A stretch of DNA of 64,000 nucleotides from Hypomesus transpacificus (lineage: Eukaryota; Chordata; Actinopteri; Osmeriformes; Osmeridae). The stretch is from NCBI RefSeq assembly GCF_021917145.1, contig NW_025813765.1, positions 62,001-126,000 on the forward strand. The letters run 5' to 3'. Position 1 is the stretch's first letter, and every line of letters starts with the position of its first letter. The notes below the pieces were generated by a model. That model ran no database searches and was not told where the DNA came from. It saw only the letters and a program-made list of their open reading frames with translations. Positions 1-64,000 of this stretch are shown in pieces. The position numbers were made by a program, and so were the translations under genes.

Positions 1-773
1 GCTATTCCCTCTTGACAACATGAGTGGAATTAGGGTTCAGTTATATCAATGCTTTATAACCCCATTATTCGCCGTCCAGCTTAATTATCTACCACCTCTC
101 ATGTCCCCACGCCTCAACATGCGTTAGATCACTGCTCTCACTGTCTGGAGCACACTGCGTTTACTGCATCTCTCGTCTACTCCTCCTCTCCCTACTGTTA
201 TCACTGCTCTCTAATGCTGGGGGCCTTACGCCCTCCCTCTGCCTCTCTTGTCCCCTTAGGGCCTGAGCTTTTGTTGAACCAAGGCCTCCTATCTAATCCC
301 CCTGCAGGGTTTGTTTACATGTCATTGGGTCATTAAGGCTTCAATACACTCCCCTCCCTCCCGCCAGAAGGCCTTCAATGCACTGCTTTCTACTTGTTGA
401 TCTCCCACTAGACTACACACTGGCTACGTTTATGTGTATGTATCATTGTTGATGCCAACACAGGTTTATATTGCCTGTCTGTGTCACTTGAAGAACGTTT
501 AGTCTTGTGTACATTACTGCTTCTCCCCCTCCTCACTTGGGGTGCTGGCACACACACACACACACACACACACATTGTATTGATTAGCACACACCATTGC
601 TTCTTCCCCTGATGTCTGGGGATGTTGGCATGTCTCAATACGTTTATTATTGCCTCCTCCCTCCTGTTTAGGGAGGCTGGCGCACCTGACTTTGTAAGAA
701 ATACACCTATTTGACTGCTCCTTCCCTCGACTTTAGCTGGTCTGTGCTTCACCTGGTGATGCTTGGAGGGCGC
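1..773. other. gene-free subtelomeric leader sequence
   Basis: No supported coding region. The stretch is pyrimidine-rich and holds loosely repeated units with small inverted repeats and a (CA)n run at about 549-574. It may be the 5' part of retroelement A1, whose left boundary is not visible. Confidence 0.5.
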
Positions 774-1326
774 ACCAACTCGCCATCGTATTGTCTGCCC
801 CCCTGTCTATCCTAGGTGGGCTCCCTGGCGCGCTTACGCGCGCCAGCTCGCGTTCCGGGTCATCTGGCCCTCTCCCCTCTGTGGGAACCCTGACCCTTAG
901 CTGATTCTAAACCCAACCCGCGTCTCTACGCCTAAACCCAACCAGCCCATTTCTGGCCTGCCCCCCATGGCGACTGCCTGCCCTTAGCTGATCCTAACCC
1001 CAACCCGGGTCTGGGATGCCTAAAACACAACCAGGCCGCTTACGCGCGCCAGCTCGCCATCGTATTGTCTGCCCCTCTGTCTATCCTAGGTGGGCTCCCT
1101 GGCGCGCTTACGCGCGCCAGCTCGCGTTCCGGGTCATCTGGCCCTCTCCCCTCTGTGGGAACCCTGACCCTTAGCTGATTCTAAACCCAACCCGCGTCTC
1201 TACGCCTAAACCCAACCAGCCCATTTCTGGCCTGCCCCCCATGGCGACTGCCTGCCCTTAGCTGATCCTAACCCCAACCCGGGCCTGGGATGCCTAAAAC
1301 ACAACCAGGCATCCTCCTGGCTTGCA
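774..1326. repeat. tandem duplication, 274-bp unit
   Basis: The sequence beginning at 779 recurs at 1,053, giving two almost identical copies with a 274-bp period. Units contain GCGC-rich inverted repeats (CTTACGCGCGCCAG) and telomere-like words such as CCTAACCCCAACCC. Position and content match the tandem arrays found at or near the 5' ends of related elements. Confidence 0.85.
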
Positions 1327-1718
1327 TTGGCCCAGCCCAAACCTTACCTCAACCCTCCCTGCAGTTAGAACACCTGGCCTTCGGCCAGTTCTAAACACAA
1401 CCCCGCCCCCAATGCCTAAACTTAACCAGGCCCCCTTTGGACCCCTTTTGACCTCTGACCTCTACTAATTCCAACCCCTACAGTCTTGGTTATTCCTAAA
1501 ACTTAACCACCTCCCCTTAACTCTCTTGTCCACTCTAACTTCTCCTTTGAACACTCGTCATGCAACACCTCTCCCCCACACACACACACACACACCCTCT
1601 GTATGTCTCTTTCCCACTGAACTTAACACCACTGTTTTTCCATTCCAGATTACCACGGTCCATCCATCCAGGTATATACTGTTGTCCTCCTCCCCCCCAT
1701 CCCTCTCTCCTCCGCCTT

Positions 1719-1754
<36 letters not shown>

Positions 1755-1798
1755 TCTCTCTCTCTCTCCTTCTCTCTCTCTCTCTCTCTCAAATCTTT
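1719..1798. repeat. poly-C and (CT)n low-complexity tract
   Basis: A run of about 33 C is followed by (CT)n. Similar poly-C/CT tracts stand in the leaders of elements C (about 25,800 and 26,558) and D (about 44,038). Apparent proteins across it are low-complexity translation. Confidence 0.9.
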
Positions 1799-1973
1799 TC
1801 CCTAGCTTGCCAAGTATCATTACCAATTTTGGTGGACCACTGGAGGCCACCTGGGAGGCAAGGGATGCGCCCTTGATAATTTTTTTTCGCATTTCCTGGG
1901 TCGCCCAGGCGGCCTCTGTTGATCTGTAGTCGTAGGACGGCCCGATTTACCTGCTTCCCTCTTTCATTTGGCT

Positions 1974-2021
1974 AATCGCCTGACGAGTCCCAGCCTTGTA
2001 CGGACGAAACCGGTCGCGATT
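1974..2021 (+). ncRNA. type I hammerhead ribozyme (element A1)
   Basis: Stem I is AATCGC (1974-1979) paired with GCGATT (2016-2021), a perfect 6 bp. The core CTGACGA is at 1980-1986. Stem II is GTCC/GGAC (1987-1990, 2002-2005). GAAA is at 2006-2009. The very short stem III segment is the palindrome CCGG, and the cleavage site is TC at 2014-2015. PLEs are known to carry type I hammerheads with minimal stem III that work best as dimers. The palindromic stem III fits that. Confidence 0.85.
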
Positions 2022-2181
2022 CGGGGGCCTTCGCACCTGCTCCGTCTATTCTGGTCGGGATGTACAGGTAATCTCGATCCGGAGCGCGTCGGTTCACATT
2101 TTTGGATTGCAAACTTTTTTTGCTCAAGTGATGAGCGCCTCCTACTCTGTGCCTCTCTCTCCCTCTCCCCATCCTGCTCTG

Positions 2182-2216
<35 letters not shown>

Positions 2217-2434
2217 GTTCACTTTCAATTTTGAAAAAAATGCTTCTTGGTGTTGACTTTTTTTTCCCACAGCCACCAGATGACGCTCATGCGCCTCTGC
2301 TTTGATAACCTCTCTTCCAGTTTTCCTCCCACTGATGACCTCTACTCTGCGGACAGCCGAGATCTGGTATAGTTAATTTCTCTTTCAGGTAGGCCCCTTC
2401 TTAGCTTTTCAGATTAGGTTAGCTACTCGGCCAG

Positions 2435-2609
2435 GTATGACACCCACTCATTCACTCACTCACTCACTCACACACACACACATCCAACAGTAGTTTTTCA
2501 GTCCTTGACTCCGGTTCTCTGCTGCTGCTTAGTAGTCCATTTTGTTTATATCACTCCTCTTGTCTTGTCTTTTCTTTCCCCTCCCTCTCCCCCTCCCTTC
2601 CCATAATAG
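2435..2609 (+). other. predicted leader intron (element A1)
   Basis: The donor CCAG|GTATGA is at 2434/2435 and the acceptor is a pyrimidine tract plus AATAG ending at 2609, one base before the ORF1 ATG at 2611. The same donor sentence (AG..TTAGCTACYCGG..CAG then GTATGACAC) and an acceptor just before ATG recur in elements B, C and D. This supports a real spliced leader. PLEs are known to retain introns. Confidence 0.6.
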
Positions 2610-2610
2610 C

Positions 2611-4206
2611 ATGTCCCCCCCTCGCCGACCGCGCCTTGCCCCCCCGAGCACTTACTGCCCCTACGGGCTCACTCCCCCTCCTCCTCCTCCCCCCTCCTCC
2701 ACTCATTATGTCCCCTACCCGGCTACGGGTGCCCGCTGGGTCTATATAACCCCGGACCCCTACCAGGGCTTCCCCTACCCACCACACTTTTATGGTGGTC
2801 CCCCTGGCCCAACCCCTCCTCCTCCTCCTCCCCCTTATTATCATACACCCTGGTATCCCTACCAACACCAGCATCCCCTTTATCTCCCTTCCCACCATAC
2901 CCCTGGGAACCTTAGGACCCTTACCGCCAACCCCACCTCTCTGGTTTCACAGCCCTCTGTTCCCCCGTGGGCTAGTCCCACCCCCATACTACCTCCCCTT
3001 GGCCCTCACCGCAGGGGAGGCAAACACAGGACCCCAGCCCGAAAGCGCTATAGACAACGCTCAGCTGCCCTGCGCTCTTCTATCAACCCCAGACCCGTCC
3101 CGGGCCCTGCCCCCATCCCAGCTCTACTGCCCTTGGCACCCCCATCCACCACCTTTGCCACCCCACGCGCACCAGTGAGGCGTCCCAGTTCTAGTACGGC
3201 TGGGCACCTTATTACACCTTCTGGGGCCAAAAGGAATCAGGCTCACGCTACCACTCCCCCCATAACCCCTAGCCTACCCAAAACCCCCTCTCCCTCCCTG
3301 CCCCGGCCTACCACCTCTACAACCCAAGCTCTGGTCCATTCGACACCCTTAGTCTTGGATTTGAGCCCTTTCCGGACACTTAAGGCTGCCACGTGCCTTT
3401 CAGCACGGCCCCCACCACCACTCCCCACTAGACCGCACGGTCAGCCCAACGTTGCTGCACCGGAGGACGCCATCACAGCCCTCTCATCCCCGTCTGTTGC
3501 CGACGATGAGGCCTTATCCGACCACGGAGGCAGCTGTGACTCGCTCCCTCTGTCCCCCCTCCCTTCCCACGCGGCCCCCCCCAACTCACCTCGGGGGTAC
3601 GTAGATGTTGAATCCCACTCCCCCCTCTCTTTCCTCCCCTCCACATCTGCAGCACGCACCCAGGCTCCGCGTCCTGTCCCAGCTTACACCCGCCATGACC
3701 ATGGTGGCAAAAAGCATCTTTGGACCCTGACCCCCATTAGAGGCACTGTGGTTGTGGGTGACTCAAATCTCCACCGTCTCCCCCACGTCCTGCGGGACTC
3801 TGTCCAAGTTGATTGTTACCCTGGGGCTAAACTATGTCATGCTATTGACATCCTGAGGAACATCAAAACCCCGGTCCTAAACGTGACCAAGGTCATTTTA
3901 TCTTTTGGCCTGAACGACAGAACCACACCCCTTAATGTCTCCTCCCGTCAGGCTCGAACCCTGTTCACCAAGGCTGCTACGACCTTCCCCTTTGCCTCCA
4001 TATTTGTCCCTCTAATCAACACTAGCCCCCGCCTGCCCCAATCAGAGCGAGACACTGTGTGGGCCTTAAACAACTTCCTTGCCACCCATATGCCCATTAT
4101 CCCCTTACTCCCTACCCATCTCTTCCACACCGGTCCAGATCGTATCCACTGGACCGCACCCACTGCCCAGGCCATGCTGGAGCACTGGTCTAGCTTCCTG
4201 GACTAG
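2611..4206 (+). CDS. ORF1: proline-rich protein with C-terminal SGNH hydrolase domain
   Basis: 531 aa. ATG 2611 is chosen because it stands one base after the predicted splice acceptor, as in B, C and D. Residues 1 to about 350 are proline-, serine- and tyrosine-rich with a short basic patch (RRGGKHRTPARKRYRQR). Residues about 375-530 form an SGNH/GDSL-type hydrolase domain: GDSN with S385, a YPGA glycine block, GLND with N435, and D510-x-x-H513-W. All catalytic positions are present. The family hydrolyses esters. CR1-type LINE ORF1 proteins and rotifer Athena/terminon elements also carry such domains, but their role in transposition is not settled. The frame closes with TAG and no RT follows, in contrast to B, C and E. 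Domain assignment is solid; function in this element is inference. Confidence 0.8.
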   Translation: MSPPRRPRLAPPSTYCPYGLTPPPPPPPSSTHYVPYPATGARWVYITPDPYQGFPYPPHFYGGPPGPTPPPPPPPYYHTPWYPYQHQHPLYLPSHHTPGNLRTLTANPTSLVSQPSVPPWASPTPILPPLGPHRRGGKHRTPARKRYRQRSAALRSSINPRPVPGPAPIPALLPLAPPSTTFATPRAPVRRPSSSTAGHLITPSGAKRNQAHATTPPITPSLPKTPSPSLPRPTTSTTQALVHSTPLVLDLSPFRTLKAATCLSARPPPPLPTRPHGQPNVAAPEDAITALSSPSVADDEALSDHGGSCDSLPLSPLPSHAAPPNSPRGYVDVESHSPLSFLPSTSAARTQAPRPVPAYTRHDHGGKKHLWTLTPIRGTVVVGDSNLHRLPHVLRDSVQVDCYPGAKLCHAIDILRNIKTPVLNVTKVILSFGLNDRTTPLNVSSRQARTLFTKAATTFPFASIFVPLINTSPRLPQSERDTVWALNNFLATHMPIIPLLPTHLFHTGPDRIHWTAPTAQAMLEHWSSFLD

Positions 4207-4319
4207 TTTCCCATCCCTCACACAGCCCTTGTGCTTCCCCTTATCTGTCTCCTAAATAACCCCCCATCACGTCTGTGATGCTGTCTCACTCCACTACCAC
4301 CCCCTGCATCCAGCCCCTA

Positions 4320-5150
4320 CCAACCCCCTCATGCTACTTCACTACAGTGATTGATGGCATCACCCAATATATAACCCTTCCTCCTACCTCCCTTCCCCCC
4401 TCCCCTCCCTCCCACTAGGACCACCCATCATCACCACAAGTCTTCCAGAACCCTGAGGAGACGCGTGCCTCTCATCCCTACAGAGACGCGTGTCCCCCGG
4501 AACGTCTGGGGTCTGTGTTTGCCAAAGGGTCGCTTAGGACCCTCTTGGCTTCACTCCACGTCTGCTGCCTATCCTCTCCTATGGTAAATTCCCCCTCATG
4601 CTACTTCACTACAGTGATTGATGGCATCACCCAATATATAACCCTTCCTCCTACCTCCCTTCCCCCCTCCCCTCCCTCCCACTAGGACCACCCATCATCA
4701 CCACAAGTCTTCCAGAACCCTGAGGAGACGCGTGCCTCTCATCCCTACAGAGACGCGTCCCCCCAGAACGCCGCCTCCGGCGGCGTTTGGGGTTTGTGTT
4801 TGCCAAGGGGTCGCCGAGGACCCTCTTGGCTTCACTCCACGTCTGCTGCCTATCCTCTCCCATGGTAATTCCCCCTCATGCTACTTCACTACAGTGATTG
4901 ATGGCATCACCCAATATATAACCCTTCCTCTTCCCTCCCTCCCCCCCTCCCCTCCCTCCCATTAGGACCACCCGTCATCACCACACACCTTCCAGAACCC
5001 TGAGGAGACGCGTGCCTCTCATCCCTACAGAGACGCGTGTCCCCAGAACGCCGCCTCCGGCGGCGTTTGGGGTTTGTGTTTGCCAAGGGGTCGCTGAGGA
5101 CCCTCTTGGCTTCACTCCACGTACACCATTTACCTCTCCCCATGGTAATA
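4320..5150 (+). repeat. three tandem exon-like modules, about 264-280 bp
   Basis: Three copies begin near 4,420, 4,684 and 4,964 at a CYATTAG or CACTAG step after a long pyrimidine tract, and each ends in CATGGTAAT or TATGGTAAA. Each unit therefore looks like an exon bounded by an acceptor and a donor. Units carry paired ACGCGT palindromes. The second and third also contain a hairpin of about 14 bp (4761-4792 and 5041-5072). Confidence 0.8.
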
Positions 5151-5339
5151 CCCTCTGTTTGTCTCTTCATGTTAAATGTTGCTTGTATTAGATCAGGTGT
5201 TTTGGTCCCTGCATGGTTATCATGACTGGTTAATAGTGTTAGCCTCCATATTTTAGCTTTAGTCCTGTTCATTGGCATGCCTGGCTGGATTAGGAGGAGT
5301 TATCCATGTTGCCTGACCTTTGTCTGCCTCTATTAATTT

Positions 5340-5580
5340 CCTTTCACCCTCCTGTTTCTCCCTCTCTCCTTCCTCCTTGGTGCCTCTCTGCTCTTCGTGT
5401 CAGGCGGCGAGCTACCATAGGGTACTAGGCCTGGGTCCTCTTCGGAGTTCCTGGAGGGGCGTAGCCCCTTTTCTCTCGGTGGGTGATCCGTAGGTTCCTG
5501 GAAGTGTACGTGCACTCTACCCCGACCTCTGCTGATCTCCGGATCTTAAATGTCATTGTGAGTGGGTTTCATATTCTCCT
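5340..5580 (+). repeat. 3' terminal module of element A1
   Basis: Contains the landmark GGCCTGGGTCC...GTTCCTGGAGGGGC.TAGCCCC shared with the 3' ends at 15,770, 16,826, 25,191, 30,640 and 46,290. The GGGGC-GTA-GCCCC core can form a hairpin. It ends at TTCTCCT directly before (CCCTAA)n, so it is probably the end recognised or used at telomere joining. Confidence 0.7.
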
Positions 5581-5634
5581 CTAACCCTAACCCTAACCCT
5601 AACCCTAACCCTAACCCTAACCCTAACCCTAACC
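5581..5634 (+). repeat. interstitial telomeric tract (CCCTAA)n
   Basis: About nine uninterrupted hexamers at the 3' junction of element A1. The C-rich strand is +. Confidence 0.97.
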
Positions 5635-6365
5635 CAACTTACCATGACCAGCCATTTATATAGAGCCCAAACAGTATCATTGCACGGTGGCCGGGGGTGG
5701 GCATTTGTATGTCTCGTATCGTGGGTGTGCATGTATATGTCAAGTAGCACGTCATGAAATGAACCCCTATGAATTGACTCACCCCTGGTCACTTTTATTG
5801 TAGGAGGTCATTTGGTCATAGCTGTATATATGGTGGAGGAGATCTCCTCTGACCCGATATCCATATACTGGTCTCAATGGGGATACCTGGCGCAGAGCTC
5901 TGTTAAGGGATGGCATCACACACACACACACACAATTGACCAAATCGGTTATTAGGATGACATTTTGCAAGGCTTCTTGTTGTAGTCTCCTCGGCACACC
6001 TGAATACGGCCGGACAGGTCGACATCCATCCACATCACCAAGCTCAAGCTCAACTCTGACTCTGACTAATATTATGTGTCCTCGTGTATGTTACGTAGAT
6101 ATGATTTGTATTGTTTCTGTCGTTTACGTTCACATTTATGCATTGAGCAGACTCTTTTATCCAAAGCCACTTCCAGGAGAGCGCTTTACAGAAGAGCATG
6201 GGTCACTGGTCATAACAGCGAGGTAGTCCCAAACATTGCAAGCAGCCAATCTCAATGGGGATACCTGGCGCAGAGCTCTTTTTTTATCCATAGAAAATCT
6301 CTTGATTGTAGTATTTGACGAGTCGTCAACGCTTTTAATTCAATGAATGAACGTGTTTACTTGCA
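5635..6365. repeat. gene upstream region with a direct repeat and a fish-type dispersed repeat
   Basis: The phrase TCTCAATGGGGATACCTGGC occurs at 5,872 and again at 6,250, flanking about 350 bp with a (CA)n run. At about 6,138-6,185 the words GCATTGAGCAGACTC and TTATCCAAAGCCACTT resemble the tail of a repeat that is very common in teleost genomes. No coding region is supported here. Confidence 0.5.
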
Positions 6366-6405
6366 GGGTGAAAATTCTGTTCTGGCTACAGTGGATACGG
6401 AAAAC

Positions 6406-9400
6406 ATGAGGTATACGTTTTCAGTCATGTTAACTAGGCTTTGAGTAATTGTTTCCAGTGATCATTATTTAATTTCCAAAATTGGAAACTGCATGTATAG
6501 ACAAGACTAGATCAGATGTGTTTCAAACTTGTTCACCGACTGATTGTGCAATGCTTGATAGATTAATATTCCTGACACTCCTATTAACTATCATTCATAT
6601 TTTTCACTTACACGCAGGACGACAGCGGATGCTGACCATTTGAGATACACCACGACAGCTAAAGAAAACACCAGCAACCTTGCGCACCGGCGCAGTCAGT
6701 TTAACGGAGTTAAAGAATTTCTCTGTGACGAGGACGTACACATCTCTGTTCATCCAACTCGGGTGACGGCATACGAACAAGATACCTTTCTGGAGTACAG
6801 ATTTGATATTGATGGTGTGGTGCTAGAGCTCCAGGACCTGGCGGCCATCAAAATGCCATTAAACTATGTCTCTTTTGATAAACCGACAAAGCACAACTTG
6901 AAGCCAGCATTTCATCTGCTAAAAAAGCACGTCAGCAACAACCATGTCTACTCTGATAAGGGTTTTGCATGCCTTATGCATTGCAAAGGGATTAAACTGG
7001 CTGAATCCCAGGTAATTCTCAGTAATCATTTAATCATGTGTCTTTCTTGTGCTCAATGGTGCATTCTCTCTCGCCCAACTTTTTTTTTTTACTTGTATGT
7101 TTGTGTGTGGTAGTTTTAAAAGCTATTACGCCCATTAGGAACTGTATGTTATTTAGCAACAGCTGAATTTGCAGGCCGGGTGACTTCATGTTCTTGTTTC
7201 ATGTTCTGAACACCTCACAGGGATGGAGCTTGACCGTCGCTTTGATACCCGCTGAAAGAGATGGACGTGACTGGATGAAGTATCAGCAGGGCATGGACAC
7301 CGAAACTCTGAAGTACTTTGTTGAAGTGCATACACAACTTACCGTGTTGTTAGAACACCTTTCAGTAGACGACATGTCGCGACCCACGGTGCGGAAAAAC
7401 ACAATGTACGACCTGTCCAGGGTCAATGTCCTTGAACCGGACCAGGGATTTTATTTGACATTGATAGACAATGCTCTAGCCAACACAGCGAAGAACAATT
7501 CATTGAGGACCATTGTGATTTTGACCAAGTTTGGACAGAAACAAAGGTCTGACCTGAATCTTTGCCAGCTGTGTGAAGTCGCCAGGGTGAAAAGCGTTAG
7601 CATCCACACTGCTTGTGACATCCAGTCCAAGTGTGGAGATTATCATCATTTTTGGTCAAAGTACGCACTGCAAAAGCTTGTAGGATTAAAGGGCAGTGTG
7701 TTCGCTGCCCTGTCCATGAGGGAAGCTGTGAACTTTCAGAGCAATCTGGATGGTAAAAAAATGGACATCAGCAAGCCCCTCCAACAAATTGTCGTTTCTC
7801 CAGAACAACTGACATTCATACAGCTCTACGCAGACACTCCGCACAACAGAACACGCACATACTACTCTCATCCTGTTTCGGGGGAGATTGTTTGCTGCGG
7901 GCTTATGCACCACATGACAGCGAGGGCCATGTCAAACCGCAGCAGGGACTATTTACTTCACATGAGAGAGCACACCAGAAAGTTGCAAACGTGTGTTGCC
8001 GCCAGGGTCGAAGTTGTCACGCTATGTGCAGCAAACCAGATGTGCCGCGCACTCAGTGGGAGAGACTTTTTTGATGTTCCAAAGCTGCGCGCCCTCATTG
8101 AACAGGAGCCTATGCTACTGCCTTTTGAGGAGTGTGGAGCGCCAGGAGGCAACACCTTCACCAGTTTACTGCGGGAACTGCCAACTCACCTCTGTGACAC
8201 GCTACAGGCAGCCCTTGACGCAGGCCGAGGCACCGGCCGATTCACAGAGTCCTGGACTGCTTTCCAGGCCGAGATTGCTTTGGAAGTCTTCTTTTGGGGA
8301 AGGCCCTCCAGCAAGTATGACTCGGTTCTTGCGGCTAACCTGGGGCCGGCCACTGACAAGGAAAGAAGCTTAACCTGGGAAAGGGGAATCTTGGGCTTAG
8401 CTCCCGTCAACTCTGCCACTTTGGAAGACACTCCCCCTCCGCTTTTGTACTGGACCAAAGATGAAAAGCAGAAGGCCAGAATTCAAAGAGTATTTGCGTT
8501 TGCGGACTACGTGGAGGCAGCTTTTCCCGTCGTAGGCAAACGCCTGTTAAGAGTCGTCCTTTCAGATCTGCTGGAAAACAACAACTTGTCCCTTGAAGCA
8601 TTCACCAAAAACGAACCACCCAGTTTCGGCCGTTGCACTGGCACACTCAGCACTGGTCAGCTCGTGGAACAGCTGTTAAAAGTCAAAATGTTTGCATACC
8701 CATACACGTATGGAAGGGCGGCCGCTCTCCTGGAGGCAGCTGGTAAGCCAGTAAGAGACATCTTAGATTCTGCTTTGACTTCCCTGGCTATCACTTTTTT
8801 CCCTGCCATCAAACTGCACGACGAGACGCGCAATGCAAAGGTGAGTTGGAACAAACGGGACTACTGGAACGTGCTCGCCCCCCTGCAGAACCCGACGCCA
8901 CAAGCCAAAGCAGCTCTTTTTGAAGCAGACGTTGTGGTCGAACTGATTTCCAGAGGGCTGACTTTCGAAAAGAATTTGGCCGCCGCCAAAGAGAACGGAA
9001 TGCCATGGATGCTAGCCGTGCTGGAGCGTCTGGATGGAGAGAGACGGAATCTGAGTAGGCCACAACTGGTTACTGTCTGCACTTTCCTCAGTTGTATAGC
9101 CTTGCTGCAGCAGGGTGTTTACGTGGACTACAACAGCTTGTCAAGGCTCGAAATGGCGCTCCCCGTCACACAAGCCAGGCTCAGACTTTTGCAGATACAA
9201 AGCAAGAACATTTTACCGGCTGTAAGTAAACTGACGATATATCGCCTAGACCACGAAATACCCTTTAAAATAACGCCTCTGCAAGTGGGGTTGCGTCAGG
9301 TAAAGCCTGATGCCTGGCACGAACAACAACAACAACATCAACAACAGGAAGAAGACTTTGAAGACCTGCTGCACGATGACAATGAGCAACAACAGACAGT

Positions 9401-9620
9401 AACCCACACGCCCAGTCTGGCCTTACCAGCTGGGTATAAAATGCGTTGGTCTTCACAAGAACTTGACCTTGCACACCAAGCAATTCAGGCACATGGAGGG
9501 AGTGCATCAATGCAGGCATACAAGCTCTACGTCGACCTTTGTATCAATGCCAGAACACCCACACGCACTCATGATGCCTTTAAAAAGAAAGGGGTCACTT
9601 TTCGGCTTCAAACTCTTTAA
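6406..9620 (+). CDS. three-exon gene, 932-aa protein of unknown function with C-terminal SANT/Myb-like segment
   Basis: Exons are 6406-6410 (the coding end of an exon bounded by CAG at 6366 and GT at 6411), 6618-7011 and 7221-9620. All junctions are GT-AG and the frame stays open for 932 codons. The first exon is also open upstream of the ATG, so a further 5' exon is possible. I do not recognise the main body, which looks globular with scattered Cys and His (for example CDIQSKCGDYHHFW). A Gln-rich stretch follows near residue 830. The last 60 residues (MRWSSQELDLAHQAIQAHGG onward, ending RTHDAFKKKGVTF) look like a SANT/Myb-type DNA-binding helix bundle. It could be a host gene or the main protein of an undescribed mobile element. 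Telomeric tracts lie on both sides (5,634 and 10,891). Confidence 0.7.
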
Positions 9621-10890
9621 AATGGGTGATGTTGTGTGTATATCCTGTGAATTTTGTTTGTTTTTTTTGTTGTTTTTTTTTTTATAAAAAATGTTAAAGA
9701 AGTGAATATGGACATGTTTTTGTCTTAAATTCTTTAATCCCTTGTTCACTCGTGTTTCAGGGAGTTTGTTCTTCCCCGCGCATCCCCCGAGCAGGTGCTC
9801 TCTCAGCCCGGTTTCAAGGTTGCTTCTGAAATGGAGAGATAACAACACAAAATACAGCCTGTTTCCCACACCCTGTGTGAGACACAATGTTTTAAGCCTG
9901 AGCACAGTTCTAAGTTCATAAGACATACATATAATAAGCACAATACATAACTTTATCTTGTTTCTTTCACTTCACAAAAGCTGTTCTTTCTTTTAAAAGT
10001 TAAGTTTAAGACCTCTATTGTTTCAGATTCTCCATTTTACCAAATCACACCTCTTTTCATCAAAGATATGATAAACCCAATTTTCACTATGCCAAACCAG
10101 AATCTGTATGCTTCTTAAATGAAATATAGACCAATTAACGTTCTTAATGTGGCTATTAACCAAACAAATTTCCCAACTGTATTTTCTACACAGGTCAGAT
10201 AGGTAGAACTTCATAACTCGCTCTGCTGCTGTTCAAAACGAGTCATTTAGCTCAAACCATCATAACCACAATTCATCAGACTTCATGAGTCTTCCCAAAT
10301 TATTTCTGAACTGAGTGTTATAATAACCCTCTTCGTGCACAAACACCATTTATTAATACAACATTATCACAGCCTAACTGTTTATCCCATAGACCTTCAA
10401 AGTACATTGATCATTTCCTCTTCACTACGTCAATGTTTTGTAACCTATCATCTCTTCACATGGGAGAATGAAAGAACCCTGGTACGGCTTCGCTCCTGAG
10501 TGGACACGCTGGTGACGGAGGGACATTGCCACGTTGCCGTGGCCTTTGCCTGGCCGAGGTGCCCAATTGGGGGACAAACACCACAAAACGCATACCCACG
10601 GAAAGCTGGAGGCCTGCCGAATGCAGGGAGATCGCCCGCGTGCGACGGTCAGACTCGTAGCCCGCACAAGGGCTTCACCAGAGGCCAAAGGCCAGACCTT
10701 TGACCTCATGCATGCAGACTGTCGTAGTGGCTTTTTTTGTCCACCAGGTGGAGCAAGGTCTCGAAACCCTGTGACGTCCGTGCACTGTGAAGTTTGCTGG
10801 GCGGTGTCAAAGCGCCTCGGCCAATGGGCTAGCTAGGGATATGTAAACGAGTGCCATTCAAATGAGTGTCAAGCTCGTTGGCAAGCGCTT
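9621..10890. other. gene-free interval after the 932-aa gene
   Basis: AT-rich 3' flank followed from about 10,440 by GC-richer sequence. An ATAAAA at about 9,684 could serve as a weak poly(A) signal. Short open stretches exist but none has support. The interval stops at the telomeric tract at 10,891. Confidence 0.5.
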
Positions 10891-10936
10891 ACCTAACCCT
10901 AACCCTAACCCTAACCCTAACCCTAACCCTAACCCT
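10891..10936 (+). repeat. interstitial telomeric tract (CCCTAA)n
   Basis: Seven to eight hexamers. The reading frame of the downstream RT passes through it as Pro-Asn repeats. Confidence 0.97.
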
Positions 10937-13429
10937 ATAGCCAAAATAGTCATCTTAGATAACCACCAGTACATTTTTGAAGCAAACAGGCAGTTAAACA
11001 ACATCAGACATTATAAAATCATACCGGATAGCATACAACCACAGACACAGGTGAGACTTAGGACTATCATCAAATCACTTTATGACAGACGCTACATTAC
11101 AGCTAAGCAACGGGACTACCTATACGGACCGGACACCCCACGACAAAGACTCTTTTACTTACTTCCCAAGATCCACAAAGAACCGGACACCTGGACCATT
11201 CCCTTTGAAGTTCCTCCTGGCAGACCCATAGTATCCGATTGCAACAGCGAGTCCTATAACATCTCGGAATACATCGACTACTACATCAACCCCTTATCCA
11301 CCCAGCACCCCAGCTATCTTAAAGACACATATCACTTTTTAGAAAAGCTCAAGCCCATAGCCGTTCCCTCCCACACACACATCTTTACCATCGATGTTGA
11401 CAGCCTGTACACCAACATTAACACCACAATGGGTGTGCAGGCTGTCAAATCCCTATTTCATAAGCACCCAGATAACAATAGACCGGATCAGGACATTTTA
11501 CAGTTATTACAAATTAGCTTAGATAATAACGATTTTTTATTTAACAATAAACATTATCTGCAGACGATGGGAACGGCTATGGGCAAAAAGTTTGCCCCCG
11601 CATATGCCAACATTTACATGGCTGAGTGGGAGAGAGAAGCGCTGTCAAAGTGTCCACTGCAACCATCATTCTACTTCAGGTTTTTAGACGATATCATAGG
11701 GGCATGGCCACACGACATCAAACATTTCACGGAATTCATACACATACTTAACTCACACCATCCATCCATCACGGTGAAGTACATCATTGACCCACAACAG
11801 ATTCACTTTCTGGACACTACAGTTTACTTTCACACGATAAACGCAACACATAAGACACTTCAGACACGAGTATATTTCAAACCCACAGACACACACGCAC
11901 TATTACATAAACATAGCTATCACCCCAAGCACACATTTAAAGGTATCGTCAAATCACAGATCATCCGGTTTCATAGAATATCGTCTCACAAAGACGATTT
12001 ACACATAGCCATTCAAACACTCTTTCACTCACTCAGACAAAGGGGATATTCCAAGAGGTTTCTGCGCACTATTAAAAATGACACTTTGGCAGCTCTCTCT
12101 CCCACTCGGCCCACACACACACCCAACACTACAAACAACGATACACACACAACCAACACACACACATCACACACACCTCAGACATTCCTAATACAAGCAA
12201 CAGTACATACACAACCTGCAGCAGAGCCCCTCCCCCTCCTATCCCCCTTCCCCCCAAATCCTCTCCCTTACCCTACACCGGGTTTGCATCCTGTATCCTC
12301 CCCCAACCCCCCTCCTAACCCTAAACCTTCCCAGGGCCCTGCTACAGTACCCCACCCAACACCCCGCTACTACCCCATCTTTAATTCCACCCGTAGTCAT
12401 AGTCACCAACCCCACCCTCCCCTTAGCCCCACTCCTCCCCCTCCCAAAACTATACCCAGCCTGGTCCCCTACCCTAACCACAACCCCTCGGATCCCGCGC
12501 CTAACCCCAACCCTCCCCGCAACCCCACCCCCCCTCCTTTTAATTCCACGGGTAGACCCAACCTGACTTTTAACCCTAACCACAACCCCTCGGATCCCGC
12601 GCCTAACCCCAACCCTCCCCGCAACCCCACCCCCCCTCCTTTTAATTTCACGGGTAGACCCAACCTGACTTTTAACCCTAACCCCAACCTTCCCGACCCC
12701 ACGCCCAACCTCAACTCCCCCTTTAACACCTCCGCGGACCCGCCCTTTAACCCCATCCCGGAATCACCCCCCCCCTTTAACCCTACCTTTCCTCCCACTT
12801 CCCCGGCTACCTCACACACAACCGGCACTGGCCCAGATCCACCTAAAATCATAATTCCCTTAGTCACGACATTCTCACATAGAACACGCCCACTACAACA
12901 TACATTCAAACACAATTTCACCACAGCTCAACACACATACCCCCCACTTAAACCATATAGGATCATCTCCGCATATAGAAAAAATAAAAGTCTTAAGGAT
13001 ATCCTCATACACACTAAATTCAGCAATATGCCCCCTCCAATAACCAAACCTCACACATTGCACTACAAAAACAGGAAATTTATTACAAACCCCCATAGCC
13101 ACACATCGGCTCCAGTCCCGGACAGCCTCACCCTACAAACCTCCAATGTGGTTTACATCATCACCTGCACCCTCTGCCATAAACACTATGTAGGAGAAAC
13201 CGGAGCCTCAATAGACACTAGGCTGAAACAACACCTCAACAACATCTCTCGGGCACACCTACAAACAACACTGGTCACACACTTCCAGGAGCACCCCGTC
13301 ACTCACCTCATCATATCTGGTGTGGAGTCGGGGCCCGGGTGGTCCAGTGGACAGCGGAAGCATGCCGAAAGAAAATGGATCACACAGTTGAACACAATTA
13401 CACCCCTGGGACTGAATGAGAAAACATAA
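10937..13429 (+). CDS. truncated PLE reverse transcriptase - GIY-YIG endonuclease
   Basis: Open throughout, and open even further upstream across the telomeric tract to 10,862. RT landmarks in order: LPKIHK, GRPIVSDCNSES, the catalytic block TIDVDSLYTN, AMGKKFAPAYANIYM, and FRFLDDIIG (the YxDD-equivalent). A linker of about 230 residues follows, rich in Pro-Asn. Then comes the endonuclease VYIITCTLCHKHYVGETGAS with a CxxC pair, ending LGLNEKT and TAA at 13,429. The N-terminal DKGS region of PLE RTs is missing because of the truncation. AATAAA follows at 13,464. The domain order RT then GIY-YIG is diagnostic for endonuclease-bearing PLEs. Confidence 0.85.
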   Translation: MAKIVILDNHQYIFEANRQLNNIRHYKIIPDSIQPQTQVRLRTIIKSLYDRRYITAKQRDYLYGPDTPRQRLFYLLPKIHKEPDTWTIPFEVPPGRPIVSDCNSESYNISEYIDYYINPLSTQHPSYLKDTYHFLEKLKPIAVPSHTHIFTIDVDSLYTNINTTMGVQAVKSLFHKHPDNNRPDQDILQLLQISLDNNDFLFNNKHYLQTMGTAMGKKFAPAYANIYMAEWEREALSKCPLQPSFYFRFLDDIIGAWPHDIKHFTEFIHILNSHHPSITVKYIIDPQQIHFLDTTVYFHTINATHKTLQTRVYFKPTDTHALLHKHSYHPKHTFKGIVKSQIIRFHRISSHKDDLHIAIQTLFHSLRQRGYSKRFLRTIKNDTLAALSPTRPTHTPNTTNNDTHTTNTHTSHTPQTFLIQATVHTQPAAEPLPLLSPFPPNPLPYPTPGLHPVSSPNPPPNPKPSQGPATVPHPTPRYYPIFNSTRSHSHQPHPPLSPTPPPPKTIPSLVPYPNHNPSDPAPNPNPPRNPTPPPFNSTGRPNLTFNPNHNPSDPAPNPNPPRNPTPPPFNFTGRPNLTFNPNPNLPDPTPNLNSPFNTSADPPFNPIPESPPPFNPTFPPTSPATSHTTGTGPDPPKIIIPLVTTFSHRTRPLQHTFKHNFTTAQHTYPPLKPYRIISAYRKNKSLKDILIHTKFSNMPPPITKPHTLHYKNRKFITNPHSHTSAPVPDSLTLQTSNVVYIITCTLCHKHYVGETGASIDTRLKQHLNNISRAHLQTTLVTHFQEHPVTHLIISGVESGPGWSSGQRKHAERKWITQLNTITPLGLNEKT

Positions 13430-14020
13430 CATTCTTATTTTTCACACAGGACCAGTTTAATTTAATAAATAAAGTGTATACATATTTTTTCATGGCAATT
13501 CTGTTGATGTATACTTCCTTCTGGTACTGACTACACAACACCCACACACACACACACACAGATCAGGTCCATACACAACACATAGGTCTACACCCTCACA
13601 CAGAGGCTCAAATAAACACACACACATAGTTTACCTTTTTACTTATTCACATACAGCTTTACATAGACACATAGACTGACACATTAGAAAACACTGCAAC
13701 AACACTTACCTTGATCTCCATCTTCAGCACCGTCCACTTATTCATCGCCACACAGCACCTGTAAAATACACCCACACATATTTACCTGCACACACATAGA
13801 TCTACACACTAAAAAAGTAATTTCAACAACACTTACCTTGATCCTCAAATCCACAACACCATCCACTCATTCAGCGCCACACCGCACCTGTAAAAAACAA
13901 ACAAACATGATTCTACAACACATCCATTTGCATTCCCACCCTTTTCATTTCAATTTCAATTAGCTTAACAACACAGTAATAATAGGCCCGTGCTCTTTAA
14001 GACCATCCAGTTTTTCTTTT
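13430..14020 (+). repeat. 3' UTR of E' with two 126-bp repeats
   Basis: AACAACACTTACCTTGATC recurs at 13,699 and 13,825. The end TAAGACCATCCAGTTTT matches the 3' end of element E at 38,270, after which both enter the same degenerate telomeric string. This fixes the element's 3' terminus. Confidence 0.75.
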
Positions 14021-14126
14021 AACCCTACCCTAACCCAAACCTAACCCTAACCCTAACCCTAACCCTACCCCTACCCCTACCCCTACCCCTACCCCTACCC
14101 CTACCCTGACCCTGACCCTGACCCTG

Positions 14127-14164
<38 letters not shown>

Positions 14165-14203
14165 CCCTAACCCTAACCCCTAAACCCTAAACCTAACCCT
14201 AAC

Positions 14204-14234
<31 letters not shown>

Positions 14235-14244
14235 CCCTAACCCT
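14021..14244 (+). repeat. long interstitial telomeric tract with variant hexamers
   Basis: 224 bp of CCCTAA with blocks of CCCTAC, CCCTGA and CCCTAAA variants. It is the longest telomeric tract in the window. Confidence 0.97.
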
Positions 14245-14689
14245 TCATTTGCTTCTACGGAAGCGCCTCTCTGTGTCTCTCACCCCACTCTCTCACACGT
14301 GCATCACCTGTCTCCCATCATAATTATCTGTATGGCTTTATTTTCATTGCACTCACGTGCGATGAGGATAGGGCTATGACACTCATGTGTCTTCTCTGTT
14401 AACCCCTTCCTTCCACAGCCCTGCATTTCCCTGGGGCCCCTCCCTACATCTGCACTCGGGATTGGTATAGCTTCTTAACTTTACAGGCAGGCCCTTTTTA
14501 GCTTTCCAGATTAAGTTAGCTGCCCGATCCAGGTATGACACGCACTCACACACTCAGTTGCACCATACATGTCCACACAGGCCTGTTCTTTTCTATCTCT
14601 CCTGCGTTCCTCGGGCTCCGCTTACCTAAACCCAACCGTTATTAATAGGCTTACCTACCGTGGTTCATTGGGATAGGACAGCCTTCTGG

Positions 14690-15515
14690 TCACCTACCCT
14701 AACCACAACCAAGTGAGAGTTAACGCCTAAAACCTAACCGTGGCTGCCCTCCAGTCTACTTTGCTCTGGTTATTGGGCCACCTCACTGAGTCACCTATTC
14801 TAACCTCAACCAGTGGGAGATTATGCCTGAACACAACCGTCGCTTCCCTCTTGTGGGTTTAGCTCTGGTTATCAGGCCACCTCATTGAGTCACCTATTCT
14901 AACCTCAACCAGTGAGAGTCTATGCCTTAACATAACCCTTGCCTTCCCCTACTGGATGTGGCTCTGGTTACTGGGCCACCTCACTGAGTCACCTATTCTA
15001 ACCTCAACCAGTGGGAGATCATGCCTGAACACAACCGTCGCTTCCCTCTTGTGGGTTTAGCTCTGGTTATCAGGCCACCTCATTGAGTCACCTATTCTAA
15101 CCTCAACCAGTGAGAGTCTATGCCTTAACATAACCCTTGCCTTCCCCTACTGGATGTGGCTCTGGTTACTGGGCCACCTCACTGAGTCACCTATTCTAAC
15201 CTCAACCAGTGGGAGATCATGCCTGAACACAACCGTCGCTTCCCTCCTGTGGGTTTAGCTCTTGTTATTAGGCCACCACATTGAGTCACCTATTCTAACC
15301 TCAACCAGTGAGAGTCTACGCCTCAACGTAACCCTCGCCTTCCCCTACTGGATGTGGCTCTGGTCACTGGGCCACCTCACTGAGTCACCTATTCTAACCT
15401 CAACCAGTGGGAGATCATGCCTGAACACAACCCTCGCCTTCCCCTACTGGATGTGGCTCTTGTTATTGGGCCACCTCACTGAGTTACCTGCTCTAATCTC
15501 AACCTATTAGAGTTC
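14690..15515. repeat. tandem array, 198-bp unit made of two about 99-bp halves
   Basis: CCTCACTGAGTCACC recurs at 14,781, 14,979, 15,177 and 15,375. Each half contains ATTCTAACCTCAACCAGTG, a telomere-like word that also appears in the 138-bp array at 17,230. Confidence 0.9.
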
Positions 15516-15769
15516 TTACCTGAGGTTAAAGAAGAATGTGATTAATAAGAAAAGACGCTCTGATCATGGTGTCACCTAACTGATACACACGCCCCCCTCG
15601 TACAACGGTTTAGTCTAATTTTAGGTTATCGTGGGATCTTTTGGGATGTCCAGATGTGAAGATCGCTATACAACAAGGGTGACTCCCTTGCATCTCGGTT
15701 TCCCCACCATGGCTATCTGGCTGCACGACCCTCGGGTCAGCGCCGGGGTTAACACAGTTTAAGTTGAAG

Positions 15770-16102
15770 TCGTTCCAGCTCTGACCCTGCTCAATGAACT
15801 TGTCTGGTGGATTCGGAGACGGCTATCCATGTGCTCGACCTATACTTATATGTTATGTTTTGTGTCTTATTTATATATTTATATTATCATTATCCCTCTG
15901 AGTGCTCATCACTCACCTTGTGTCGAGTGGCGAGCTTTTCAGGGGTAACCCGGCCTGGGTTCCCTTCGGGGTTCCTGGAGGGGCCTAGCCCCTATTCGGA
16001 TGTGTTGGATGACTCAGCATTGGCATAGCGAGCGCCAAAGTCCTGGGTCCAAGCGGGTCGAAGTACTGAACTGCTGGACCCGGGGGATTTTCAGACACAA
16101 AA
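15770..16102 (+). repeat. 3' terminal module copy
   Basis: Diverged homologue of the module at 16,826 and 25,191, with GGAGGGGCCTAGCCCC and the ending GGGGATTTTCAGACAC before CCCTAA. Confidence 0.8.
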
Positions 16103-16134
16103 ACCTAACCCTAACCCTAACCCTAACCCCTAAA
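16103..16134 (+). repeat. interstitial telomeric tract
   Basis: About four hexamers plus a CCCCTAAAA variant. Confidence 0.9.
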
Positions 16135-16799
16135 ACCATCGACCCGTTGGGCCTGAATGAAAAATATTAAAATGTATTACATGTCCCTTTGTGATATACA
16201 GTAAAGTAGAGGTAGGAGGATACAGTTCGACTCCGCCTGGAGAGTATCGGTAGCTCATACGGACCTTTTGGGATTCCCATATTGTCAAGTTTTCTTATAT
16301 ATATATATATGTTAAAATATATATTTCTTGTTGTAATATGATACTATGAATTTTGATTTATTATATTTGTGTGGATAGGCTTGGTTGCCCTGCAATATGG
16401 TTGAATCCCAACTCCAAATTACAGTTGCACTTATTAATTTTTACTGTAACAAATACTTAAAAATACTTACCGTGTGGAGCGAATTGATGACAAGCGGCCA
16501 ATCACAGTTCTCGGTGAAAGGATGGATTCCTAGGGAGAAGAAAAACAGTTAAAACATTGTTTACAAAAATTATACATAATAATACCTAGAAGAACCAATA
16601 GTACTCACCTTAGAATAGATTGTGTAAAACCTACCTCAAGACTTACCTGAAAAACACCTTCAATTCTTCTTATATATTGATAGATTACAAATTTCCTGCT
16701 TTACTTTTTCTAAGGGAATAATAAAGCATAGCAATCAAGCACATTGTACTTGCGCCAGCGCAAACTCCCACCCAGTAATGGGTTGAGACCTTTCTGAAA
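16135..16799 (+). mobile_element. extremely 5'-truncated Penelope-like fragment
   Basis: Immediately after telomeric repeats, 16,135-16,170 reads TIDPLGLNEKY and stop. This matches the C-terminus TITPLGLNEKT of the E-type endonuclease. The following roughly 630 bp is a 3' UTR unlike that of E, ending at GACCTTTCTGAAA before the next CCCTAA tract. Only about 11 codons of RT-EN survive, so this marks a separate PLE subfamily. Confidence 0.65.
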
Positions 16800-16825
16800 C
16801 CTAACCCTAACCCTAACCCTAACCA
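16800..16825 (+). repeat. interstitial telomeric tract
   Basis: Four hexamers between two truncated elements. Confidence 0.95.
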
Positions 16826-17212
16826 CGAACTGCGCGACCCTTTGGTCCGCCCTGAAAGGGGTTTTTTTCTGACTCTGAGCATGCTTCCACATTGACCCTG
16901 CTACCAGAACATGTCAAGTGGATACGGAGACGGCTATCCATGTGCTCGACCTTCACTTAGATGTTATGTCTTGTACTTTATATTTATATATTTATGTTAT
17001 CATTATCCCTCTGAGTGCTCATCACTCACCTTGTGTCGAGTGGCGAACGCTTCAGAGGTAACCCGGCCTGGGTCCCTCTTGGGACCTAGAGGGGCCTAGC
17101 CCCTGTTCGGATGTGTTGGATGACTCAGCATTGGCATAGCGAGTGCATAAGTCCTGGGTCTAAGCGGGTCGAAGTACTGAACTGCTGGACCCGGGGGATT
17201 ATCAGAGATACA
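16826..17212 (+). mobile_element. 3' module of a B-type element, 5'-truncated
   Basis: Nearly identical to 25,191-25,580, the 3' end of element B. It is bounded by CCCTAA on the left and a short CCTAACCCTA on the right. The start (CACGAACTGCGCGACCC) is the same in both copies, so it may be a natural module boundary and not a random truncation. Confidence 0.8.
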
Positions 17213-17229
17213 AACCTAACCCTATCCGC

Positions 17230-17950
17230 TAAGGTTAATTCCCATAATTCATATTCCTACCTATACTCCAGTACGGGGACTCTTCCTCACCTTAAATTCT
17301 CCATAAATCAGTTATGATCTGACCATTTATAATCCTAACCTCAACCAGTTTAACCACGCCTGACCATAAGTCCTAATTCACATTATTCACATTCCTAAAT
17401 TTACTCTAGTACGGGAGCTTTTCCTCACCTTAATTCTCCATAATTTAGTCATGATCTGATCTGTCTATGATTCTAATCTCGACCAATCTAGCCCCACTTT
17501 AACATACAATCTTAATTCCCATTACTTATATTTCCATTTTGACTTCAATACGGGGACTCTTCCTCATCTTAATTCTCCATAATCTAGGCATGATTTTACC
17601 AATTTTAATCCTAACCTCAACCAGTTTTAACATACCTGACCATAAGTCCTAATTCACATTATTCATATTCCTAACTTTACTCCAGTACAGGAGCTTTTCC
17701 TCACCTTAATTCTCCATAACTTAGTTACAATCTGACCTGCTGACGATTCTAACCTCAACCAGTCCAGCCATACCTCAACATAAAATCTCAATTCCCATTA
17801 TTTATTTCCATTTTGACTTCAGTGTGGGGGCTCTTCCTCACCTTAATTCTCCTTAATACAGTTATGATCTGACCTGTCAATCATCCTAACCTCAACCAGT
17901 CTAGCCTTACCTAAATTTAGGCCCAAATTTTGCACACCTTTTAACTCTTC
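17230..17950. repeat. tandem array, about 138-bp unit, five copies
   Basis: The phrase CTTCCTCACCTTAATTCTCC with flanks recurs near 17,280, 17,420, 17,558, 17,697 and 17,833. Units carry CCTAACCTCAACCAGT. This is the 5' array of element B. Confidence 0.85.
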
Positions 17951-18384
17951 ACCTGACCTTAAATTTTAGTTAAAGCCCCCCCTCCTCTCTCTCTCTCTCT
18001 CTCTCTCTCCTATTGAATATACACACACACACATATATATATATATATTCTCCCACTCTCTCTCTCTCTCTGGTCTGTGAGTCCCTTTCTTTCTACAGTT
18101 ATATCTGGACCCTCACTTACAGTTCTTTACTTAGTTTAATTTAATGTATCTTTTAAAATGTACACATCTACTCTGTACACACACACACACCAATGCGCTC
18201 TAGCTCTCTCTCTCCCCTCGCTCTTACTCTTTTCCCTAGAAAATTAATCCCGAATTACCGCTTCTGGTGGGTTGACATGGGGGCATCGGGGGGACCACCA
18301 CCATCCTTCTTTGGTGCAACCTCGGTGTCCTGTGTTGGTCCTTAGTCGTAACCTGCCCCTTGTTCCTGCACGACCTCATTTATC

Positions 18385-18429
18385 GTCACCTGACGAGTCC
18401 CGAAAAGGGGACGAAACCGCGGTCGTGGC
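18385..18429 (+). ncRNA. type I hammerhead ribozyme (element B)
   Basis: Stem I GTCAC/GTGGC (18385-18389, 18425-18429, one G-U pair), core CTGACGA 18390-18396, stem II GTCCC/GGGAC with a short loop, GAAA 18413-18416, palindromic stem III segment CCGCGG, cleavage site TC 18423-18424. Confidence 0.85.
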
Positions 18430-18818
18430 CAGTTAGGACACCACCAATATCCCTGCGTATTTTCGGTATGGGCCTGCAGGAGGCACCGCCCAGGGAGTGG
18501 AGTCCTGCGTTCTTGACTACAACTTTTATTTGCTCCAATAGGAGCGCCTCACTCTCTGTCCCTACCTCTGTACCATTACTGTCCTTGTGGCTTTGTCTTC
18601 ACCGCACCTCGGTGCATTGAGGACAGGGCTTCGACACTCATGTGTCTGCCTATTCTGTTAACCCCTTCCTTCCGCAGCATTATATGGTCTGTAGGTTCTC
18701 TACTCATCTAGGTCCTCTACTCATCTACACTCGGGTTTGGTTTAGCCTCTTATTTCAACAGGTAGGGGCCCCCCTCTCTCCCTTATTAGTTGTGCAGATT
18801 AAGTTAGCTACCCGACAG

Positions 18819-19029
18819 GTAAGACACGCACTCACTCACAATGCACCCATACACCTTCCACCCATTAGATGCACTCCCCCTCTCCCTAGTCTCCACCAGC
18901 AACTATAGTTTTGATCCTCTCTTCTCGTAGCCCACGTCAATATACGTCGCTCCTCCTTATAATTACTTGCGATATTCTCTAGGACGCTCACTCATACTCC
19001 TGCCCCCTCTGTTTCACTCTCGTCCGTAG
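18819..19029 (+). other. predicted leader intron (element B)
   Basis: Donor CCCGACAG|GTAAGAC and acceptor CGTCCGTAG. The first ATG after it (19,031) opens only an 82-codon frame. The long ORF1 frame starts at ATG 19,089. Confidence 0.55.
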
Positions 19030-19088
19030 CATGTCTGGAACCGACCGCTACCGCCGAGGGGATCCTCGCCTGCCACACGACCCTTACT

Positions 19089-21650
19089 ATGCTACTGACC
19101 CGGACGGGTATTGGGGAGCCTTCTCCCACCACTCTGCCTTCCCCACCTCCTGGGAGGATGATCGGCACACAACTCGGGTTCGGCCCCGCCTCCGGGGCCC
19201 CCCTGAACCATATAGAGACCCACTGCCGTGGCAAGGCCCGGCCAACTTTGTCGGGGGTTCTGTTTGGGGGTCCTCCTGATCCACCTCAGGCCCCGGGCCA
19301 ACCATCTGGTTTCTCTCATCCTTATAACTCCTATATGGGAGACGACTACCATTATGCCCCTACGTTTGCAAGAGCGCGGCGCATAGACCTGTCCACATCT
19401 CGACGTGCCCCCAGGGCAACACGCGAGACCCCTGCCTTCCGCCGCTCTCTCGGTCCTGGACGTGCTCCGACAACAACACGCCAGACCTCTATTGCGGACC
19501 AGTATGAGTCACGACGTGCCCCCAGGGCAACACGCGTGGCTCGTACTGCGACCACCGCTACCTACCACACTAGGGCCTCGCGCGCCCCCAGAGCTCCACG
19601 CGGGTCCCCTGTTACAGGCCCGCCGACCCCGGTCTTCCGACGTGCCCCCAGGGCAACACGCGGAACCAACTCGGTCGCTCCCCCTCGCCAGTTCGCACCT
19701 AGACGAGGCTTTGTACAGCCTGGGCCACTGGACTGGGCCTCCAGTGGCCCCGCTGCAACCCGGGCACGACGTCCGTCCGCTCCTCCTCGCCAGTCCTGGC
19801 CTAGACGAGGCCCCACACAGCCTGGGCCACTGGACCGGGCCTCCAGTGGCCCCGCTGAAACCCGAACGCGGCGTCAGCGCGGTGGCGTACCACGTAGCCC
19901 GGCAGAACGACGCATCAGGAGACGCCTGGCTCGTGCACGCTCTCTCTTAAATAACAGGCGCACGTCAACGAGAGTCGGGGACGGGGACGCGGCAATCAGC
20001 CATCCCCAGACCAACCCCATCGTACCTGCCCGAGCGGCTACTACTGCCGTTGTTCCGAGCACCACACCTGTTCGCGCGGCCGCCAATGTCGTTGTTCCCG
20101 ACGCCCCACCTGGCGTACTACAAATGTCCACCGACAGATATTCGGTCGACGCCGAACAGTCGCGTAGAACCTATGGCAGACACACAACCCAGGTGGGCAA
20201 AACCATCTGCAAACTCATCAAAGAGACTCACCATTATGGGGAGGTCAAGGCCTACGTGACGGACGGCATACAACCTCCGGGGCTCCGCGCCAAAGTCGAC
20301 GAACTAGCCACCATGTTCAGACCGTCGTCGTCCACACACCACAACTGGAACCGGCTCCAACACATCTCCGTCACGTTCATCCAACAGGCCTATCAGTCTC
20401 TAGAGGAACACTACCACGAAAATATAGAACGAATGGCGCGTACCCTTAGGGAGCGTCAGGCCACCTTTAATAATTGGATCGTCGCATGGGAGTTGGGGGT
20501 TAGATGGGCCACTCGGGACCTGGGAAACGCTGTGTCACAAGCCACGATACGTCTGGCCATGTCATCTCTGCCTTGCGACGTCTTTCCTTCTCTTTCTTCT
20601 TCTTCTTCTCTTTCTCCTTCGGCTGCTAACGTACCCTGGGCTCCTCCGGTTTCCGCAGCCAGGCCTGTCAGACCCGTATTCACACCTTCTTTAGTGCCGC
20701 GCGCGTTGTTCCCGCCACAACTAACTCTCAGGGCACCCACCGCGACAGCTACACGAACGAGCCTGGACATGGAGACTGAGGTGCCTCTGGCCCGCCCTTA
20801 CTCTGATCCAGTCTTGGCTGCGGCCAGAACCCGCAGCTTCTCTGACGTCGTCTTAGCTCCTGTCCCGATGGACACCGCCGATTCGAATGACCTGGAGTGG
20901 AGCCAACTCGACACCACCGAGTTGGCAACATTCTCTCCACAAATGGCATCTCCAGCCGCTCTACGCACTCTACTCAGAGCACCTCTCCTCGACGAAACTG
21001 AACCCTCTCTCTTCGATCTGGCCAGAGCTCTGGACACTGGCGACCCCAGCACCTCTGGGTCTGTGTCACGTCCACCTCTCTCTCTTTCTATCCCTCCTCT
21101 TGAGCCTCTCTCGTCACCGTCGTGGTCTTTAGCCCGCTCCTCTGATGAGGAGACGGAGGAAACCACTCTGCGCGAGGTACTGCTGGCGGGCCTCCCCCAT
21201 TCTTCTGACCTCTTTGGTCCTCCTTTCTCTTCTGCTGCTGTCACTCCGTCGTTACCGGTCCCCACAGCGGTTGACGCCTTAGCGCCCGCACCCGGTCCCT
21301 CCCCGCTGGGAGCCCGGAGACGCACCACGCTCAACTCTCCGTCTGCCCACACCACCACTGCGGTTGCGAACTTGACGCCTGCACCCGGTCCCTCCCCTCT
21401 GGAGGCCCGGAGGAACAATCCACCACCTCTCTCGATCAACGCTGCGGTTGCCGCCAAGACGCCCGCACCCGGGTCCTCCCTCTTGGGGGCCCGGAGACTG
21501 ACTCCCTTCAATGCTGCTCTGGCTACACGGACAGCCGACAATATGCGACAGACTCCCCTCAATGCTGCCACGGCTACAAGGACAGCCGATTTAACGACCG
21601 CCGCGCCACAGCTGGGGCTTTATACCAGACACGAGCACCATGGCAATTAA
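19089..21650 (+). CDS. element B ORF1, Arg-rich N-terminus and conserved central domain
   Basis: 853 codons open. Residues about 90-300 contain repeated RRAPRATR-type motifs, strongly basic and likely nucleic-acid binding. Residues about 345-500 hold a predicted helical domain whose landmarks HHYGE, LR.KVDELATMFRPSSST, EEHYHENIERM and GVRWATRDLG match a region of element E ORF1. After that come Ser/Pro-rich repeats with four PGPSPL or similar motifs. The end, LYTRHEHHGN, is the sequence that in A1, C and D leads straight into the SGNH domain. That domain follows here in the same frame at 21,690 after one interruption. The protein is plausibly the RNA-binding ORF1 of the element; I know no named family for the central domain. 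Confidence 0.7.
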   Translation: MLLTRTGIGEPSPTTLPSPPPGRMIGTQLGFGPASGAPLNHIETHCRGKARPTLSGVLFGGPPDPPQAPGQPSGFSHPYNSYMGDDYHYAPTFARARRIDLSTSRRAPRATRETPAFRRSLGPGRAPTTTRQTSIADQYESRRAPRATRVARTATTATYHTRASRAPRAPRGSPVTGPPTPVFRRAPRATRGTNSVAPPRQFAPRRGFVQPGPLDWASSGPAATRARRPSAPPRQSWPRRGPTQPGPLDRASSGPAETRTRRQRGGVPRSPAERRIRRRLARARSLLNNRRTSTRVGDGDAAISHPQTNPIVPARAATTAVVPSTTPVRAAANVVVPDAPPGVLQMSTDRYSVDAEQSRRTYGRHTTQVGKTICKLIKETHHYGEVKAYVTDGIQPPGLRAKVDELATMFRPSSSTHHNWNRLQHISVTFIQQAYQSLEEHYHENIERMARTLRERQATFNNWIVAWELGVRWATRDLGNAVSQATIRLAMSSLPCDVFPSLSSSSSLSPSAANVPWAPPVSAARPVRPVFTPSLVPRALFPPQLTLRAPTATATRTSLDMETEVPLARPYSDPVLAAARTRSFSDVVLAPVPMDTADSNDLEWSQLDTTELATFSPQMASPAALRTLLRAPLLDETEPSLFDLARALDTGDPSTSGSVSRPPLSLSIPPLEPLSSPSWSLARSSDEETEETTLREVLLAGLPHSSDLFGPPFSSAAVTPSLPVPTAVDALAPAPGPSPLGARRRTTLNSPSAHTTTAVANLTPAPGPSPLEARRNNPPPLSINAAVAAKTPAPGSSLLGARRLTPFNAALATRTADNMRQTPLNAATATRTADLTTAAPQLGLYTRHEHHGN

Positions 21651-21689
21651 GGCTGTTGGAGCCTGGCTCCCGGTAGGCAAACTATATTA

Positions 21690-22142
21690 ATGGGAGATTC
21701 AAACCTCCATCGCCTCCCTGCCATTGATATTGACACGGTACAGGTTGACTGCTATCCGGGAGCCAGGCTCTACCATGCCATCGGCATTCTCTCCAAAATT
21801 TCGGCCCCCGTACTCCACATCAAACGTGTAGTATTGGCCTTCGGCCTTAACAATCGGTCCGTAGCGGTAGACACGTCCACGAAACAGGCCATGAGTGTGT
21901 TCACCAAAGCCACTGCGGCTTTCCCTCACGCCTCTATCTCTTTTCTCCTTATCAACACTTCTCCGTTTCTCTCGCAGTCAGAAAAAGACACCATAGCCAG
22001 TCTCAACCGCTTCCTCGCAGCACACGTGCCCATCGTTCCGCTACTGCCTCTCGCCTCCTTTAACACGGGTACGGATCACATCCATTGGACGACCGCCACG
22101 GCCAGGGCCATGCATGCACACCTGCTGAATTATTTAAACTAA
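21690..22142 (+). CDS. SGNH hydrolase domain of element B
   Basis: 150 residues: MGDSNLHRL with the nucleophile Ser, CYPGA, FGLNNRS with the block III Asn, and TDHIHWT with the Asp/His pair. It is the C-terminal part of ORF1. The last codons AAT TAT TTA AAC TAA place a canonical -1 slippery heptamer directly before the stop, and the RT frame overlaps this one by 58 nt. Confidence 0.8.
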   Translation: MGDSNLHRLPAIDIDTVQVDCYPGARLYHAIGILSKISAPVLHIKRVVLAFGLNNRSVAVDTSTKQAMSVFTKATAAFPHASISFLLINTSPFLSQSEKDTIASLNRFLAAHVPIVPLLPLASFNTGTDHIHWTTATARAMHAHLLNYLN

Positions 22143-24337
22143 TTGGACCCTCTGACCAAGCCCAGAGGGAGAGGAAAGGCCTGATCAACCTTTCCTCCCA
22201 TTTCAAACCCACGCCAGCGCAATGCAGCCTGTTAGTCAGAGGCCTTTCATTTGTTCCGACTCTCAATATCGCCGCGGGCGGCAGACAAAATTTGTGCCTC
22301 GAGATTTCCAATTATCACCGCAGAGTTAAACTGGCCACATATTTTGAAGACAGAGAACCTGTTGAGATAGCAGAGCGTCCACGTTTCTTTCCTAAGTCAC
22401 ATTGGACTCCCAAAGATAGCCAGTTACCTCCCGTGATACCCGCTCTAGTTGCGGAGGACCTGCGGGCCTTAAACTCCCTCCCTAACCCAGACGCGGAGAT
22501 CCTCAATCTCACTAGTGAGGAAGTCGTGGCTCTTAGACAGTTGCGGGCAGACCCGCATCTTGTCATTAAGCCAGCCGACAAGGGCTCCGCAGTGGTCATT
22601 ATGGACCGAGCGCACTATGTCTTAGAAGCAGAGAGACAACTCAACATGCCTGAGTATTACCGCACATTAGATGAACCGATGTACACCACCACGGCCCTTG
22701 AGATCGACCGGATCCTCGTGTGCCTGGTGAGACTGGGTTATCTAGCACCCAAACAACGGCTATATCTGATGGGCGAGGGGGAACCCCAACCTAGAAAATT
22801 CTATCTCCTACCTAAAATCCACAAGGATCCAGCCTCCTGGCCCGTTCCCTATCAAATACCTGCCGGCAGACCCATAGTTTCGGACTGTGGCAGTGAGACT
22901 TATGGCATTTCTGAGTACATCGACTCGTTCCTTAATCCACTGTCAAGTCAACACCCCAGCTATGTCAAGGATACGTATGACTTCATAGCCAAGGTGAGGG
23001 CAGCGAGACTTAACGAGAATGACCTGCTCTTTTCTATGGATGTTGACAGCCTGTATACCAACATAGAGGCACCTGAGGGTCTGAGAGCGGTCCGGCAGAT
23101 GTTCACTCTGAACCAGGCGGCAGACCGCCCGGACGAGCAGATCATGCAGCTGCTTGAAATCGCACTCACCAAAAATGACTTTGGGTTTAATGGGAAAAGT
23201 TATCTCCAGCTCAATGGGGTCGCGATGGGGAAGAAATTTGCCCCTGCCTATGCTGATATTTATATGGCTATGTGGGAGGCCACGGTTCTTCCCAAGTGCC
23301 CTCTCAAACCTACACACTACCTCAGATACTTAGATGACATCTGGGGAGTGTGGCCACACTCCAGAGAGGACTTTAGTGCCTTTGTCAACATCCTTAACTC
23401 CCATCACAACTCTATCAAGGTCAAATACGTACTCAGTGATAGCAGCATGGACTTTCTGGACACCACGACCTTTAAAGGAGTGGATTTCCCCACGTCCCAC
23501 TGCCTAGATGTCAAGGTGTTTTTCAAGGAGACAGACACACATGCTCTACTGCACAGAGACAGCTACCACCCGAAACACACATTTCCTGGGGTAGTCAAAT
23601 CACAGCTACTGCGATTCCATAGAATATGCACTCAGCACAGTGACTTCCTGGCAGCTAAACAAACCCTCTTCCAGGTGCTGGCCCAGAGGGGATATCCACG
23701 CAGCCTCCTACGACAGGTCTCTAGGACCTTTCTAGAGGTCACGCAGCGTGAGGACACACTCACAATCCCCCTAGTCACCACGTTCGGACGCCGTAATCAG
23801 CTCCTGAACCATAGACTAAGGCTTAACCTGGCAACACACCTGAGGGACTCGGGCATATTGGAGGGGGCCACCCTTATCTCGGCCTACAAGAAAAAACGTA
23901 GCCTAGGTGAGGTCTTAGTCAGCAGCGGCCTTAAGCCGCTAAACCCCACACCGCGGCCTCAGCACACGCACTTTTCACCTCTCACTACTGTTCATGCTCT
24001 AGCGCTGAACGCCAGACTCCCAGTGGTTTCTCTACCACTGTCAACATGCAATGCGGTGTATGTGATCACGTGTAGTGCATGTGGCTTACGTTATGTAAGT
24101 GAGACTGGTAATGCCCTCCAACAACGCCTGACCCAACACCTTTACAACATCAATAACCACCGCTGCCTTGACACGCATTTAGTCCCCCACTTCCTGAGAC
24201 ACGGAGCTGAATCTCTTAAAATGAGCGGCCTGGAACACAATCCAGAGTGGATGCGCAGACAACGACAGGCCGGTGAGAGAAAATGGATATGGAGACTATC
24301 CTCTCTATATCCTGAGGGCCTGAACGCCCACACCTGA
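22085..24337 (+). CDS. element B reverse transcriptase - GIY-YIG endonuclease
   Basis: The open frame begins at 22,085 without an ATG and lies -1 relative to the SGNH frame, so translation by frameshifting at 22,133-22,139 is likely. Landmarks: KPADKGSAVVIMD, LPKIHKDPASWP, GRPIVSDCGSET, SMDVDSLYTNI (first catalytic Asp), AMGKKFAPAYADIYM, YLRYLDDIWG (catalytic Asp pair), then VYVITCSACGLRYVSETGNA and ERKWIWRL of the endonuclease, ending at TGA 24,337. The usual YVGETG reads YVSETG here. RT followed by GIY-YIG with a CxxC identifies an endonuclease-bearing PLE. Within that group I cannot assign it to Neptune or Poseidon by eye. Confidence 0.85.
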   Translation: MDDRHGQGHACTPAELFKLIGPSDQAQRERKGLINLSSHFKPTPAQCSLLVRGLSFVPTLNIAAGGRQNLCLEISNYHRRVKLATYFEDREPVEIAERPRFFPKSHWTPKDSQLPPVIPALVAEDLRALNSLPNPDAEILNLTSEEVVALRQLRADPHLVIKPADKGSAVVIMDRAHYVLEAERQLNMPEYYRTLDEPMYTTTALEIDRILVCLVRLGYLAPKQRLYLMGEGEPQPRKFYLLPKIHKDPASWPVPYQIPAGRPIVSDCGSETYGISEYIDSFLNPLSSQHPSYVKDTYDFIAKVRAARLNENDLLFSMDVDSLYTNIEAPEGLRAVRQMFTLNQAADRPDEQIMQLLEIALTKNDFGFNGKSYLQLNGVAMGKKFAPAYADIYMAMWEATVLPKCPLKPTHYLRYLDDIWGVWPHSREDFSAFVNILNSHHNSIKVKYVLSDSSMDFLDTTTFKGVDFPTSHCLDVKVFFKETDTHALLHRDSYHPKHTFPGVVKSQLLRFHRICTQHSDFLAAKQTLFQVLAQRGYPRSLLRQVSRTFLEVTQREDTLTIPLVTTFGRRNQLLNHRLRLNLATHLRDSGILEGATLISAYKKKRSLGEVLVSSGLKPLNPTPRPQHTHFSPLTTVHALALNARLPVVSLPLSTCNAVYVITCSACGLRYVSETGNALQQRLTQHLYNINNHRCLDTHLVPHFLRHGAESLKMSGLEHNPEWMRRQRQAGERKWIWRLSSLYPEGLNAHT
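22133..22169 (+). promoter_or_regulatory. probable -1 ribosomal frameshift signal (element B)
   Basis: The heptamer T TTA AAC (22133-22139) is in the correct phase, followed at once by TAA. After an 8-nt spacer, CCCTCTG (22148-22154) pairs with CAGAGGG (22163-22169), a perfect 7-bp stem. After slippage the frame reads FKLIGPSD and continues into the RT. Heptamer, phase, spacer and stem all fit known -1 signals. Confidence 0.8.
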
Positions 24338-25190
24338 GTACACCACCTGCTTCCAATTTGGAACACGAGTGCTACAGGGCAATATCACTGCTTGGACCCT
24401 GGACTGATCACAGCACTCGCCCCTTCAATTTAACATAATCCTCGATCATCCATTATGTTAACAATAACCCTAACACTTAGAATAATCTGTAGGTGTTAAC
24501 CTTGACCCCCCGGAGTCTAGGACCCTCAGTATTATATAATAAAAACAACAACTTCTATTATTCATAATCATATTTTTTACACTCTGATGATGTCTACCTG
24601 AACTCCCCCTGAGTCAGGACTCTGATGAGTCTGGAGTTTAATGGACACAAATACATTTATAACCACATAATACTCTGATGATGTTTACCTTTGACCCCTA
24701 AGGTATTAGGACTCTGATGAGAATCACCTTGTTAACTAGTAATCCCAACCCTTCAACTACTCTATAGGTGTTGACCTGGACCCCCTGAAGTCCGGAACCC
24801 TGGGTTAAACATTAAGAATCTTCATCACTTATATTTTAGTTAACTCTGATGATGTCCACCTGAACTCCTCCAGAGTCAGGACTCTGATGAGACTGAATTG
24901 GATTAATAGCAATAAGTATGACCATATAATGCTCTGATGATTTGGACCTGTTGACTCACAAGGGACAAGAACTCTGATCTCAATCAAATTAGAGATCAAC
25001 AACTGACACTCTTGGAAAACTGATGGAATATACATGACCTCCCAAAGACCAGCACTTGGATAAGACTTAGTTTTTACTATCTGTGAACGGGGCACCTCTT
25101 ACCAACGGACTCCTCCTACATATTTTAGACTTAATAGAGATCCCCCGGTCATGCCTAGAATGACCTTGTGTACTTTAATTTTTCACCAAC
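24338..25190 (+). repeat. 3' UTR of element B with CTCTGATGA repeats
   Basis: AT-rich. Phrases such as ACTCTGATGATG..ACCTGAACTCC and GAGTCAGGACTCTGATGAG recur between 24,580 and 24,970. They share CTGATGA with hammerheads but lack the GAAA half and pairing arms. No coding region seen. Confidence 0.6.
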
Positions 25191-25580
25191 CACGAACTGC
25201 GCGACCCTTTGGTCCGCCCTGAAAAGGGGTTTTTTCTGACTCTGAGCATGCTTCCACATTGACCCTGCTACCAGAACATGTCAATTGGATACGGAGACGG
25301 CTATCCATGTGCTCGACCTTCACTTAGATGTTATGTCTTGTACTTTATATTTATATATTTATGTTATCATTATCCCTCTGAGTGCTCATCACTCACCTTG
25401 TGTCGAGTGGCGAACGCTTCAGAGGTAACCCGGCCTGGGTCCCTCTTGGGACCTAGAGGGGCCTAGCCCCTGTTCGGATGTGTTGGATGACTCAGCATTG
25501 GCATAGCGAGTGCATAAGTCCTGGGTCTAAGCGGGTCGAAGTACTGAACTGCTGGACCCGGGGGATTATCAGAGATACAA
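25191..25580 (+). repeat. 3' terminal module of element B
   Basis: Starts CACGAACTGCGCGACCC and ends GGGGATTATCAGAGATAC before CCCTAA. Near-identical copy at 16,826-17,212; diverged copies at 15,770 and 30,640. Confidence 0.85.
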
Positions 25581-25620
25581 ACCTAACCCTAACCCTAACC
25601 CTAACCCTAACCCTAACCCT
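25581..25620 (+). repeat. interstitial telomeric tract (CCCTAA)n
   Basis: Six to seven hexamers between elements B and C. Confidence 0.97.
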
Positions 25621-26010
25621 CCCACCTAAACCCAACCTCCATGCACCTCTATGGTGCCTCCGTGCACCTTCTTTGGTGCCTCAACTATTCTTCTCCCCTC
25701 CTGCACCTTCCATGGTGCCTTAACATTTCCTCAACCCTCCAGACTCACACGACACGTTCACTCCACCACTTAGTCCCATCTCCTCACCACACGCCCTCCC
25801 CCCCCCCCCCCCCCCCCCTCTCCCTCTCTCCCTCTCCCTCCCATCTTTTCACTGGATGTTACCTTTTACCGCTTTTGGTGAATCACTTGAAGCAACCTGG
25901 GGTCCCAGTGATGTGTTTTTTCTATTTGCATTCTCTGTGTCCCCCAGGCGGCCTCCTTTGGTTTGTAGTCGTAGGCCGCCCCCATTTACCTGTGCTCCCT
26001 TTCCTTTGGA

Positions 26011-26056
26011 GTCGCCTGACGAGTTCCGCCGTATAGGGAACGAAACCGGTTGCGGC
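26011..26056 (+). ncRNA. type I hammerhead ribozyme (element C)
   Basis: Stem I GTCGC/GCGGC (26011-26015, 26052-26056), core CTGACGA 26016-26022, stem II GTTCC/GGAAC (26023-26027, 26037-26041), GAAA 26042-26045, stem III palindrome CCGG, site TT at 26050-26051. A U-U site is allowed by the UH rule but is usually slower than UC. Confidence 0.8.
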
Positions 26057-26447
26057 CAGTTAGCCATCGCGTACGCTCCGTTTATTCTGGTCAGGGCTCG
26101 CAGGTAGCTCTACCTGGAGTGCGATGTCTGCGTTTTGGACTGCAAACTTCTTTTCGCTCTAAGGAGCGCCCTCACACACTGTCTCTCTCCATCCTGCTCT
26201 ATCTGTCTACATCTATATCTCTCTCTCTCTCTCTCTCCACCTCACTCCCCATCATAACTCTCCCACCCTCTCCCACTGACCTGGTTTTCATTGTACTTTT
26301 TTATGGCACTCATGTGTCTCTGCACTTAACCTCTTCCCTCCACAGCACCCTGATGACCTCTACTCTTCGGACTCCGAGATTTGGTATAGCCTCTTATCTT
26401 TCAGGCAGGCCCCTTTAGCCTTTCAGATCAGGTTAGCTACTCGGACA

Positions 26448-26638
26448 GGTATGACACCCACCCACTCACTCTCACACACACACACACACACTGGGCCCCC
26501 CCCACCTATTACTATTCAATTTTTTATTTTCCACACACCCCCACTGCTGTCAAATCCCCCCCCCCCCCCCCCCCCCCCCGTCGGGCTCTCATACTTTTTG
26601 TCTTGTCTCCTTCCTTCCTCTCTCCGTTTCCCTCTTAG
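26448..26638 (+). other. predicted leader intron (element C)
   Basis: Donor CGGACAG|GTATGACACC and acceptor TTTCCCTCTTAG, one base before ATG 26,640. It contains (CA)n and a poly-C run at about 26,558-26,579. Confidence 0.6.
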
Positions 26639-26639
26639 T

Positions 26640-26933
26640 ATGTCTCGCTGTTTCACCCATCCGCGCACTTTCACGGTGCCTCCCCTTCCCTCCCCGCCCC
26701 CACCACCCCTCCCTGGATCCCTACTTGGGACCATGCCCCCTGACGACGGCCTGTCTTCACCCCTGCGTCACCTGCTCCTTGACCCCCCGGATGACGGGAG
26801 TTCCTCCCGTCGCTCCAGCTCACGTGGCAATCCACCACCCAGCACCCTCCACTTCCCTCCGAAGCGCTGGACGTCACATCCCTGCCCTTTCCGTCACACC
26901 ATTCCTACCGGGGACCGCAGGGCGCGCTGCTGA
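26640..26933 (+). CDS. proline/serine-rich N-terminal segment of element C ORF1
   Basis: 97 codons from the ATG next to the splice acceptor (MSRCFTHPRTF). Composition matches the N-terminal part of A1 and D ORF1, where it is in frame with SGNH. Here the SGNH frame lies in another phase and overlaps this one. Low-complexity, no domain. Confidence 0.5.
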   Translation: MSRCFTHPRTFTVPPLPSPPPPPLPGSLLGTMPPDDGLSSPLRHLLLDPPDDGSSSRRSSSRGNPPPSTLHFPPKRWTSHPCPFRHTIPTGDRRARC

Positions 26934-29691
26934 CGCGCGCCCGCTTCCCGCGTACACCTGCCATGAACATAGGGGCACCAAACGCCTTTGGTCGGTGACC
27001 CCGGTCAGGAGGACAGTGGTGATGGGAGATTCCAACCTCCAGCGCCTTCCACCCATCCTCCTGAACCACGTGCAGGTTGACTGCTATCCAGGAGCTACCC
27101 TTGTGCATGCCACCAATATCCTCGATGGCATCGTAGCCCCTTGCTCACATGTCAGGCAGGTTGTCCTGTCCTTTGGTCTCATGGACCGCTGGACCATTAC
27201 GGACACCTCCATCCAACAGGCCCGTGCGTTGCACATGCGGGCTACCGCCGCATTTCCGCACGCCTCTGTTTGGTTCCCCCTCATCAACACGGCCTCCAGC
27301 TTGCCTCGCGCTGAGAGGGAGAATGTAGCTCGCCTTAATCACTTTCTGACCACGATCACGTCCACCATTCCCCTCCTCCCTGATCACCTATTCCACACTG
27401 AAGCGGACCATGTCCACTGGACCCCTCCCACTGCCCGAGCCATTCTCACACACTGGTCCAACTTCCTGAACCTGGTGATATCCCCCGATCTGACCTTGGT
27501 TGAGAGAAAGGGTCTAGTTAACCTGTCCTCCCACTTCAGACCATCGCCAGCTCAGGTCTCCCTCCTGCTCAAGGGTCTCTCCTTTGTCCCTATCCTTAAC
27601 TTGGGACATGAGAGCCCACCCAGCATGCGCCTTGACATAGCGACTTACCACCGCAGACTCAAGCTGGCTGCCTTTTTTGAGGGGAGGGAGCAGACAGACC
27701 CCTCTGAACGCCCCCGCTTCCTCCCTAAATCCTCCTGGACGCCCAAGGACCACCAACTGCCCCCGGTCATCCCCAGACTGGTGGAAGCAGACCTACGGTC
27801 CGCTGCCTCTCTCCCTAATGACGGAGATGATGGCCCCAACCTCACTCCTGAGGAGGTCAAGGCCCTCAGACAACTGCGCCAGGACCCGCACCTGATCATT
27901 AAACCGGCGGACAAGGGCTCCGCGGTGGTGGTCATGGACCGCGAGCACTACATCCAAGAAGCGGAAAGACAACTCCACATGCCTGAATACTACCGCACGC
28001 TCGATGAACCCATGTACCTCACTACAGCTAATGAGATCAATCAGATTCTCGCACAGCTCTTGAGGCTGGGCTACTTGGTGCCCAGGCAGCGGCTATATCT
28101 GATGGGTGAAAACGAACCTAAGCCCAGGAAGTTCTACCTTTTACCCAAGATCCACAAGGATCCAGCTTCCTGGCCCGTCCCCTTCCAGATCCCTGCTGGC
28201 AGACCCATCGTTTCTGATTGCGGTAGTGAAACCTATGGCATTTCGGAGTATATCGACTCGTTCCTTAACCCGCTGTCCCACCTGCACCCCAGCTATGTGA
28301 AGGATACTTATGACTTCATAGCCAAGGTCAGGGCAGCGAGGCTCAACGAGACCGACCTCCTCTTCTCCATGGATGTGGACAGCCTCTACACCAACATAGA
28401 GGCTCCGGAAGGGTTGAGCGCTATCAAGCATATACTGCAGCTACACCCCAAAGCGGGACGCCCGGACAGGTACCTTATGCAGCTGCTTGAAATCGCGCTC
28501 ACCAGGAATGACTTTGAGTTCAATGGTAATTTTTACCTGCAACTCAAAGGGGTCGCCATGGGGAAAAAGTTTGCTCCGGCCTATGCTGACATATATATGG
28601 CGAGGTGGGAAGCGGATGTTCTCCCCATGTGCCCCCTCCAACCCTCCCACTACCTCAGATACTTAGATGACATCTGGGGAGTGTGGCCACACCCACGGGA
28701 GGATTTCACAACCTTTGTGGACATCCTCAACTCCCACCACGCCTCCATCAAGGTTAAGTATGTCCTCCATGAATCCAGCATTGACTTCCTGGACACCACC
28801 ACCTTCAAGGGCCAGGGCTTCCCTACATCCCACTGCCTGGACGTGAAGGTGTTCTTCAAGGAGACGGACACGCACGCACTCCTGCACAGGGACAGCTACC
28901 ACCCGGAACACACGTTCCCTGGGGTAGTCAAATCACAGCTGCTGCGGTTCCACAGGATCTGCACGCAGCGTGATGACTTCCTTGCGGCCACCCATACCCT
29001 CTTCCGGGTTTTGGTCCAGAGAGGCTACCCACGTCGCCTCCTCCGAAGTGCTCTGAGCACTTTCCGAGTGGTACGGCCCCGCAGAGAAACCCTCCACAAC
29101 ATCCCCTTGGTAACCACCTTCAGCTGTCGCAGCCGACTCCTCAACCAGAGGCTCAAACACAACCTTCACTCGCATCTGAGGGCTTCGGGCACACTGGAGG
29201 ACGCATCCCTCATCTCGGCCTACCGTAGGAATCGCAGCCTGGGCCAATCCTTGGTCCGCAGCGGTCTGAAACCCCTTAACCCTACGCCTAGACAGCCCCC
29301 TACACACTTCCAACCCCTCCGCACAGTACAGTGCCCCGCTCTCGGTTCGGCGCTCCGCCTCGTCCCCCTGCCGCCCTCGACCTCCAACGCTGTGTACATG
29401 GTCTCCTGTTCCCTATGCGGCCTGCGTTATGTCGGGGAGACAGGCACTTCCCTCCAAACGGGCCTCGCAAGGCACTTGTATGATGTCAACAACTGCCGCC
29501 GTTTGGACACCCATCTAGTCCCCCACTTCCTCCGTCATGGGGTTGACTCCCTCCGCATGTGCGGCCTGGACCATGGTCCCACCTGGACGCTCCGCCAGCG
29601 CCGCGCGTGCTTACAGAAGTGGATCTGGAGACTCTCCTCTACATACCCGAGTGGCCTCAACACTAGCCCCCCCATACAACCCACACCTTGA
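26725..29691 (+). CDS. fused SGNH hydrolase - reverse transcriptase - GIY-YIG protein (element C)
   Basis: 988 codons open without a break. The open frame has no ATG at its left edge, so the real start is uncertain. SGNH domain at residues about 85-250: GDSN with S103, CYPGA, FGLMD (Met where the family has Asn), and D228-x-x-H231-W. RT at about 255-860: KPADKGSAVVVMD, LPKIHKDP, GRPIVSDCGSE, SMDVDSLYTNI, AMGKKFAPAYADIYM, YLRYLDDIWG. Endonuclease at about 885-985: VYMVSCSLCGLRYVGETGTS, then the WIWRLSSTYPSGLN end. The junction reads NFLNLVISPDLTLVERKGL, with no stop between SGNH and RT. Elements B and E reach the same product only by a -1 shift. This is the clearest evidence in the window that SGNH and RT-EN belong to one polypeptide. 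Confidence 0.85.
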   Translation: MGPCPLTTACLHPCVTCSLTPRMTGVPPVAPAHVAIHHPAPSTSLRSAGRHIPALSVTPFLPGTAGRAADARPLPAYTCHEHRGTKRLWSVTPVRRTVVMGDSNLQRLPPILLNHVQVDCYPGATLVHATNILDGIVAPCSHVRQVVLSFGLMDRWTITDTSIQQARALHMRATAAFPHASVWFPLINTASSLPRAERENVARLNHFLTTITSTIPLLPDHLFHTEADHVHWTPPTARAILTHWSNFLNLVISPDLTLVERKGLVNLSSHFRPSPAQVSLLLKGLSFVPILNLGHESPPSMRLDIATYHRRLKLAAFFEGREQTDPSERPRFLPKSSWTPKDHQLPPVIPRLVEADLRSAASLPNDGDDGPNLTPEEVKALRQLRQDPHLIIKPADKGSAVVVMDREHYIQEAERQLHMPEYYRTLDEPMYLTTANEINQILAQLLRLGYLVPRQRLYLMGENEPKPRKFYLLPKIHKDPASWPVPFQIPAGRPIVSDCGSETYGISEYIDSFLNPLSHLHPSYVKDTYDFIAKVRAARLNETDLLFSMDVDSLYTNIEAPEGLSAIKHILQLHPKAGRPDRYLMQLLEIALTRNDFEFNGNFYLQLKGVAMGKKFAPAYADIYMARWEADVLPMCPLQPSHYLRYLDDIWGVWPHPREDFTTFVDILNSHHASIKVKYVLHESSIDFLDTTTFKGQGFPTSHCLDVKVFFKETDTHALLHRDSYHPEHTFPGVVKSQLLRFHRICTQRDDFLAATHTLFRVLVQRGYPRRLLRSALSTFRVVRPRRETLHNIPLVTTFSCRSRLLNQRLKHNLHSHLRASGTLEDASLISAYRRNRSLGQSLVRSGLKPLNPTPRQPPTHFQPLRTVQCPALGSALRLVPLPPSTSNAVYMVSCSLCGLRYVGETGTSLQTGLARHLYDVNNCRRLDTHLVPHFLRHGVDSLRMCGLDHGPTWTLRQRRACLQKWIWRLSSTYPSGLNTSPPIQPTP

Positions 29692-29799
29692 CCACCTCTG
29701 GTAGGTGACGTCTCTTTCATGTCTCCCACCGGGACCCAGTGCTCCACCATGACCATGGCGGTTGACGCGGGTCTCTGGACCCCATCCGACACCATCCCT

Positions 29800-30465
29800 C
29801 CCCAGGGACCGCGCGGGCCCTTTAAGCACGCTCCCGTCCGTCCACGGAGGCGCGGACCCTTTAAGCGCCCTTCTCCCCCCCATCTAGGGAGGCACGAGCC
29901 CTTTAAGAGCGCCCCCCCTCCATCCATGGAGGCACGGGCCCTTTAAGCGCGCTCCCCTCCTTCCGTGTGACACGGTCCCTTTAAGCGTGCTCCCGGCCGT
30001 CCGCGGAGGCGCGGACCCTTTAAACGCCCTCCCCCCCATCTAGGGAGGCGTGAGCCCTTTAAGTGCGCCCCCCTCCATTTTGGAGGTACGGCACCTTTAA
30101 GCGCGCTCCCCTCCTTCCGTGTGACACGGGCCCTTTAAGCGTGCTCCCGGCCGCCCGCGGGGGCGCGGACCCTTTAAACGCCCTCCCCCCCATCTAGGGA
30201 GGCGTGAGCCCTTTAAGCGCGCCCCCCTCCATTTTGGAGGTACGGCACCTTTAAGCGCGCTCCCCTCCTTCCGTGTGACACGGGCCCTTTAAGCATGCTC
30301 CCGGGCCGCCCGCGGGGACGCGGACCCTTTAAAAACGCCATCCCCCCCATCTAGGGAGGCGTGAGCCCTTTTAGCGCGCCCCCCTCCATTTTGGAGGTAC
30401 GGCACCTTTAAGCCTGCTCCCCTCCATCCCATCCACGGAGGCAAGAGCCCTATACGCGCGCTCCC
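29800..30465. repeat. tandem array of hairpin units with CCCTTTAA
   Basis: About 35-40 bp units, each CCCTTTAAGCGYGCTCCC plus a short inverted repeat (CCGTCCACGG, CCCATCTAGGG, CCATCCATGG, CCGTGTGACACGG), arranged in an approximately 150-bp higher-order cycle. It lies in the 3' UTR of element C, where A1 and D carry the exon-like modules. Confidence 0.85.
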
Positions 30466-30639
30466 CTCCATCCACCATGAGCCTGTCCACAGTCAGGACC
30501 CATGCCTCCGTCTGCCTCAGTGACTGGGCCCGACGGGCTCTATCCATCTCCCTGAGGCCTCCCCCCACCCCCACCTGCACCTCCTACTCTACGGTAAATA
30601 CTAAACTTTCTCCTCACCTCCCCACACACCTGAGCTCTG

Positions 30640-30907
30640 ACCCTGCTTCACTGGCGTGCCTGGGTGGATACGGAGACTGTCCATCCATGTGTGCCCGACC
30701 TCTGTTTCATGCTGTCCCTCTGAGTGTTCTGCCACTCCGGAGGTCGGGTGGCTTGCGTTCCACTGGACACCCGGCCTGGGTTCCCTTTGGGTTCCTGGAG
30801 GGGCCCAGCCCCTGTCCCGACGTGTTGAGATCCTGTGTGGCTCTGGTAGATGCCCGTGCACTCACTCCATTCCGACTTGTTCGGTGACGAGAATTTTCAG
30901 ACTTAAA
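30640..30907 (+). repeat. 3' terminal module of element C
   Basis: Diverged copy of the common module: GGTGGATACGGAGACTG, CCCTCTGAGTG, ACCCGGCCTGGGTTCCC, GGAGGGGCCCAGCCCC, and the ending TTTTCAGACTTAAAA before CCCTAA. Confidence 0.8.
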
Positions 30908-30953
30908 ACCCTAACCCACTAACCCTAACCCTAACCCTAACCCTAACCCTAAC
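30908..30953 (+). repeat. interstitial telomeric tract (CCCTAA)n
   Basis: Seven hexamers with one CCCACTAA variant, between C and E. Confidence 0.97.
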
Positions 30954-31069
30954 CACACACTTATATTCAGTCACATTACACCCAGACACATAATAATTCT
31001 ACACATAACTTCCATCCACATAACATCCAGACACATAATAACTTTACACATAACTTCCATCCACACAAC

Positions 31070-34000
31070 ATGCACTCACAGATGCATCCACCACCTAGAG
31101 CATCACACATGTATAACAGAACACCATATCCTCCCATCCAAACACAGTATCACCACACTCAAACACACGATCACCACACTCATCCACATAACACCCAGGC
31201 ACACAACATACACTCACACGACACTCATTTGCAATACACTCAACCACGTCAAGCTCTAACATACAACACCCAGGGCCACAACACTCACACACACAACACT
31301 CAGCCCTACAACAGACAGGCCCATTACACTCACCCACGACAAACTCATCCACCTAGCGCGCAGCCACACAACACTCAAACACACAACACTCATGCAGACA
31401 CACACCACACCCAGAGACACAACACTCAAACACACAACACTCATGCAGACACACACCACACCCAGAGACACAACACTCAAACACACAACACTCATGCAGA
31501 CACACACCACACCCAGAGACACAACACTCAAACACACAACACTCATGTAGACACACACAACACCCAGAGACACAACACTCAAACACACAACACTCATGCA
31601 GACACACACCACACCCAGAGACACAACACTCAGGCACACAACACTCATGCTGACACACACAACACTCAGACACACAGCACATACAACGCTCGAGCCACTG
31701 GTCAGGCACCAGACGAGGCCACCAGGCAGGCGGCCAAACTGTATTTTAAAATCATACAGGCGGTCCACCATGGTGAAATCATGAATACAGCCATTTTAAC
31801 CAAGACTCACCCAAGAGGCATGATGAGGCAGGTGGGGAAACTCACTTCTTTTATCAGACCCTCTTCACCTACAGAACACACCACAGAGTTAGTATCACAA
31901 AACACCACATCATGGATGAACAATAACCTGGACATCTTACAGACACATTACAATAAGACCATTCAGACACTCATCCCGACAGCACCCACCTTAAACACCA
32001 CTGCACTACACATCGCCATGGGTTGGGCACAGAAAAGATACACACACAGACTCACAGACACAACCATCACAACAGTAGAGACACTTTTACAGCTCCCCTC
32101 AGCCACACAACACGAACAGGCTCACAGGACCATTCCAACACCACAACCACCCATTCTGCAGCCAGTCACTACACATATGGTTACTCGCACAACAGATCCA
32201 CCCACACATCAGCCACACACTGCTACCACTACTACTACTACACACACAGCCATCCTCGCACCCCACACATCCACTGTACAGCCACGCAAAACATATGCAG
32301 ACATTTGTAAACCACGGACACCTAGCCAACAGCCACCCAGCAGCCTCACACATACGATTACATCACAGGCACCACAATCATTCCCTCAACAGCAATCCAC
32401 AACACACATAGTCGACAACACTACACCACACACATTACACACACCACATACAGTCAACAACATTACACAACACACAACACACATAACTGACAACATGACA
32501 TCACTCTCACCCCCTGAGCAGTCACTCGACACAACTAACATCACTACACCACATCTAGTTTCTCCACAACCACCTACCACACACATAGCCAGTAACACTA
32601 CACCACACTCACCCACTCAACATGCACTCACAGCACATATAGATACCACCCCAACACATACAGCCACTCAACAGCCACTCACTACTACACACACAGACAT
32701 GACCTCCACACTCACAGGCACCCCCACAACACATCCATGCACACAACAGTCCACAACACATACAGCCACTCAACAGCCACTCATTACAACACACACAGAC
32801 ATGACCTCTACACACGCAGCCATTTCCATAACACATTCACGCACACAACAGTCCACAACACATACAGCCACTCAACAGCCACTCATTACAACACACACAG
32901 ACATGACCTCCACACATGCAGCCACTCCCATAACACATTCACACACACAACAATCCACAACACATACAGCCACTCAACAGCCACTCATTACAACACACAC
33001 AGACATGACCTCCACACACGCAGCCACTCCCATAACACATTCACGCACACAACAATCCACAACACATACAGCCACTCAACAGCCACTCACTACTACACAC
33101 ACAGACATGACCTCCACACACGCAGGCACTCCCATAACACATTCACGCACACAACAGTCCACAACACATACAGCCACTCAACAGTCACTCACCACTGCAC
33201 ACACAGACATGACCTCCACACACGCAACCACTCCCATAATACATTCACGCACACAACAGTCACCTACATCACACTCAATGATTCAAGAGCCACACACTTC
33301 ACACTTTATCTTACCTGTAGTCGGATCACCCACAGCTCCCCAGACCTTGTCCGTCTCTCGGCCAATGGTATCTCCTCCCTCAATGTCACATGTCCCTCAG
33401 CCAGTCATCTTGCGTTCAGCTTCACCTATACATCGGACCACCACTCAGCACTCACCTCTGTCGATGGTCCAGTCGGCCACCTTGCCAGTCTTACCGCCAT
33501 TGCAGCCAATTACATGTCCAAATACACCTACAAAAGAATTAATTAGCACACACATAGGACGACCCACTGAACAACACATCACAGACACCTCATTTCACAA
33601 CACACAGGCATCTCCAGAATTTCCACTCCTCTCCAGACCCACCCATGCATACAAATACACACTTAATTTAGGTTCACGCACATCCCAGATTCCCCTACTG
33701 GCCACTACATCTAGGACTCCCCCTACACTAGCCACTAAGTCCCTCACTCAGTCCCACTTTAAAAAATTCACCTGCTCCCCTTCAAACACACAGACACATA
33801 CACGGGGAGCTTTCTCCACAGAGATAAGCTTCCCCTCTCCTGTAGGTCACCACTCCTCCCCCCCATTAACCTCCCCCCTTCCTCAGAAACCCAGCCCCAA
33901 CATCATCAAGTACCCATTAACCCCTTCTTTCTTCCCCTCCCCAGGCACCGGGCAGGAGAGTCTCCCCAAAAACAGGCCCCCTATGCAGGCAAACATGATG

Positions 34001-34726
34001 AAAGGGCAACTAAAAGGCAACCCGCCTCTAGACCAAGCCTGCTCTGAGCCCTCCCCTTTCCACCCTACCGAGGGGCCTGTGGGGGACTCTCCGCAACCTG
34101 GTGCCTCAGCACACACACCCCCACAGCCACCACACACTCTGCAGTCCCCATCACAAAATCAAACCATTTCCCCACACAGGTCTACATCATTCAAACCCTC
34201 ATACCACATAGCCCGCCCCTCACGCAAGGTGGCAGATTGGACCATCAAGGGCATCAAGTCCCACCTATTCCTTGGGGATTCCAACCTTAATAGAATCCCC
34301 TCCTTTCATAACCCCATGGTACAGGTGGACAGCTACCCTGGGGCCAATTTCTATTACTTCCAAAAGATCTTGGAAAAAACAACAGTACATCCACACACAA
34401 AGGTGGTCGTCCTCTCAGTGGGTATCAACAATAAGGACCACGACCCATACCAGACATCACTCAAACAATTAGCCAGAATGCACAAGGAAGCCAAGATCAC
34501 CTTCCCCAACGCTACCATCTATGTCCCCATTATAAATCACTCACCACTTCTCACCCCACAACAGAAACAAAACATGAAGATAATCAATGCATATATTAGC
34601 GCACACCTACCCACACTCCTTGAAATACCGCACGACTCATTCCGCACCACTAGGGACACTATTCACTGGACACCGGAAACAGCAACAGACATATTCTCTC
34701 ACTGGTGTGCACAGCTAAATTTATAA
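31070..34726 (+). CDS. element E ORF1: His/Thr-rich repeats, central domain, SGNH hydrolase
   Basis: 1,218 aa. Residues 1-205 are extremely rich in His, Thr, Asn and Gln, with a 17-residue repeat (HNTQTHNTHADTHHTQR) in about five copies. Residues about 210-345 form the conserved helical domain shared with element B (HHGEIM, RQVGKLTSFIRPSSPT, LQTHYNKTI, AMGWAQKRYTHRL). Residues about 525-745 contain a 34-residue repeat (cores TATQQPLITTHTDMTSTH and ITHSRTQQS). The C-terminus is the SGNH domain: LGDSNLNRI with S1071, SYPGA, VGINNKD, and RDTIHWT. The last codons CTA AAT TTA TAA put the heptamer A AAT TTA directly before the stop. His-rich arrays could bind metal or simply reflect CA-rich DNA. 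The SGNH call is firm. Confidence 0.8.
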   Translation: MHSQMHPPPRASHMYNRTPYPPIQTQYHHTQTHDHHTHPHNTQAHNIHSHDTHLQYTQPRQALTYNTQGHNTHTHNTQPYNRQAHYTHPRQTHPPSAQPHNTQTHNTHADTHHTQRHNTQTHNTHADTHHTQRHNTQTHNTHADTHHTQRHNTQTHNTHVDTHNTQRHNTQTHNTHADTHHTQRHNTQAHNTHADTHNTQTHSTYNARATGQAPDEATRQAAKLYFKIIQAVHHGEIMNTAILTKTHPRGMMRQVGKLTSFIRPSSPTEHTTELVSQNTTSWMNNNLDILQTHYNKTIQTLIPTAPTLNTTALHIAMGWAQKRYTHRLTDTTITTVETLLQLPSATQHEQAHRTIPTPQPPILQPVTTHMVTRTTDPPTHQPHTATTTTTTHTAILAPHTSTVQPRKTYADICKPRTPSQQPPSSLTHTITSQAPQSFPQQQSTTHIVDNTTPHTLHTPHTVNNITQHTTHITDNMTSLSPPEQSLDTTNITTPHLVSPQPPTTHIASNTTPHSPTQHALTAHIDTTPTHTATQQPLTTTHTDMTSTLTGTPTTHPCTQQSTTHTATQQPLITTHTDMTSTHAAISITHSRTQQSTTHTATQQPLITTHTDMTSTHAATPITHSHTQQSTTHTATQQPLITTHTDMTSTHAATPITHSRTQQSTTHTATQQPLTTTHTDMTSTHAGTPITHSRTQQSTTHTATQQSLTTAHTDMTSTHATTPIIHSRTQQSPTSHSMIQEPHTSHFILPVVGSPTAPQTLSVSRPMVSPPSMSHVPQPVILRSASPIHRTTTQHSPLSMVQSATLPVLPPLQPITCPNTPTKELISTHIGRPTEQHITDTSFHNTQASPEFPLLSRPTHAYKYTLNLGSRTSQIPLLATTSRTPPTLATKSLTQSHFKKFTCSPSNTQTHTRGAFSTEISFPSPVGHHSSPPLTSPLPQKPSPNIIKYPLTPSFFPSPGTGQESLPKNRPPMQANMMKGQLKGNPPLDQACSEPSPFHPTEGPVGDSPQPGASAHTPPQPPHTLQSPSQNQTISPHRSTSFKPSYHIARPSRKVADWTIKGIKSHLFLGDSNLNRIPSFHNPMVQVDSYPGANFYYFQKILEKTTVHPHTKVVVLSVGINNKDHDPYQTSLKQLARMHKEAKITFPNATIYVPIINHSPLLTPQQKQNMKIINAYISAHLPTLLEIPHDSFRTTRDTIHWTPETATDIFSHWCAQLNL

Positions 34727-35262
34727 CCACTCTTACTCACAACCCAGACACTTTCAACATCACCACACATTTATCAAGGACACACACACCTACTGCCCCC
34801 CCTCTCCCCGCCCCCCAGCCCCGTCATGCATCACCATCCCTCAACTCTAACATTTTGAATCTGTCCAAAACATTTCACCCATCACCAACACAAGTAGCAC
34901 TTCTGGAGAGAGGCCTCACCTTTGTGCCCCGCCCCACCACTTTTGACCAGGAGGAACTTCAAAGGGACATCCACAAATATCACAGACGACTTAAAATTCT
35001 GGACTACTTTGACTATACAGAGAGCGATAACCACCTGCCCTTCATCAATCCTTCCACCTGGGAGCCTAAACTCTCCCAGGTGGACCACCACATCAGGACC
35101 CTCATTAAGACGGATAAAAGGACTCTACGACACTACAACACACAGACGGACAGACAGGACAACCTCACTACCACACTCCGAGAATCACTACAAACACTTA
35201 AAAACAACCCACACAGTCATCAAACCAGCGGACAAAGGATCCAAAATAGTAATCTTAGATAA
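34705..35262 (+). CDS. N-terminal part of element E RT frame
   Basis: Open frame lying -1 to ORF1 and overlapping its end by 22 nt, with no ATG at the left edge. It contains LNLSKTFHPSPTQVALLERG and IHKYHRRLKILDYFD, equivalent to the region between SGNH and RT in B and C (VNLSSHFRPSPAQ..; YHRRLKLA.F). The RT itself continues in a neighbouring phase from about 35,200. Confidence 0.65.
   Translation: MCTAKFITTLTHNPDTFNITTHLSRTHTPTAPPLPAPQPRHASPSLNSNILNLSKTFHPSPTQVALLERGLTFVPRPTTFDQEELQRDIHKYHRRLKILDYFDYTESDNHLPFINPSTWEPKLSQVDHHIRTLIKTDKRTLRHYNTQTDRQDNLTTTLRESLQTLKNNPHSHQTSGQRIQNSNLR
34717..34726 (+). promoter_or_regulatory. probable -1 ribosomal frameshift site (element E)
   Basis: A AAT TTA at 34717-34723, in phase with the SGNH frame and followed by TAA. 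This is the same heptamer used by Rous sarcoma virus gag-pol. A -1 slip yields AKFITTLTHNPD, the start of the RT-side frame. I see no strong simple hairpin just downstream, so a pseudoknot or weaker structure would be needed. Confidence 0.7.
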
Positions 35263-37627
35263 CCACCAGTACATTTTTGAAGCAAATAGACAGCTAAACA
35301 ACATCAGACATTATAAAATCATACCGGATAGCATACAACCACAGACACAGGTGAGACTTAGGACTATCATCAAATCACTTTATGACAGACGCTACATTAC
35401 AGCTAAACAACGCGACTACCTATACGGACCGGACACCCCACGACAAAGACTCTTTTACTTACTTCCCAAGATCCATAAAGAACCGGACACCTGGACCGTT
35501 CCCTTTGAAGTTCCTCCTGGCAGACCCATAGTATCCGATTGTAACAGCGAATCCTACAACATCTCGGAATACATCGATTACTACATAAACCCCTTATCCA
35601 CCCATCACCCCAGCTATCTCAAAGACACATACCACTTTCTAGAGAAGCTCAAGCCCATAGCCGTTCCCTCCCACACACACATCTTTACCATCGATGTTGA
35701 CAGCCTGTACACCAACATTAACACCACAATGGGTGTGCAGGCTGTCAAGTCCCTATTTCAAAAGCACCCAGATAACAATAGACCGGATCAGGACATTTTA
35801 CAGTTATTACAAATTAGTTTAGACAATAATGATTTTTTATTTAACAATAAACATTACTTGCAAATAATGGGAACGGCTATGGGCAAGAAGTTTGCCCCCG
35901 CATATGCAAACATTTACATGGCTGAGTGGGAGAGAGAAGCGCTGTCAAAGTGTCCACTGCAACCATCATTCTACTTCAGGTTTTTAGACGATATCATAGG
36001 GGCATGGCCACACGACATCAAACATTTCACGGAATTCATACACATACTTAACTCACACCATCCATCCATCACGGTGAAATACATCATTGACCCACAACAG
36101 ATTCACTTTTTGGACACTACAGTTTACTTTCACACAATAAATGCAACACATAAGACACTTCAAACACGAGTATATTTCAAACCCACAGACACACACGCAC
36201 TATTACATAAGCATAGCTATCACCCCAAGCACACATTTAAAGGTATCGTCAAATCACAGATCATCCGGTTTCATAGAATATCGTCTCACAAAGACGATTT
36301 ACACATAGCCATTCAAACACTCTTTCACTCACTCAGACAAAGGGGATATTCCAAGAGGTTTCTGTGCACTATTAAAAATGACACTTTGGCAGCTCTCTCT
36401 CCCACTCGGCCCACACACACACCCAACACTACAAACAACGATGCACACACAACCAACACACACACATCACACACACCTCAGAGGTTTCAAATACAAGCCA
36501 CAGTACATACGCAACCTGCAGCAGAGCCCCTCCCCCTCCTATCCCCCTTCCCCCCAAATCCTCTCCCTTACCCTACACCGGGTTTGCATCCTGTATCCTC
36601 CCCCAACCCCCCTCCTAACCCTAAACCTTCCCAGGGCCCTGCTACAGTACCCCACCCAACACCCCGCTACTACCCCATCTTTAATTCCACCCGTAGTTAT
36701 AGTCACCAACCCCACCCTCCCCTTAGCCCCACTCCTCCCCCTCCCAAAACTATACCCAGCCTGGTCCCCTACCCTAACCACAACCCCTCGGATCCCGCGC
36801 CTAACCCCAACCCTCCCCGTAACCCCACCCCCCCTCCTTTTAATTCCACGGGTAGATCCAACCTGACTTTTAACCCTAACCCCAACCTTCCCGACCCCAC
36901 GCCCAACCTTAACTCCCCCTTTAACACCTCCGCGGACCCGCCCTTTAACCCCATCCCGGAATCACACCCCCCCTTTAACCCTACCTTTCCTCCCACTTCC
37001 CCGGCTACCCCACACACAACCGGCACTGGCCCAGATCCACCTAAAATCATAATTCCCTTAGTTACGACATTCTCACATAGAACACGCCCACTGCAACATG
37101 CATTCAAACACAATTTCACCACAGCTCAACACACATACCCCCCACTTAAACCATATAGGATCATCTCCGCATATAGAAAAAATAAAAGTCTTAAGGATAT
37201 TCTCATACATACTAAATTCAGCAATATGCCCCCTCCAATAACCAAACCTCACACATTGCACTACAAAAACAGGAAATTTATTACAAACCCCCATAGCCAC
37301 ACATCAGCTCCAGTCCCGGACAGCCTCACCCTACAAACCTCCAACGCGGTTTACATCATCACCTGCACCCTCTGTCACAAACACTACATAGGAGAAACCG
37401 GGGCATCAATAGAAACTAGGCTCAAACAACATCTGTACAACATCTCACGAGCACACCTTCAAACAACACTCGTCACACACTTCCAGGAGCACCCCGTCAC
37501 TCACCTCATCATCTCTGGTGTGGAGTCGGGGTCCGGGTGGTCCAGTGGACAGCGGAAGCACGCTGAAAGAAAATGGATCACACAATTGAATACAATCACA
37601 CCCCTGGGACTGAATGAGAAAACATAA
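35200..37627 (+). CDS. element E reverse transcriptase - GIY-YIG endonuclease
   Basis: Landmarks: KPADKGSKIVILD at about 35,225, LPKIHKEPDTWTVPF, GRPIVSDCNSES, TIDVDSLYTNI, AMGKKFAPAYANIYM, FRFLDDIIG at about 35,980, a proline-asparagine-rich linker of about 200 residues (36,400-37,030), IIIPLVTTFSHRTRPL, then VYIITCTLCHKHYIGETGAS and ERKWITQL, with the stop at 37,627. The linker is far longer than the short one in B and C. AATAAA is at 37,664. E' differs from E by one extra 34-residue linker repeat and a few substitutions. Confidence 0.85.
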
Positions 37628-38274
37628 CAACATTCCTCTTTTCACACAGGACCAGTTTTATTCAATAAATAAAGTGTCTCTATCTATTTTCTTTCATTAC
37701 GGTTTTGTTTATGTATACCTTCTTCTGATACTGACTATATAAACACCTACACATATACATACATACATGGGGTCCATACACAAACCTAAACACATACAGG
37801 TACACACTCACACATAGGATTGATATTAAAACATACTAATAAAAACATTGAAAAACAAAAAAATACATTCACATAACTTACCTTCTTACTCACCCATATA
37901 CACACATACAGCTCCAAACGGATACATAGATACACACACTAAAAAACACATTCAACAACACTTACCTGGACCTTCAAAGCCCTAACGCCATCCACTCATC
38001 CATCGCCACACAGCACCTGTAAAGTACACTCACATACACTTAACCACACACACATAGATACACACATTAAAAGATAAATTCAACAACACTTACCTTGATC
38101 TTTAAATACTTAGTACCATCCACTCATCCATTGCCACACAGCACCTACAAACAAACAAATAAACACATGACTTCATAACACATCAATTTACATTCATGCC
38201 TTTTCCTTTTGTTTTAGTTTCAAAACACAGCAATAATAGGCCCGTGCTCCTTAAGACCATCCAGTTTTCCTTTT
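37628..38274 (+). repeat. 3' UTR of element E
   Basis: CA-rich, with repeats of CAACACTTACC..CATCCACTCATC..GCCACACAGCACCT. It ends CAATAATAGGCCCGTGCTCC..CCATCCAGTTTTCC, shared with E', before degenerate CCCTAA. Confidence 0.7.
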
Positions 38275-38313
38275 AACCCTACCCTAACCCAAACCTAACC
38301 CTAACCCTAACCC
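38275..38313 (+). repeat. interstitial telomeric tract
   Basis: CCCTACCCTAACCCAAACC followed by canonical hexamers. The same degenerate start follows E' at 14,021, so the first few units may belong to the element's own 3' end. Confidence 0.9.
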
Positions 38314-39112
38314 AAACAACAGCAGTTGAAGAGGACTTGGAGACGGGATGTTGGATGAAGACCAACGGGATCCGGATTTGGACCGACTCTGTACTCATTG
38401 AATCATGACCTTCGGTCCATTGAGGCCTGGGCCGGTGTCTCTTGAGTTTATTTTGTCTCATGGGCTAAAACCATAATCTCTGAACCACCTGGACTCACTG
38501 CTGGGATCTCAGCCCTCTACAGTGATCCTGATCTTGGGCCTTGTCATGGGACGTGGTCTCGGGTGACTGCCTGGAGTGGCGGTGGGCATCGGGTATATCG
38601 GATGTGATCCTGGTGTCAGGCTAGCCGGCGGTCATCTGTCAGGGCATTGATTGGGCATCACGGTCTGCATTGTTGGTGCTGGGGAAGATCGGATGTGACC
38701 TCAACCACTTTGCGGGCTTTGGTGGTCTGGGTTGTATTATTGTTCCGGGTAGGGATGTGCTTGTGTTACATGATTTCTCTGTGAGACTACTGGCCCTGGG
38801 CTTCTGGATGATGTTGGTCTTAACCTTTACGGGGATTCTGAGTCAGAGAACGGTTTTAATTACATTTTTTAATTACATTTTGGAAAGTCTTCGGACAACT
38901 GTATCCCTGTGGGATGTTAATACTACTTCTATTGGCCAATGTGACTGGCAGTAGAGAAGGAGGAGCCTATAAAACAGACTCTTGCTCATTTATTCATTCC
39001 AGGGGGACGGAGTGAGTTGGGTTTCAGGTGCGCGTGCCTAAATGGGGTCTCACCAGTACTGTGGTCCCGTCGGGGTCCCACAGGGTGTTTCCTCGTTATT
39101 ACTACCACACCT
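38314..39112 (+). mobile_element. family F element, copy 1, 5'-truncated
   Basis: Nearly identical to 47,205-47,998 and 49,262-50,047. No credible ORF. The 3' end (CCTCGTTATTACTACCACAC) joins CCTAACCC. Same orientation as the PLEs. It is probably a non-autonomous or 3'-UTR fragment of another telomere-associated element. Confidence 0.65.
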
Positions 39113-39133
39113 AACCCTAACCCTAACCCTAAG
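39113..39133 (+). repeat. short interstitial telomeric tract
   Basis: Three hexamers at the 3' end of F copy 1. Confidence 0.9.
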
Positions 39134-39424
39134 CCGGGTTTAATTGGACGCTCCAAACACCCGGGCCTACGTCACGCGTCCACGGCGTCCACCCCATATT
39201 ATTCACCGGGGTTAAAAGCCTAAGAGAGTGGGCTACTCAGCCGTTTTATAAAGTGTTCCCCCGAAATTAGATTGGGGAAAGTAAGACGCCTCTGGGGTAC
39301 GAACCCCGGTCACCCATTTCCATTGCCATCTGCCACGGCGGTTATTCACACATCCACGGCTCAGTTGAGGATCAGGTGAGGGAGAGGGGGAAACCGACCT
39401 TTGGTTTTAGAGGGTAGGCTGCCA
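39134..39424. other. unique spacer, no gene seen
   Basis: About 290 bp without repeats or coding support, lying between the F element and the minisatellite. Confidence 0.4.
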
Positions 39425-40050
39425 TCTGCTGGATGTTTGAGTCCATGTTTGACCTCCAGGGGTCGCCAGGGTGCGGGGGTATCCGACCGGGGTGCGTCTT
39501 GGGCGGGCACGGGGTCCTGGGCAGACCCTCTGCTGGATGTTTGAGTCCATGGTTGACCTCCAGGCCTCTCGGGGTCCGGGGGTATCCGACCGGGGTGCCT
39601 CTTGGGCGGGCACGGGGTCCTGGGCAGACCCTCTGCTGGATGTTTGAGTCCATATTTGACCTCCAGGGGTCGCCAGGGTGCGGGGGTATCCGACCGGGGT
39701 GCCTCTTGGGCGGGCACGGGGTCCTGGGCAGACCCTCTGCTGGATGTTTGAGTCCATGGTTGACCTCCAGGGGTCGCCAGGGTGCGGGGGTATCCGACCG
39801 GGGTGCCTCTTGGGCGGGCACGGGGTCCTGGGCAGACCCTCTGCTGGATGTTTGAGTCCATGGTTGACCTCCAGGCCTCTCGGGGTCCGGGGGGTATCCA
39901 ACCGGGGTGCCTCTTGGGCGGGCACGGGGTCCTGGGCAGACCCCCTGCTGGATGTTTGAGTCCATGGTTGACCTCCAGGCCTCTCGGGGTCCGGGGGGTA
40001 TCCGACCGTGGTGCCTCCTGGGCGGGCACGGGGTCCTGGGCAGACCCTTT
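39425..40050. repeat. GC-rich minisatellite, 104-bp unit, six copies
   Basis: GCTGGATGTTTGAGTCCAT recurs with a period of about 104 bp up to about 39,965. Since 104 is not a multiple of three, all three frames stay open on both strands. This explains the long repetitive open frames here, which I do not regard as genes. Confidence 0.92.
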
Positions 40051-40249
40051 GGTTCTTTTGAGTTCTCTGAAAACCAGGTTTCTGAAACCGCGCCGATGGT
40101 CGTCTGGTGGACTGGGGCCCGCGACCATGTAAAGTTTGTAAGCTCGAAGCTGGGAGACTGCTGAAAAGGCTGGGAAAATGGTGAAAAACGGTCAAACACG
40201 ATTATCTCCGGTGCCGTTCAACGGATTTTTGTGAATGAAGGCTTGTTGG

Positions 40250-41560
40250 ATAGGTAAGACCCGGGGCAAGACGACCCCGGTGTGCAACCGTTGCGCACGT
40301 GCGCGTGCGCGACACCGGAACCGAAACAAAACTTCAAACGTCTCCCCTGAAATAAGTGCACCTTTTCAGGGGAAAATAAACACTCCCCTCCGTGCCCCCG
40401 GGTCTAACTGGAATAATAAAAGAGTCCCCAGCCAAATCCCATGTTCCGTTGAATAACTGTGAATTTTTTATGTTGCCAGCATTCAATAAGTCAAGCACAC
40501 TTTCAGTCTGCAAAAGTGGAAGGAATTGAGACTTGTGTAGAGGCATCTCCACTTTGCGGGCACTCAGAGACTCGGGGGAAGACTTTTTGGATAGGTATGG
40601 CCCGGGGGATGAAGGCCAAGGAGAGACCCCCGGGCGTGCACGCGCGTGGGAGACGCACGGAACGAGACAGCATTTCAAACGCTTCTACCGAAATGGAAAC
40701 ACGTTTTCCGGGTGAAATAACCACAGTGCACGCTGCCCCCGCCTCTAACTTAAATGGGAAAATTGTCCCCGTCGAGATCCATGGGACACAACGGACACGG
40801 GAGGCCCACGAATATTTCAAACGTCTCCCCCGAAAAAAGTACACCTTTTCCGGGGAAAGAAAACACACTTCCCGCTGTCCCTTTCTCTCCCTTAAATGGC
40901 ACAATTGTCCCCGTCCAAATCCATGCAACGCAACGGACACAGGAGGCCAACGAATATTTCAAACGTCTCCCCCGAAAAAAGTACACCTTATACGGGGTAG
41001 ATAAACACTCTCCACGCTCCCCCCGGGTCTAACTTGAATTTTAAAAGTGTCCCCAGCCAAATCCCACGTTCGGGTGAATAACTGTGAATTTTACACCTCC
41101 AAAACATGCAAAAAGTCAACCACACTTTGACTCTGGGAAAGTGCAAGGAATTTGAGACTTGTGTAGAGGCATCTCCACTTTGCGGGCACTCAGAGACTCG
41201 GGGGAAGACTTTTTGGATAGGTATGGACCGGGGGAAGAAGGCCCATGAGAGACCCCCAGGCGTGCACGCGCGTGGGAAACGCACGGAACGAAACAAGATT
41301 TCAAACGCTTCTACCGAGTCGGGGACACGTTTTCCGGGTAAAATGACCACATTGCACGCTGCCCCCGTCTCTAACTTATATGGGAAAATTGTCCCCGTTC
41401 AAATCCATGGGGCAGAACGAAAACGGGAGGCCCGCGAATATTTCAAACGTCTCCCCCGAAAAAAGTACACCTTTTCCGGGGAGAAAAAACACACTACCCG
41501 CTGCCCCAGCCTCCAACTTGAATTATAAAAGTGTCCCCAGCCAAATCCCACGCTCGGGCG
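40250..41560. repeat. satellite-like block, 627-bp duplication with about 140-bp subunits
   Basis: GAGACTTGTGTAGAGGCATC occurs at 40,528 and 41,155 (627 bp apart). Inside, TTTCAAACGTCTCCCCCG units recur (40,816; 40,956; 41,441), the first two 140 bp apart, each with a CCCCGAAAA..TTTTCCGGGG inverted repeat. No coding support. Confidence 0.8.
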
Positions 41561-41923
41561 AGAAACGGCAAATTTTACCCTTTTTCACCTTTCCACACCT
41601 CCAGCGCACCCCCACACGGTCATCCCCGGGCTCCCAGGGGACCACCACTCCGGGACGTCCCCGGGCACCCATCCCCAGGCTCCCAAGGGACCCCCACTCC
41701 GGCCGCACCCTGCACACCCACTTTTGGGATCCAAGGGGACCCCCCCACACCCTCCCGGCCTCCCCGGGGACCCCCTCTCCAAGGGGGGACTGCACACCTC
41801 CGGGGGGGGGTGGCCCCCATCACCCATTCACCGGGGGGCCCTGTGCACCCACTCTTAAGCCCACCCCCTGTGTTAAAACCCATTAAATGCAACTTTAAGA
41901 ACTATGTGCCCCTGGTCATCCAA
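41561..41923. repeat. C-rich low-complexity stretch
   Basis: Imperfect repeats of CATCCCC.GGCTCCCA.GGGACC. No gene seen. Confidence 0.6.
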
Positions 41924-42225
41924 TTGACTTCCATTCAAAATGGACTTAGGTTTTGGAGGCTTAAAATTTTGTGCACCTGGGCATCCGCCCATTGACTTCC
42001 ATTCAAAATGGACTTAGGTTTTGGAGGCTTAGAATTTTGTGCACCTGGGCATCCGCCCATTGACTTCCATTCAAAATGGACTTAGGTTTTGGAGGCTTAG
42101 AATTTTGTGCACCTGGGCATCCGCCCATTGACTTCCATTCAAAATGGACTTAGGTTTTGGAGGCTTAGAATTTTGTGCACCTGGGCATCCGCCCATTGAC
42201 TTCCATTCAAAGTGGACTTATGTTT
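41924..42225. repeat. tandem repeat, 68-bp unit, about 4.5 copies
   Basis: TTGACTTCCATTCAAAATGG recurs at 41,924, 41,992, 42,060 and 42,128, with a variant at 42,196. It lies directly upstream of the recombinase gene. Confidence 0.92.
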
Positions 42226-42460
42226 TGGTTATTTTCACCGACATGTCATCCCTTTTGAGTCCACAGGAGGGTGACTGTTTGTGGGCTTTGGTTTTTGGGT
42301 AGGTACCCCTCCTTGCCTCTCGGCGTCCCTCCATTGACTCCCCTACCATGGATCAACACTGTCCCCGCCCAGTACACGCTTCCCATGGAAAAACACCTTC
42401 CTGCCAATCGGCAATTATGCCTTGATTGATGCCGACCGACCTCAATGCTTGCCGCACATC

Positions 42461-43780
42461 ATGGACGTTTCAAGGAAGAAGGTAGTGAAACCCTGCATTC
42501 TCTGCTCTGGGAAACATTTCGCCCGACTAAACAGACATCTTACAAAGGTGCACAAATTGAAAGTAGGCACCCACGATTACGACAATGCTTACAGAGGACT
42601 GACATCCAAGGATGCCGCCGAGGACAATCAACACCTCAAGCCGGGGTGCTCAAATACCCACAACGCTGTACCCACCGGTCCGGAGACCCACCAGAACATG
42701 TCCAGTTCCAGCCCCAGTTCCAGCTGCAGCTCAACCGACGAAGACACAGACACTGGGACCATTGTGGGCGCTTACCACGCTTACCTGGTGATCCCGCAAG
42801 CTTCGAAAAGACAGATGGAAAACGTCAAAAGCACCGTTAATCGAATCATAGACTTTATGGGTCAAATTAAGTACTTTGAAGAACCAGAAGCAGTTCAAAG
42901 TTGGTACAGCGACCTGTCCACCCGAGGTCTGAAGGCGAGTACCCTCAAATCGTACCTCTGTGACGTTACTGCGTTTGTGAAGTGGGTTAAAGATTATAAG
43001 CCGACCGGCCTTGCCGTTTCGAAAAAGGTCCTCCGTCCCATGCTCATGAAATTGAGCAAGCTTTCAAGAGACAACCGTGTCAACGTTCGTAGACACCGGC
43101 TGACCATCACCCGTTCCCAGCAGACGGGCCTGCTAAGGAGTGAGGAGATCCGTGCCATTGGCACCGATTTGGATAGGTGCATACCCGAGCTACTGCTGGC
43201 TTTGGAGAGGGCTGCTACGCATCGGAACGCTAACAGGGCTGCAGCTGCCATCATCCTGCAGGTTACAATATTCAACGGCGCCAGGCGCGGGGTTTTCTTG
43301 GAGATGACCCGCGACAACTTTGCCTCCGCCGAGCGCCTGGAGGATATGTTTCTTGTTTCAGTGCCGGAGCACAAGACGGCGCAATATCATGGCCCTGCCG
43401 TCTTAGCTCTCACGGGGGAAGAGCATGGATGGCTCTCTCGCTTTGTAGAGGCATCCACCAAGCTTCCCGGTTACCCTCGGAACACCGATCAGAGACTGTT
43501 CTTTTCCCGCAGCGGATCTTGCATGAATGGGCTATCCACAAACGTCCGGAAGTTGATGCATAGCTTGGGCCACCAAGGCATCACCCTGCATCACTTACGC
43601 CATTCCATAAGCACATTAAATTGGACCCACATGAGCGGGTCGGAACGAAATTTGATAGCTCACCATATGTGCCATTCTGCTGTTACCGAAGAGAGGTTTT
43701 ATGTCCGCATTGGGACACCTCTTGGGCATGTTCAGGCCCGCAAAAACATCGCTGCTTTGCTGTGTGGTCCAAATGTTTGA
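42461..43780 (+). CDS. Crypton-like tyrosine recombinase with N-terminal C2H2 finger
   Basis: 439 aa from ATG 42,461; the frame is open a little further upstream but without ATG. An N-terminal zinc finger has C12, C15, H26 and H31. A Ser-rich, acidic linker follows (residues about 80-105). A core-binding region at about 120-240 contains WYSDLSTRGLKASTLKSYL. The catalytic domain has NGARRG with R275/R276, HHLR with H377 and R380, HHMCHS about 20 residues later, and the nucleophile Y414 in ERFYVR. This is the R-H-R-H-Y set of a tyrosine recombinase. AATAAA overlaps the stop codon. The single-exon intact gene looks functional. Flanking direct repeats of a Crypton were not identified. A domesticated recombinase is the alternative. 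Confidence 0.8.
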   Translation: MDVSRKKVVKPCILCSGKHFARLNRHLTKVHKLKVGTHDYDNAYRGLTSKDAAEDNQHLKPGCSNTHNAVPTGPETHQNMSSSSPSSSCSSTDEDTDTGTIVGAYHAYLVIPQASKRQMENVKSTVNRIIDFMGQIKYFEEPEAVQSWYSDLSTRGLKASTLKSYLCDVTAFVKWVKDYKPTGLAVSKKVLRPMLMKLSKLSRDNRVNVRRHRLTITRSQQTGLLRSEEIRAIGTDLDRCIPELLLALERAATHRNANRAAAAIILQVTIFNGARRGVFLEMTRDNFASAERLEDMFLVSVPEHKTAQYHGPAVLALTGEEHGWLSRFVEASTKLPGYPRNTDQRLFFSRSGSCMNGLSTNVRKLMHSLGHQGITLHHLRHSISTLNWTHMSGSERNLIAHHMCHSAVTEERFYVRIGTPLGHVQARKNIAALLCGPNV

Positions 43781-43903
43781 ATAAAAGAACCATTTGAATG
43801 AATTTCGTCTCGTGTTTATGTGGGTTTCAAAGCCCGAGCATACACATCTCACATCAGCCACTCCTCTCCCTCAAAGTGGACGTGCGCCCTAGCCCTAACC
43901 CAG

Positions 43904-44091
43904 GTATGACACCCACTCACTCACTCACCCACACGCACACACACACCCAACACTAGCCTTCCAATCCTTGGCTTGTAGTCTCCGCTGTTACCAGGTAGTC
44001 CACCTTGTTGGTATCACTCCTCTTGTCTTGTCTTTCCCCCCCCCCCCCCCTTCCCTCCCCTTCCCCCTCTCTCCCCCTCCCTCCCATCTAG
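43904..44091 (+). other. predicted leader intron (element D)
   Basis: Donor CCAG|GTATGACACC and acceptor CTCCCATCTAG, one base before ATG 44,093. Long pyrimidine tract. Confidence 0.55.
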
Positions 44092-44092
44092 C

Positions 44093-44869
44093 ATGTCCCG
44101 CCCCACTCGCTACATTGGGAATGACTCCCAAACACTCCGCCACAGGTTCCTGGCGTCCCTCTCTGGACCCCAGTTCCCCTCTCCTCGTCTACGCGTTCCA
44201 ATGGCGCCGTCCATCCCCTCATTCCCCTCAGTACTCTGGAGAACTTCTCCTATCCCACCTACCCCTGTCCACCCCCCCTCATCCTCCCTCCTCCCCCCAC
44301 CCCCCGTGTCAACCATGACGACCCGGGCCCCTGGACCACGCCTGACCCCCCTTTACACCCGCCACGACCATCATGGCCGTAAGGACCAGTGGACCCTGAC
44401 CCCTATCAGGAGCGTGCTGGTCCTGGGTGATTCTAATCTCCATCACCTCCCCCCCGTACTCAGAGAGGATACACAGGTAGACTCTTACCCGGGGGCTAAA
44501 CTCTGCCACGCCCTCAACATCCTCGGTGGTCTCCAGAACTCCTACCCCCTAGTCACACGAGTCATCCTGTCATTTGGTGTGAATAACAGGTCTACCCCGG
44601 TTTTCATTTCCACCCGCCATCTCACCACCCTCCATACGGTGGCTGTCACTACCTTTCCCTCTGCCTTAGTGCAGGTTCCCCTGATTAACTTCGACCCTCT
44701 CCTAACTCAACCAGAAAGGGACACCCTTTCCTCCCTCAACTCCCTTATCCACTCTAGGGTGCCCACCATCCCTCTCCTCCCCGCCCACCTTTTCAACACC
44801 GGTTGGGACCACGTCCACTGGTCCATCCCTACTGGCCGCTCCTTCCTGGACCACTGGTCATTAATCTAA
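44093..44869 (+). CDS. element D ORF1 with SGNH hydrolase domain
   Basis: 258 aa, half the length of A1 ORF1 because the proline-rich part is short. SGNH domain at about 100-255: LGDSNLHHL with S114, SYPGA, FGVNNRS and WDHVHWS. The lead-in YTRHDHHGRKDQWTLTPI is the same as in A1, B and C. The frame stops with TAA and no RT follows. All catalytic positions are present, so it could be a functional hydrolase. Confidence 0.78.
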   Translation: MSRPTRYIGNDSQTLRHRFLASLSGPQFPSPRLRVPMAPSIPSFPSVLWRTSPIPPTPVHPPSSSLLPPPPVSTMTTRAPGPRLTPLYTRHDHHGRKDQWTLTPIRSVLVLGDSNLHHLPPVLREDTQVDSYPGAKLCHALNILGGLQNSYPLVTRVILSFGVNNRSTPVFISTRHLTTLHTVAVTTFPSALVQVPLINFDPLLTQPERDTLSSLNSLIHSRVPTIPLLPAHLFNTGWDHVHWSIPTGRSFLDHWSLI

Positions 44870-45069
44870 TGCCAGACCCCTGTCCCCATCACACCCTTGT
44901 GCTTCTCCTCTGTGACTGCTGGCACTCAGTAACCCTGACCAGACCCAACTCCACCCCCAGTCCTTCCTGACACTGCTACAATAAACACCCCATCTCTCCT
45001 CACTTACCCAGCCCCCACTACCACCTTCAGAACAAAATATATGCTCCATCACATCAAACCCCCCCCCCC

Positions 45070-46090
45070 CCCCTCCGCCTCCTACCTCCCTTCCCCCCTC
45101 CCCTCCCTCCCACTAGGACCACCCATCACCACCACAAGTCTTCCAGAACCCTGAGGAGACACGTGCCTCTCATCCCTACAGAGACGCGTGTCCCCCGGAA
45201 CGTCTGGGGTCCGTGTTTGCCAAAGGGTCGCTTAGGACCCTCTTGGCTTCACTCCACGTCTGCTGCCTACCCTCTCCTATGGTAATACCCCCCTCATGCC
45301 ACTTCACTACAGTGATTGATGGCATCACCCAATATATAACCCTTCCTCCTACCTCCCTTCCCCCCTCCCCTCCCTCCCACTAGGACCACCCATCATCACC
45401 ACAAGTCTTCCAGAACCCTGAGGAGACGCGTGCCTCTCATCCCTACAGAGACGCGTCCCCCGGAACGTCTGGGGTCTGTGTTTGCCAAAGGGTCGCTTAG
45501 GACCCTCTTGGCTTCACTCCACGTCTGCTGCCTATCCTCTCCTATGGTAAATTCCCCCTCATGCTACTTCACTACAGTGATTGATGGCATCACCCAATAT
45601 ATAACCCTTCCTCCTACCTCCCTTCCCCCCTCCCCTCCCTCCCACTAGGACCACCCATCATCACCACAAGTCTTCCAGAACCCTGAGGAGACGCGTGCCT
45701 CTCATCCCTACAGAGACGCGTGTCCCCCGGAACGTCTGGGGTCTGTGTTTGCCAAAGGGTCGCTTAGGACCCTCTTGGCTTCACTCCACGTCTGCTGCCT
45801 ATCCTCTCCTATGGTAAATTCCCCCTCATGCTACTTCACTACAGTGATTGATGGCATCACCCAATATATAACCCTTCCTCCTACCTCCCTTCCCCCCTCC
45901 CCTCCCTCCCATTAGGACCACCCGTCATCACCACACACCTTCCAGAACCCTGAGGAGACGCGTGCCTCTCATCCCTACAGAGACGCGTGTCCCCAGAACG
46001 CCGCCTCCGGCGGCGTTTGGGGTTTGTGTTTGCCAAGGGGTCGCTGAGGACCCTCTTGGCTTCACTCCACGTACACCATTTACCTCTCCC
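45070..46090 (+). repeat. four tandem exon-like modules (element D)
   Basis: Acceptor-like CACTAG or CATTAG steps at about 45,112, 45,380, 45,645 and 45,913, each unit ending in ATGGTAA. Three units are the short form (GGAACGTCTGGGG). The last has the hairpin insertion AACGCCGCC TCC GGCGGCGTT. Confidence 0.8.
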
Positions 46091-46289
46091 CATGGTAATA
46101 CCCTCTGTTTGTCTCTTCATGTTAAATGTTGCTTGTATTAGATCAGGTGTTTTGGTCCCTGCATGGTTATCATGACTGGTTAATAGTGTTAGCCTCCATA
46201 TTTTAGCTTTAGTCCTGTTCATTGGCATGCCTGGCTGGATTAGGAGGAGTTATCCATGTTGCCTGACCTTTGTCTGCCTCTATTAATTT

Positions 46290-46530
46290 CCTTTCACCCT
46301 CCTGTTTCTCCCTCTCTCCTTCCTCCTTGGTGCCTCTCTGCTCTTCGTGTCAGGCGGCGAGCTACCATAGGGTACTAGGCCTGGGTCCTCTTCGGAGTTC
46401 CTGGAGGGGCGTAGCCCCTTTTCTCTCGGTGGGTGATCCGTAGGTTCCTGGAAGTGTACGTGCACTCTACCCCGACCTCTGCTGATCTCCGGATCTTAAA
46501 TGTCATTGTGAGTGGGTTTCATATTCTCCT
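46290..46530 (+). repeat. 3' terminal module of element D
   Basis: Matches 5,340-5,580 base for base as far as I compared. Followed by three CCCTAA hexamers (46,531-46,551). Confidence 0.8.
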
Positions 46531-46551
46531 CCTAACCCTAACCCTAACCCT
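46531..46551 (+). repeat. short interstitial telomeric tract
   Basis: Three hexamers between element D and F copy 2. Confidence 0.9.
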
Positions 46552-47998
46552 ATTATTATTGACATTCATGTTGTCTTATTGTGAAGCAGCTCAGGTAGGT
46601 ATTATTATTGACATGAATATTTTATTGTTTGCTAGGTTTTTATTAGTAAAATTGCTTTTTAATGTTAAAGTCGCTAATTTATTGGAAAGTCGCTTTGAGT
46701 TGAGGCGTCTGGGCATTCTGTTAGTTTTTCCCATTTCTTCTCAGAACAGCATTGGGTGGGACGGTTTCTCTGTGGACTGGACATTTTTACAAAATTCAGG
46801 TGTTGACGTACCAATTGGACTGGAATCACACACTGGGGATTTGATCAACCCTGGTGGGCCTGCCTATGGTGAGGGTGTCTAGTGTTTCGAAGGCCGAAAC
46901 ACCCAATGATCCTGGGTATACTACTGATGATGTGATTCCACAATTTAGACTCACATTTGGCTTTAATTCTCACTTCTTCTTGACTGACAGACGCTGTGAC
47001 AGCTGTATTTATTTTAGCAATAGGCAGTGTTAGAGTGGTGTATCATCCAGAGGGATGTTTATGCCGATGGGCTCCTATTTGCTAAAAAGGTCAGGTTTGA
47101 CATCAAGGAAACAACAATTGAAGAAGACTTGGACACAGGATGTTGGATGAAGACTGATGGGCTCCCATTCATTAAAAAGGTCAGGTTTGACAACAAAGAA
47201 ACAACAGCAGTTGAAGAGGACCTGGAGACGGGATGTTGGATGAAGACCAACGGGATCCGGATTTGGACCGACTCTGTACTCATTGAATCATGACCTTCGG
47301 TCCATTGAGGCCTGGGCCGGTGTCTCTTGAGTTTATTTTGTCTCATGGGTTAAAACCATAATCTCTGAACCACCTGGACTCACTGCTGGGCTCTCAGCCC
47401 TCTACAGTGATCCCGATCTTGGGCCTTGTCATGGGACGTGGTCTCGGGTGACTGCCTGGAGTGGCGGTGGGCATTGGGTATATCGGATGTGATCCTGGTG
47501 TCAGGCTAGCCGGCGGTCATCTGTCAGGGCATTGATTGGGCATCACGGTCTGCATTGTTGGTGCTGGGGAAGATCGGATGTGACCTCAACCACTTTGCAG
47601 GCTTTGGTGGTCTGGGTTGTATTATTGTTCAGAGTAGGGATGTGCTTGTGTTACATGATTTCTCTGTGAGACTGCTGGCCCTGGGCTTCTGGATGATGTT
47701 GGTCTTAACCTTTACGGGGATTTTGAGTCTGAGAACGGTTTTAATTACATTTTTTAATTACATTTTGGAAAGTCTTCGGACAACTGTATCCCTGTGGGAT
47801 GTTAATACTACTTCTATTGGCCAATGTGACTGGCAGTAGAGAAGGAGGAGCCTATAAAACAGACTCTTGCTCATTTATTCATTCCAGGGGGACGGAGTGA
47901 GTTGGGTTTCAGGTGCGCGTGCCTAAATGGGGTCTCACCAATACTGTGGTCCCGTCGGGGTCCCACAGGGTGTTTCCTCGTTATTACTACCACACCTA
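46552..47998 (+). mobile_element. family F element, copy 2
   Basis: Aligned with 48,603-50,047. Internal features: a TATTATTATTGACA start, CGAAGGCCGAAACACCC, and two copies of an approximately 100-bp repeat (GATGGGCTCC..GAAACAACA..GGATGTTGGATGAAGAC). Ends ACTACCACACCTAACC. Short open frames exist but all copies are shorter than 150 codons with no recognisable domain. Confidence 0.65.
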
Positions 47999-50047
47999 AC
48001 CTTGCCTGGGCCTTGGCCCGACTTGCTCCTATCGTCCCCTTTCCATTTCCACTCTTAATTCTTATATTAATTCTTATATTGCCTCAAGAAGATGAAGACA
48101 ATTTTTGTGAGGAGGCCTGTGGCTTTGCTCTTCTAAGTTTAGATTTTTCACAACACTCTGGACAAGATTACGCAGGATTTTTCACAACACTCTCAACGGG
48201 ACGGCACAAGACTTCCTCAATCCATCAAGCTTCCTGCAGGATTTGTTCACTCAAGAGGTTATTTTGGGAGGGGGAATGTGTTTTGCTCACTGTTTTCTAC
48301 TCTTCCTAGTCTGTCTCTGCCTTCCACCCCTTGGGATTGATTCCTTTGGGGAGGGCGGGAGATTTCGACTCGAGCCCTGTGGGAAGCAGTGTCATTCGCC
48401 CTGTGGGTGTCTGCACTGTACGAGTCACTGCTCTATTTTCCTTCTCCTTCTCTTGCCTAAACCCAACCCCCCCTCTCTCCCTACCCTAACCCCTCCTGCA
48501 CCCTATCCTAACCCCAACCCTAGACCCCTGGTGGGTCTCTCTTTCTCTCCTAAACCTAACCCTGCTTTCTATCCTAACCCTCTTTTATTCCTAGGACAGG
48601 TAAGTATTATTATTATTATTGACATTCATGTTGTCTTATTGTGAAGCAGCTCAGGTAAGTATTATTATTGACACGAATATTTTATTGTTTGCTAGGTTTT
48701 TATTAGTAAAATTGCTTTTTAATGTTAAAGTCGCTAGTTTATTGGAAAGTCGCTTTGAGTTGAGGCGTCTGGGCATTCTGTTAGTTTTTCCCATTTCTTC
48801 TCAGAACAGCATTGGGTGGGACGGTTTCTCTGTGGACTGGACTTTTTTACAAAATTCAGGTGTTGACGTACCAATTGGACTGGAATCACACACTGGGGAT
48901 TTGATCAACCCTGGTGGGCCTGCCTATGGTGAGGGTGTCTAGTGTTTCGAAGGCCGAAACACCCAATGATCCTAGGTATACTACTGATGATGTGATTCCA
49001 CAATTTAGACTCATATTTGGCTTTAATTCTCACTTCTTCTTGACTGACAGACGCTGTGACAGCTGTATTTATTTTAGCAATAGGTAATGTTAGAGTGGTG
49101 TATCATCCAGAGGGATGTTTATGCCGATGGGCTCCTATTTGCTAAAAAGGTCAGGTTTGACAACAAGGAAACAACAATTGAAGAAGACTCGGACACAGGA
49201 TGTTGGATGAAGACGGATGGGCTCCCATTTATTAATAAGGTCAGGTTTGACAACAAGGAAACAACAGCAGTTGAAGAGGACTTGGAGACGGGATGTTGGA
49301 TGAAGACCAACGGGATCCGGATTTGGACCGACTCTGTACTCATTGAATCATGACCTTCGGTCCATTGAGGCCTGGGCCGGTGTCTCTTGAGTTTATTTTG
49401 TCTCATGGGCTAAAACCATAATCTCTGAACCACCTGGACTCACTGCTGGGATCTCAGCCCTCTACAGTGATCCTGATCTTGGGCCTTGTCATGGGACGTG
49501 GTCTCGGGTGACTGCCTGGAGTGGCGGTGGGCATCGGGTATATCGGATGTGATCCTGGTGTCAGGCTAGCCGGCGGTCATCTGTCAGGGCATTGATTGGG
49601 CATCACGGTCTGCATTGTTGGTGCTGGGGAAGATCGGATGTGACCTCAACCACTTTGCGGGCTTTGGTGGTCTGGGTTGTATTATTGTTCCGGGTAGGGA
49701 TGTGCTTGTGTTACATGATTTCTCTGTGAGACTACTGGCCCTGGGCTTCTGGATGATGTTGGTCTTAACCTTTACGGGGATTCTGAGTCAGAGAACGGTT
49801 TTAATTACATTTTGAAAAGTCTTCGGACAACTGTATCCCTGTGGGACGTTAATACTACTTGTATTGGCCAATGTGACTGGCAGTAGAGAAGGAGGAGCCT
49901 ATAAAACAGACTCTTGCTCATTTATTCATTTATTCATTCCAGGGGGACCGAGTGAGTTGGGTTTCAGGTGCGCGTGCCTAAATGGGGTCTCACCAATACT
50001 GTGGTCCCGTCAAGGTCCCACAGGGTGTTTCCTCGTTATTACTACCA
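47999..50047 (+). mobile_element. family F element, copy 3, longest
   Basis: The first 600 bp is unique to this copy and holds telomere-like words (CCTAAACCCAACC, CCTAACCCCAACCC) and a possible donor GGACAG|GTAAGT at 48,600. This recalls the leader of the PLEs. The remainder is near-identical to copy 2. Confidence 0.6.
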
Positions 50048-50087
50048 CACCTAAGCCTAACCCTTAACCCTAACCCCCTAACCCTTT
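50048..50087 (+). repeat. degenerate interstitial telomeric tract
   Basis: CCTAAGCCTAACCC and related variants. It is the right-most telomeric tract of the window and marks the inner edge of the retroelement stack. Confidence 0.9.
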
Positions 50088-50493
50088 GACATTTCAATGC
50101 ATGTTAGCATCCATCGGGTCAATGACAAGTAATATCACGAACATTAGAGTTTGTCATTTCAGAGTTTGTCATGTAGGCTATTTTCTCAGGTAGTATTGGC
50201 TGTCATTTAGCTAGCTACTTTTATAAGGGATTACTAATAGGTTACTGTAGCGACAGATGTTATTCCGACTAGCAAAAGCAATATTTAATCTGTTATATAT
50301 AATATATGTCACTGGGGACAAAACGAAATAAAGAGAACTTTTTCACTTGTGGTAATAAAGTGACCCAGAACAAGTACAAAAATATTCTTCTGGAAATAGT
50401 TGCCAGCTAAATATTTGATATGTTAAAAAGCTAATTATAACAATAAATACATGTTATTGTATTAGTGTAAAAATCGCTCCTTTTACCTTTTAG
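50088..50493. other. 5' flank of the 12-exon gene
   Basis: AT-rich. A TTTTACCTTTTAG acceptor-like step stands immediately before the ATG at 50,494, so a non-coding 5' exon may lie in or before this interval. No terminal inverted repeat recognised. Confidence 0.4.
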
Positions 50494-53400
50494 ATGTCGA
50501 GTTCAAAGAGCCACAAAGGAATGGGGGATGGGGAATGGATGTCCCGTTTGAGGAGGTTTGCCAGCTCTGGGGTTTGGCCTGCTGATGCAGGCAACAGGCC
50601 AGCCCCAAGACAGAAGAGGTGGTATGACCTCTTTCAAAAGGTATATAAAAAAATTCTGATGGCCTATAAAAGATGACTGAATTGCCAGAAATACCAGTCA
50701 CAGTATGGGACCTTGATAAACATAATGAACAGCAACTTCAGTGTCAATGTCATGTTTAGTCACCAATAGAAGATATGTCAAAACGCTCCATTTCTATTGG
50801 GTTGTTTTCTTTAAAAAAGTGTTTGTTTTATTTGGAACAGATTGAGAAGTGCCCGTTACAGTCAGGGGGTCAAAGAATGCTGTTTGGTGGGACACAGCAG
50901 TGTGCTTGTGGCTTTCACAACCCAAAGGTAATGTGAATGAGACTTCTTGACACCAAAACACTAAAAGAATCACTATGTGATGTGCTCAGTAATGTGATGT
51001 CTGACATGGATCTCTCTGTCCTTAATACAGCCAACCACTGGGCAAACTGTGGCAGAGACCTCTACCTGTGCTGCCCCTCCCCCACTGGGAACAGCCTCTA
51101 CCTCAGCCTCTGCCTCTGCCCCTCCTCCACTGGGAATGGCCTCAGCCTCTGCCTCAGCCCATGTCCCAGCACGGCCCACACTGAATTTGTCCATGGTGAG
51201 TATTTCAATATTATTGTCATACAAGCTTTCAAATATGGACAACCACTGATTACATATGATGATGGCAAAATGGAAGAGCATTTCAGGTTTACAATGTATT
51301 CCTTTGATAAATGCTCTAATTGTCACCACAGTTTTCTAAACCACGATTTGGAGGCTCACATGGCGCTGCTGCAAAGCCAAATGTGAATGTGGTTAGGAAA
51401 GCAAAGGTAAATATGATTATATGTAAATATAATATAATACATATTTATAGGTTAATATGAGCAAACCTAAATTTTAAGAGCTTGATTTGAGTCCATTGAT
51501 TTCTACTTTTTACAAATGCTTCCCCCCATCCTTCTCCCAGCCTCTGTCCAGTCCACCCACCATGACAGGAGACACCCAGGCCACTGCCAGCTCACCCATG
51601 GCCTCTGTGAGGACCACCCCACCTGGCTTTGGTTCCCCTACAGCCTCTGTGAGGACCCCCCCACCTGGCTTTGGTTCCCCTATGGCCTCTGTGAGGCCCA
51701 GAACACCATCAAGACCTGCCGTGGCTTTTGTGAGGACCGAATCACCGCTCTCAAAGCCCCCATCCACCCCCTACAAAACCTCCATGAGGACAACTTCCCG
51801 CTCCAGTCCTGCGACGACCTCTGTGAGGCCCAGCACAGCTTCCAGCCTCAGCACTGTTGTCTCAGAGACCAGCACCAGCCCTGCAATGGCTGCTGTAAGT
51901 GTTGTGTTCTTGGAACTGTTTTAGTTTTATAAGATGAGGTTGTTCTCATATGATTGGGCTATTCTGTTTTTATAAATATAATTATTTCTCTTGTTTTGTA
52001 ACAGGATGTGCATGATGAGGATGAGCTTGCTGCTCCTGGCCCTGCTCCTGGTCCAACTCCTGACTTCTGGCTTCCTGTCAGAATGAAGGAGACGATCCCA
52101 GTTCAGGACCAACGGTGGATTGCGTCCACCCTTTTTCAGTCTGGCAAGCTGCGTTTGAACTTGAAGCTCTGGTATGAGCCACCAGCCTCTGCCCTGATAT
52201 ACCACCAGGCTCCAACACCGGACCGCTTTTTTGCCCACAGGCTCTTGGTATGGATGCCCTATCACTTGTGGAAAGTGAGGGTATTCTGCCAAACCTGTGG
52301 GAAGCAGCTGACGGGGTATGGTGTGCACAAGAGGGTGCGTAAGGTCCTGGACGTGGACCGCTACTACCTGATGGTGACGGAGACACTCAGGTGCACTGTG
52401 TGTCGCCTGACCCATCTGGCAACCAGTCAGGCTGTCCTGGACCAGCTGGACCTGCCTCACAGGAGGAAGTTCAGGATGATCCTGACACGCTTGTGAGTTA
52501 AAAATCTACAATCATTTTCTGATAATGCCTGCTGCAGGTCCTTACATAATTGAACAAGTTCTTGAAACTTATCTGTCTTTTCTTCAAGGTATGCTTGTGA
52601 CATACGGGTCATCCGCATGTTGCGGGAACGGACCCTCGGCAATAGCCCGGCGTGCCTGGTGAAGCAGCTGCGGGAGAACCATGGGGAGGAGTGGTTGGAC
52701 CGCCTGGCCGACTACTTGGGGGAGTGTGCGGCCTTCGTTGACCAGCCCAGCCTCTTCCCAGTGACCTGCCAGGAACCTCCACAGCCCCTCGATGTCCCAA
52801 CCAGCCGGTGGGTGCTGTCGGTGTACGGCAGGGACATCATCAGCCGGATGGACCATATAAAGGCGTCCATCACGTCAACCTTTGGTAACATTTTGAAGAT
52901 GGACTCCACCAAAAAGGTAATAGGATGAAGAAAATCCATAGTGTAAATTATGTACAACACAATGAAAACATGAAACCTCAATGATTTGTATTCTTACAAG
53001 CACACATACACACACACATCCATGCCTTTGATTAGACTGCAGTAATACATAAATAAATAAATACACTTCTGTGTTTATTTAACAGACTTTCTTTTGAAAC
53101 CTCTCATGAAGTTTTCTGTGTGAATTTTGTCATTTCAGATGACAAAGAAGCTGGCTGGTGCAGCAAAGGGGACTGCATTCTGGGTGACCTCGGTGGGGAA
53201 TGAGATCGGCCAGGTCCTCATCAGTGTCCTGACTGCCCAGGAGGGACCGGGGCTGGACCCGATGGTCTCTGGCCTCATTGAGAGGTACACCCAGGCAGGT
53301 GCAGCTCCCCCGGTCCTGCTCTATGTGGACTGTGGCTGCTGCTCAGAGGAGGGGGAGACCAAGCTTCAGGCCAGGTTTGGAGGGTGGCCAGACCTGAAAA

Positions 53401-56336
53401 TAAGGCTGGACATCTGGCATTTTATGCGACGGCTGGCCGTGGGATGCACCACCGATGCCCATGCCCTGTACCCCCTCTTCATGAGCCGCCTGTCTGTGTG
53501 CCTGTTCGAGTGGGACGCAGCAGACGTAGCCCTACTGCGCAGGGTGAAGAGGGAGCAGCTCAAAAGGGAGGGTGTGCCCCTCATCACCAGTGACATGGTG
53601 GACAAGGCCATCACCAAGGCTGAGCTGTCCCAGTTCTGCAGGCGGAGGACACGTGGAGTGGACGCCACGGTCCTCCGCATTGAGCAGCTGCTGCAGGAGC
53701 TGATGGGGGAGAAGGGGAGAGACCTGCTCGGGGTTCCGCTGCTGGACCAGCCTAAGATGGAGCACATCTGGCGCACCCAGAAGAGGCACGTGAAGTGCAT
53801 CCAGGATGTGCCAGGTGTACTCCTGTACACTGAGACAGGCAGTTCCACCAGGGAGGGGATCCAGCTGACCACATACAGGTGTGCAAGAGGCTCCACCTCC
53901 TTGGAGTCCTTCCACTGCCACCTGAACAGGTTTATTCCAGGTTGGTGTAGATCTTCATCTAAACATTATTCTTAATAATGAAATTATATTCAAATAGCCT
54001 TGTTAATCATTGTTCACGTTCTCTTTTTTTTTTAGGAACGAGTGCAAACCTGCTCAACTTCCAGCTGTACCTCCTGGAAGGCCTGAACAGGTGGAACCAG
54101 AACCGGGCAGCGGCCTCCATCACCACCAAGCGCATGGCGCTGTTGACGTACGCGGGGGACGTGCTGGAGTCCGTCAACAGCAACAGCCTGAAGGTGTTTG
54201 GAAGGAAGTATGTCCCCTCCTTCATCCCGCCGAGAAAGTACACCGGTAAGTCTCAGGGCAAATATGAATACAAATAATGATGTTGTTGAGAGCTCAGTAT
54301 TTATGCATCATGGTAAGTTCCATATCTGTTTTTTAATACTCATTAGCATTGCATTGTTGTTCATGTTCAGGAGAGTTGCTTGGGGTGAACTACCTGCTTA
54401 GGCAGACAGGGCAGCCCTTGCAGGACATGGACCCCGACTCTGAGGAGACAGACCAACTGCTGGAGGACCACGCCACAGAGGAGGAACAGGCGGATGAAGG
54501 GTTTGAGGATGACGAACAGGACCTCACTATTGGTAGTGTTTCGGAAGACCTCCCGTCTTCCGCCCTGCCTTCCACCACCCTGCCTGTGGTCCCCACCCTG
54601 CCCCTCACCTCCTCCACCCTGCCTTCCACCACCCTGCCTGTGGTCCCCACCGTGCCCCTCACCTCCTCCACCCTGCCTTCTAACACCCTGCCACTCACCT
54701 CCTCCACCCTGCCTTCCACCACCTTGTCTCTAACCACCTCCATCCTACCTGTCACCACCACCACTCTGCCTGTCACCCCCATGCCTGTAGCTACCACCCT
54801 GCCTCCCCCCATAACCCAGCCTTGTGTCCCAGGTGCCTCCTCACAGGTGCCTGAAGAACAGCTGGTATGTTAACTTTCTACTAGTAATTAACTGTCATTC
54901 ATAGAAACTAACAAGTTCAGTAGTTAGGAAAGTGTCTGAATACAAGCGCAATTCATTATTAGGAACAACACACAGTAATTGACAGCAAACAAATAAAACA
55001 CACAGCAGCAGCAGTCAATATAACATACCTTTGCCATGAGGTGTTCAGCGCTAATGTGAAATTGTTCAATGTTTCAGGCTGTGGACGAGCATGGCATGCC
55101 AGGCATGGATCGGGTGGATAGACTGGCAGAGTGCTTAGTGGAGCTGAGGCATCAGACCAACATGACCCTCGATAACCAGCAGGTCAGCAAGACATTCATT
55201 GTACAACAGATATTTGTTTATATATTTATAATATATAAACATATAAAATATATGTTTTCTTTCCTTCTTAGGTCAGCAACATTGTGGGGCTGTGGCAAGA
55301 CCTGCTGGATTACGACAAGCAGAGGGTCGTGTTTGCTGCGCGGCACCTGGACAGGCTGATAAAGGGAAGGTTCCGCCACAAAAAAAAGGTGGAGTTCACG
55401 CCAGGTGTGGAGAGTGTGGAGAGGTGTGTCCTGGGGTCCACTGGTTCGCCTGCTCAGTGGCCAGACTGCTGCCGCCTTGTGGAGGCCATCTTCGTCCGGC
55501 TCTCGGACATCCACAAGAGTCCCAGGAAGCAGGGGAAGAGCAGCATGTCCAGGTGGACTCTGATCCTGCAGGACTACCGCAAGGTCCGGCAGCTCATCCT
55601 GGGCAATGGGGCCATCATGCAGGGCACCACCCTGCAGCTGGTGGAGGTGAACCAGTCGACCCTCTCCCAGTGGTACAACCGGAGGGTGAAGAGGCAGGAT
55701 CTGGCTGTGCTGCAGCAGGGCATAAACTTGCCAGGTCCTCTGTCTGTGGCTACCGAGCCTCTCCCGCCTGCCAACGTCCGCCCTGCTGTTGCTCCACCTC
55801 AACCCCAGGGAGCAGCCCACACCTACCACCTGCCGCAGAGCACAGCAGGGCAGGCAAAGACCAAGAGGCGGGCAACATATGCAGCCACAGCACCACCTCC
55901 AGCGGTCCGACCCAGGCTGGCAGCCCAGAGGCAGCTCTTCCCTGGCCCTTCAGCCGCCCTTGGAGCCCCCACTCCCATCCCTATCATGCCCCGCCCTACC
56001 ACCATTGCCCCTCGCCCTGCTGCCGTCCCCACTGTGGTGTTTGTCTCCCGAGCCCCTGGTATGAGGGCACCCTCTGCCCCCTCTCCATTGATGGTCCCCC
56101 AAGCCCTGCGTTTTGTCCCACCCTCTTCCTGCACCACCCACCTTCCCCAGCTTCGTCCTGCTCCTGGTCCAGCTCCCCGTGCCCACCAGAGGAGAGTGGA
56201 GGCCAACAAATGCTGGAGGTGTGGCCAGAACAGAACGGCAGAGACTGGCCACAGCCAGTATAAGGGGACTGTTTACTGCCCCTCTGCAGAGACTCTGTCC
56301 AGAGAGCAGTGGCTGGAGGAGCAAAAAAAGAAATAA
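50494..56336 (+). CDS. 12-exon gene: DUF6729-like protein with RNase H-fold transposase-like core
   Basis: Exons: 50494-50640, 50841-50927, 51031-51195, 51332-51406, 51541-51894, 52005-52492, 52589-52916, 53139-53940, 54036-54245, 54371-54864, 55078-55182 and 55272-56336. Every junction is GT-AG and they sum to exactly 1,440 codons (1,439 aa). The N-terminus is basic. A Cys-rich segment and 12-residue ASVRTTPPGFGSP-type repeats follow. Residues about 290-540 (FWLPVRMKETIPVQDQRW, FCQTCGKQLTGYG, ERTLGNSPACLV) resemble the fish domain I recall as DUF6729. The next part has D544 (MDSTKK), D612 (LYVDCGCC), LDIWHFMRR at 638-646 and E804 (TSLESFHCHLNRF), a D-D-WH-E layout like DDE transposases. A mucin-like Thr/Pro stretch and a terminal CxxC zinc element follow. 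It may be an intact DNA transposon gene or a domesticated relative. Confidence 0.8.
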
Positions 56337-57363
56337 TTCTTTGGGCCTTTGTATATAGTTTTCATTGTTTAGATATAGTTAATGCTTAGATTTCCCGTGT
56401 GTATATCGTTTTCATTGTTTAGATATAGTTTATGCTTAGATTTCCATTGTGTATATAGTTTTCATTGTGTAAATATTGTAATTTAGCATATCATTTGCCT
56501 GTATATATATATATATATATAGTTTAAATTAGTTGTTGTTGTTCATATTTCTATTTTTACAATTGTGGATAAATGTTTCTATTTATCAACTATTTGTTGG
56601 TCAGTCCGTCGTTATTTCCCAATCACTACTCTTTCTAACCAAATACGGCAAGTCTGCAAGAAGTAAGAGCAGCAAAAAGTGACTAACTTTACGCTTGCTT
56701 GCGCACATTGTTTTAAAATATTTAATATATGGATCATGCAAGTGTTGATATGGTAAGTGCAGAAACCAAAAAGACAGAGCTTCAGATAAGAGCACACAAA
56801 GCTCAGAAGCCACACAGTTTGAGAGATAGATAGATGGATGGATAGAGAGATAGATCTAATTAAAACTAACTAAAAACAGTACTCCTGTGTGGAGTGAATA
56901 CAAATAAAGGCAAATAGTGTACAATAGATAACCCTGTAAAATATAAATAATGCACTAGTGGATACAAATGGTTTTCAAATTACACTAAATTAGCAACGTA
57001 TCTCCATCTATCTTATATTGTTACATTTTGATAACATACACACTTGGAGACTCAAGTGTGTGTGTTTATTAGAAATAGTCAAAGGTGCCGTAGGTGGGAC
57101 GCGAACCGCGGACCTTCGGTTCCATTCTACGTCTTCCCCAAACACTGTAAAATTCGTAATTTCGGGTGTTTTTTCGAATTGTCTTAAAACGTAACGGGTT
57201 AAACATGTTTAAACTATGAATGGGGACTTTCAACTTTCCCCTTTTCTCTCTTTTTCCTCTTCTTCTCCCTTTTTCCTCCTTTTTTCTCCCTTTTTCCTCC
57301 TTTTTTCTTCCCCCTCCCTTCTCCCCCTTCTTCCCCCCTCAAACAGGCGATTGTTCCCCAGCT
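56337..57363. other. 3' flank of the 12-exon gene up to the tRNA array
   Basis: Holds three imperfect about 52-bp repeats (GTATATAGTTTTCATTG; 56,348-56,480), a GATA/GATG microsatellite (56,826-56,855), a possible tRNA 3'-half fragment on the minus strand (about 57,088-57,128, B-box-like GGTTCGCGTCC) and a pyrimidine tract at 57,230-57,340. No gene supported. Confidence 0.5.
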
Positions 57364-57430
57364 TTAGCTCAAATGGTAGAGCGCTCGCTTAGCATGCGAG
57401 AAGTAGCGGGATCGATGCCCGCATTCTCCA
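57358..57430 (+). pseudogene. tRNA-Ala(AGC), broken first copy
   Basis: Matches the other copies only from nucleotide 7 (57,364). The 5' acceptor strand GGGGAA is replaced by CCAGCT and cannot pair with TTCTCC. This is the left edge of the array. Confidence 0.85.
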
Positions 57431-57615
57431 ATGCTTTTCGGCTCGTTTGTTGTTCAGTGGCTCGGCTAGTTCAATAAGACAAGTTTATCCGGTTTGTCCG
57501 GTGTCGCAATCCTCTCTGACCAGTCAGTGGTCTGCAGTGTTATGGCGTGACCTTTTTGAAAATGACGCGTTGACCACTTCCTTGAGTAGACGGTATTTTG
57601 CAAACACCACGGGTT

Positions 57616-57690
57616 TACCCAAACCGAGGATCAAACCAGAGACCTTGACACCCTCGGCCTAACTCTCTCTCCCAACTGAGCTATAGGCGT
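57616..57690 (-). pseudogene. degenerate tRNA relic
   Basis: On the minus strand it reads TATAGCTCAGTTGGGAGAGA (A-box-like) and GGTTTGATCCTCGG (B-box-like), but acceptor, D and T stems are mispaired. The same relic repeats every 695 bp, the last complete one at 63,871-63,945. Confidence 0.6.
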
Positions 57691-57770
57691 TCCAAACCCA
57701 GTCAGTAGCATTCCAAAGCCTTGCCACAAACGAAATAAAGCAATGGAAAAGATCCCCAAAAAGGGGTGGT

Positions 57771-57844
57771 TGGCCCGTATGGGGATCGAACCCACGACCT
57801 TGGCGTTATTAGCACCACGCTCTGACCAACTGAGCTAACGGGCC
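57771..57844 (-). tRNA. tRNA-Ile(AAT)
   Basis: 74 nt with complete cloverleaf: acceptor GGCCCGT/ACGGGCC, D stem GCTC/GAGC, anticodon loop CTAATAA, T stem GTGGG/CCCAT (one mispair or wobble). CCCCAAAAAGGGG just downstream supplies a T5 terminator on the minus strand. Confidence 0.95.
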
Positions 57845-58052
57845 AGAGACACACTCGCCAGCCGCGGACACTGTCTCCAGCCGCGGAAATGCAATGTCCT
57901 AGGCGCCACCTCGTGTCGGCGTGAAACGACCGGTCGTATTCGGCCCACGCTGTAAGTCGTTTTTCCTCACTCTAAATTCAAGGGGATGTCAAGAAAGCGA
58001 TTAAACGGGAGCTACGAGTCTTGCAAGACTCCAACGTCCACTGCTGAGCAAG

Positions 58053-58125
58053 GGGGAATTAGCTCAAATGGTAGAGCGCTCGCTTAGCATGCGAGAAGTA
58101 GCGGGATCGATGCCCGCATTCTCCA
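58053..58125 (+). tRNA. tRNA-Ala(AGC), copy 2
   Basis: 73 nt: acceptor GGGGAAT/ATTCTCC (one G-U), D stem GCTC/GAGC, anticodon stem CTCGC/GCGAG with loop TTAGCAT, T stem GCGGG/CCCGC. TTTT follows within a few bases. Confidence 0.95.
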
Positions 58126-58465
58126 ATGCTTTTCGGCTCGTTTGTTGTTCAGTGGCTCGGCTAGTTCAATAAGACAAGTTTATCCGGTTTGTCCGGTGTC
58201 GCAATCCTCTCTGACCAGTCAGTGGTCTGCAGTGTTATGGCGTGACCTTTTTGAAAATGACGCGTTGACCACTTCCTTGAGTAGACGGTATTTTGCAAAC
58301 ACCACGGGTTTACCCAAACCGAGGATCAAACCAGAGACCTTGACACCCTCGGCCTAACTCTCTCTCCCAACTGAGCTATAGGCGTTCCAAACCCAGTCAG
58401 TAGCATTCCAAAGCCTTGCCACAAACGAAATAAAGCAATGGAAAAGATCCCCAAAAAGGGGTGGT

Positions 58466-58539
58466 TGGCCCGTATGGGGATCGAACCCACGACCTTGGCG
58501 TTATTAGCACCACGCTCTGACCAACTGAACTAACGGGCC
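58466..58539 (-). tRNA. tRNA-Ile(AAT), copy 2, D-stem variant
   Basis: Carries GTTAGTTCAG in place of GTTAGCTCAG, which turns one D-stem G-C pair into G-U. The same variant occurs in copy 7. Confidence 0.9.
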
Positions 58540-58747
58540 AGAGACACACTCGCCAGCCGCGGACACTGTCTCCAGCCGCGGAAATGCAATGTCCTAGGCG
58601 CCACCTCGTGTCGGCGTGAAACGACCGGTCGTATTCGGCCCACGCTGTAAGTCGTTTTTCCTCACTCTAAATTCAAGGGGATGTCAAGAAAGCGATTAAA
58701 CGGGAGCTACGAGTCTTGCAAGACTCCAACGTCCACTGCTGAGCAAG

Positions 58748-58820
58748 GGGGAATTAGCTCAAATGGTAGAGCGCTCGCTTAGCATGCGAGAAGTAGCGGG
58801 ATCGATGCCCGCATTCTCCA
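58748..58820 (+). tRNA. tRNA-Ala(AGC), copy 3
   Basis: Identical to copy 2. Confidence 0.95.
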
Positions 58821-59160
58821 ATGCTTTTCGGCTCGTTTGTTGTTCAGTGGCTCGGCTAGTTCAATAAGACAAGTTTATCCGGTTTGTCCGGTGTCGCAAT
58901 CCTCTCTGACCAGTCAGTGGTCTGCAGTGTTATGGCGTGACCTTTTTGAAAATGACGCGTTGACCACTTCCTTGAGTAGACGGTATTTTGCAAACACCAC
59001 GGGTTTACCCAAACCGAGGATCAAACCAGAGACCTTGACACCCTCGGCCTAACTCTCTCTCCCAACTGAGCTATAGGCGTTCCAAACCCAGTCAGTAGCA
59101 TTCCAAAGCCTTGCCACAAACGAAATAAAGCAATGGAAAAGATCCCCAAAAAGGGGTGGT

Positions 59161-59234
59161 TGGCCCGTATGGGGATCGAACCCACGACCTTGGCGTTATT
59201 AGCACCACGCTCTGACCAACTGAGCTAACGGGCC
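59161..59234 (-). tRNA. tRNA-Ile(AAT), copy 3
   Basis: Identical to copy 1. Confidence 0.95.
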
Positions 59235-59442
59235 AGAGACACACTCGCCAGCCGCGGACACTGTCTCCAGCCGCGGAAATGCAATGTCCTAGGCGCCACC
59301 TCGTGTCGGCGTGAAACGACCGGTCGTATTCGGCCCACGCTGTAAGTCGTTTTTCCTCACTCTAAATTCAAGGGGATGTCAAGAAAGCGATTAAACGGGA
59401 GCTACGAGTCTTGCAAGACTCCAACGTCCACTGCTGAGCAAG

Positions 59443-59515
59443 GGGGAATTAGCTCAAATGGTAGAGCGCTCGCTTAGCATGCGAGAAGTAGCGGGATCGA
59501 TGCCCGCATTCTCCA
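59443..59515 (+). tRNA. tRNA-Ala(AGC), copy 4
   Basis: Identical to copy 2. The spacer of this unit has the GCGTCGACCACTCCC variant. Confidence 0.95.
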
Positions 59516-59855
59516 ATGCTTTTCGGCTCGTTTGTTGTTCAGTGGCTCGGCTAGTTCAATAAGACAAGTTTATCCGGTTTGTCCGGTGTCGCAATCCTCT
59601 CTGACCAGTCAGTGGTCTGCAGTGTTATGGCGTGACCTTTTTGAAAATGACGCGTCGACCACTCCCTTGAGTAGACGGTATTTTGCAAACACCACGGGTT
59701 TACCCAAACCGAGGATCAAACCAGAGACCTTGACACCCTCGGCCTAACTCTCTCTCCCAACTGAGCTATAGGCGTTCCAAACCCAGTCAGTAGCATTCCA
59801 AAGCCTTGCCACAAACGAAATAAAGCAATGGAAAAGATCCCCAAAAAGGGGTGGT

Positions 59856-59929
59856 TGGCCCGTATGGGGATCGAACCCACGACCTTGGCGTTATTAGCAC
59901 CACGCTCTGACCAACTGAGCTAACGGGCC
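59856..59929 (-). tRNA. tRNA-Ile(AAT), copy 4
   Basis: Consensus sequence. Confidence 0.95.
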
Positions 59930-60137
59930 AGAGACACACTCGCCAGCCGCGGACACTGTCTCCAGCCGCGGAAATGCAATGTCCTAGGCGCCACCTCGTG
60001 TCGGCGTGAAACGACCGGTCGTATTCGGCCCACGCTGTAAGTCGTTTTTCCTCACTCTAAATTCAAGGGGATGTCAAGAAAGCGATTAAACGGGAGCTAC
60101 GAGTCTTGCAAGACTCCAACGTCCACTGCTGAGCAAG

Positions 60138-60210
60138 GGGGAATTAGCTCAAATGGTAGAGCGCTCGCTTAGCATGCGAGAAGTAGCGGGATCGATGCCC
60201 GCATTCTCCA
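60138..60210 (+). tRNA. tRNA-Ala(AGC), copy 5
   Basis: Consensus sequence. Confidence 0.95.
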
Positions 60211-60550
60211 ATGCTTTTCGGCTCGTTTGTTGTTCAGTGGCTCGGCTAGTTCAATAAGACAAGTTTATCCGGTTTGTCCGGTGTCGCAATCCTCTCTGAC
60301 CAGTCAGTGGTCTGCAGTGTTATGGCGTGACCTTTTTGAAAATGACGCGTTGACCACTTCCTTGAGTAGACGGTATTTTGCAAACACCACGGGTTTACCC
60401 AAACCGAGGATCAAACCAGAGACCTTGACACCCTCGGCCTAACTCTCTCTCCCAACTGAGCTATAGGCGTTCCAAACCCAGTCAGTAGCATTCCAAAGCC
60501 TTGCCACAAACGAAATAAAGCAATGGAAAAGATCCCCAAAAAGGGGTGGT

Positions 60551-60624
60551 TGGCCCGTATGGGGATCGAACCCACGACCTTGGCGTTATTAGCACCACGC
60601 TCTGACCAACTGAGCTAACGGGCC
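60551..60624 (-). tRNA. tRNA-Ile(AAT), copy 5
   Basis: Consensus sequence. Confidence 0.95.
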
Positions 60625-60832
60625 AGAGACACACTCGCCAGCCGCGGACACTGTCTCCAGCCGCGGAAATGCAATGTCCTAGGCGCCACCTCGTGTCGGC
60701 GTGAAACGACCGGTCGTATTCGGCCCACGCTGTAAGTCGTTTTTCCTCACTCTAAATTCAAGGGGATGTCAAGAAAGCGATTAAACGGGAGCTACGAGTC
60801 TTGCAAGACTCCAACGTCCACTGCTGAGCAAG

Positions 60833-60905
60833 GGGGAATTAGCTCAAATGGTAGAGCGCTCGCTTAGCATGCGAGAAGTAGCGGGATCGATGCCCGCATT
60901 CTCCA
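60833..60905 (+). tRNA. tRNA-Ala(AGC), copy 6
   Basis: Consensus sequence. The spacer has the GCGTCGACC variant. Confidence 0.95.
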
Positions 60906-61245
60906 ATGCTTTTCGGCTCGTTTGTTGTTCAGTGGCTCGGCTAGTTCAATAAGACAAGTTTATCCGGTTTGTCCGGTGTCGCAATCCTCTCTGACCAGTC
61001 AGTGGTCTGCAGTGTTATGGCGTGACCTTTTTGAAAATGACGCGTCGACCACTTCCTTGAGTAGACGGTATTTTGCAAACACCACGGGTTTACCCAAACC
61101 GAGGATCAAACCAGAGACCTTGACACCCTCGGCCTAACTCTCTCTCCCAACTGAGCTATAGGCGTTCCAAACCCAGTCAGTAGCATTCCAAAGCCTTGCC
61201 ACAAACGAAATAAAGCAATGGAAAAGATCCCCAAAAAGGGGTGGT

Positions 61246-61319
61246 TGGCCCGTATGGGGATCGAACCCACGACCTTGGCGTTATTAGCACCACGCTCTGA
61301 CCAACTGAGCTAACGGGCC
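61246..61319 (-). tRNA. tRNA-Ile(AAT), copy 6
   Basis: Consensus sequence. Confidence 0.95.
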
Positions 61320-61527
61320 AGAGACACACTCGCCAGCCGCGGACACTGTCTCCAGCCGCGGAAATGCAATGTCCTAGGCGCCACCTCGTGTCGGCGTGAA
61401 ACGACCGGTCGTATTCGGCCCACGCTGTAAGTCGTTTTTCCTCACTCTAAATTCAAGGGGATGTCAAGAAAGCGATTAAACGGGAGCTACGAGTCTTGCA
61501 AGACTCCAACGTCCACTGCTGAGCAAG

Positions 61528-61600
61528 GGGGAATTAGCTCAAATGGTAGAGCGCTCGCTTAGCATGCGAGAAGTAGCGGGATCGATGCCCGCATTCTCCA
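61528..61600 (+). tRNA. tRNA-Ala(AGC), copy 7
   Basis: Consensus sequence. Confidence 0.95.
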
Positions 61601-61940
61601 ATGCTTTTCGGCTCGTTTGTTGTTCAGTGGCTCGGCTAGTTCAATAAGACAAGTTTATCCGGTTTGTCCGGTGTCGCAATCCTCTCTGACCAGTCAGTGG
61701 TCTGCAGTGTTATGGCGTGACCTTTTTGAAAATGACGCGTTGACCACTTCCTTGAGTAGACGGTATTTTGCAAACACCACGGGTTTACCCAAACCGAGGA
61801 TCAAACCAGAGACCTTGACACCCTCGGCCTAACTCTCTCTCCCAACTGAGCTATAGGCGTTCCAAACCCAGTCAGTAGCATTCCAAAGCCTTGCCACAAA
61901 CGAAATAAAGCAATGGAAAAGATCCCCAAAAAGGGGTGGT

Positions 61941-62014
61941 TGGCCCGTATGGGGATCGAACCCACGACCTTGGCGTTATTAGCACCACGCTCTGACCAAC
62001 TGAACTAACGGGCC
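61941..62014 (-). tRNA. tRNA-Ile(AAT), copy 7, D-stem variant
   Basis: Same GTTAGTTCAG variant as copy 2, five units earlier. Confidence 0.9.
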
Positions 62015-62222
62015 AGAGACACACTCGCCAGCCGCGGACACTGTCTCCAGCCGCGGAAATGCAATGTCCTAGGCGCCACCTCGTGTCGGCGTGAAACGAC
62101 CGGTCGTATTCGGCCCACGCTGTAAGTCGTTTTTCCTCACTCTAAATTCAAGGGGATGTCAAGAAAGCGATTAAACGGGAGCTACGAGTCTTGCAAGACT
62201 CCAACGTCCACTGCTGAGCAAG

Positions 62223-62295
62223 GGGGAATTAGCTCAAATGGTAGAGCGCTCGCTTAGCATGCGAGAAGTAGCGGGATCGATGCCCGCATTCTCCA
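62223..62295 (+). tRNA. tRNA-Ala(AGC), copy 8
   Basis: Consensus sequence. Confidence 0.95.
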
Positions 62296-62635
62296 ATGCT
62301 TTTCGGCTCGTTTGTTGTTCAGTGGCTCGGCTAGTTCAATAAGACAAGTTTATCCGGTTTGTCCGGTGTCGCAATCCTCTCTGACCAGTCAGTGGTCTGC
62401 AGTGTTATGGCGTGACCTTTTTGAAAATGACGCGTTGACCACTTCCTTGAGTAGACGGTATTTTGCAAACACCACGGGTTTACCCAAACCGAGGATCAAA
62501 CCAGAGACCTTGACACCCTCGGCCTAACTCTCTCTCCCAACTGAGCTATAGGCGTTCCAAACCCAGTCAGTAGCATTCCAAAGCCTTGCCACAAACGAAA
62601 TAAAGCAATGGAAAAGATCCCCAAAAAGGGGTGGT

Positions 62636-62709
62636 TGGCCCGTATGGGGATCGAACCCACGACCTTGGCGTTATTAGCACCACGCTCTGACCAACTGAGC
62701 TAACGGGCC
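62636..62709 (-). tRNA. tRNA-Ile(AAT), copy 8
   Basis: Consensus sequence. Confidence 0.95.
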
Positions 62710-62917
62710 AGAGACACACTCGCCAGCCGCGGACACTGTCTCCAGCCGCGGAAATGCAATGTCCTAGGCGCCACCTCGTGTCGGCGTGAAACGACCGGTC
62801 GTATTCGGCCCACGCTGTAAGTCGTTTTTCCTCACTCTAAATTCAAGGGGATGTCAAGAAAGCGATTAAACGGGAGCTACGAGTCTTGCAAGACTCCAAC
62901 GTCCACTGCTGAGCAAG

Positions 62918-62990
62918 GGGGAATTAGCTCAAATGGTAGAGCGCTCGCTTAGCATGCGAGAAGTAGCGGGATCGATGCCCGCATTCTCCA
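62918..62990 (+). tRNA. tRNA-Ala(AGC), copy 9
   Basis: Consensus sequence. The spacer has the GCGTCGACC variant. Confidence 0.95.
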
Positions 62991-63330
62991 ATGCTTTTCG
63001 GCTCGTTTGTTGTTCAGTGGCTCGGCTAGTTCAATAAGACAAGTTTATCCGGTTTGTCCGGTGTCGCAATCCTCTCTGACCAGTCAGTGGTCTGCAGTGT
63101 TATGGCGTGACCTTTTTGAAAATGACGCGTCGACCACTTCCTTGAGTAGACGGTATTTTGCAAACACCACGGGTTTACCCAAACCGAGGATCAAACCAGA
63201 GACCTTGACACCCTCGGCCTAACTCTCTCTCCCAACTGAGCTATAGGCGTTCCAAACCCAGTCAGTAGCATTCCAAAGCCTTGCCACAAACGAAATAAAG
63301 CAATGGAAAAGATCCCCAAAAAGGGGTGGT

Positions 63331-63404
63331 TGGCCCGTATGGGGATCGAACCCACGACCTTGGCGTTATTAGCACCACGCTCTGACCAACTGAGCTAACG
63401 GGCC
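63331..63404 (-). tRNA. tRNA-Ile(AAT), copy 9
   Basis: Consensus sequence. The next copy would start beyond the window. Confidence 0.95.
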
Positions 63405-63612
63405 AGAGACACACTCGCCAGCCGCGGACACTGTCTCCAGCCGCGGAAATGCAATGTCCTAGGCGCCACCTCGTGTCGGCGTGAAACGACCGGTCGTATT
63501 CGGCCCACGCTGTAAGTCGTTTTTCCTCACTCTAAATTCAAGGGGATGTCAAGAAAGCGATTAAACGGGAGCTACGAGTCTTGCAAGACTCCAACGTCCA
63601 CTGCTGAGCAAG

Positions 63613-63685
63613 GGGGAATTAGCTCAAATGGTAGAGCGCTCGCTTAGCATGCGAGAAGTAGCGGGATCGATGCCCGCATTCTCCA
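63613..63685 (+). tRNA. tRNA-Ala(AGC), copy 10
   Basis: Consensus sequence, the last tRNA in the window. Confidence 0.95.
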
Positions 63686-64000
63686 ATGCTTTTCGGCTCG
63701 TTTGTTGTTCAGTGGCTCGGCTAGTTCAATAAGACAAGTTTATCCGGTTTGTCCGGTGTCGCAATCCTCTCTGACCAGTCAGTGGTCTGCAGTGTTATGG
63801 CGTGACCTTTTTGAAAATGACGCGTTGACCACTTCCTTGAGTAGACGGTATTTTGCAAACACCACGGGTTTACCCAAACCGAGGATCAAACCAGAGACCT
63901 TGACACCCTCGGCCTAACTCTCTCTCCCAACTGAGCTATAGGCGTTCCAAACCCAGTCAGTAGCATTCCAAAGCCTTGCCACAAACGAAATAAAGCAATG

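Follow-up and report, generated by a model that had tools for sequence, protein, structure and literature searches.

A putative programmed −1 frameshift signal between the SGNH hydrolase and reverse transcriptase frames of Penelope-like elements in Hypomesus transpacificus

The window (the whole 64,000-nucleotide stretch of Hypomesus transpacificus DNA that was analysed) carries a retroelement, element B, which we take to be a Penelope-like element (PLE) from its motifs and from the company of a GIY-YIG domain and a hammerhead ribozyme. The junction between its SGNH hydrolase and reverse transcriptase (RT) frames is very probably a −1 programmed ribosomal frameshift signal, through which an ORF1-SGNH-RT-endonuclease fusion would be made. 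The analysis shows how the junction is built, that it recurs across divergent families, that purifying selection acts on both SGNH and RT, and that no AUG is conserved as a start for the RT. A sequence-only reading of element B had suggested an SGNH-RT-endonuclease fusion produced by programmed frameshifting, and the recurrence of heptamer and phase, together with the missing RT start codon, argues in its favor. Because the signal is common to very different relatives, it looks evolved rather than accidental.

All features described below lie on the forward strand. The upstream part of ORF1, in a gag-like position (18963..21650), is damaged in the window copy: up to about 19249 it is read in a different frame from the remainder, and an in-frame TAA at 21648-21650 cuts it from SGNH. 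In the copies L032, L034 and L035, ORF1-SGNH is a single uninterrupted frame of 1053 aa. The SGNH (GDSL-type) hydrolase domain, with GDSN, GxN and DxxH motifs, occupies the zero frame at 21651..22142 and has an LN-stop end, and the −1 frame encodes a probable Penelope-type RT with a putative C-terminal GIY-YIG-like endonuclease (22133..24337). The zero frame terminates AAT TAT TTA AAC TAA, so that the slippery heptamer T TTA AAC (22133..22139) sits in SGNH phase with the TAA stop (22140..22142) abutting its 3' end. The −1 frame has no stop across 22064-24337 (757 aa), overlaps the SGNH frame at 22064..22142, and translates as ...ELFKLIGPSD... at the heptamer site. After an 8-nt spacer (22140..22147) comes a hairpin (22148..22169), CCCTCTG / 8-nt loop / CAGAGGG, whose arms (22148-22154 and 22163-22169) are fully complementary over 7 bp; a second hairpin, GAGGAAAGG / CCTTTCCTC (22171..22197), is predicted. 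The exact phase of the heptamer ahead of the SGNH stop, the −1 RT frame reading FKLIGPSD across the site, and the perfect 7-bp hairpin 8 nt past the heptamer had each been claimed by the sequence-only reading and were found as described. Away from the junction, in-phase canonical heptamers occur at 15 of 5511 codons (0.27%) in seven related ORF1s, a background that implies a chance of about 7% of at least one in the 25-codon overlap and of about 0.3% of one exactly before the stop. The single junction of element B, taken alone, could therefore be due to chance and is suggestive only, so that comparison with relatives was needed.

The junction was readable in 28 of the 30 RT loci in the window's own genome (the exceptions are L013 and L024). 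In 24 of these 28, the RT lies in the −1 frame and an in-phase shift heptamer is present, TTTAAAC in 19, AAATTTA in 4 and GTTAAAC in 1; in the remaining 4, SGNH runs into the RT without a change of frame, and no heptamer is left. Besides element B, TTTAAAC stands at the junction of L002-L007, L010, L026, F1, F2 and L001, the last being a distant PLE (45% identity) in which the heptamer is in phase and both ORFs are open in two tandem copies. A second whole-genome search, with the L001 RT, listed no full-length match beyond those of the first RT search. The F3 heptamer, GTTAAAC, is strictly non-canonical and is of the arterivirus type. Element D in the window has A AAT TTA (34717..34723) in phase and adjoining the SGNH-frame stop (34724-34726), with the RT in −1, and this arrangement is repeated in the D2 loci L027-L030. 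Stops within the RT match were found in 3 of the 24 loci (L007, L010 and L026). Element C (26455..29691) serves as a natural control: a single 1078-aa frame spans its SGNH and RT, and it has no heptamer. In the comparison across homologues that the sequence-only reading had proposed, then, an in-phase heptamer recurred in all readable loci other than the in-frame fusions, and in L001.

The same junction was visible in database proteins. RT homologues made up 3412 of 8000 scored proteins; 114 of the 120 listed were no longer than 800 aa, and 42 were placed at the site column. "KL" occupied that column in 41 of the 42, the exception (P0083) being misplaced, and the preceding residue in the 41 was F (21), V (8), L (4), I (4), P (2) or C (2). 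A first SGNH search gave only 7 matches; the SGNH protein set comprised 65 matches, 59 of them judgeable. In 56 of the 59, LN is followed by 0-14 aa to the stop, exactly 4 aa in 43 of them, and P0122, P0123 and P0176 are SGNH proteins without LN. In four RT relatives (P0002, P0003, P0088 and P0115) SGNH is fused to the RT in frame, indicating that the shift is not required by every relative; the in-frame N-termini of P0013 and P0114 are also long, but no SGNH was seen in them.

Substitution ratios indicate that purifying selection acts on both SGNH and RT. Between element B and L032, dN/dS was 0.138 for the RT and 0.109 for SGNH, the latter on 4 changes, and between F1 and F2, at a dS of about 1.8, it was 0.136 for SGNH and 0.082 for the RT. 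The ratio for the RT N-terminus of D/D2 was only 0.51, a point against the frameshifting reading. The ORF1 value of 0.84 (window copy against L032) is unusable, since the alignment of 2665 bases includes 266 that are out of frame. The F1 and F2 heptamers are identical despite the dS of about 1.8, and in B, B2, F1, F2, F3 and L001, where TTA makes up 9-29% of Leu codons, the site uses TTA in 6 of 6; the heptamer is thus kept while synonymous sites vary, the pattern for which the sequence-only reading had proposed looking. The SGNH sequences of B and L032 are too similar (dS 0.025) for this test, and their local identity near the junction is not taken as evidence, since the copies are mosaic.

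The RNA downstream of the heptamer gave a less uniform picture. The element B hairpin is unremarkable by itself (40-nt window z −0.98), and equally stable windows account for 5.6% of 1779 in the element. When the 108 nt from the heptamer were compared with shuffles, z was −3.06 for B, −3.34 for F1, −2.95 for F2 and −2.36 for F3; L001 was ordinary over 108 nt (z −0.75), though its 40-nt window reached −2.44. Fused controls at the matching offset were mixed (z −1.27 for C and L009, which are the same sequence, and +1.15 for L037), and the 40-nt comparison left out the fused controls L008, L009, L011 and L012. A stable hairpin was found in B, B2, F1, F2, F3 and L001, at 8 nt from the heptamer in B, 7 in B2 and F1, 6 in F3 and L001, and only 3 in F2; no hairpin was found in the downstream fold of D/D2 (108-nt z +1.36 for D and −0.98 for D2). 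The expectation of a conserved hairpin therefore held for those six families but not for D/D2. Covariation consists of one two-sided compensatory pair, seen in two sequences only, F1 and F2.

Three other explanations of the two frames were weighed against programmed frameshifting. That the RT is translated separately, by reinitiation or internal initiation past the SGNH stop, with the overlap reflecting coupling and not slipping, draws on F1 and F2, which have an RT-frame ATG 4 codons 5' of the heptamer. However, the first ATG in the RT frame of B comes only at residue 179 of 757, already within the RT, and that of F3 at residue 119; no AUG precedes the KPADKG motif in B, L001 or D2, or the RT core in L001 and D2; a conserved start codon of the RT's own, which the sequence-only reading had named as evidence against frameshifting, was thus not found. 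The N-terminal "M" of many database RTs probably corresponds to a TTG from CAT TGG, judging from B and P0001. As separate initiation also leaves the fixed in-phase heptamer unexplained, we regard it as very improbable. Hardly credible, too, is the view that the copy is broken, an ancestral SGNH-RT gene in one frame having lost a single base, which produced the stop and the −1 frame, with a coincidental heptamer. It would suit the related in-frame element C, where the AAC codon lies one nucleotide farther from the conserved ERKGL block, and the damage to ORF1 in the window copy itself. It is opposed by the selection on SGNH and RT, by L032, L034 and L035, in which both frames are fully open (these are near-identical and form one line of evidence), and by F1, F2, F3, D2 and L001, which share the −1 arrangement, in-phase heptamers and open RT frames; such intact −1 copies in divergent families refute the pseudogene reading.

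Restoration of the frame by an intron or RNA editing finds some precedent in the available text of PMC3846280, which mentions an intron inside a Penelope ORF, and in a reference title on intron-containing retroelements in that of PMC6431247. The fused relatives C and L037 nonetheless align over the junction with no stretch missing, and an intron would offer no reason for X XXY YYZ to be selected in phase, leaving this alternative with next to no probability. Stop-codon readthrough was rejected, as the frame past the stop soon closes and the RT is in a different frame.

Under programmed frameshifting, ribosomes would translate ORF1-SGNH first; on reaching T TTA AAC, the tRNAs in the P and A sites would slip one base back (to TTT AAA), aided by the downstream stem-loops. 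A minority would enter the RT-GIY-YIG frame, giving ...NYLN-LIGPSD... and the ORF1-SGNH-RT-EN fusion; the others would end at the TAA and release ORF1-SGNH alone, in a ratio resembling that of Gag to Gag-Pol. We infer that slippage occurs; how often it does so, and what the product ratio is for, are likewise offered as proposals. The −1 shift is probably the ancestral and standard mode of RT expression in teleost SGNH-bearing PLEs, a Gag/Gag-Pol-like economy. In the D lineage AAATTTA would have taken the place of the earlier heptamer and the nearby hairpin would have been given up, and in C and L037 the frames would have been fused and the heptamer then lost.

Frameshifting to −1 is best known from coronaviruses and retroviruses. 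The coronavirus ORF1a/1b signal resembles that of element B in having UUUAAAC, a short spacer, a downstream RNA structure and a −1 shift into the polymerase; it differs in belonging to a virus and not a retrotransposon, and the structures predicted here are stem-loops. The gag-pol systems of animal LTR retrotransposons and retroviruses, in the accessible part of PMC5009743, likewise have a structural-type ORF upstream, pol in −1 and a tandem-slip heptamer, but they are LTR elements, unlike element B, and "Penelope" is absent from that text. Penelope/Poseidon-type PLEs share with element B the hammerhead ribozyme and tandem copies, and probably the PLE-type RT and GIY-YIG endonuclease (available portions of PMC11167929 and PMC3846280). 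PLEs are counted as a third retroelement class in the former, where canonical members are described as encoding RT together with EN in one ORF, whereas element B has an SGNH ORF1 upstream and the RT in −1. CR1/ZfL2 non-LTR elements also carry an SGNH esterase ORF1 upstream of the RT, and PMC3905857, as far as its text was available, already records the esterase in PLEs; "frameshift" does not occur in that main text. SGNH in PLEs was thus known before, and the candidate programmed frameshifting signal appears to be new, no report of it in PLEs having been found in an incomplete literature search, in line with the sequence-only reading, which knew of none. If the conserved −1 frameshift is real, PLEs would, like retroviruses, make two products from one message, the SGNH protein would become a testable Gag analogue, and vertebrates would hold many natural frameshift signals whose rise and loss could be studied against in-frame relatives as built-in controls.

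Judged by its motifs, the domain upstream of the RT is an SGNH hydrolase in which the catalytic S, G, N and H blocks are present, with invariant columns G15, D16, S17, N18, G65, N67, D142 and H145 among 34 sequences. Lipase_GDSL_2 matched 8 of the 34 SGNH members at E ≤ 1 (best 2.1e-4) and did not match the window copy's own SGNH. The best profile match of SGNH was PDB chain 4c1b_A ("ORF1-encoded protein"), a weak one (E 0.046), which we take to be the ZfL2 esterase; searched against the PDB by itself, the SGNH domain gave no match. RVT_1 matched the element B RT at E 2.8e-6 (27.6 bits, just under the Pfam cut-off of 29.6) and GIY-YIG at E 0.0021 (18.8 bits, under the cut-off of 22.6); GIY-YIG was above the cut-off in L001 and D2, and P0001, 95% identical to the element B RT, is annotated PF01541. 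Scans of viral contigs found no relative. No hammerhead was found in L001, L039 or L041 at E ≤ 0.01. On the 5' side of element B lies a type I hammerhead ribozyme (18384..18430; Rfam RF00163, 35.5 bits, gathering 34), which is also present in L032.

The sequence-only reading had proposed a −1 programmed frameshift signal at the SGNH/RT junction of the Penelope-like element (PLE) B, and each of the features it described is present. The SGNH frame (21651-22142, plus strand) ends with the codons TAT TTA AAC TAA, the slippery heptamer T TTA AAC (22133-22139, plus strand) lies in phase with that frame, the RT frame (22064-24337, plus strand) is open in −1 for 757 aa, and a perfect 7-bp hairpin starts 8 nt past the heptamer. 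Taken alone, the B junction is weak evidence; canonical heptamers occur in phase at 15 of 5511 codons of related ORF1s, and 5.6% of the 40-nt windows of element B are as stable as the hairpin-bearing one. The window itself contains element C (26455-29691), a related SGNH-RT fusion in one frame, so B could be a copy of such an in-frame gene that is missing one base.

Junctions elsewhere in the genome were collected by searching the window's own assembly (437 Mb, 376 contigs) with the B RT. Among the best 30 of 64 matches (L002-L031), the junction is readable in 28, L013 being a fragment and L024 beginning past it, and in 24 of these 28 the RT lies in −1 with an in-phase heptamer where the SGNH frame ends, as it does in the distant relative L001; heptamer and phase thus recur in homologues. 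The heptamer is TTTAAAC at 19 loci (B copies L002-L007, L002 being B itself, and the decayed L010, the decayed B2 locus L026, F1 loci L015-L022, and F2 loci L023, L025, and L031), GTTAAAC at one (F3, L014), and AAATTTA at four (D2, L027-L030); element D of the window likewise has AAATTTA. Many of the 24 are near-identical copies, the distinct families being B, B2, F1, F2, F3, and D/D2. Stops fall within the RT match in three of them (L007, L010, and L026), and the RT frame of L031 is shortened to 644 aa. The remaining four readable loci are in-frame fusions, with junction codons TTC CTG AAC CTG (L008 and L009) or TCC CTT AAC CTC (L011 and L012). If frameshifting is the purpose of the heptamer, it should be missing from fused loci, and it is absent in all four. 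Fused relatives encode the predicted LN-L.. junction peptide directly (NFLN-LVISPD in C, SLN-LTGPSD in L037). From the breadth of the pattern, rather than from a tree, we infer that frameshifting is ancestral and fusion derived.

L001 (LJHE01000041.1), the single relative from an RT-alignment scan of genome contigs, is filed under the bacterium Epulopiscium, but is probably host fish DNA; it carries two tandem PLE copies, and the contig opens with CCCTAA repeats. Its 616-aa ORF1-SGNH, recorded as a bacterial hypothetical protein (P0127), ends TAT TTA AAC TTC AAA GCC CCT TAA, and its 765-aa RT lies in −1 with 45% identity to B.

Both frames are intact in some copies. In the B copies L032, L034, and L035, ORF1-SGNH runs uninterrupted for 1053 aa and the RT for 757 aa; these copies count as one case because any two of them show just 3-5 differences across about 6980 aligned bases; the D2 copy L041 has open frames of 1260 and 992 aa. 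Between B and L032, dN/dS is 0.138 for the RT (732 codons) and 0.109 for the SGNH, the latter from only 3 synonymous changes and 1 non-synonymous change. For F1/F2 the values are 0.136 (SGNH) and 0.082 (RT) at a dS of about 1.8, and for D/D2 0.186 (SGNH) and 0.51 (RT N-terminus, 169 codons); the F1/F3 comparison is saturated. The ORF1 of the window's B copy is damaged, with an in-frame TAA (21648-21650) ahead of the SGNH and its first part (18963-19249) out of frame with the remainder, whereas L032, L034, and L035 are open all through. B and L032 are near-identical until about 22363 and diverge by several percent beyond, a mosaic that suggests recombination or template switching.

Database proteins were compared for both frames. 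RT homologues above threshold numbered 3412 of 8000 scored proteins, of which 120 were listed and the 114 of at most 800 aa aligned; 72 begin past the site and are uninformative, and 42 could be placed. K-L stands at the site in 41, the exception (P0083) having been misplaced by the aligner, and the preceding residue is F (21), V (8), L (4), I (4), P (2), or C (2). Read in −1, TTT AAA CTN encodes F-K-L, and GTT AAA would account for the V. Conversely, 56 of 65 SGNH matches (P0121-P0185), L001 itself (P0127) among them, end in LN plus 0-14 residues before the stop, exactly four in 43. A junction that gives LN in the SGNH frame and KL in the RT frame would have to be nTTAAA[C/T] or something close to it, although the RT and SGNH lists draw mostly on different records. 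P0121 is an in-frame fusion, and eight matches fall outside the LN-ending pattern: P0122, P0123, and P0176 lack LN, and P0124, P0164, P0179, P0180, and P0183 were judged truncated or mispredicted. Among the six RT proteins above 800 aa, kept outside the alignment, P0002, P0003, P0088, and P0115 have SGNH or SGNH-like sequence continuous with the RT (...LN-L...), and P0013 and P0114 have long N-termini of other kinds. Named sources include Oreochromis, Sarotherodon, Hemibagrus, Channa, Scophthalmus, Xyrichtys, Pogonophryne, and Coilia, with a ferret label also on one cluster; because proteins were clustered at 90% identity, these counts are not independent events.

A conserved RT start codon would have offered another route to the RT, and none was found across B, F1, F2, F3, L001, and D2. 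In B the first RT-frame ATG comes at residue 179 of 757, past the KPADKG motif, and in F3 at residue 119; L001 and D2 have none ahead of the RT core. F1 and F2 are the exception, with an ATG at residue 1, four codons ahead of the heptamer. These differing positions argue that the RT has no conserved start.

The hairpin fared less uniformly. The predicted fold of the 108 nt from the heptamer has a z (stability against shuffles) of −3.06 in B, −3.34 in F1, −2.95 in F2, and −2.36 in F3, and of −0.75 in L001, −0.98 in D2, and +1.36 in D. Of the fused controls, folded at the same offset, C (to which L009 is identical) gave −1.27 and L037 gave +1.15, so the difference from fused relatives runs the expected way without being clear-cut. 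The B stem is kept in B2 with one G-U, and L001 has a strong stem 6 nt past its heptamer (40-nt fold of −22.4 kcal/mol, z −2.44). The stem common to F1 and F2 has 18 of 18 cells paired; one G-C is exchanged for U-A, a two-sided compensatory change, and another becomes G-U, but with two sequences the shuffle control has no power to discriminate. Downstream structure thus appears usual, not universal: a hairpin is predicted in B, B2, F1, F2, F3, and L001 (in its 40-nt stem) and is lacking in D-type elements, which may shift without structure, use one further off, or shift poorly.

As judged from sequence, −1 frameshifting is most likely the mechanism: tandem slippage on T TTA AAC would yield mainly ORF1-SGNH, and as a minor product ORF1-SGNH-RT-EN, which includes the GIY-YIG-like endonuclease (EN). 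B is provisionally placed among PLEs by its RT, GIY-YIG domain, and hammerhead ribozyme, rather than by a PLE-specific model or tree; the GIY-YIG match is under the cut-off in B and over it in L001 and D2. The SGNH label is based on conserved catalytic blocks, on Lipase_GDSL_2, which 8 of 34 members match, and on a best PDB match that is weak (4c1b_A, an ORF1-encoded protein, E 0.046). SGNH/esterase domains in PLEs (PMC3905857) and GDSL in rotifer Athena/Terminons (PMC5408684) have been published, and passages of two papers treat frameshifts in PLEs or other elements as decay lesions (PMC3846280, PMC6431247). In the open-access literature searched, no report of programmed frameshifting in a PLE was seen, and an earlier description may exist.

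Several other features were seen in the window. The RT of element D (34654-37627) is split across two frames, that of the D2 copy L041 being open for 992 aa, and a 5'-truncated D-type RT (10847-13429) starts right in CCCTAA telomeric repeats, which would fit insertion at a telomere-like site. Two SGNH-only elements (2536-4206 and 43979-44869) have neither an RT directly after them nor a heptamer; they have 265-280-bp downstream repeats in common and are possible non-autonomous partners. An 817-aa ORF (7167-9620) is without a match in Pfam or NCBIfam, and a 480-aa ORF (42338-43780) has weak tyrosine recombinase matches far under curated cut-offs (XerD, 1.5e-4). At 57358-63918 lies a 695-bp tandem array of ten copies, with tRNA-Ile(AAT) genes on one strand and tRNA-Ala(AGC) genes on the other.
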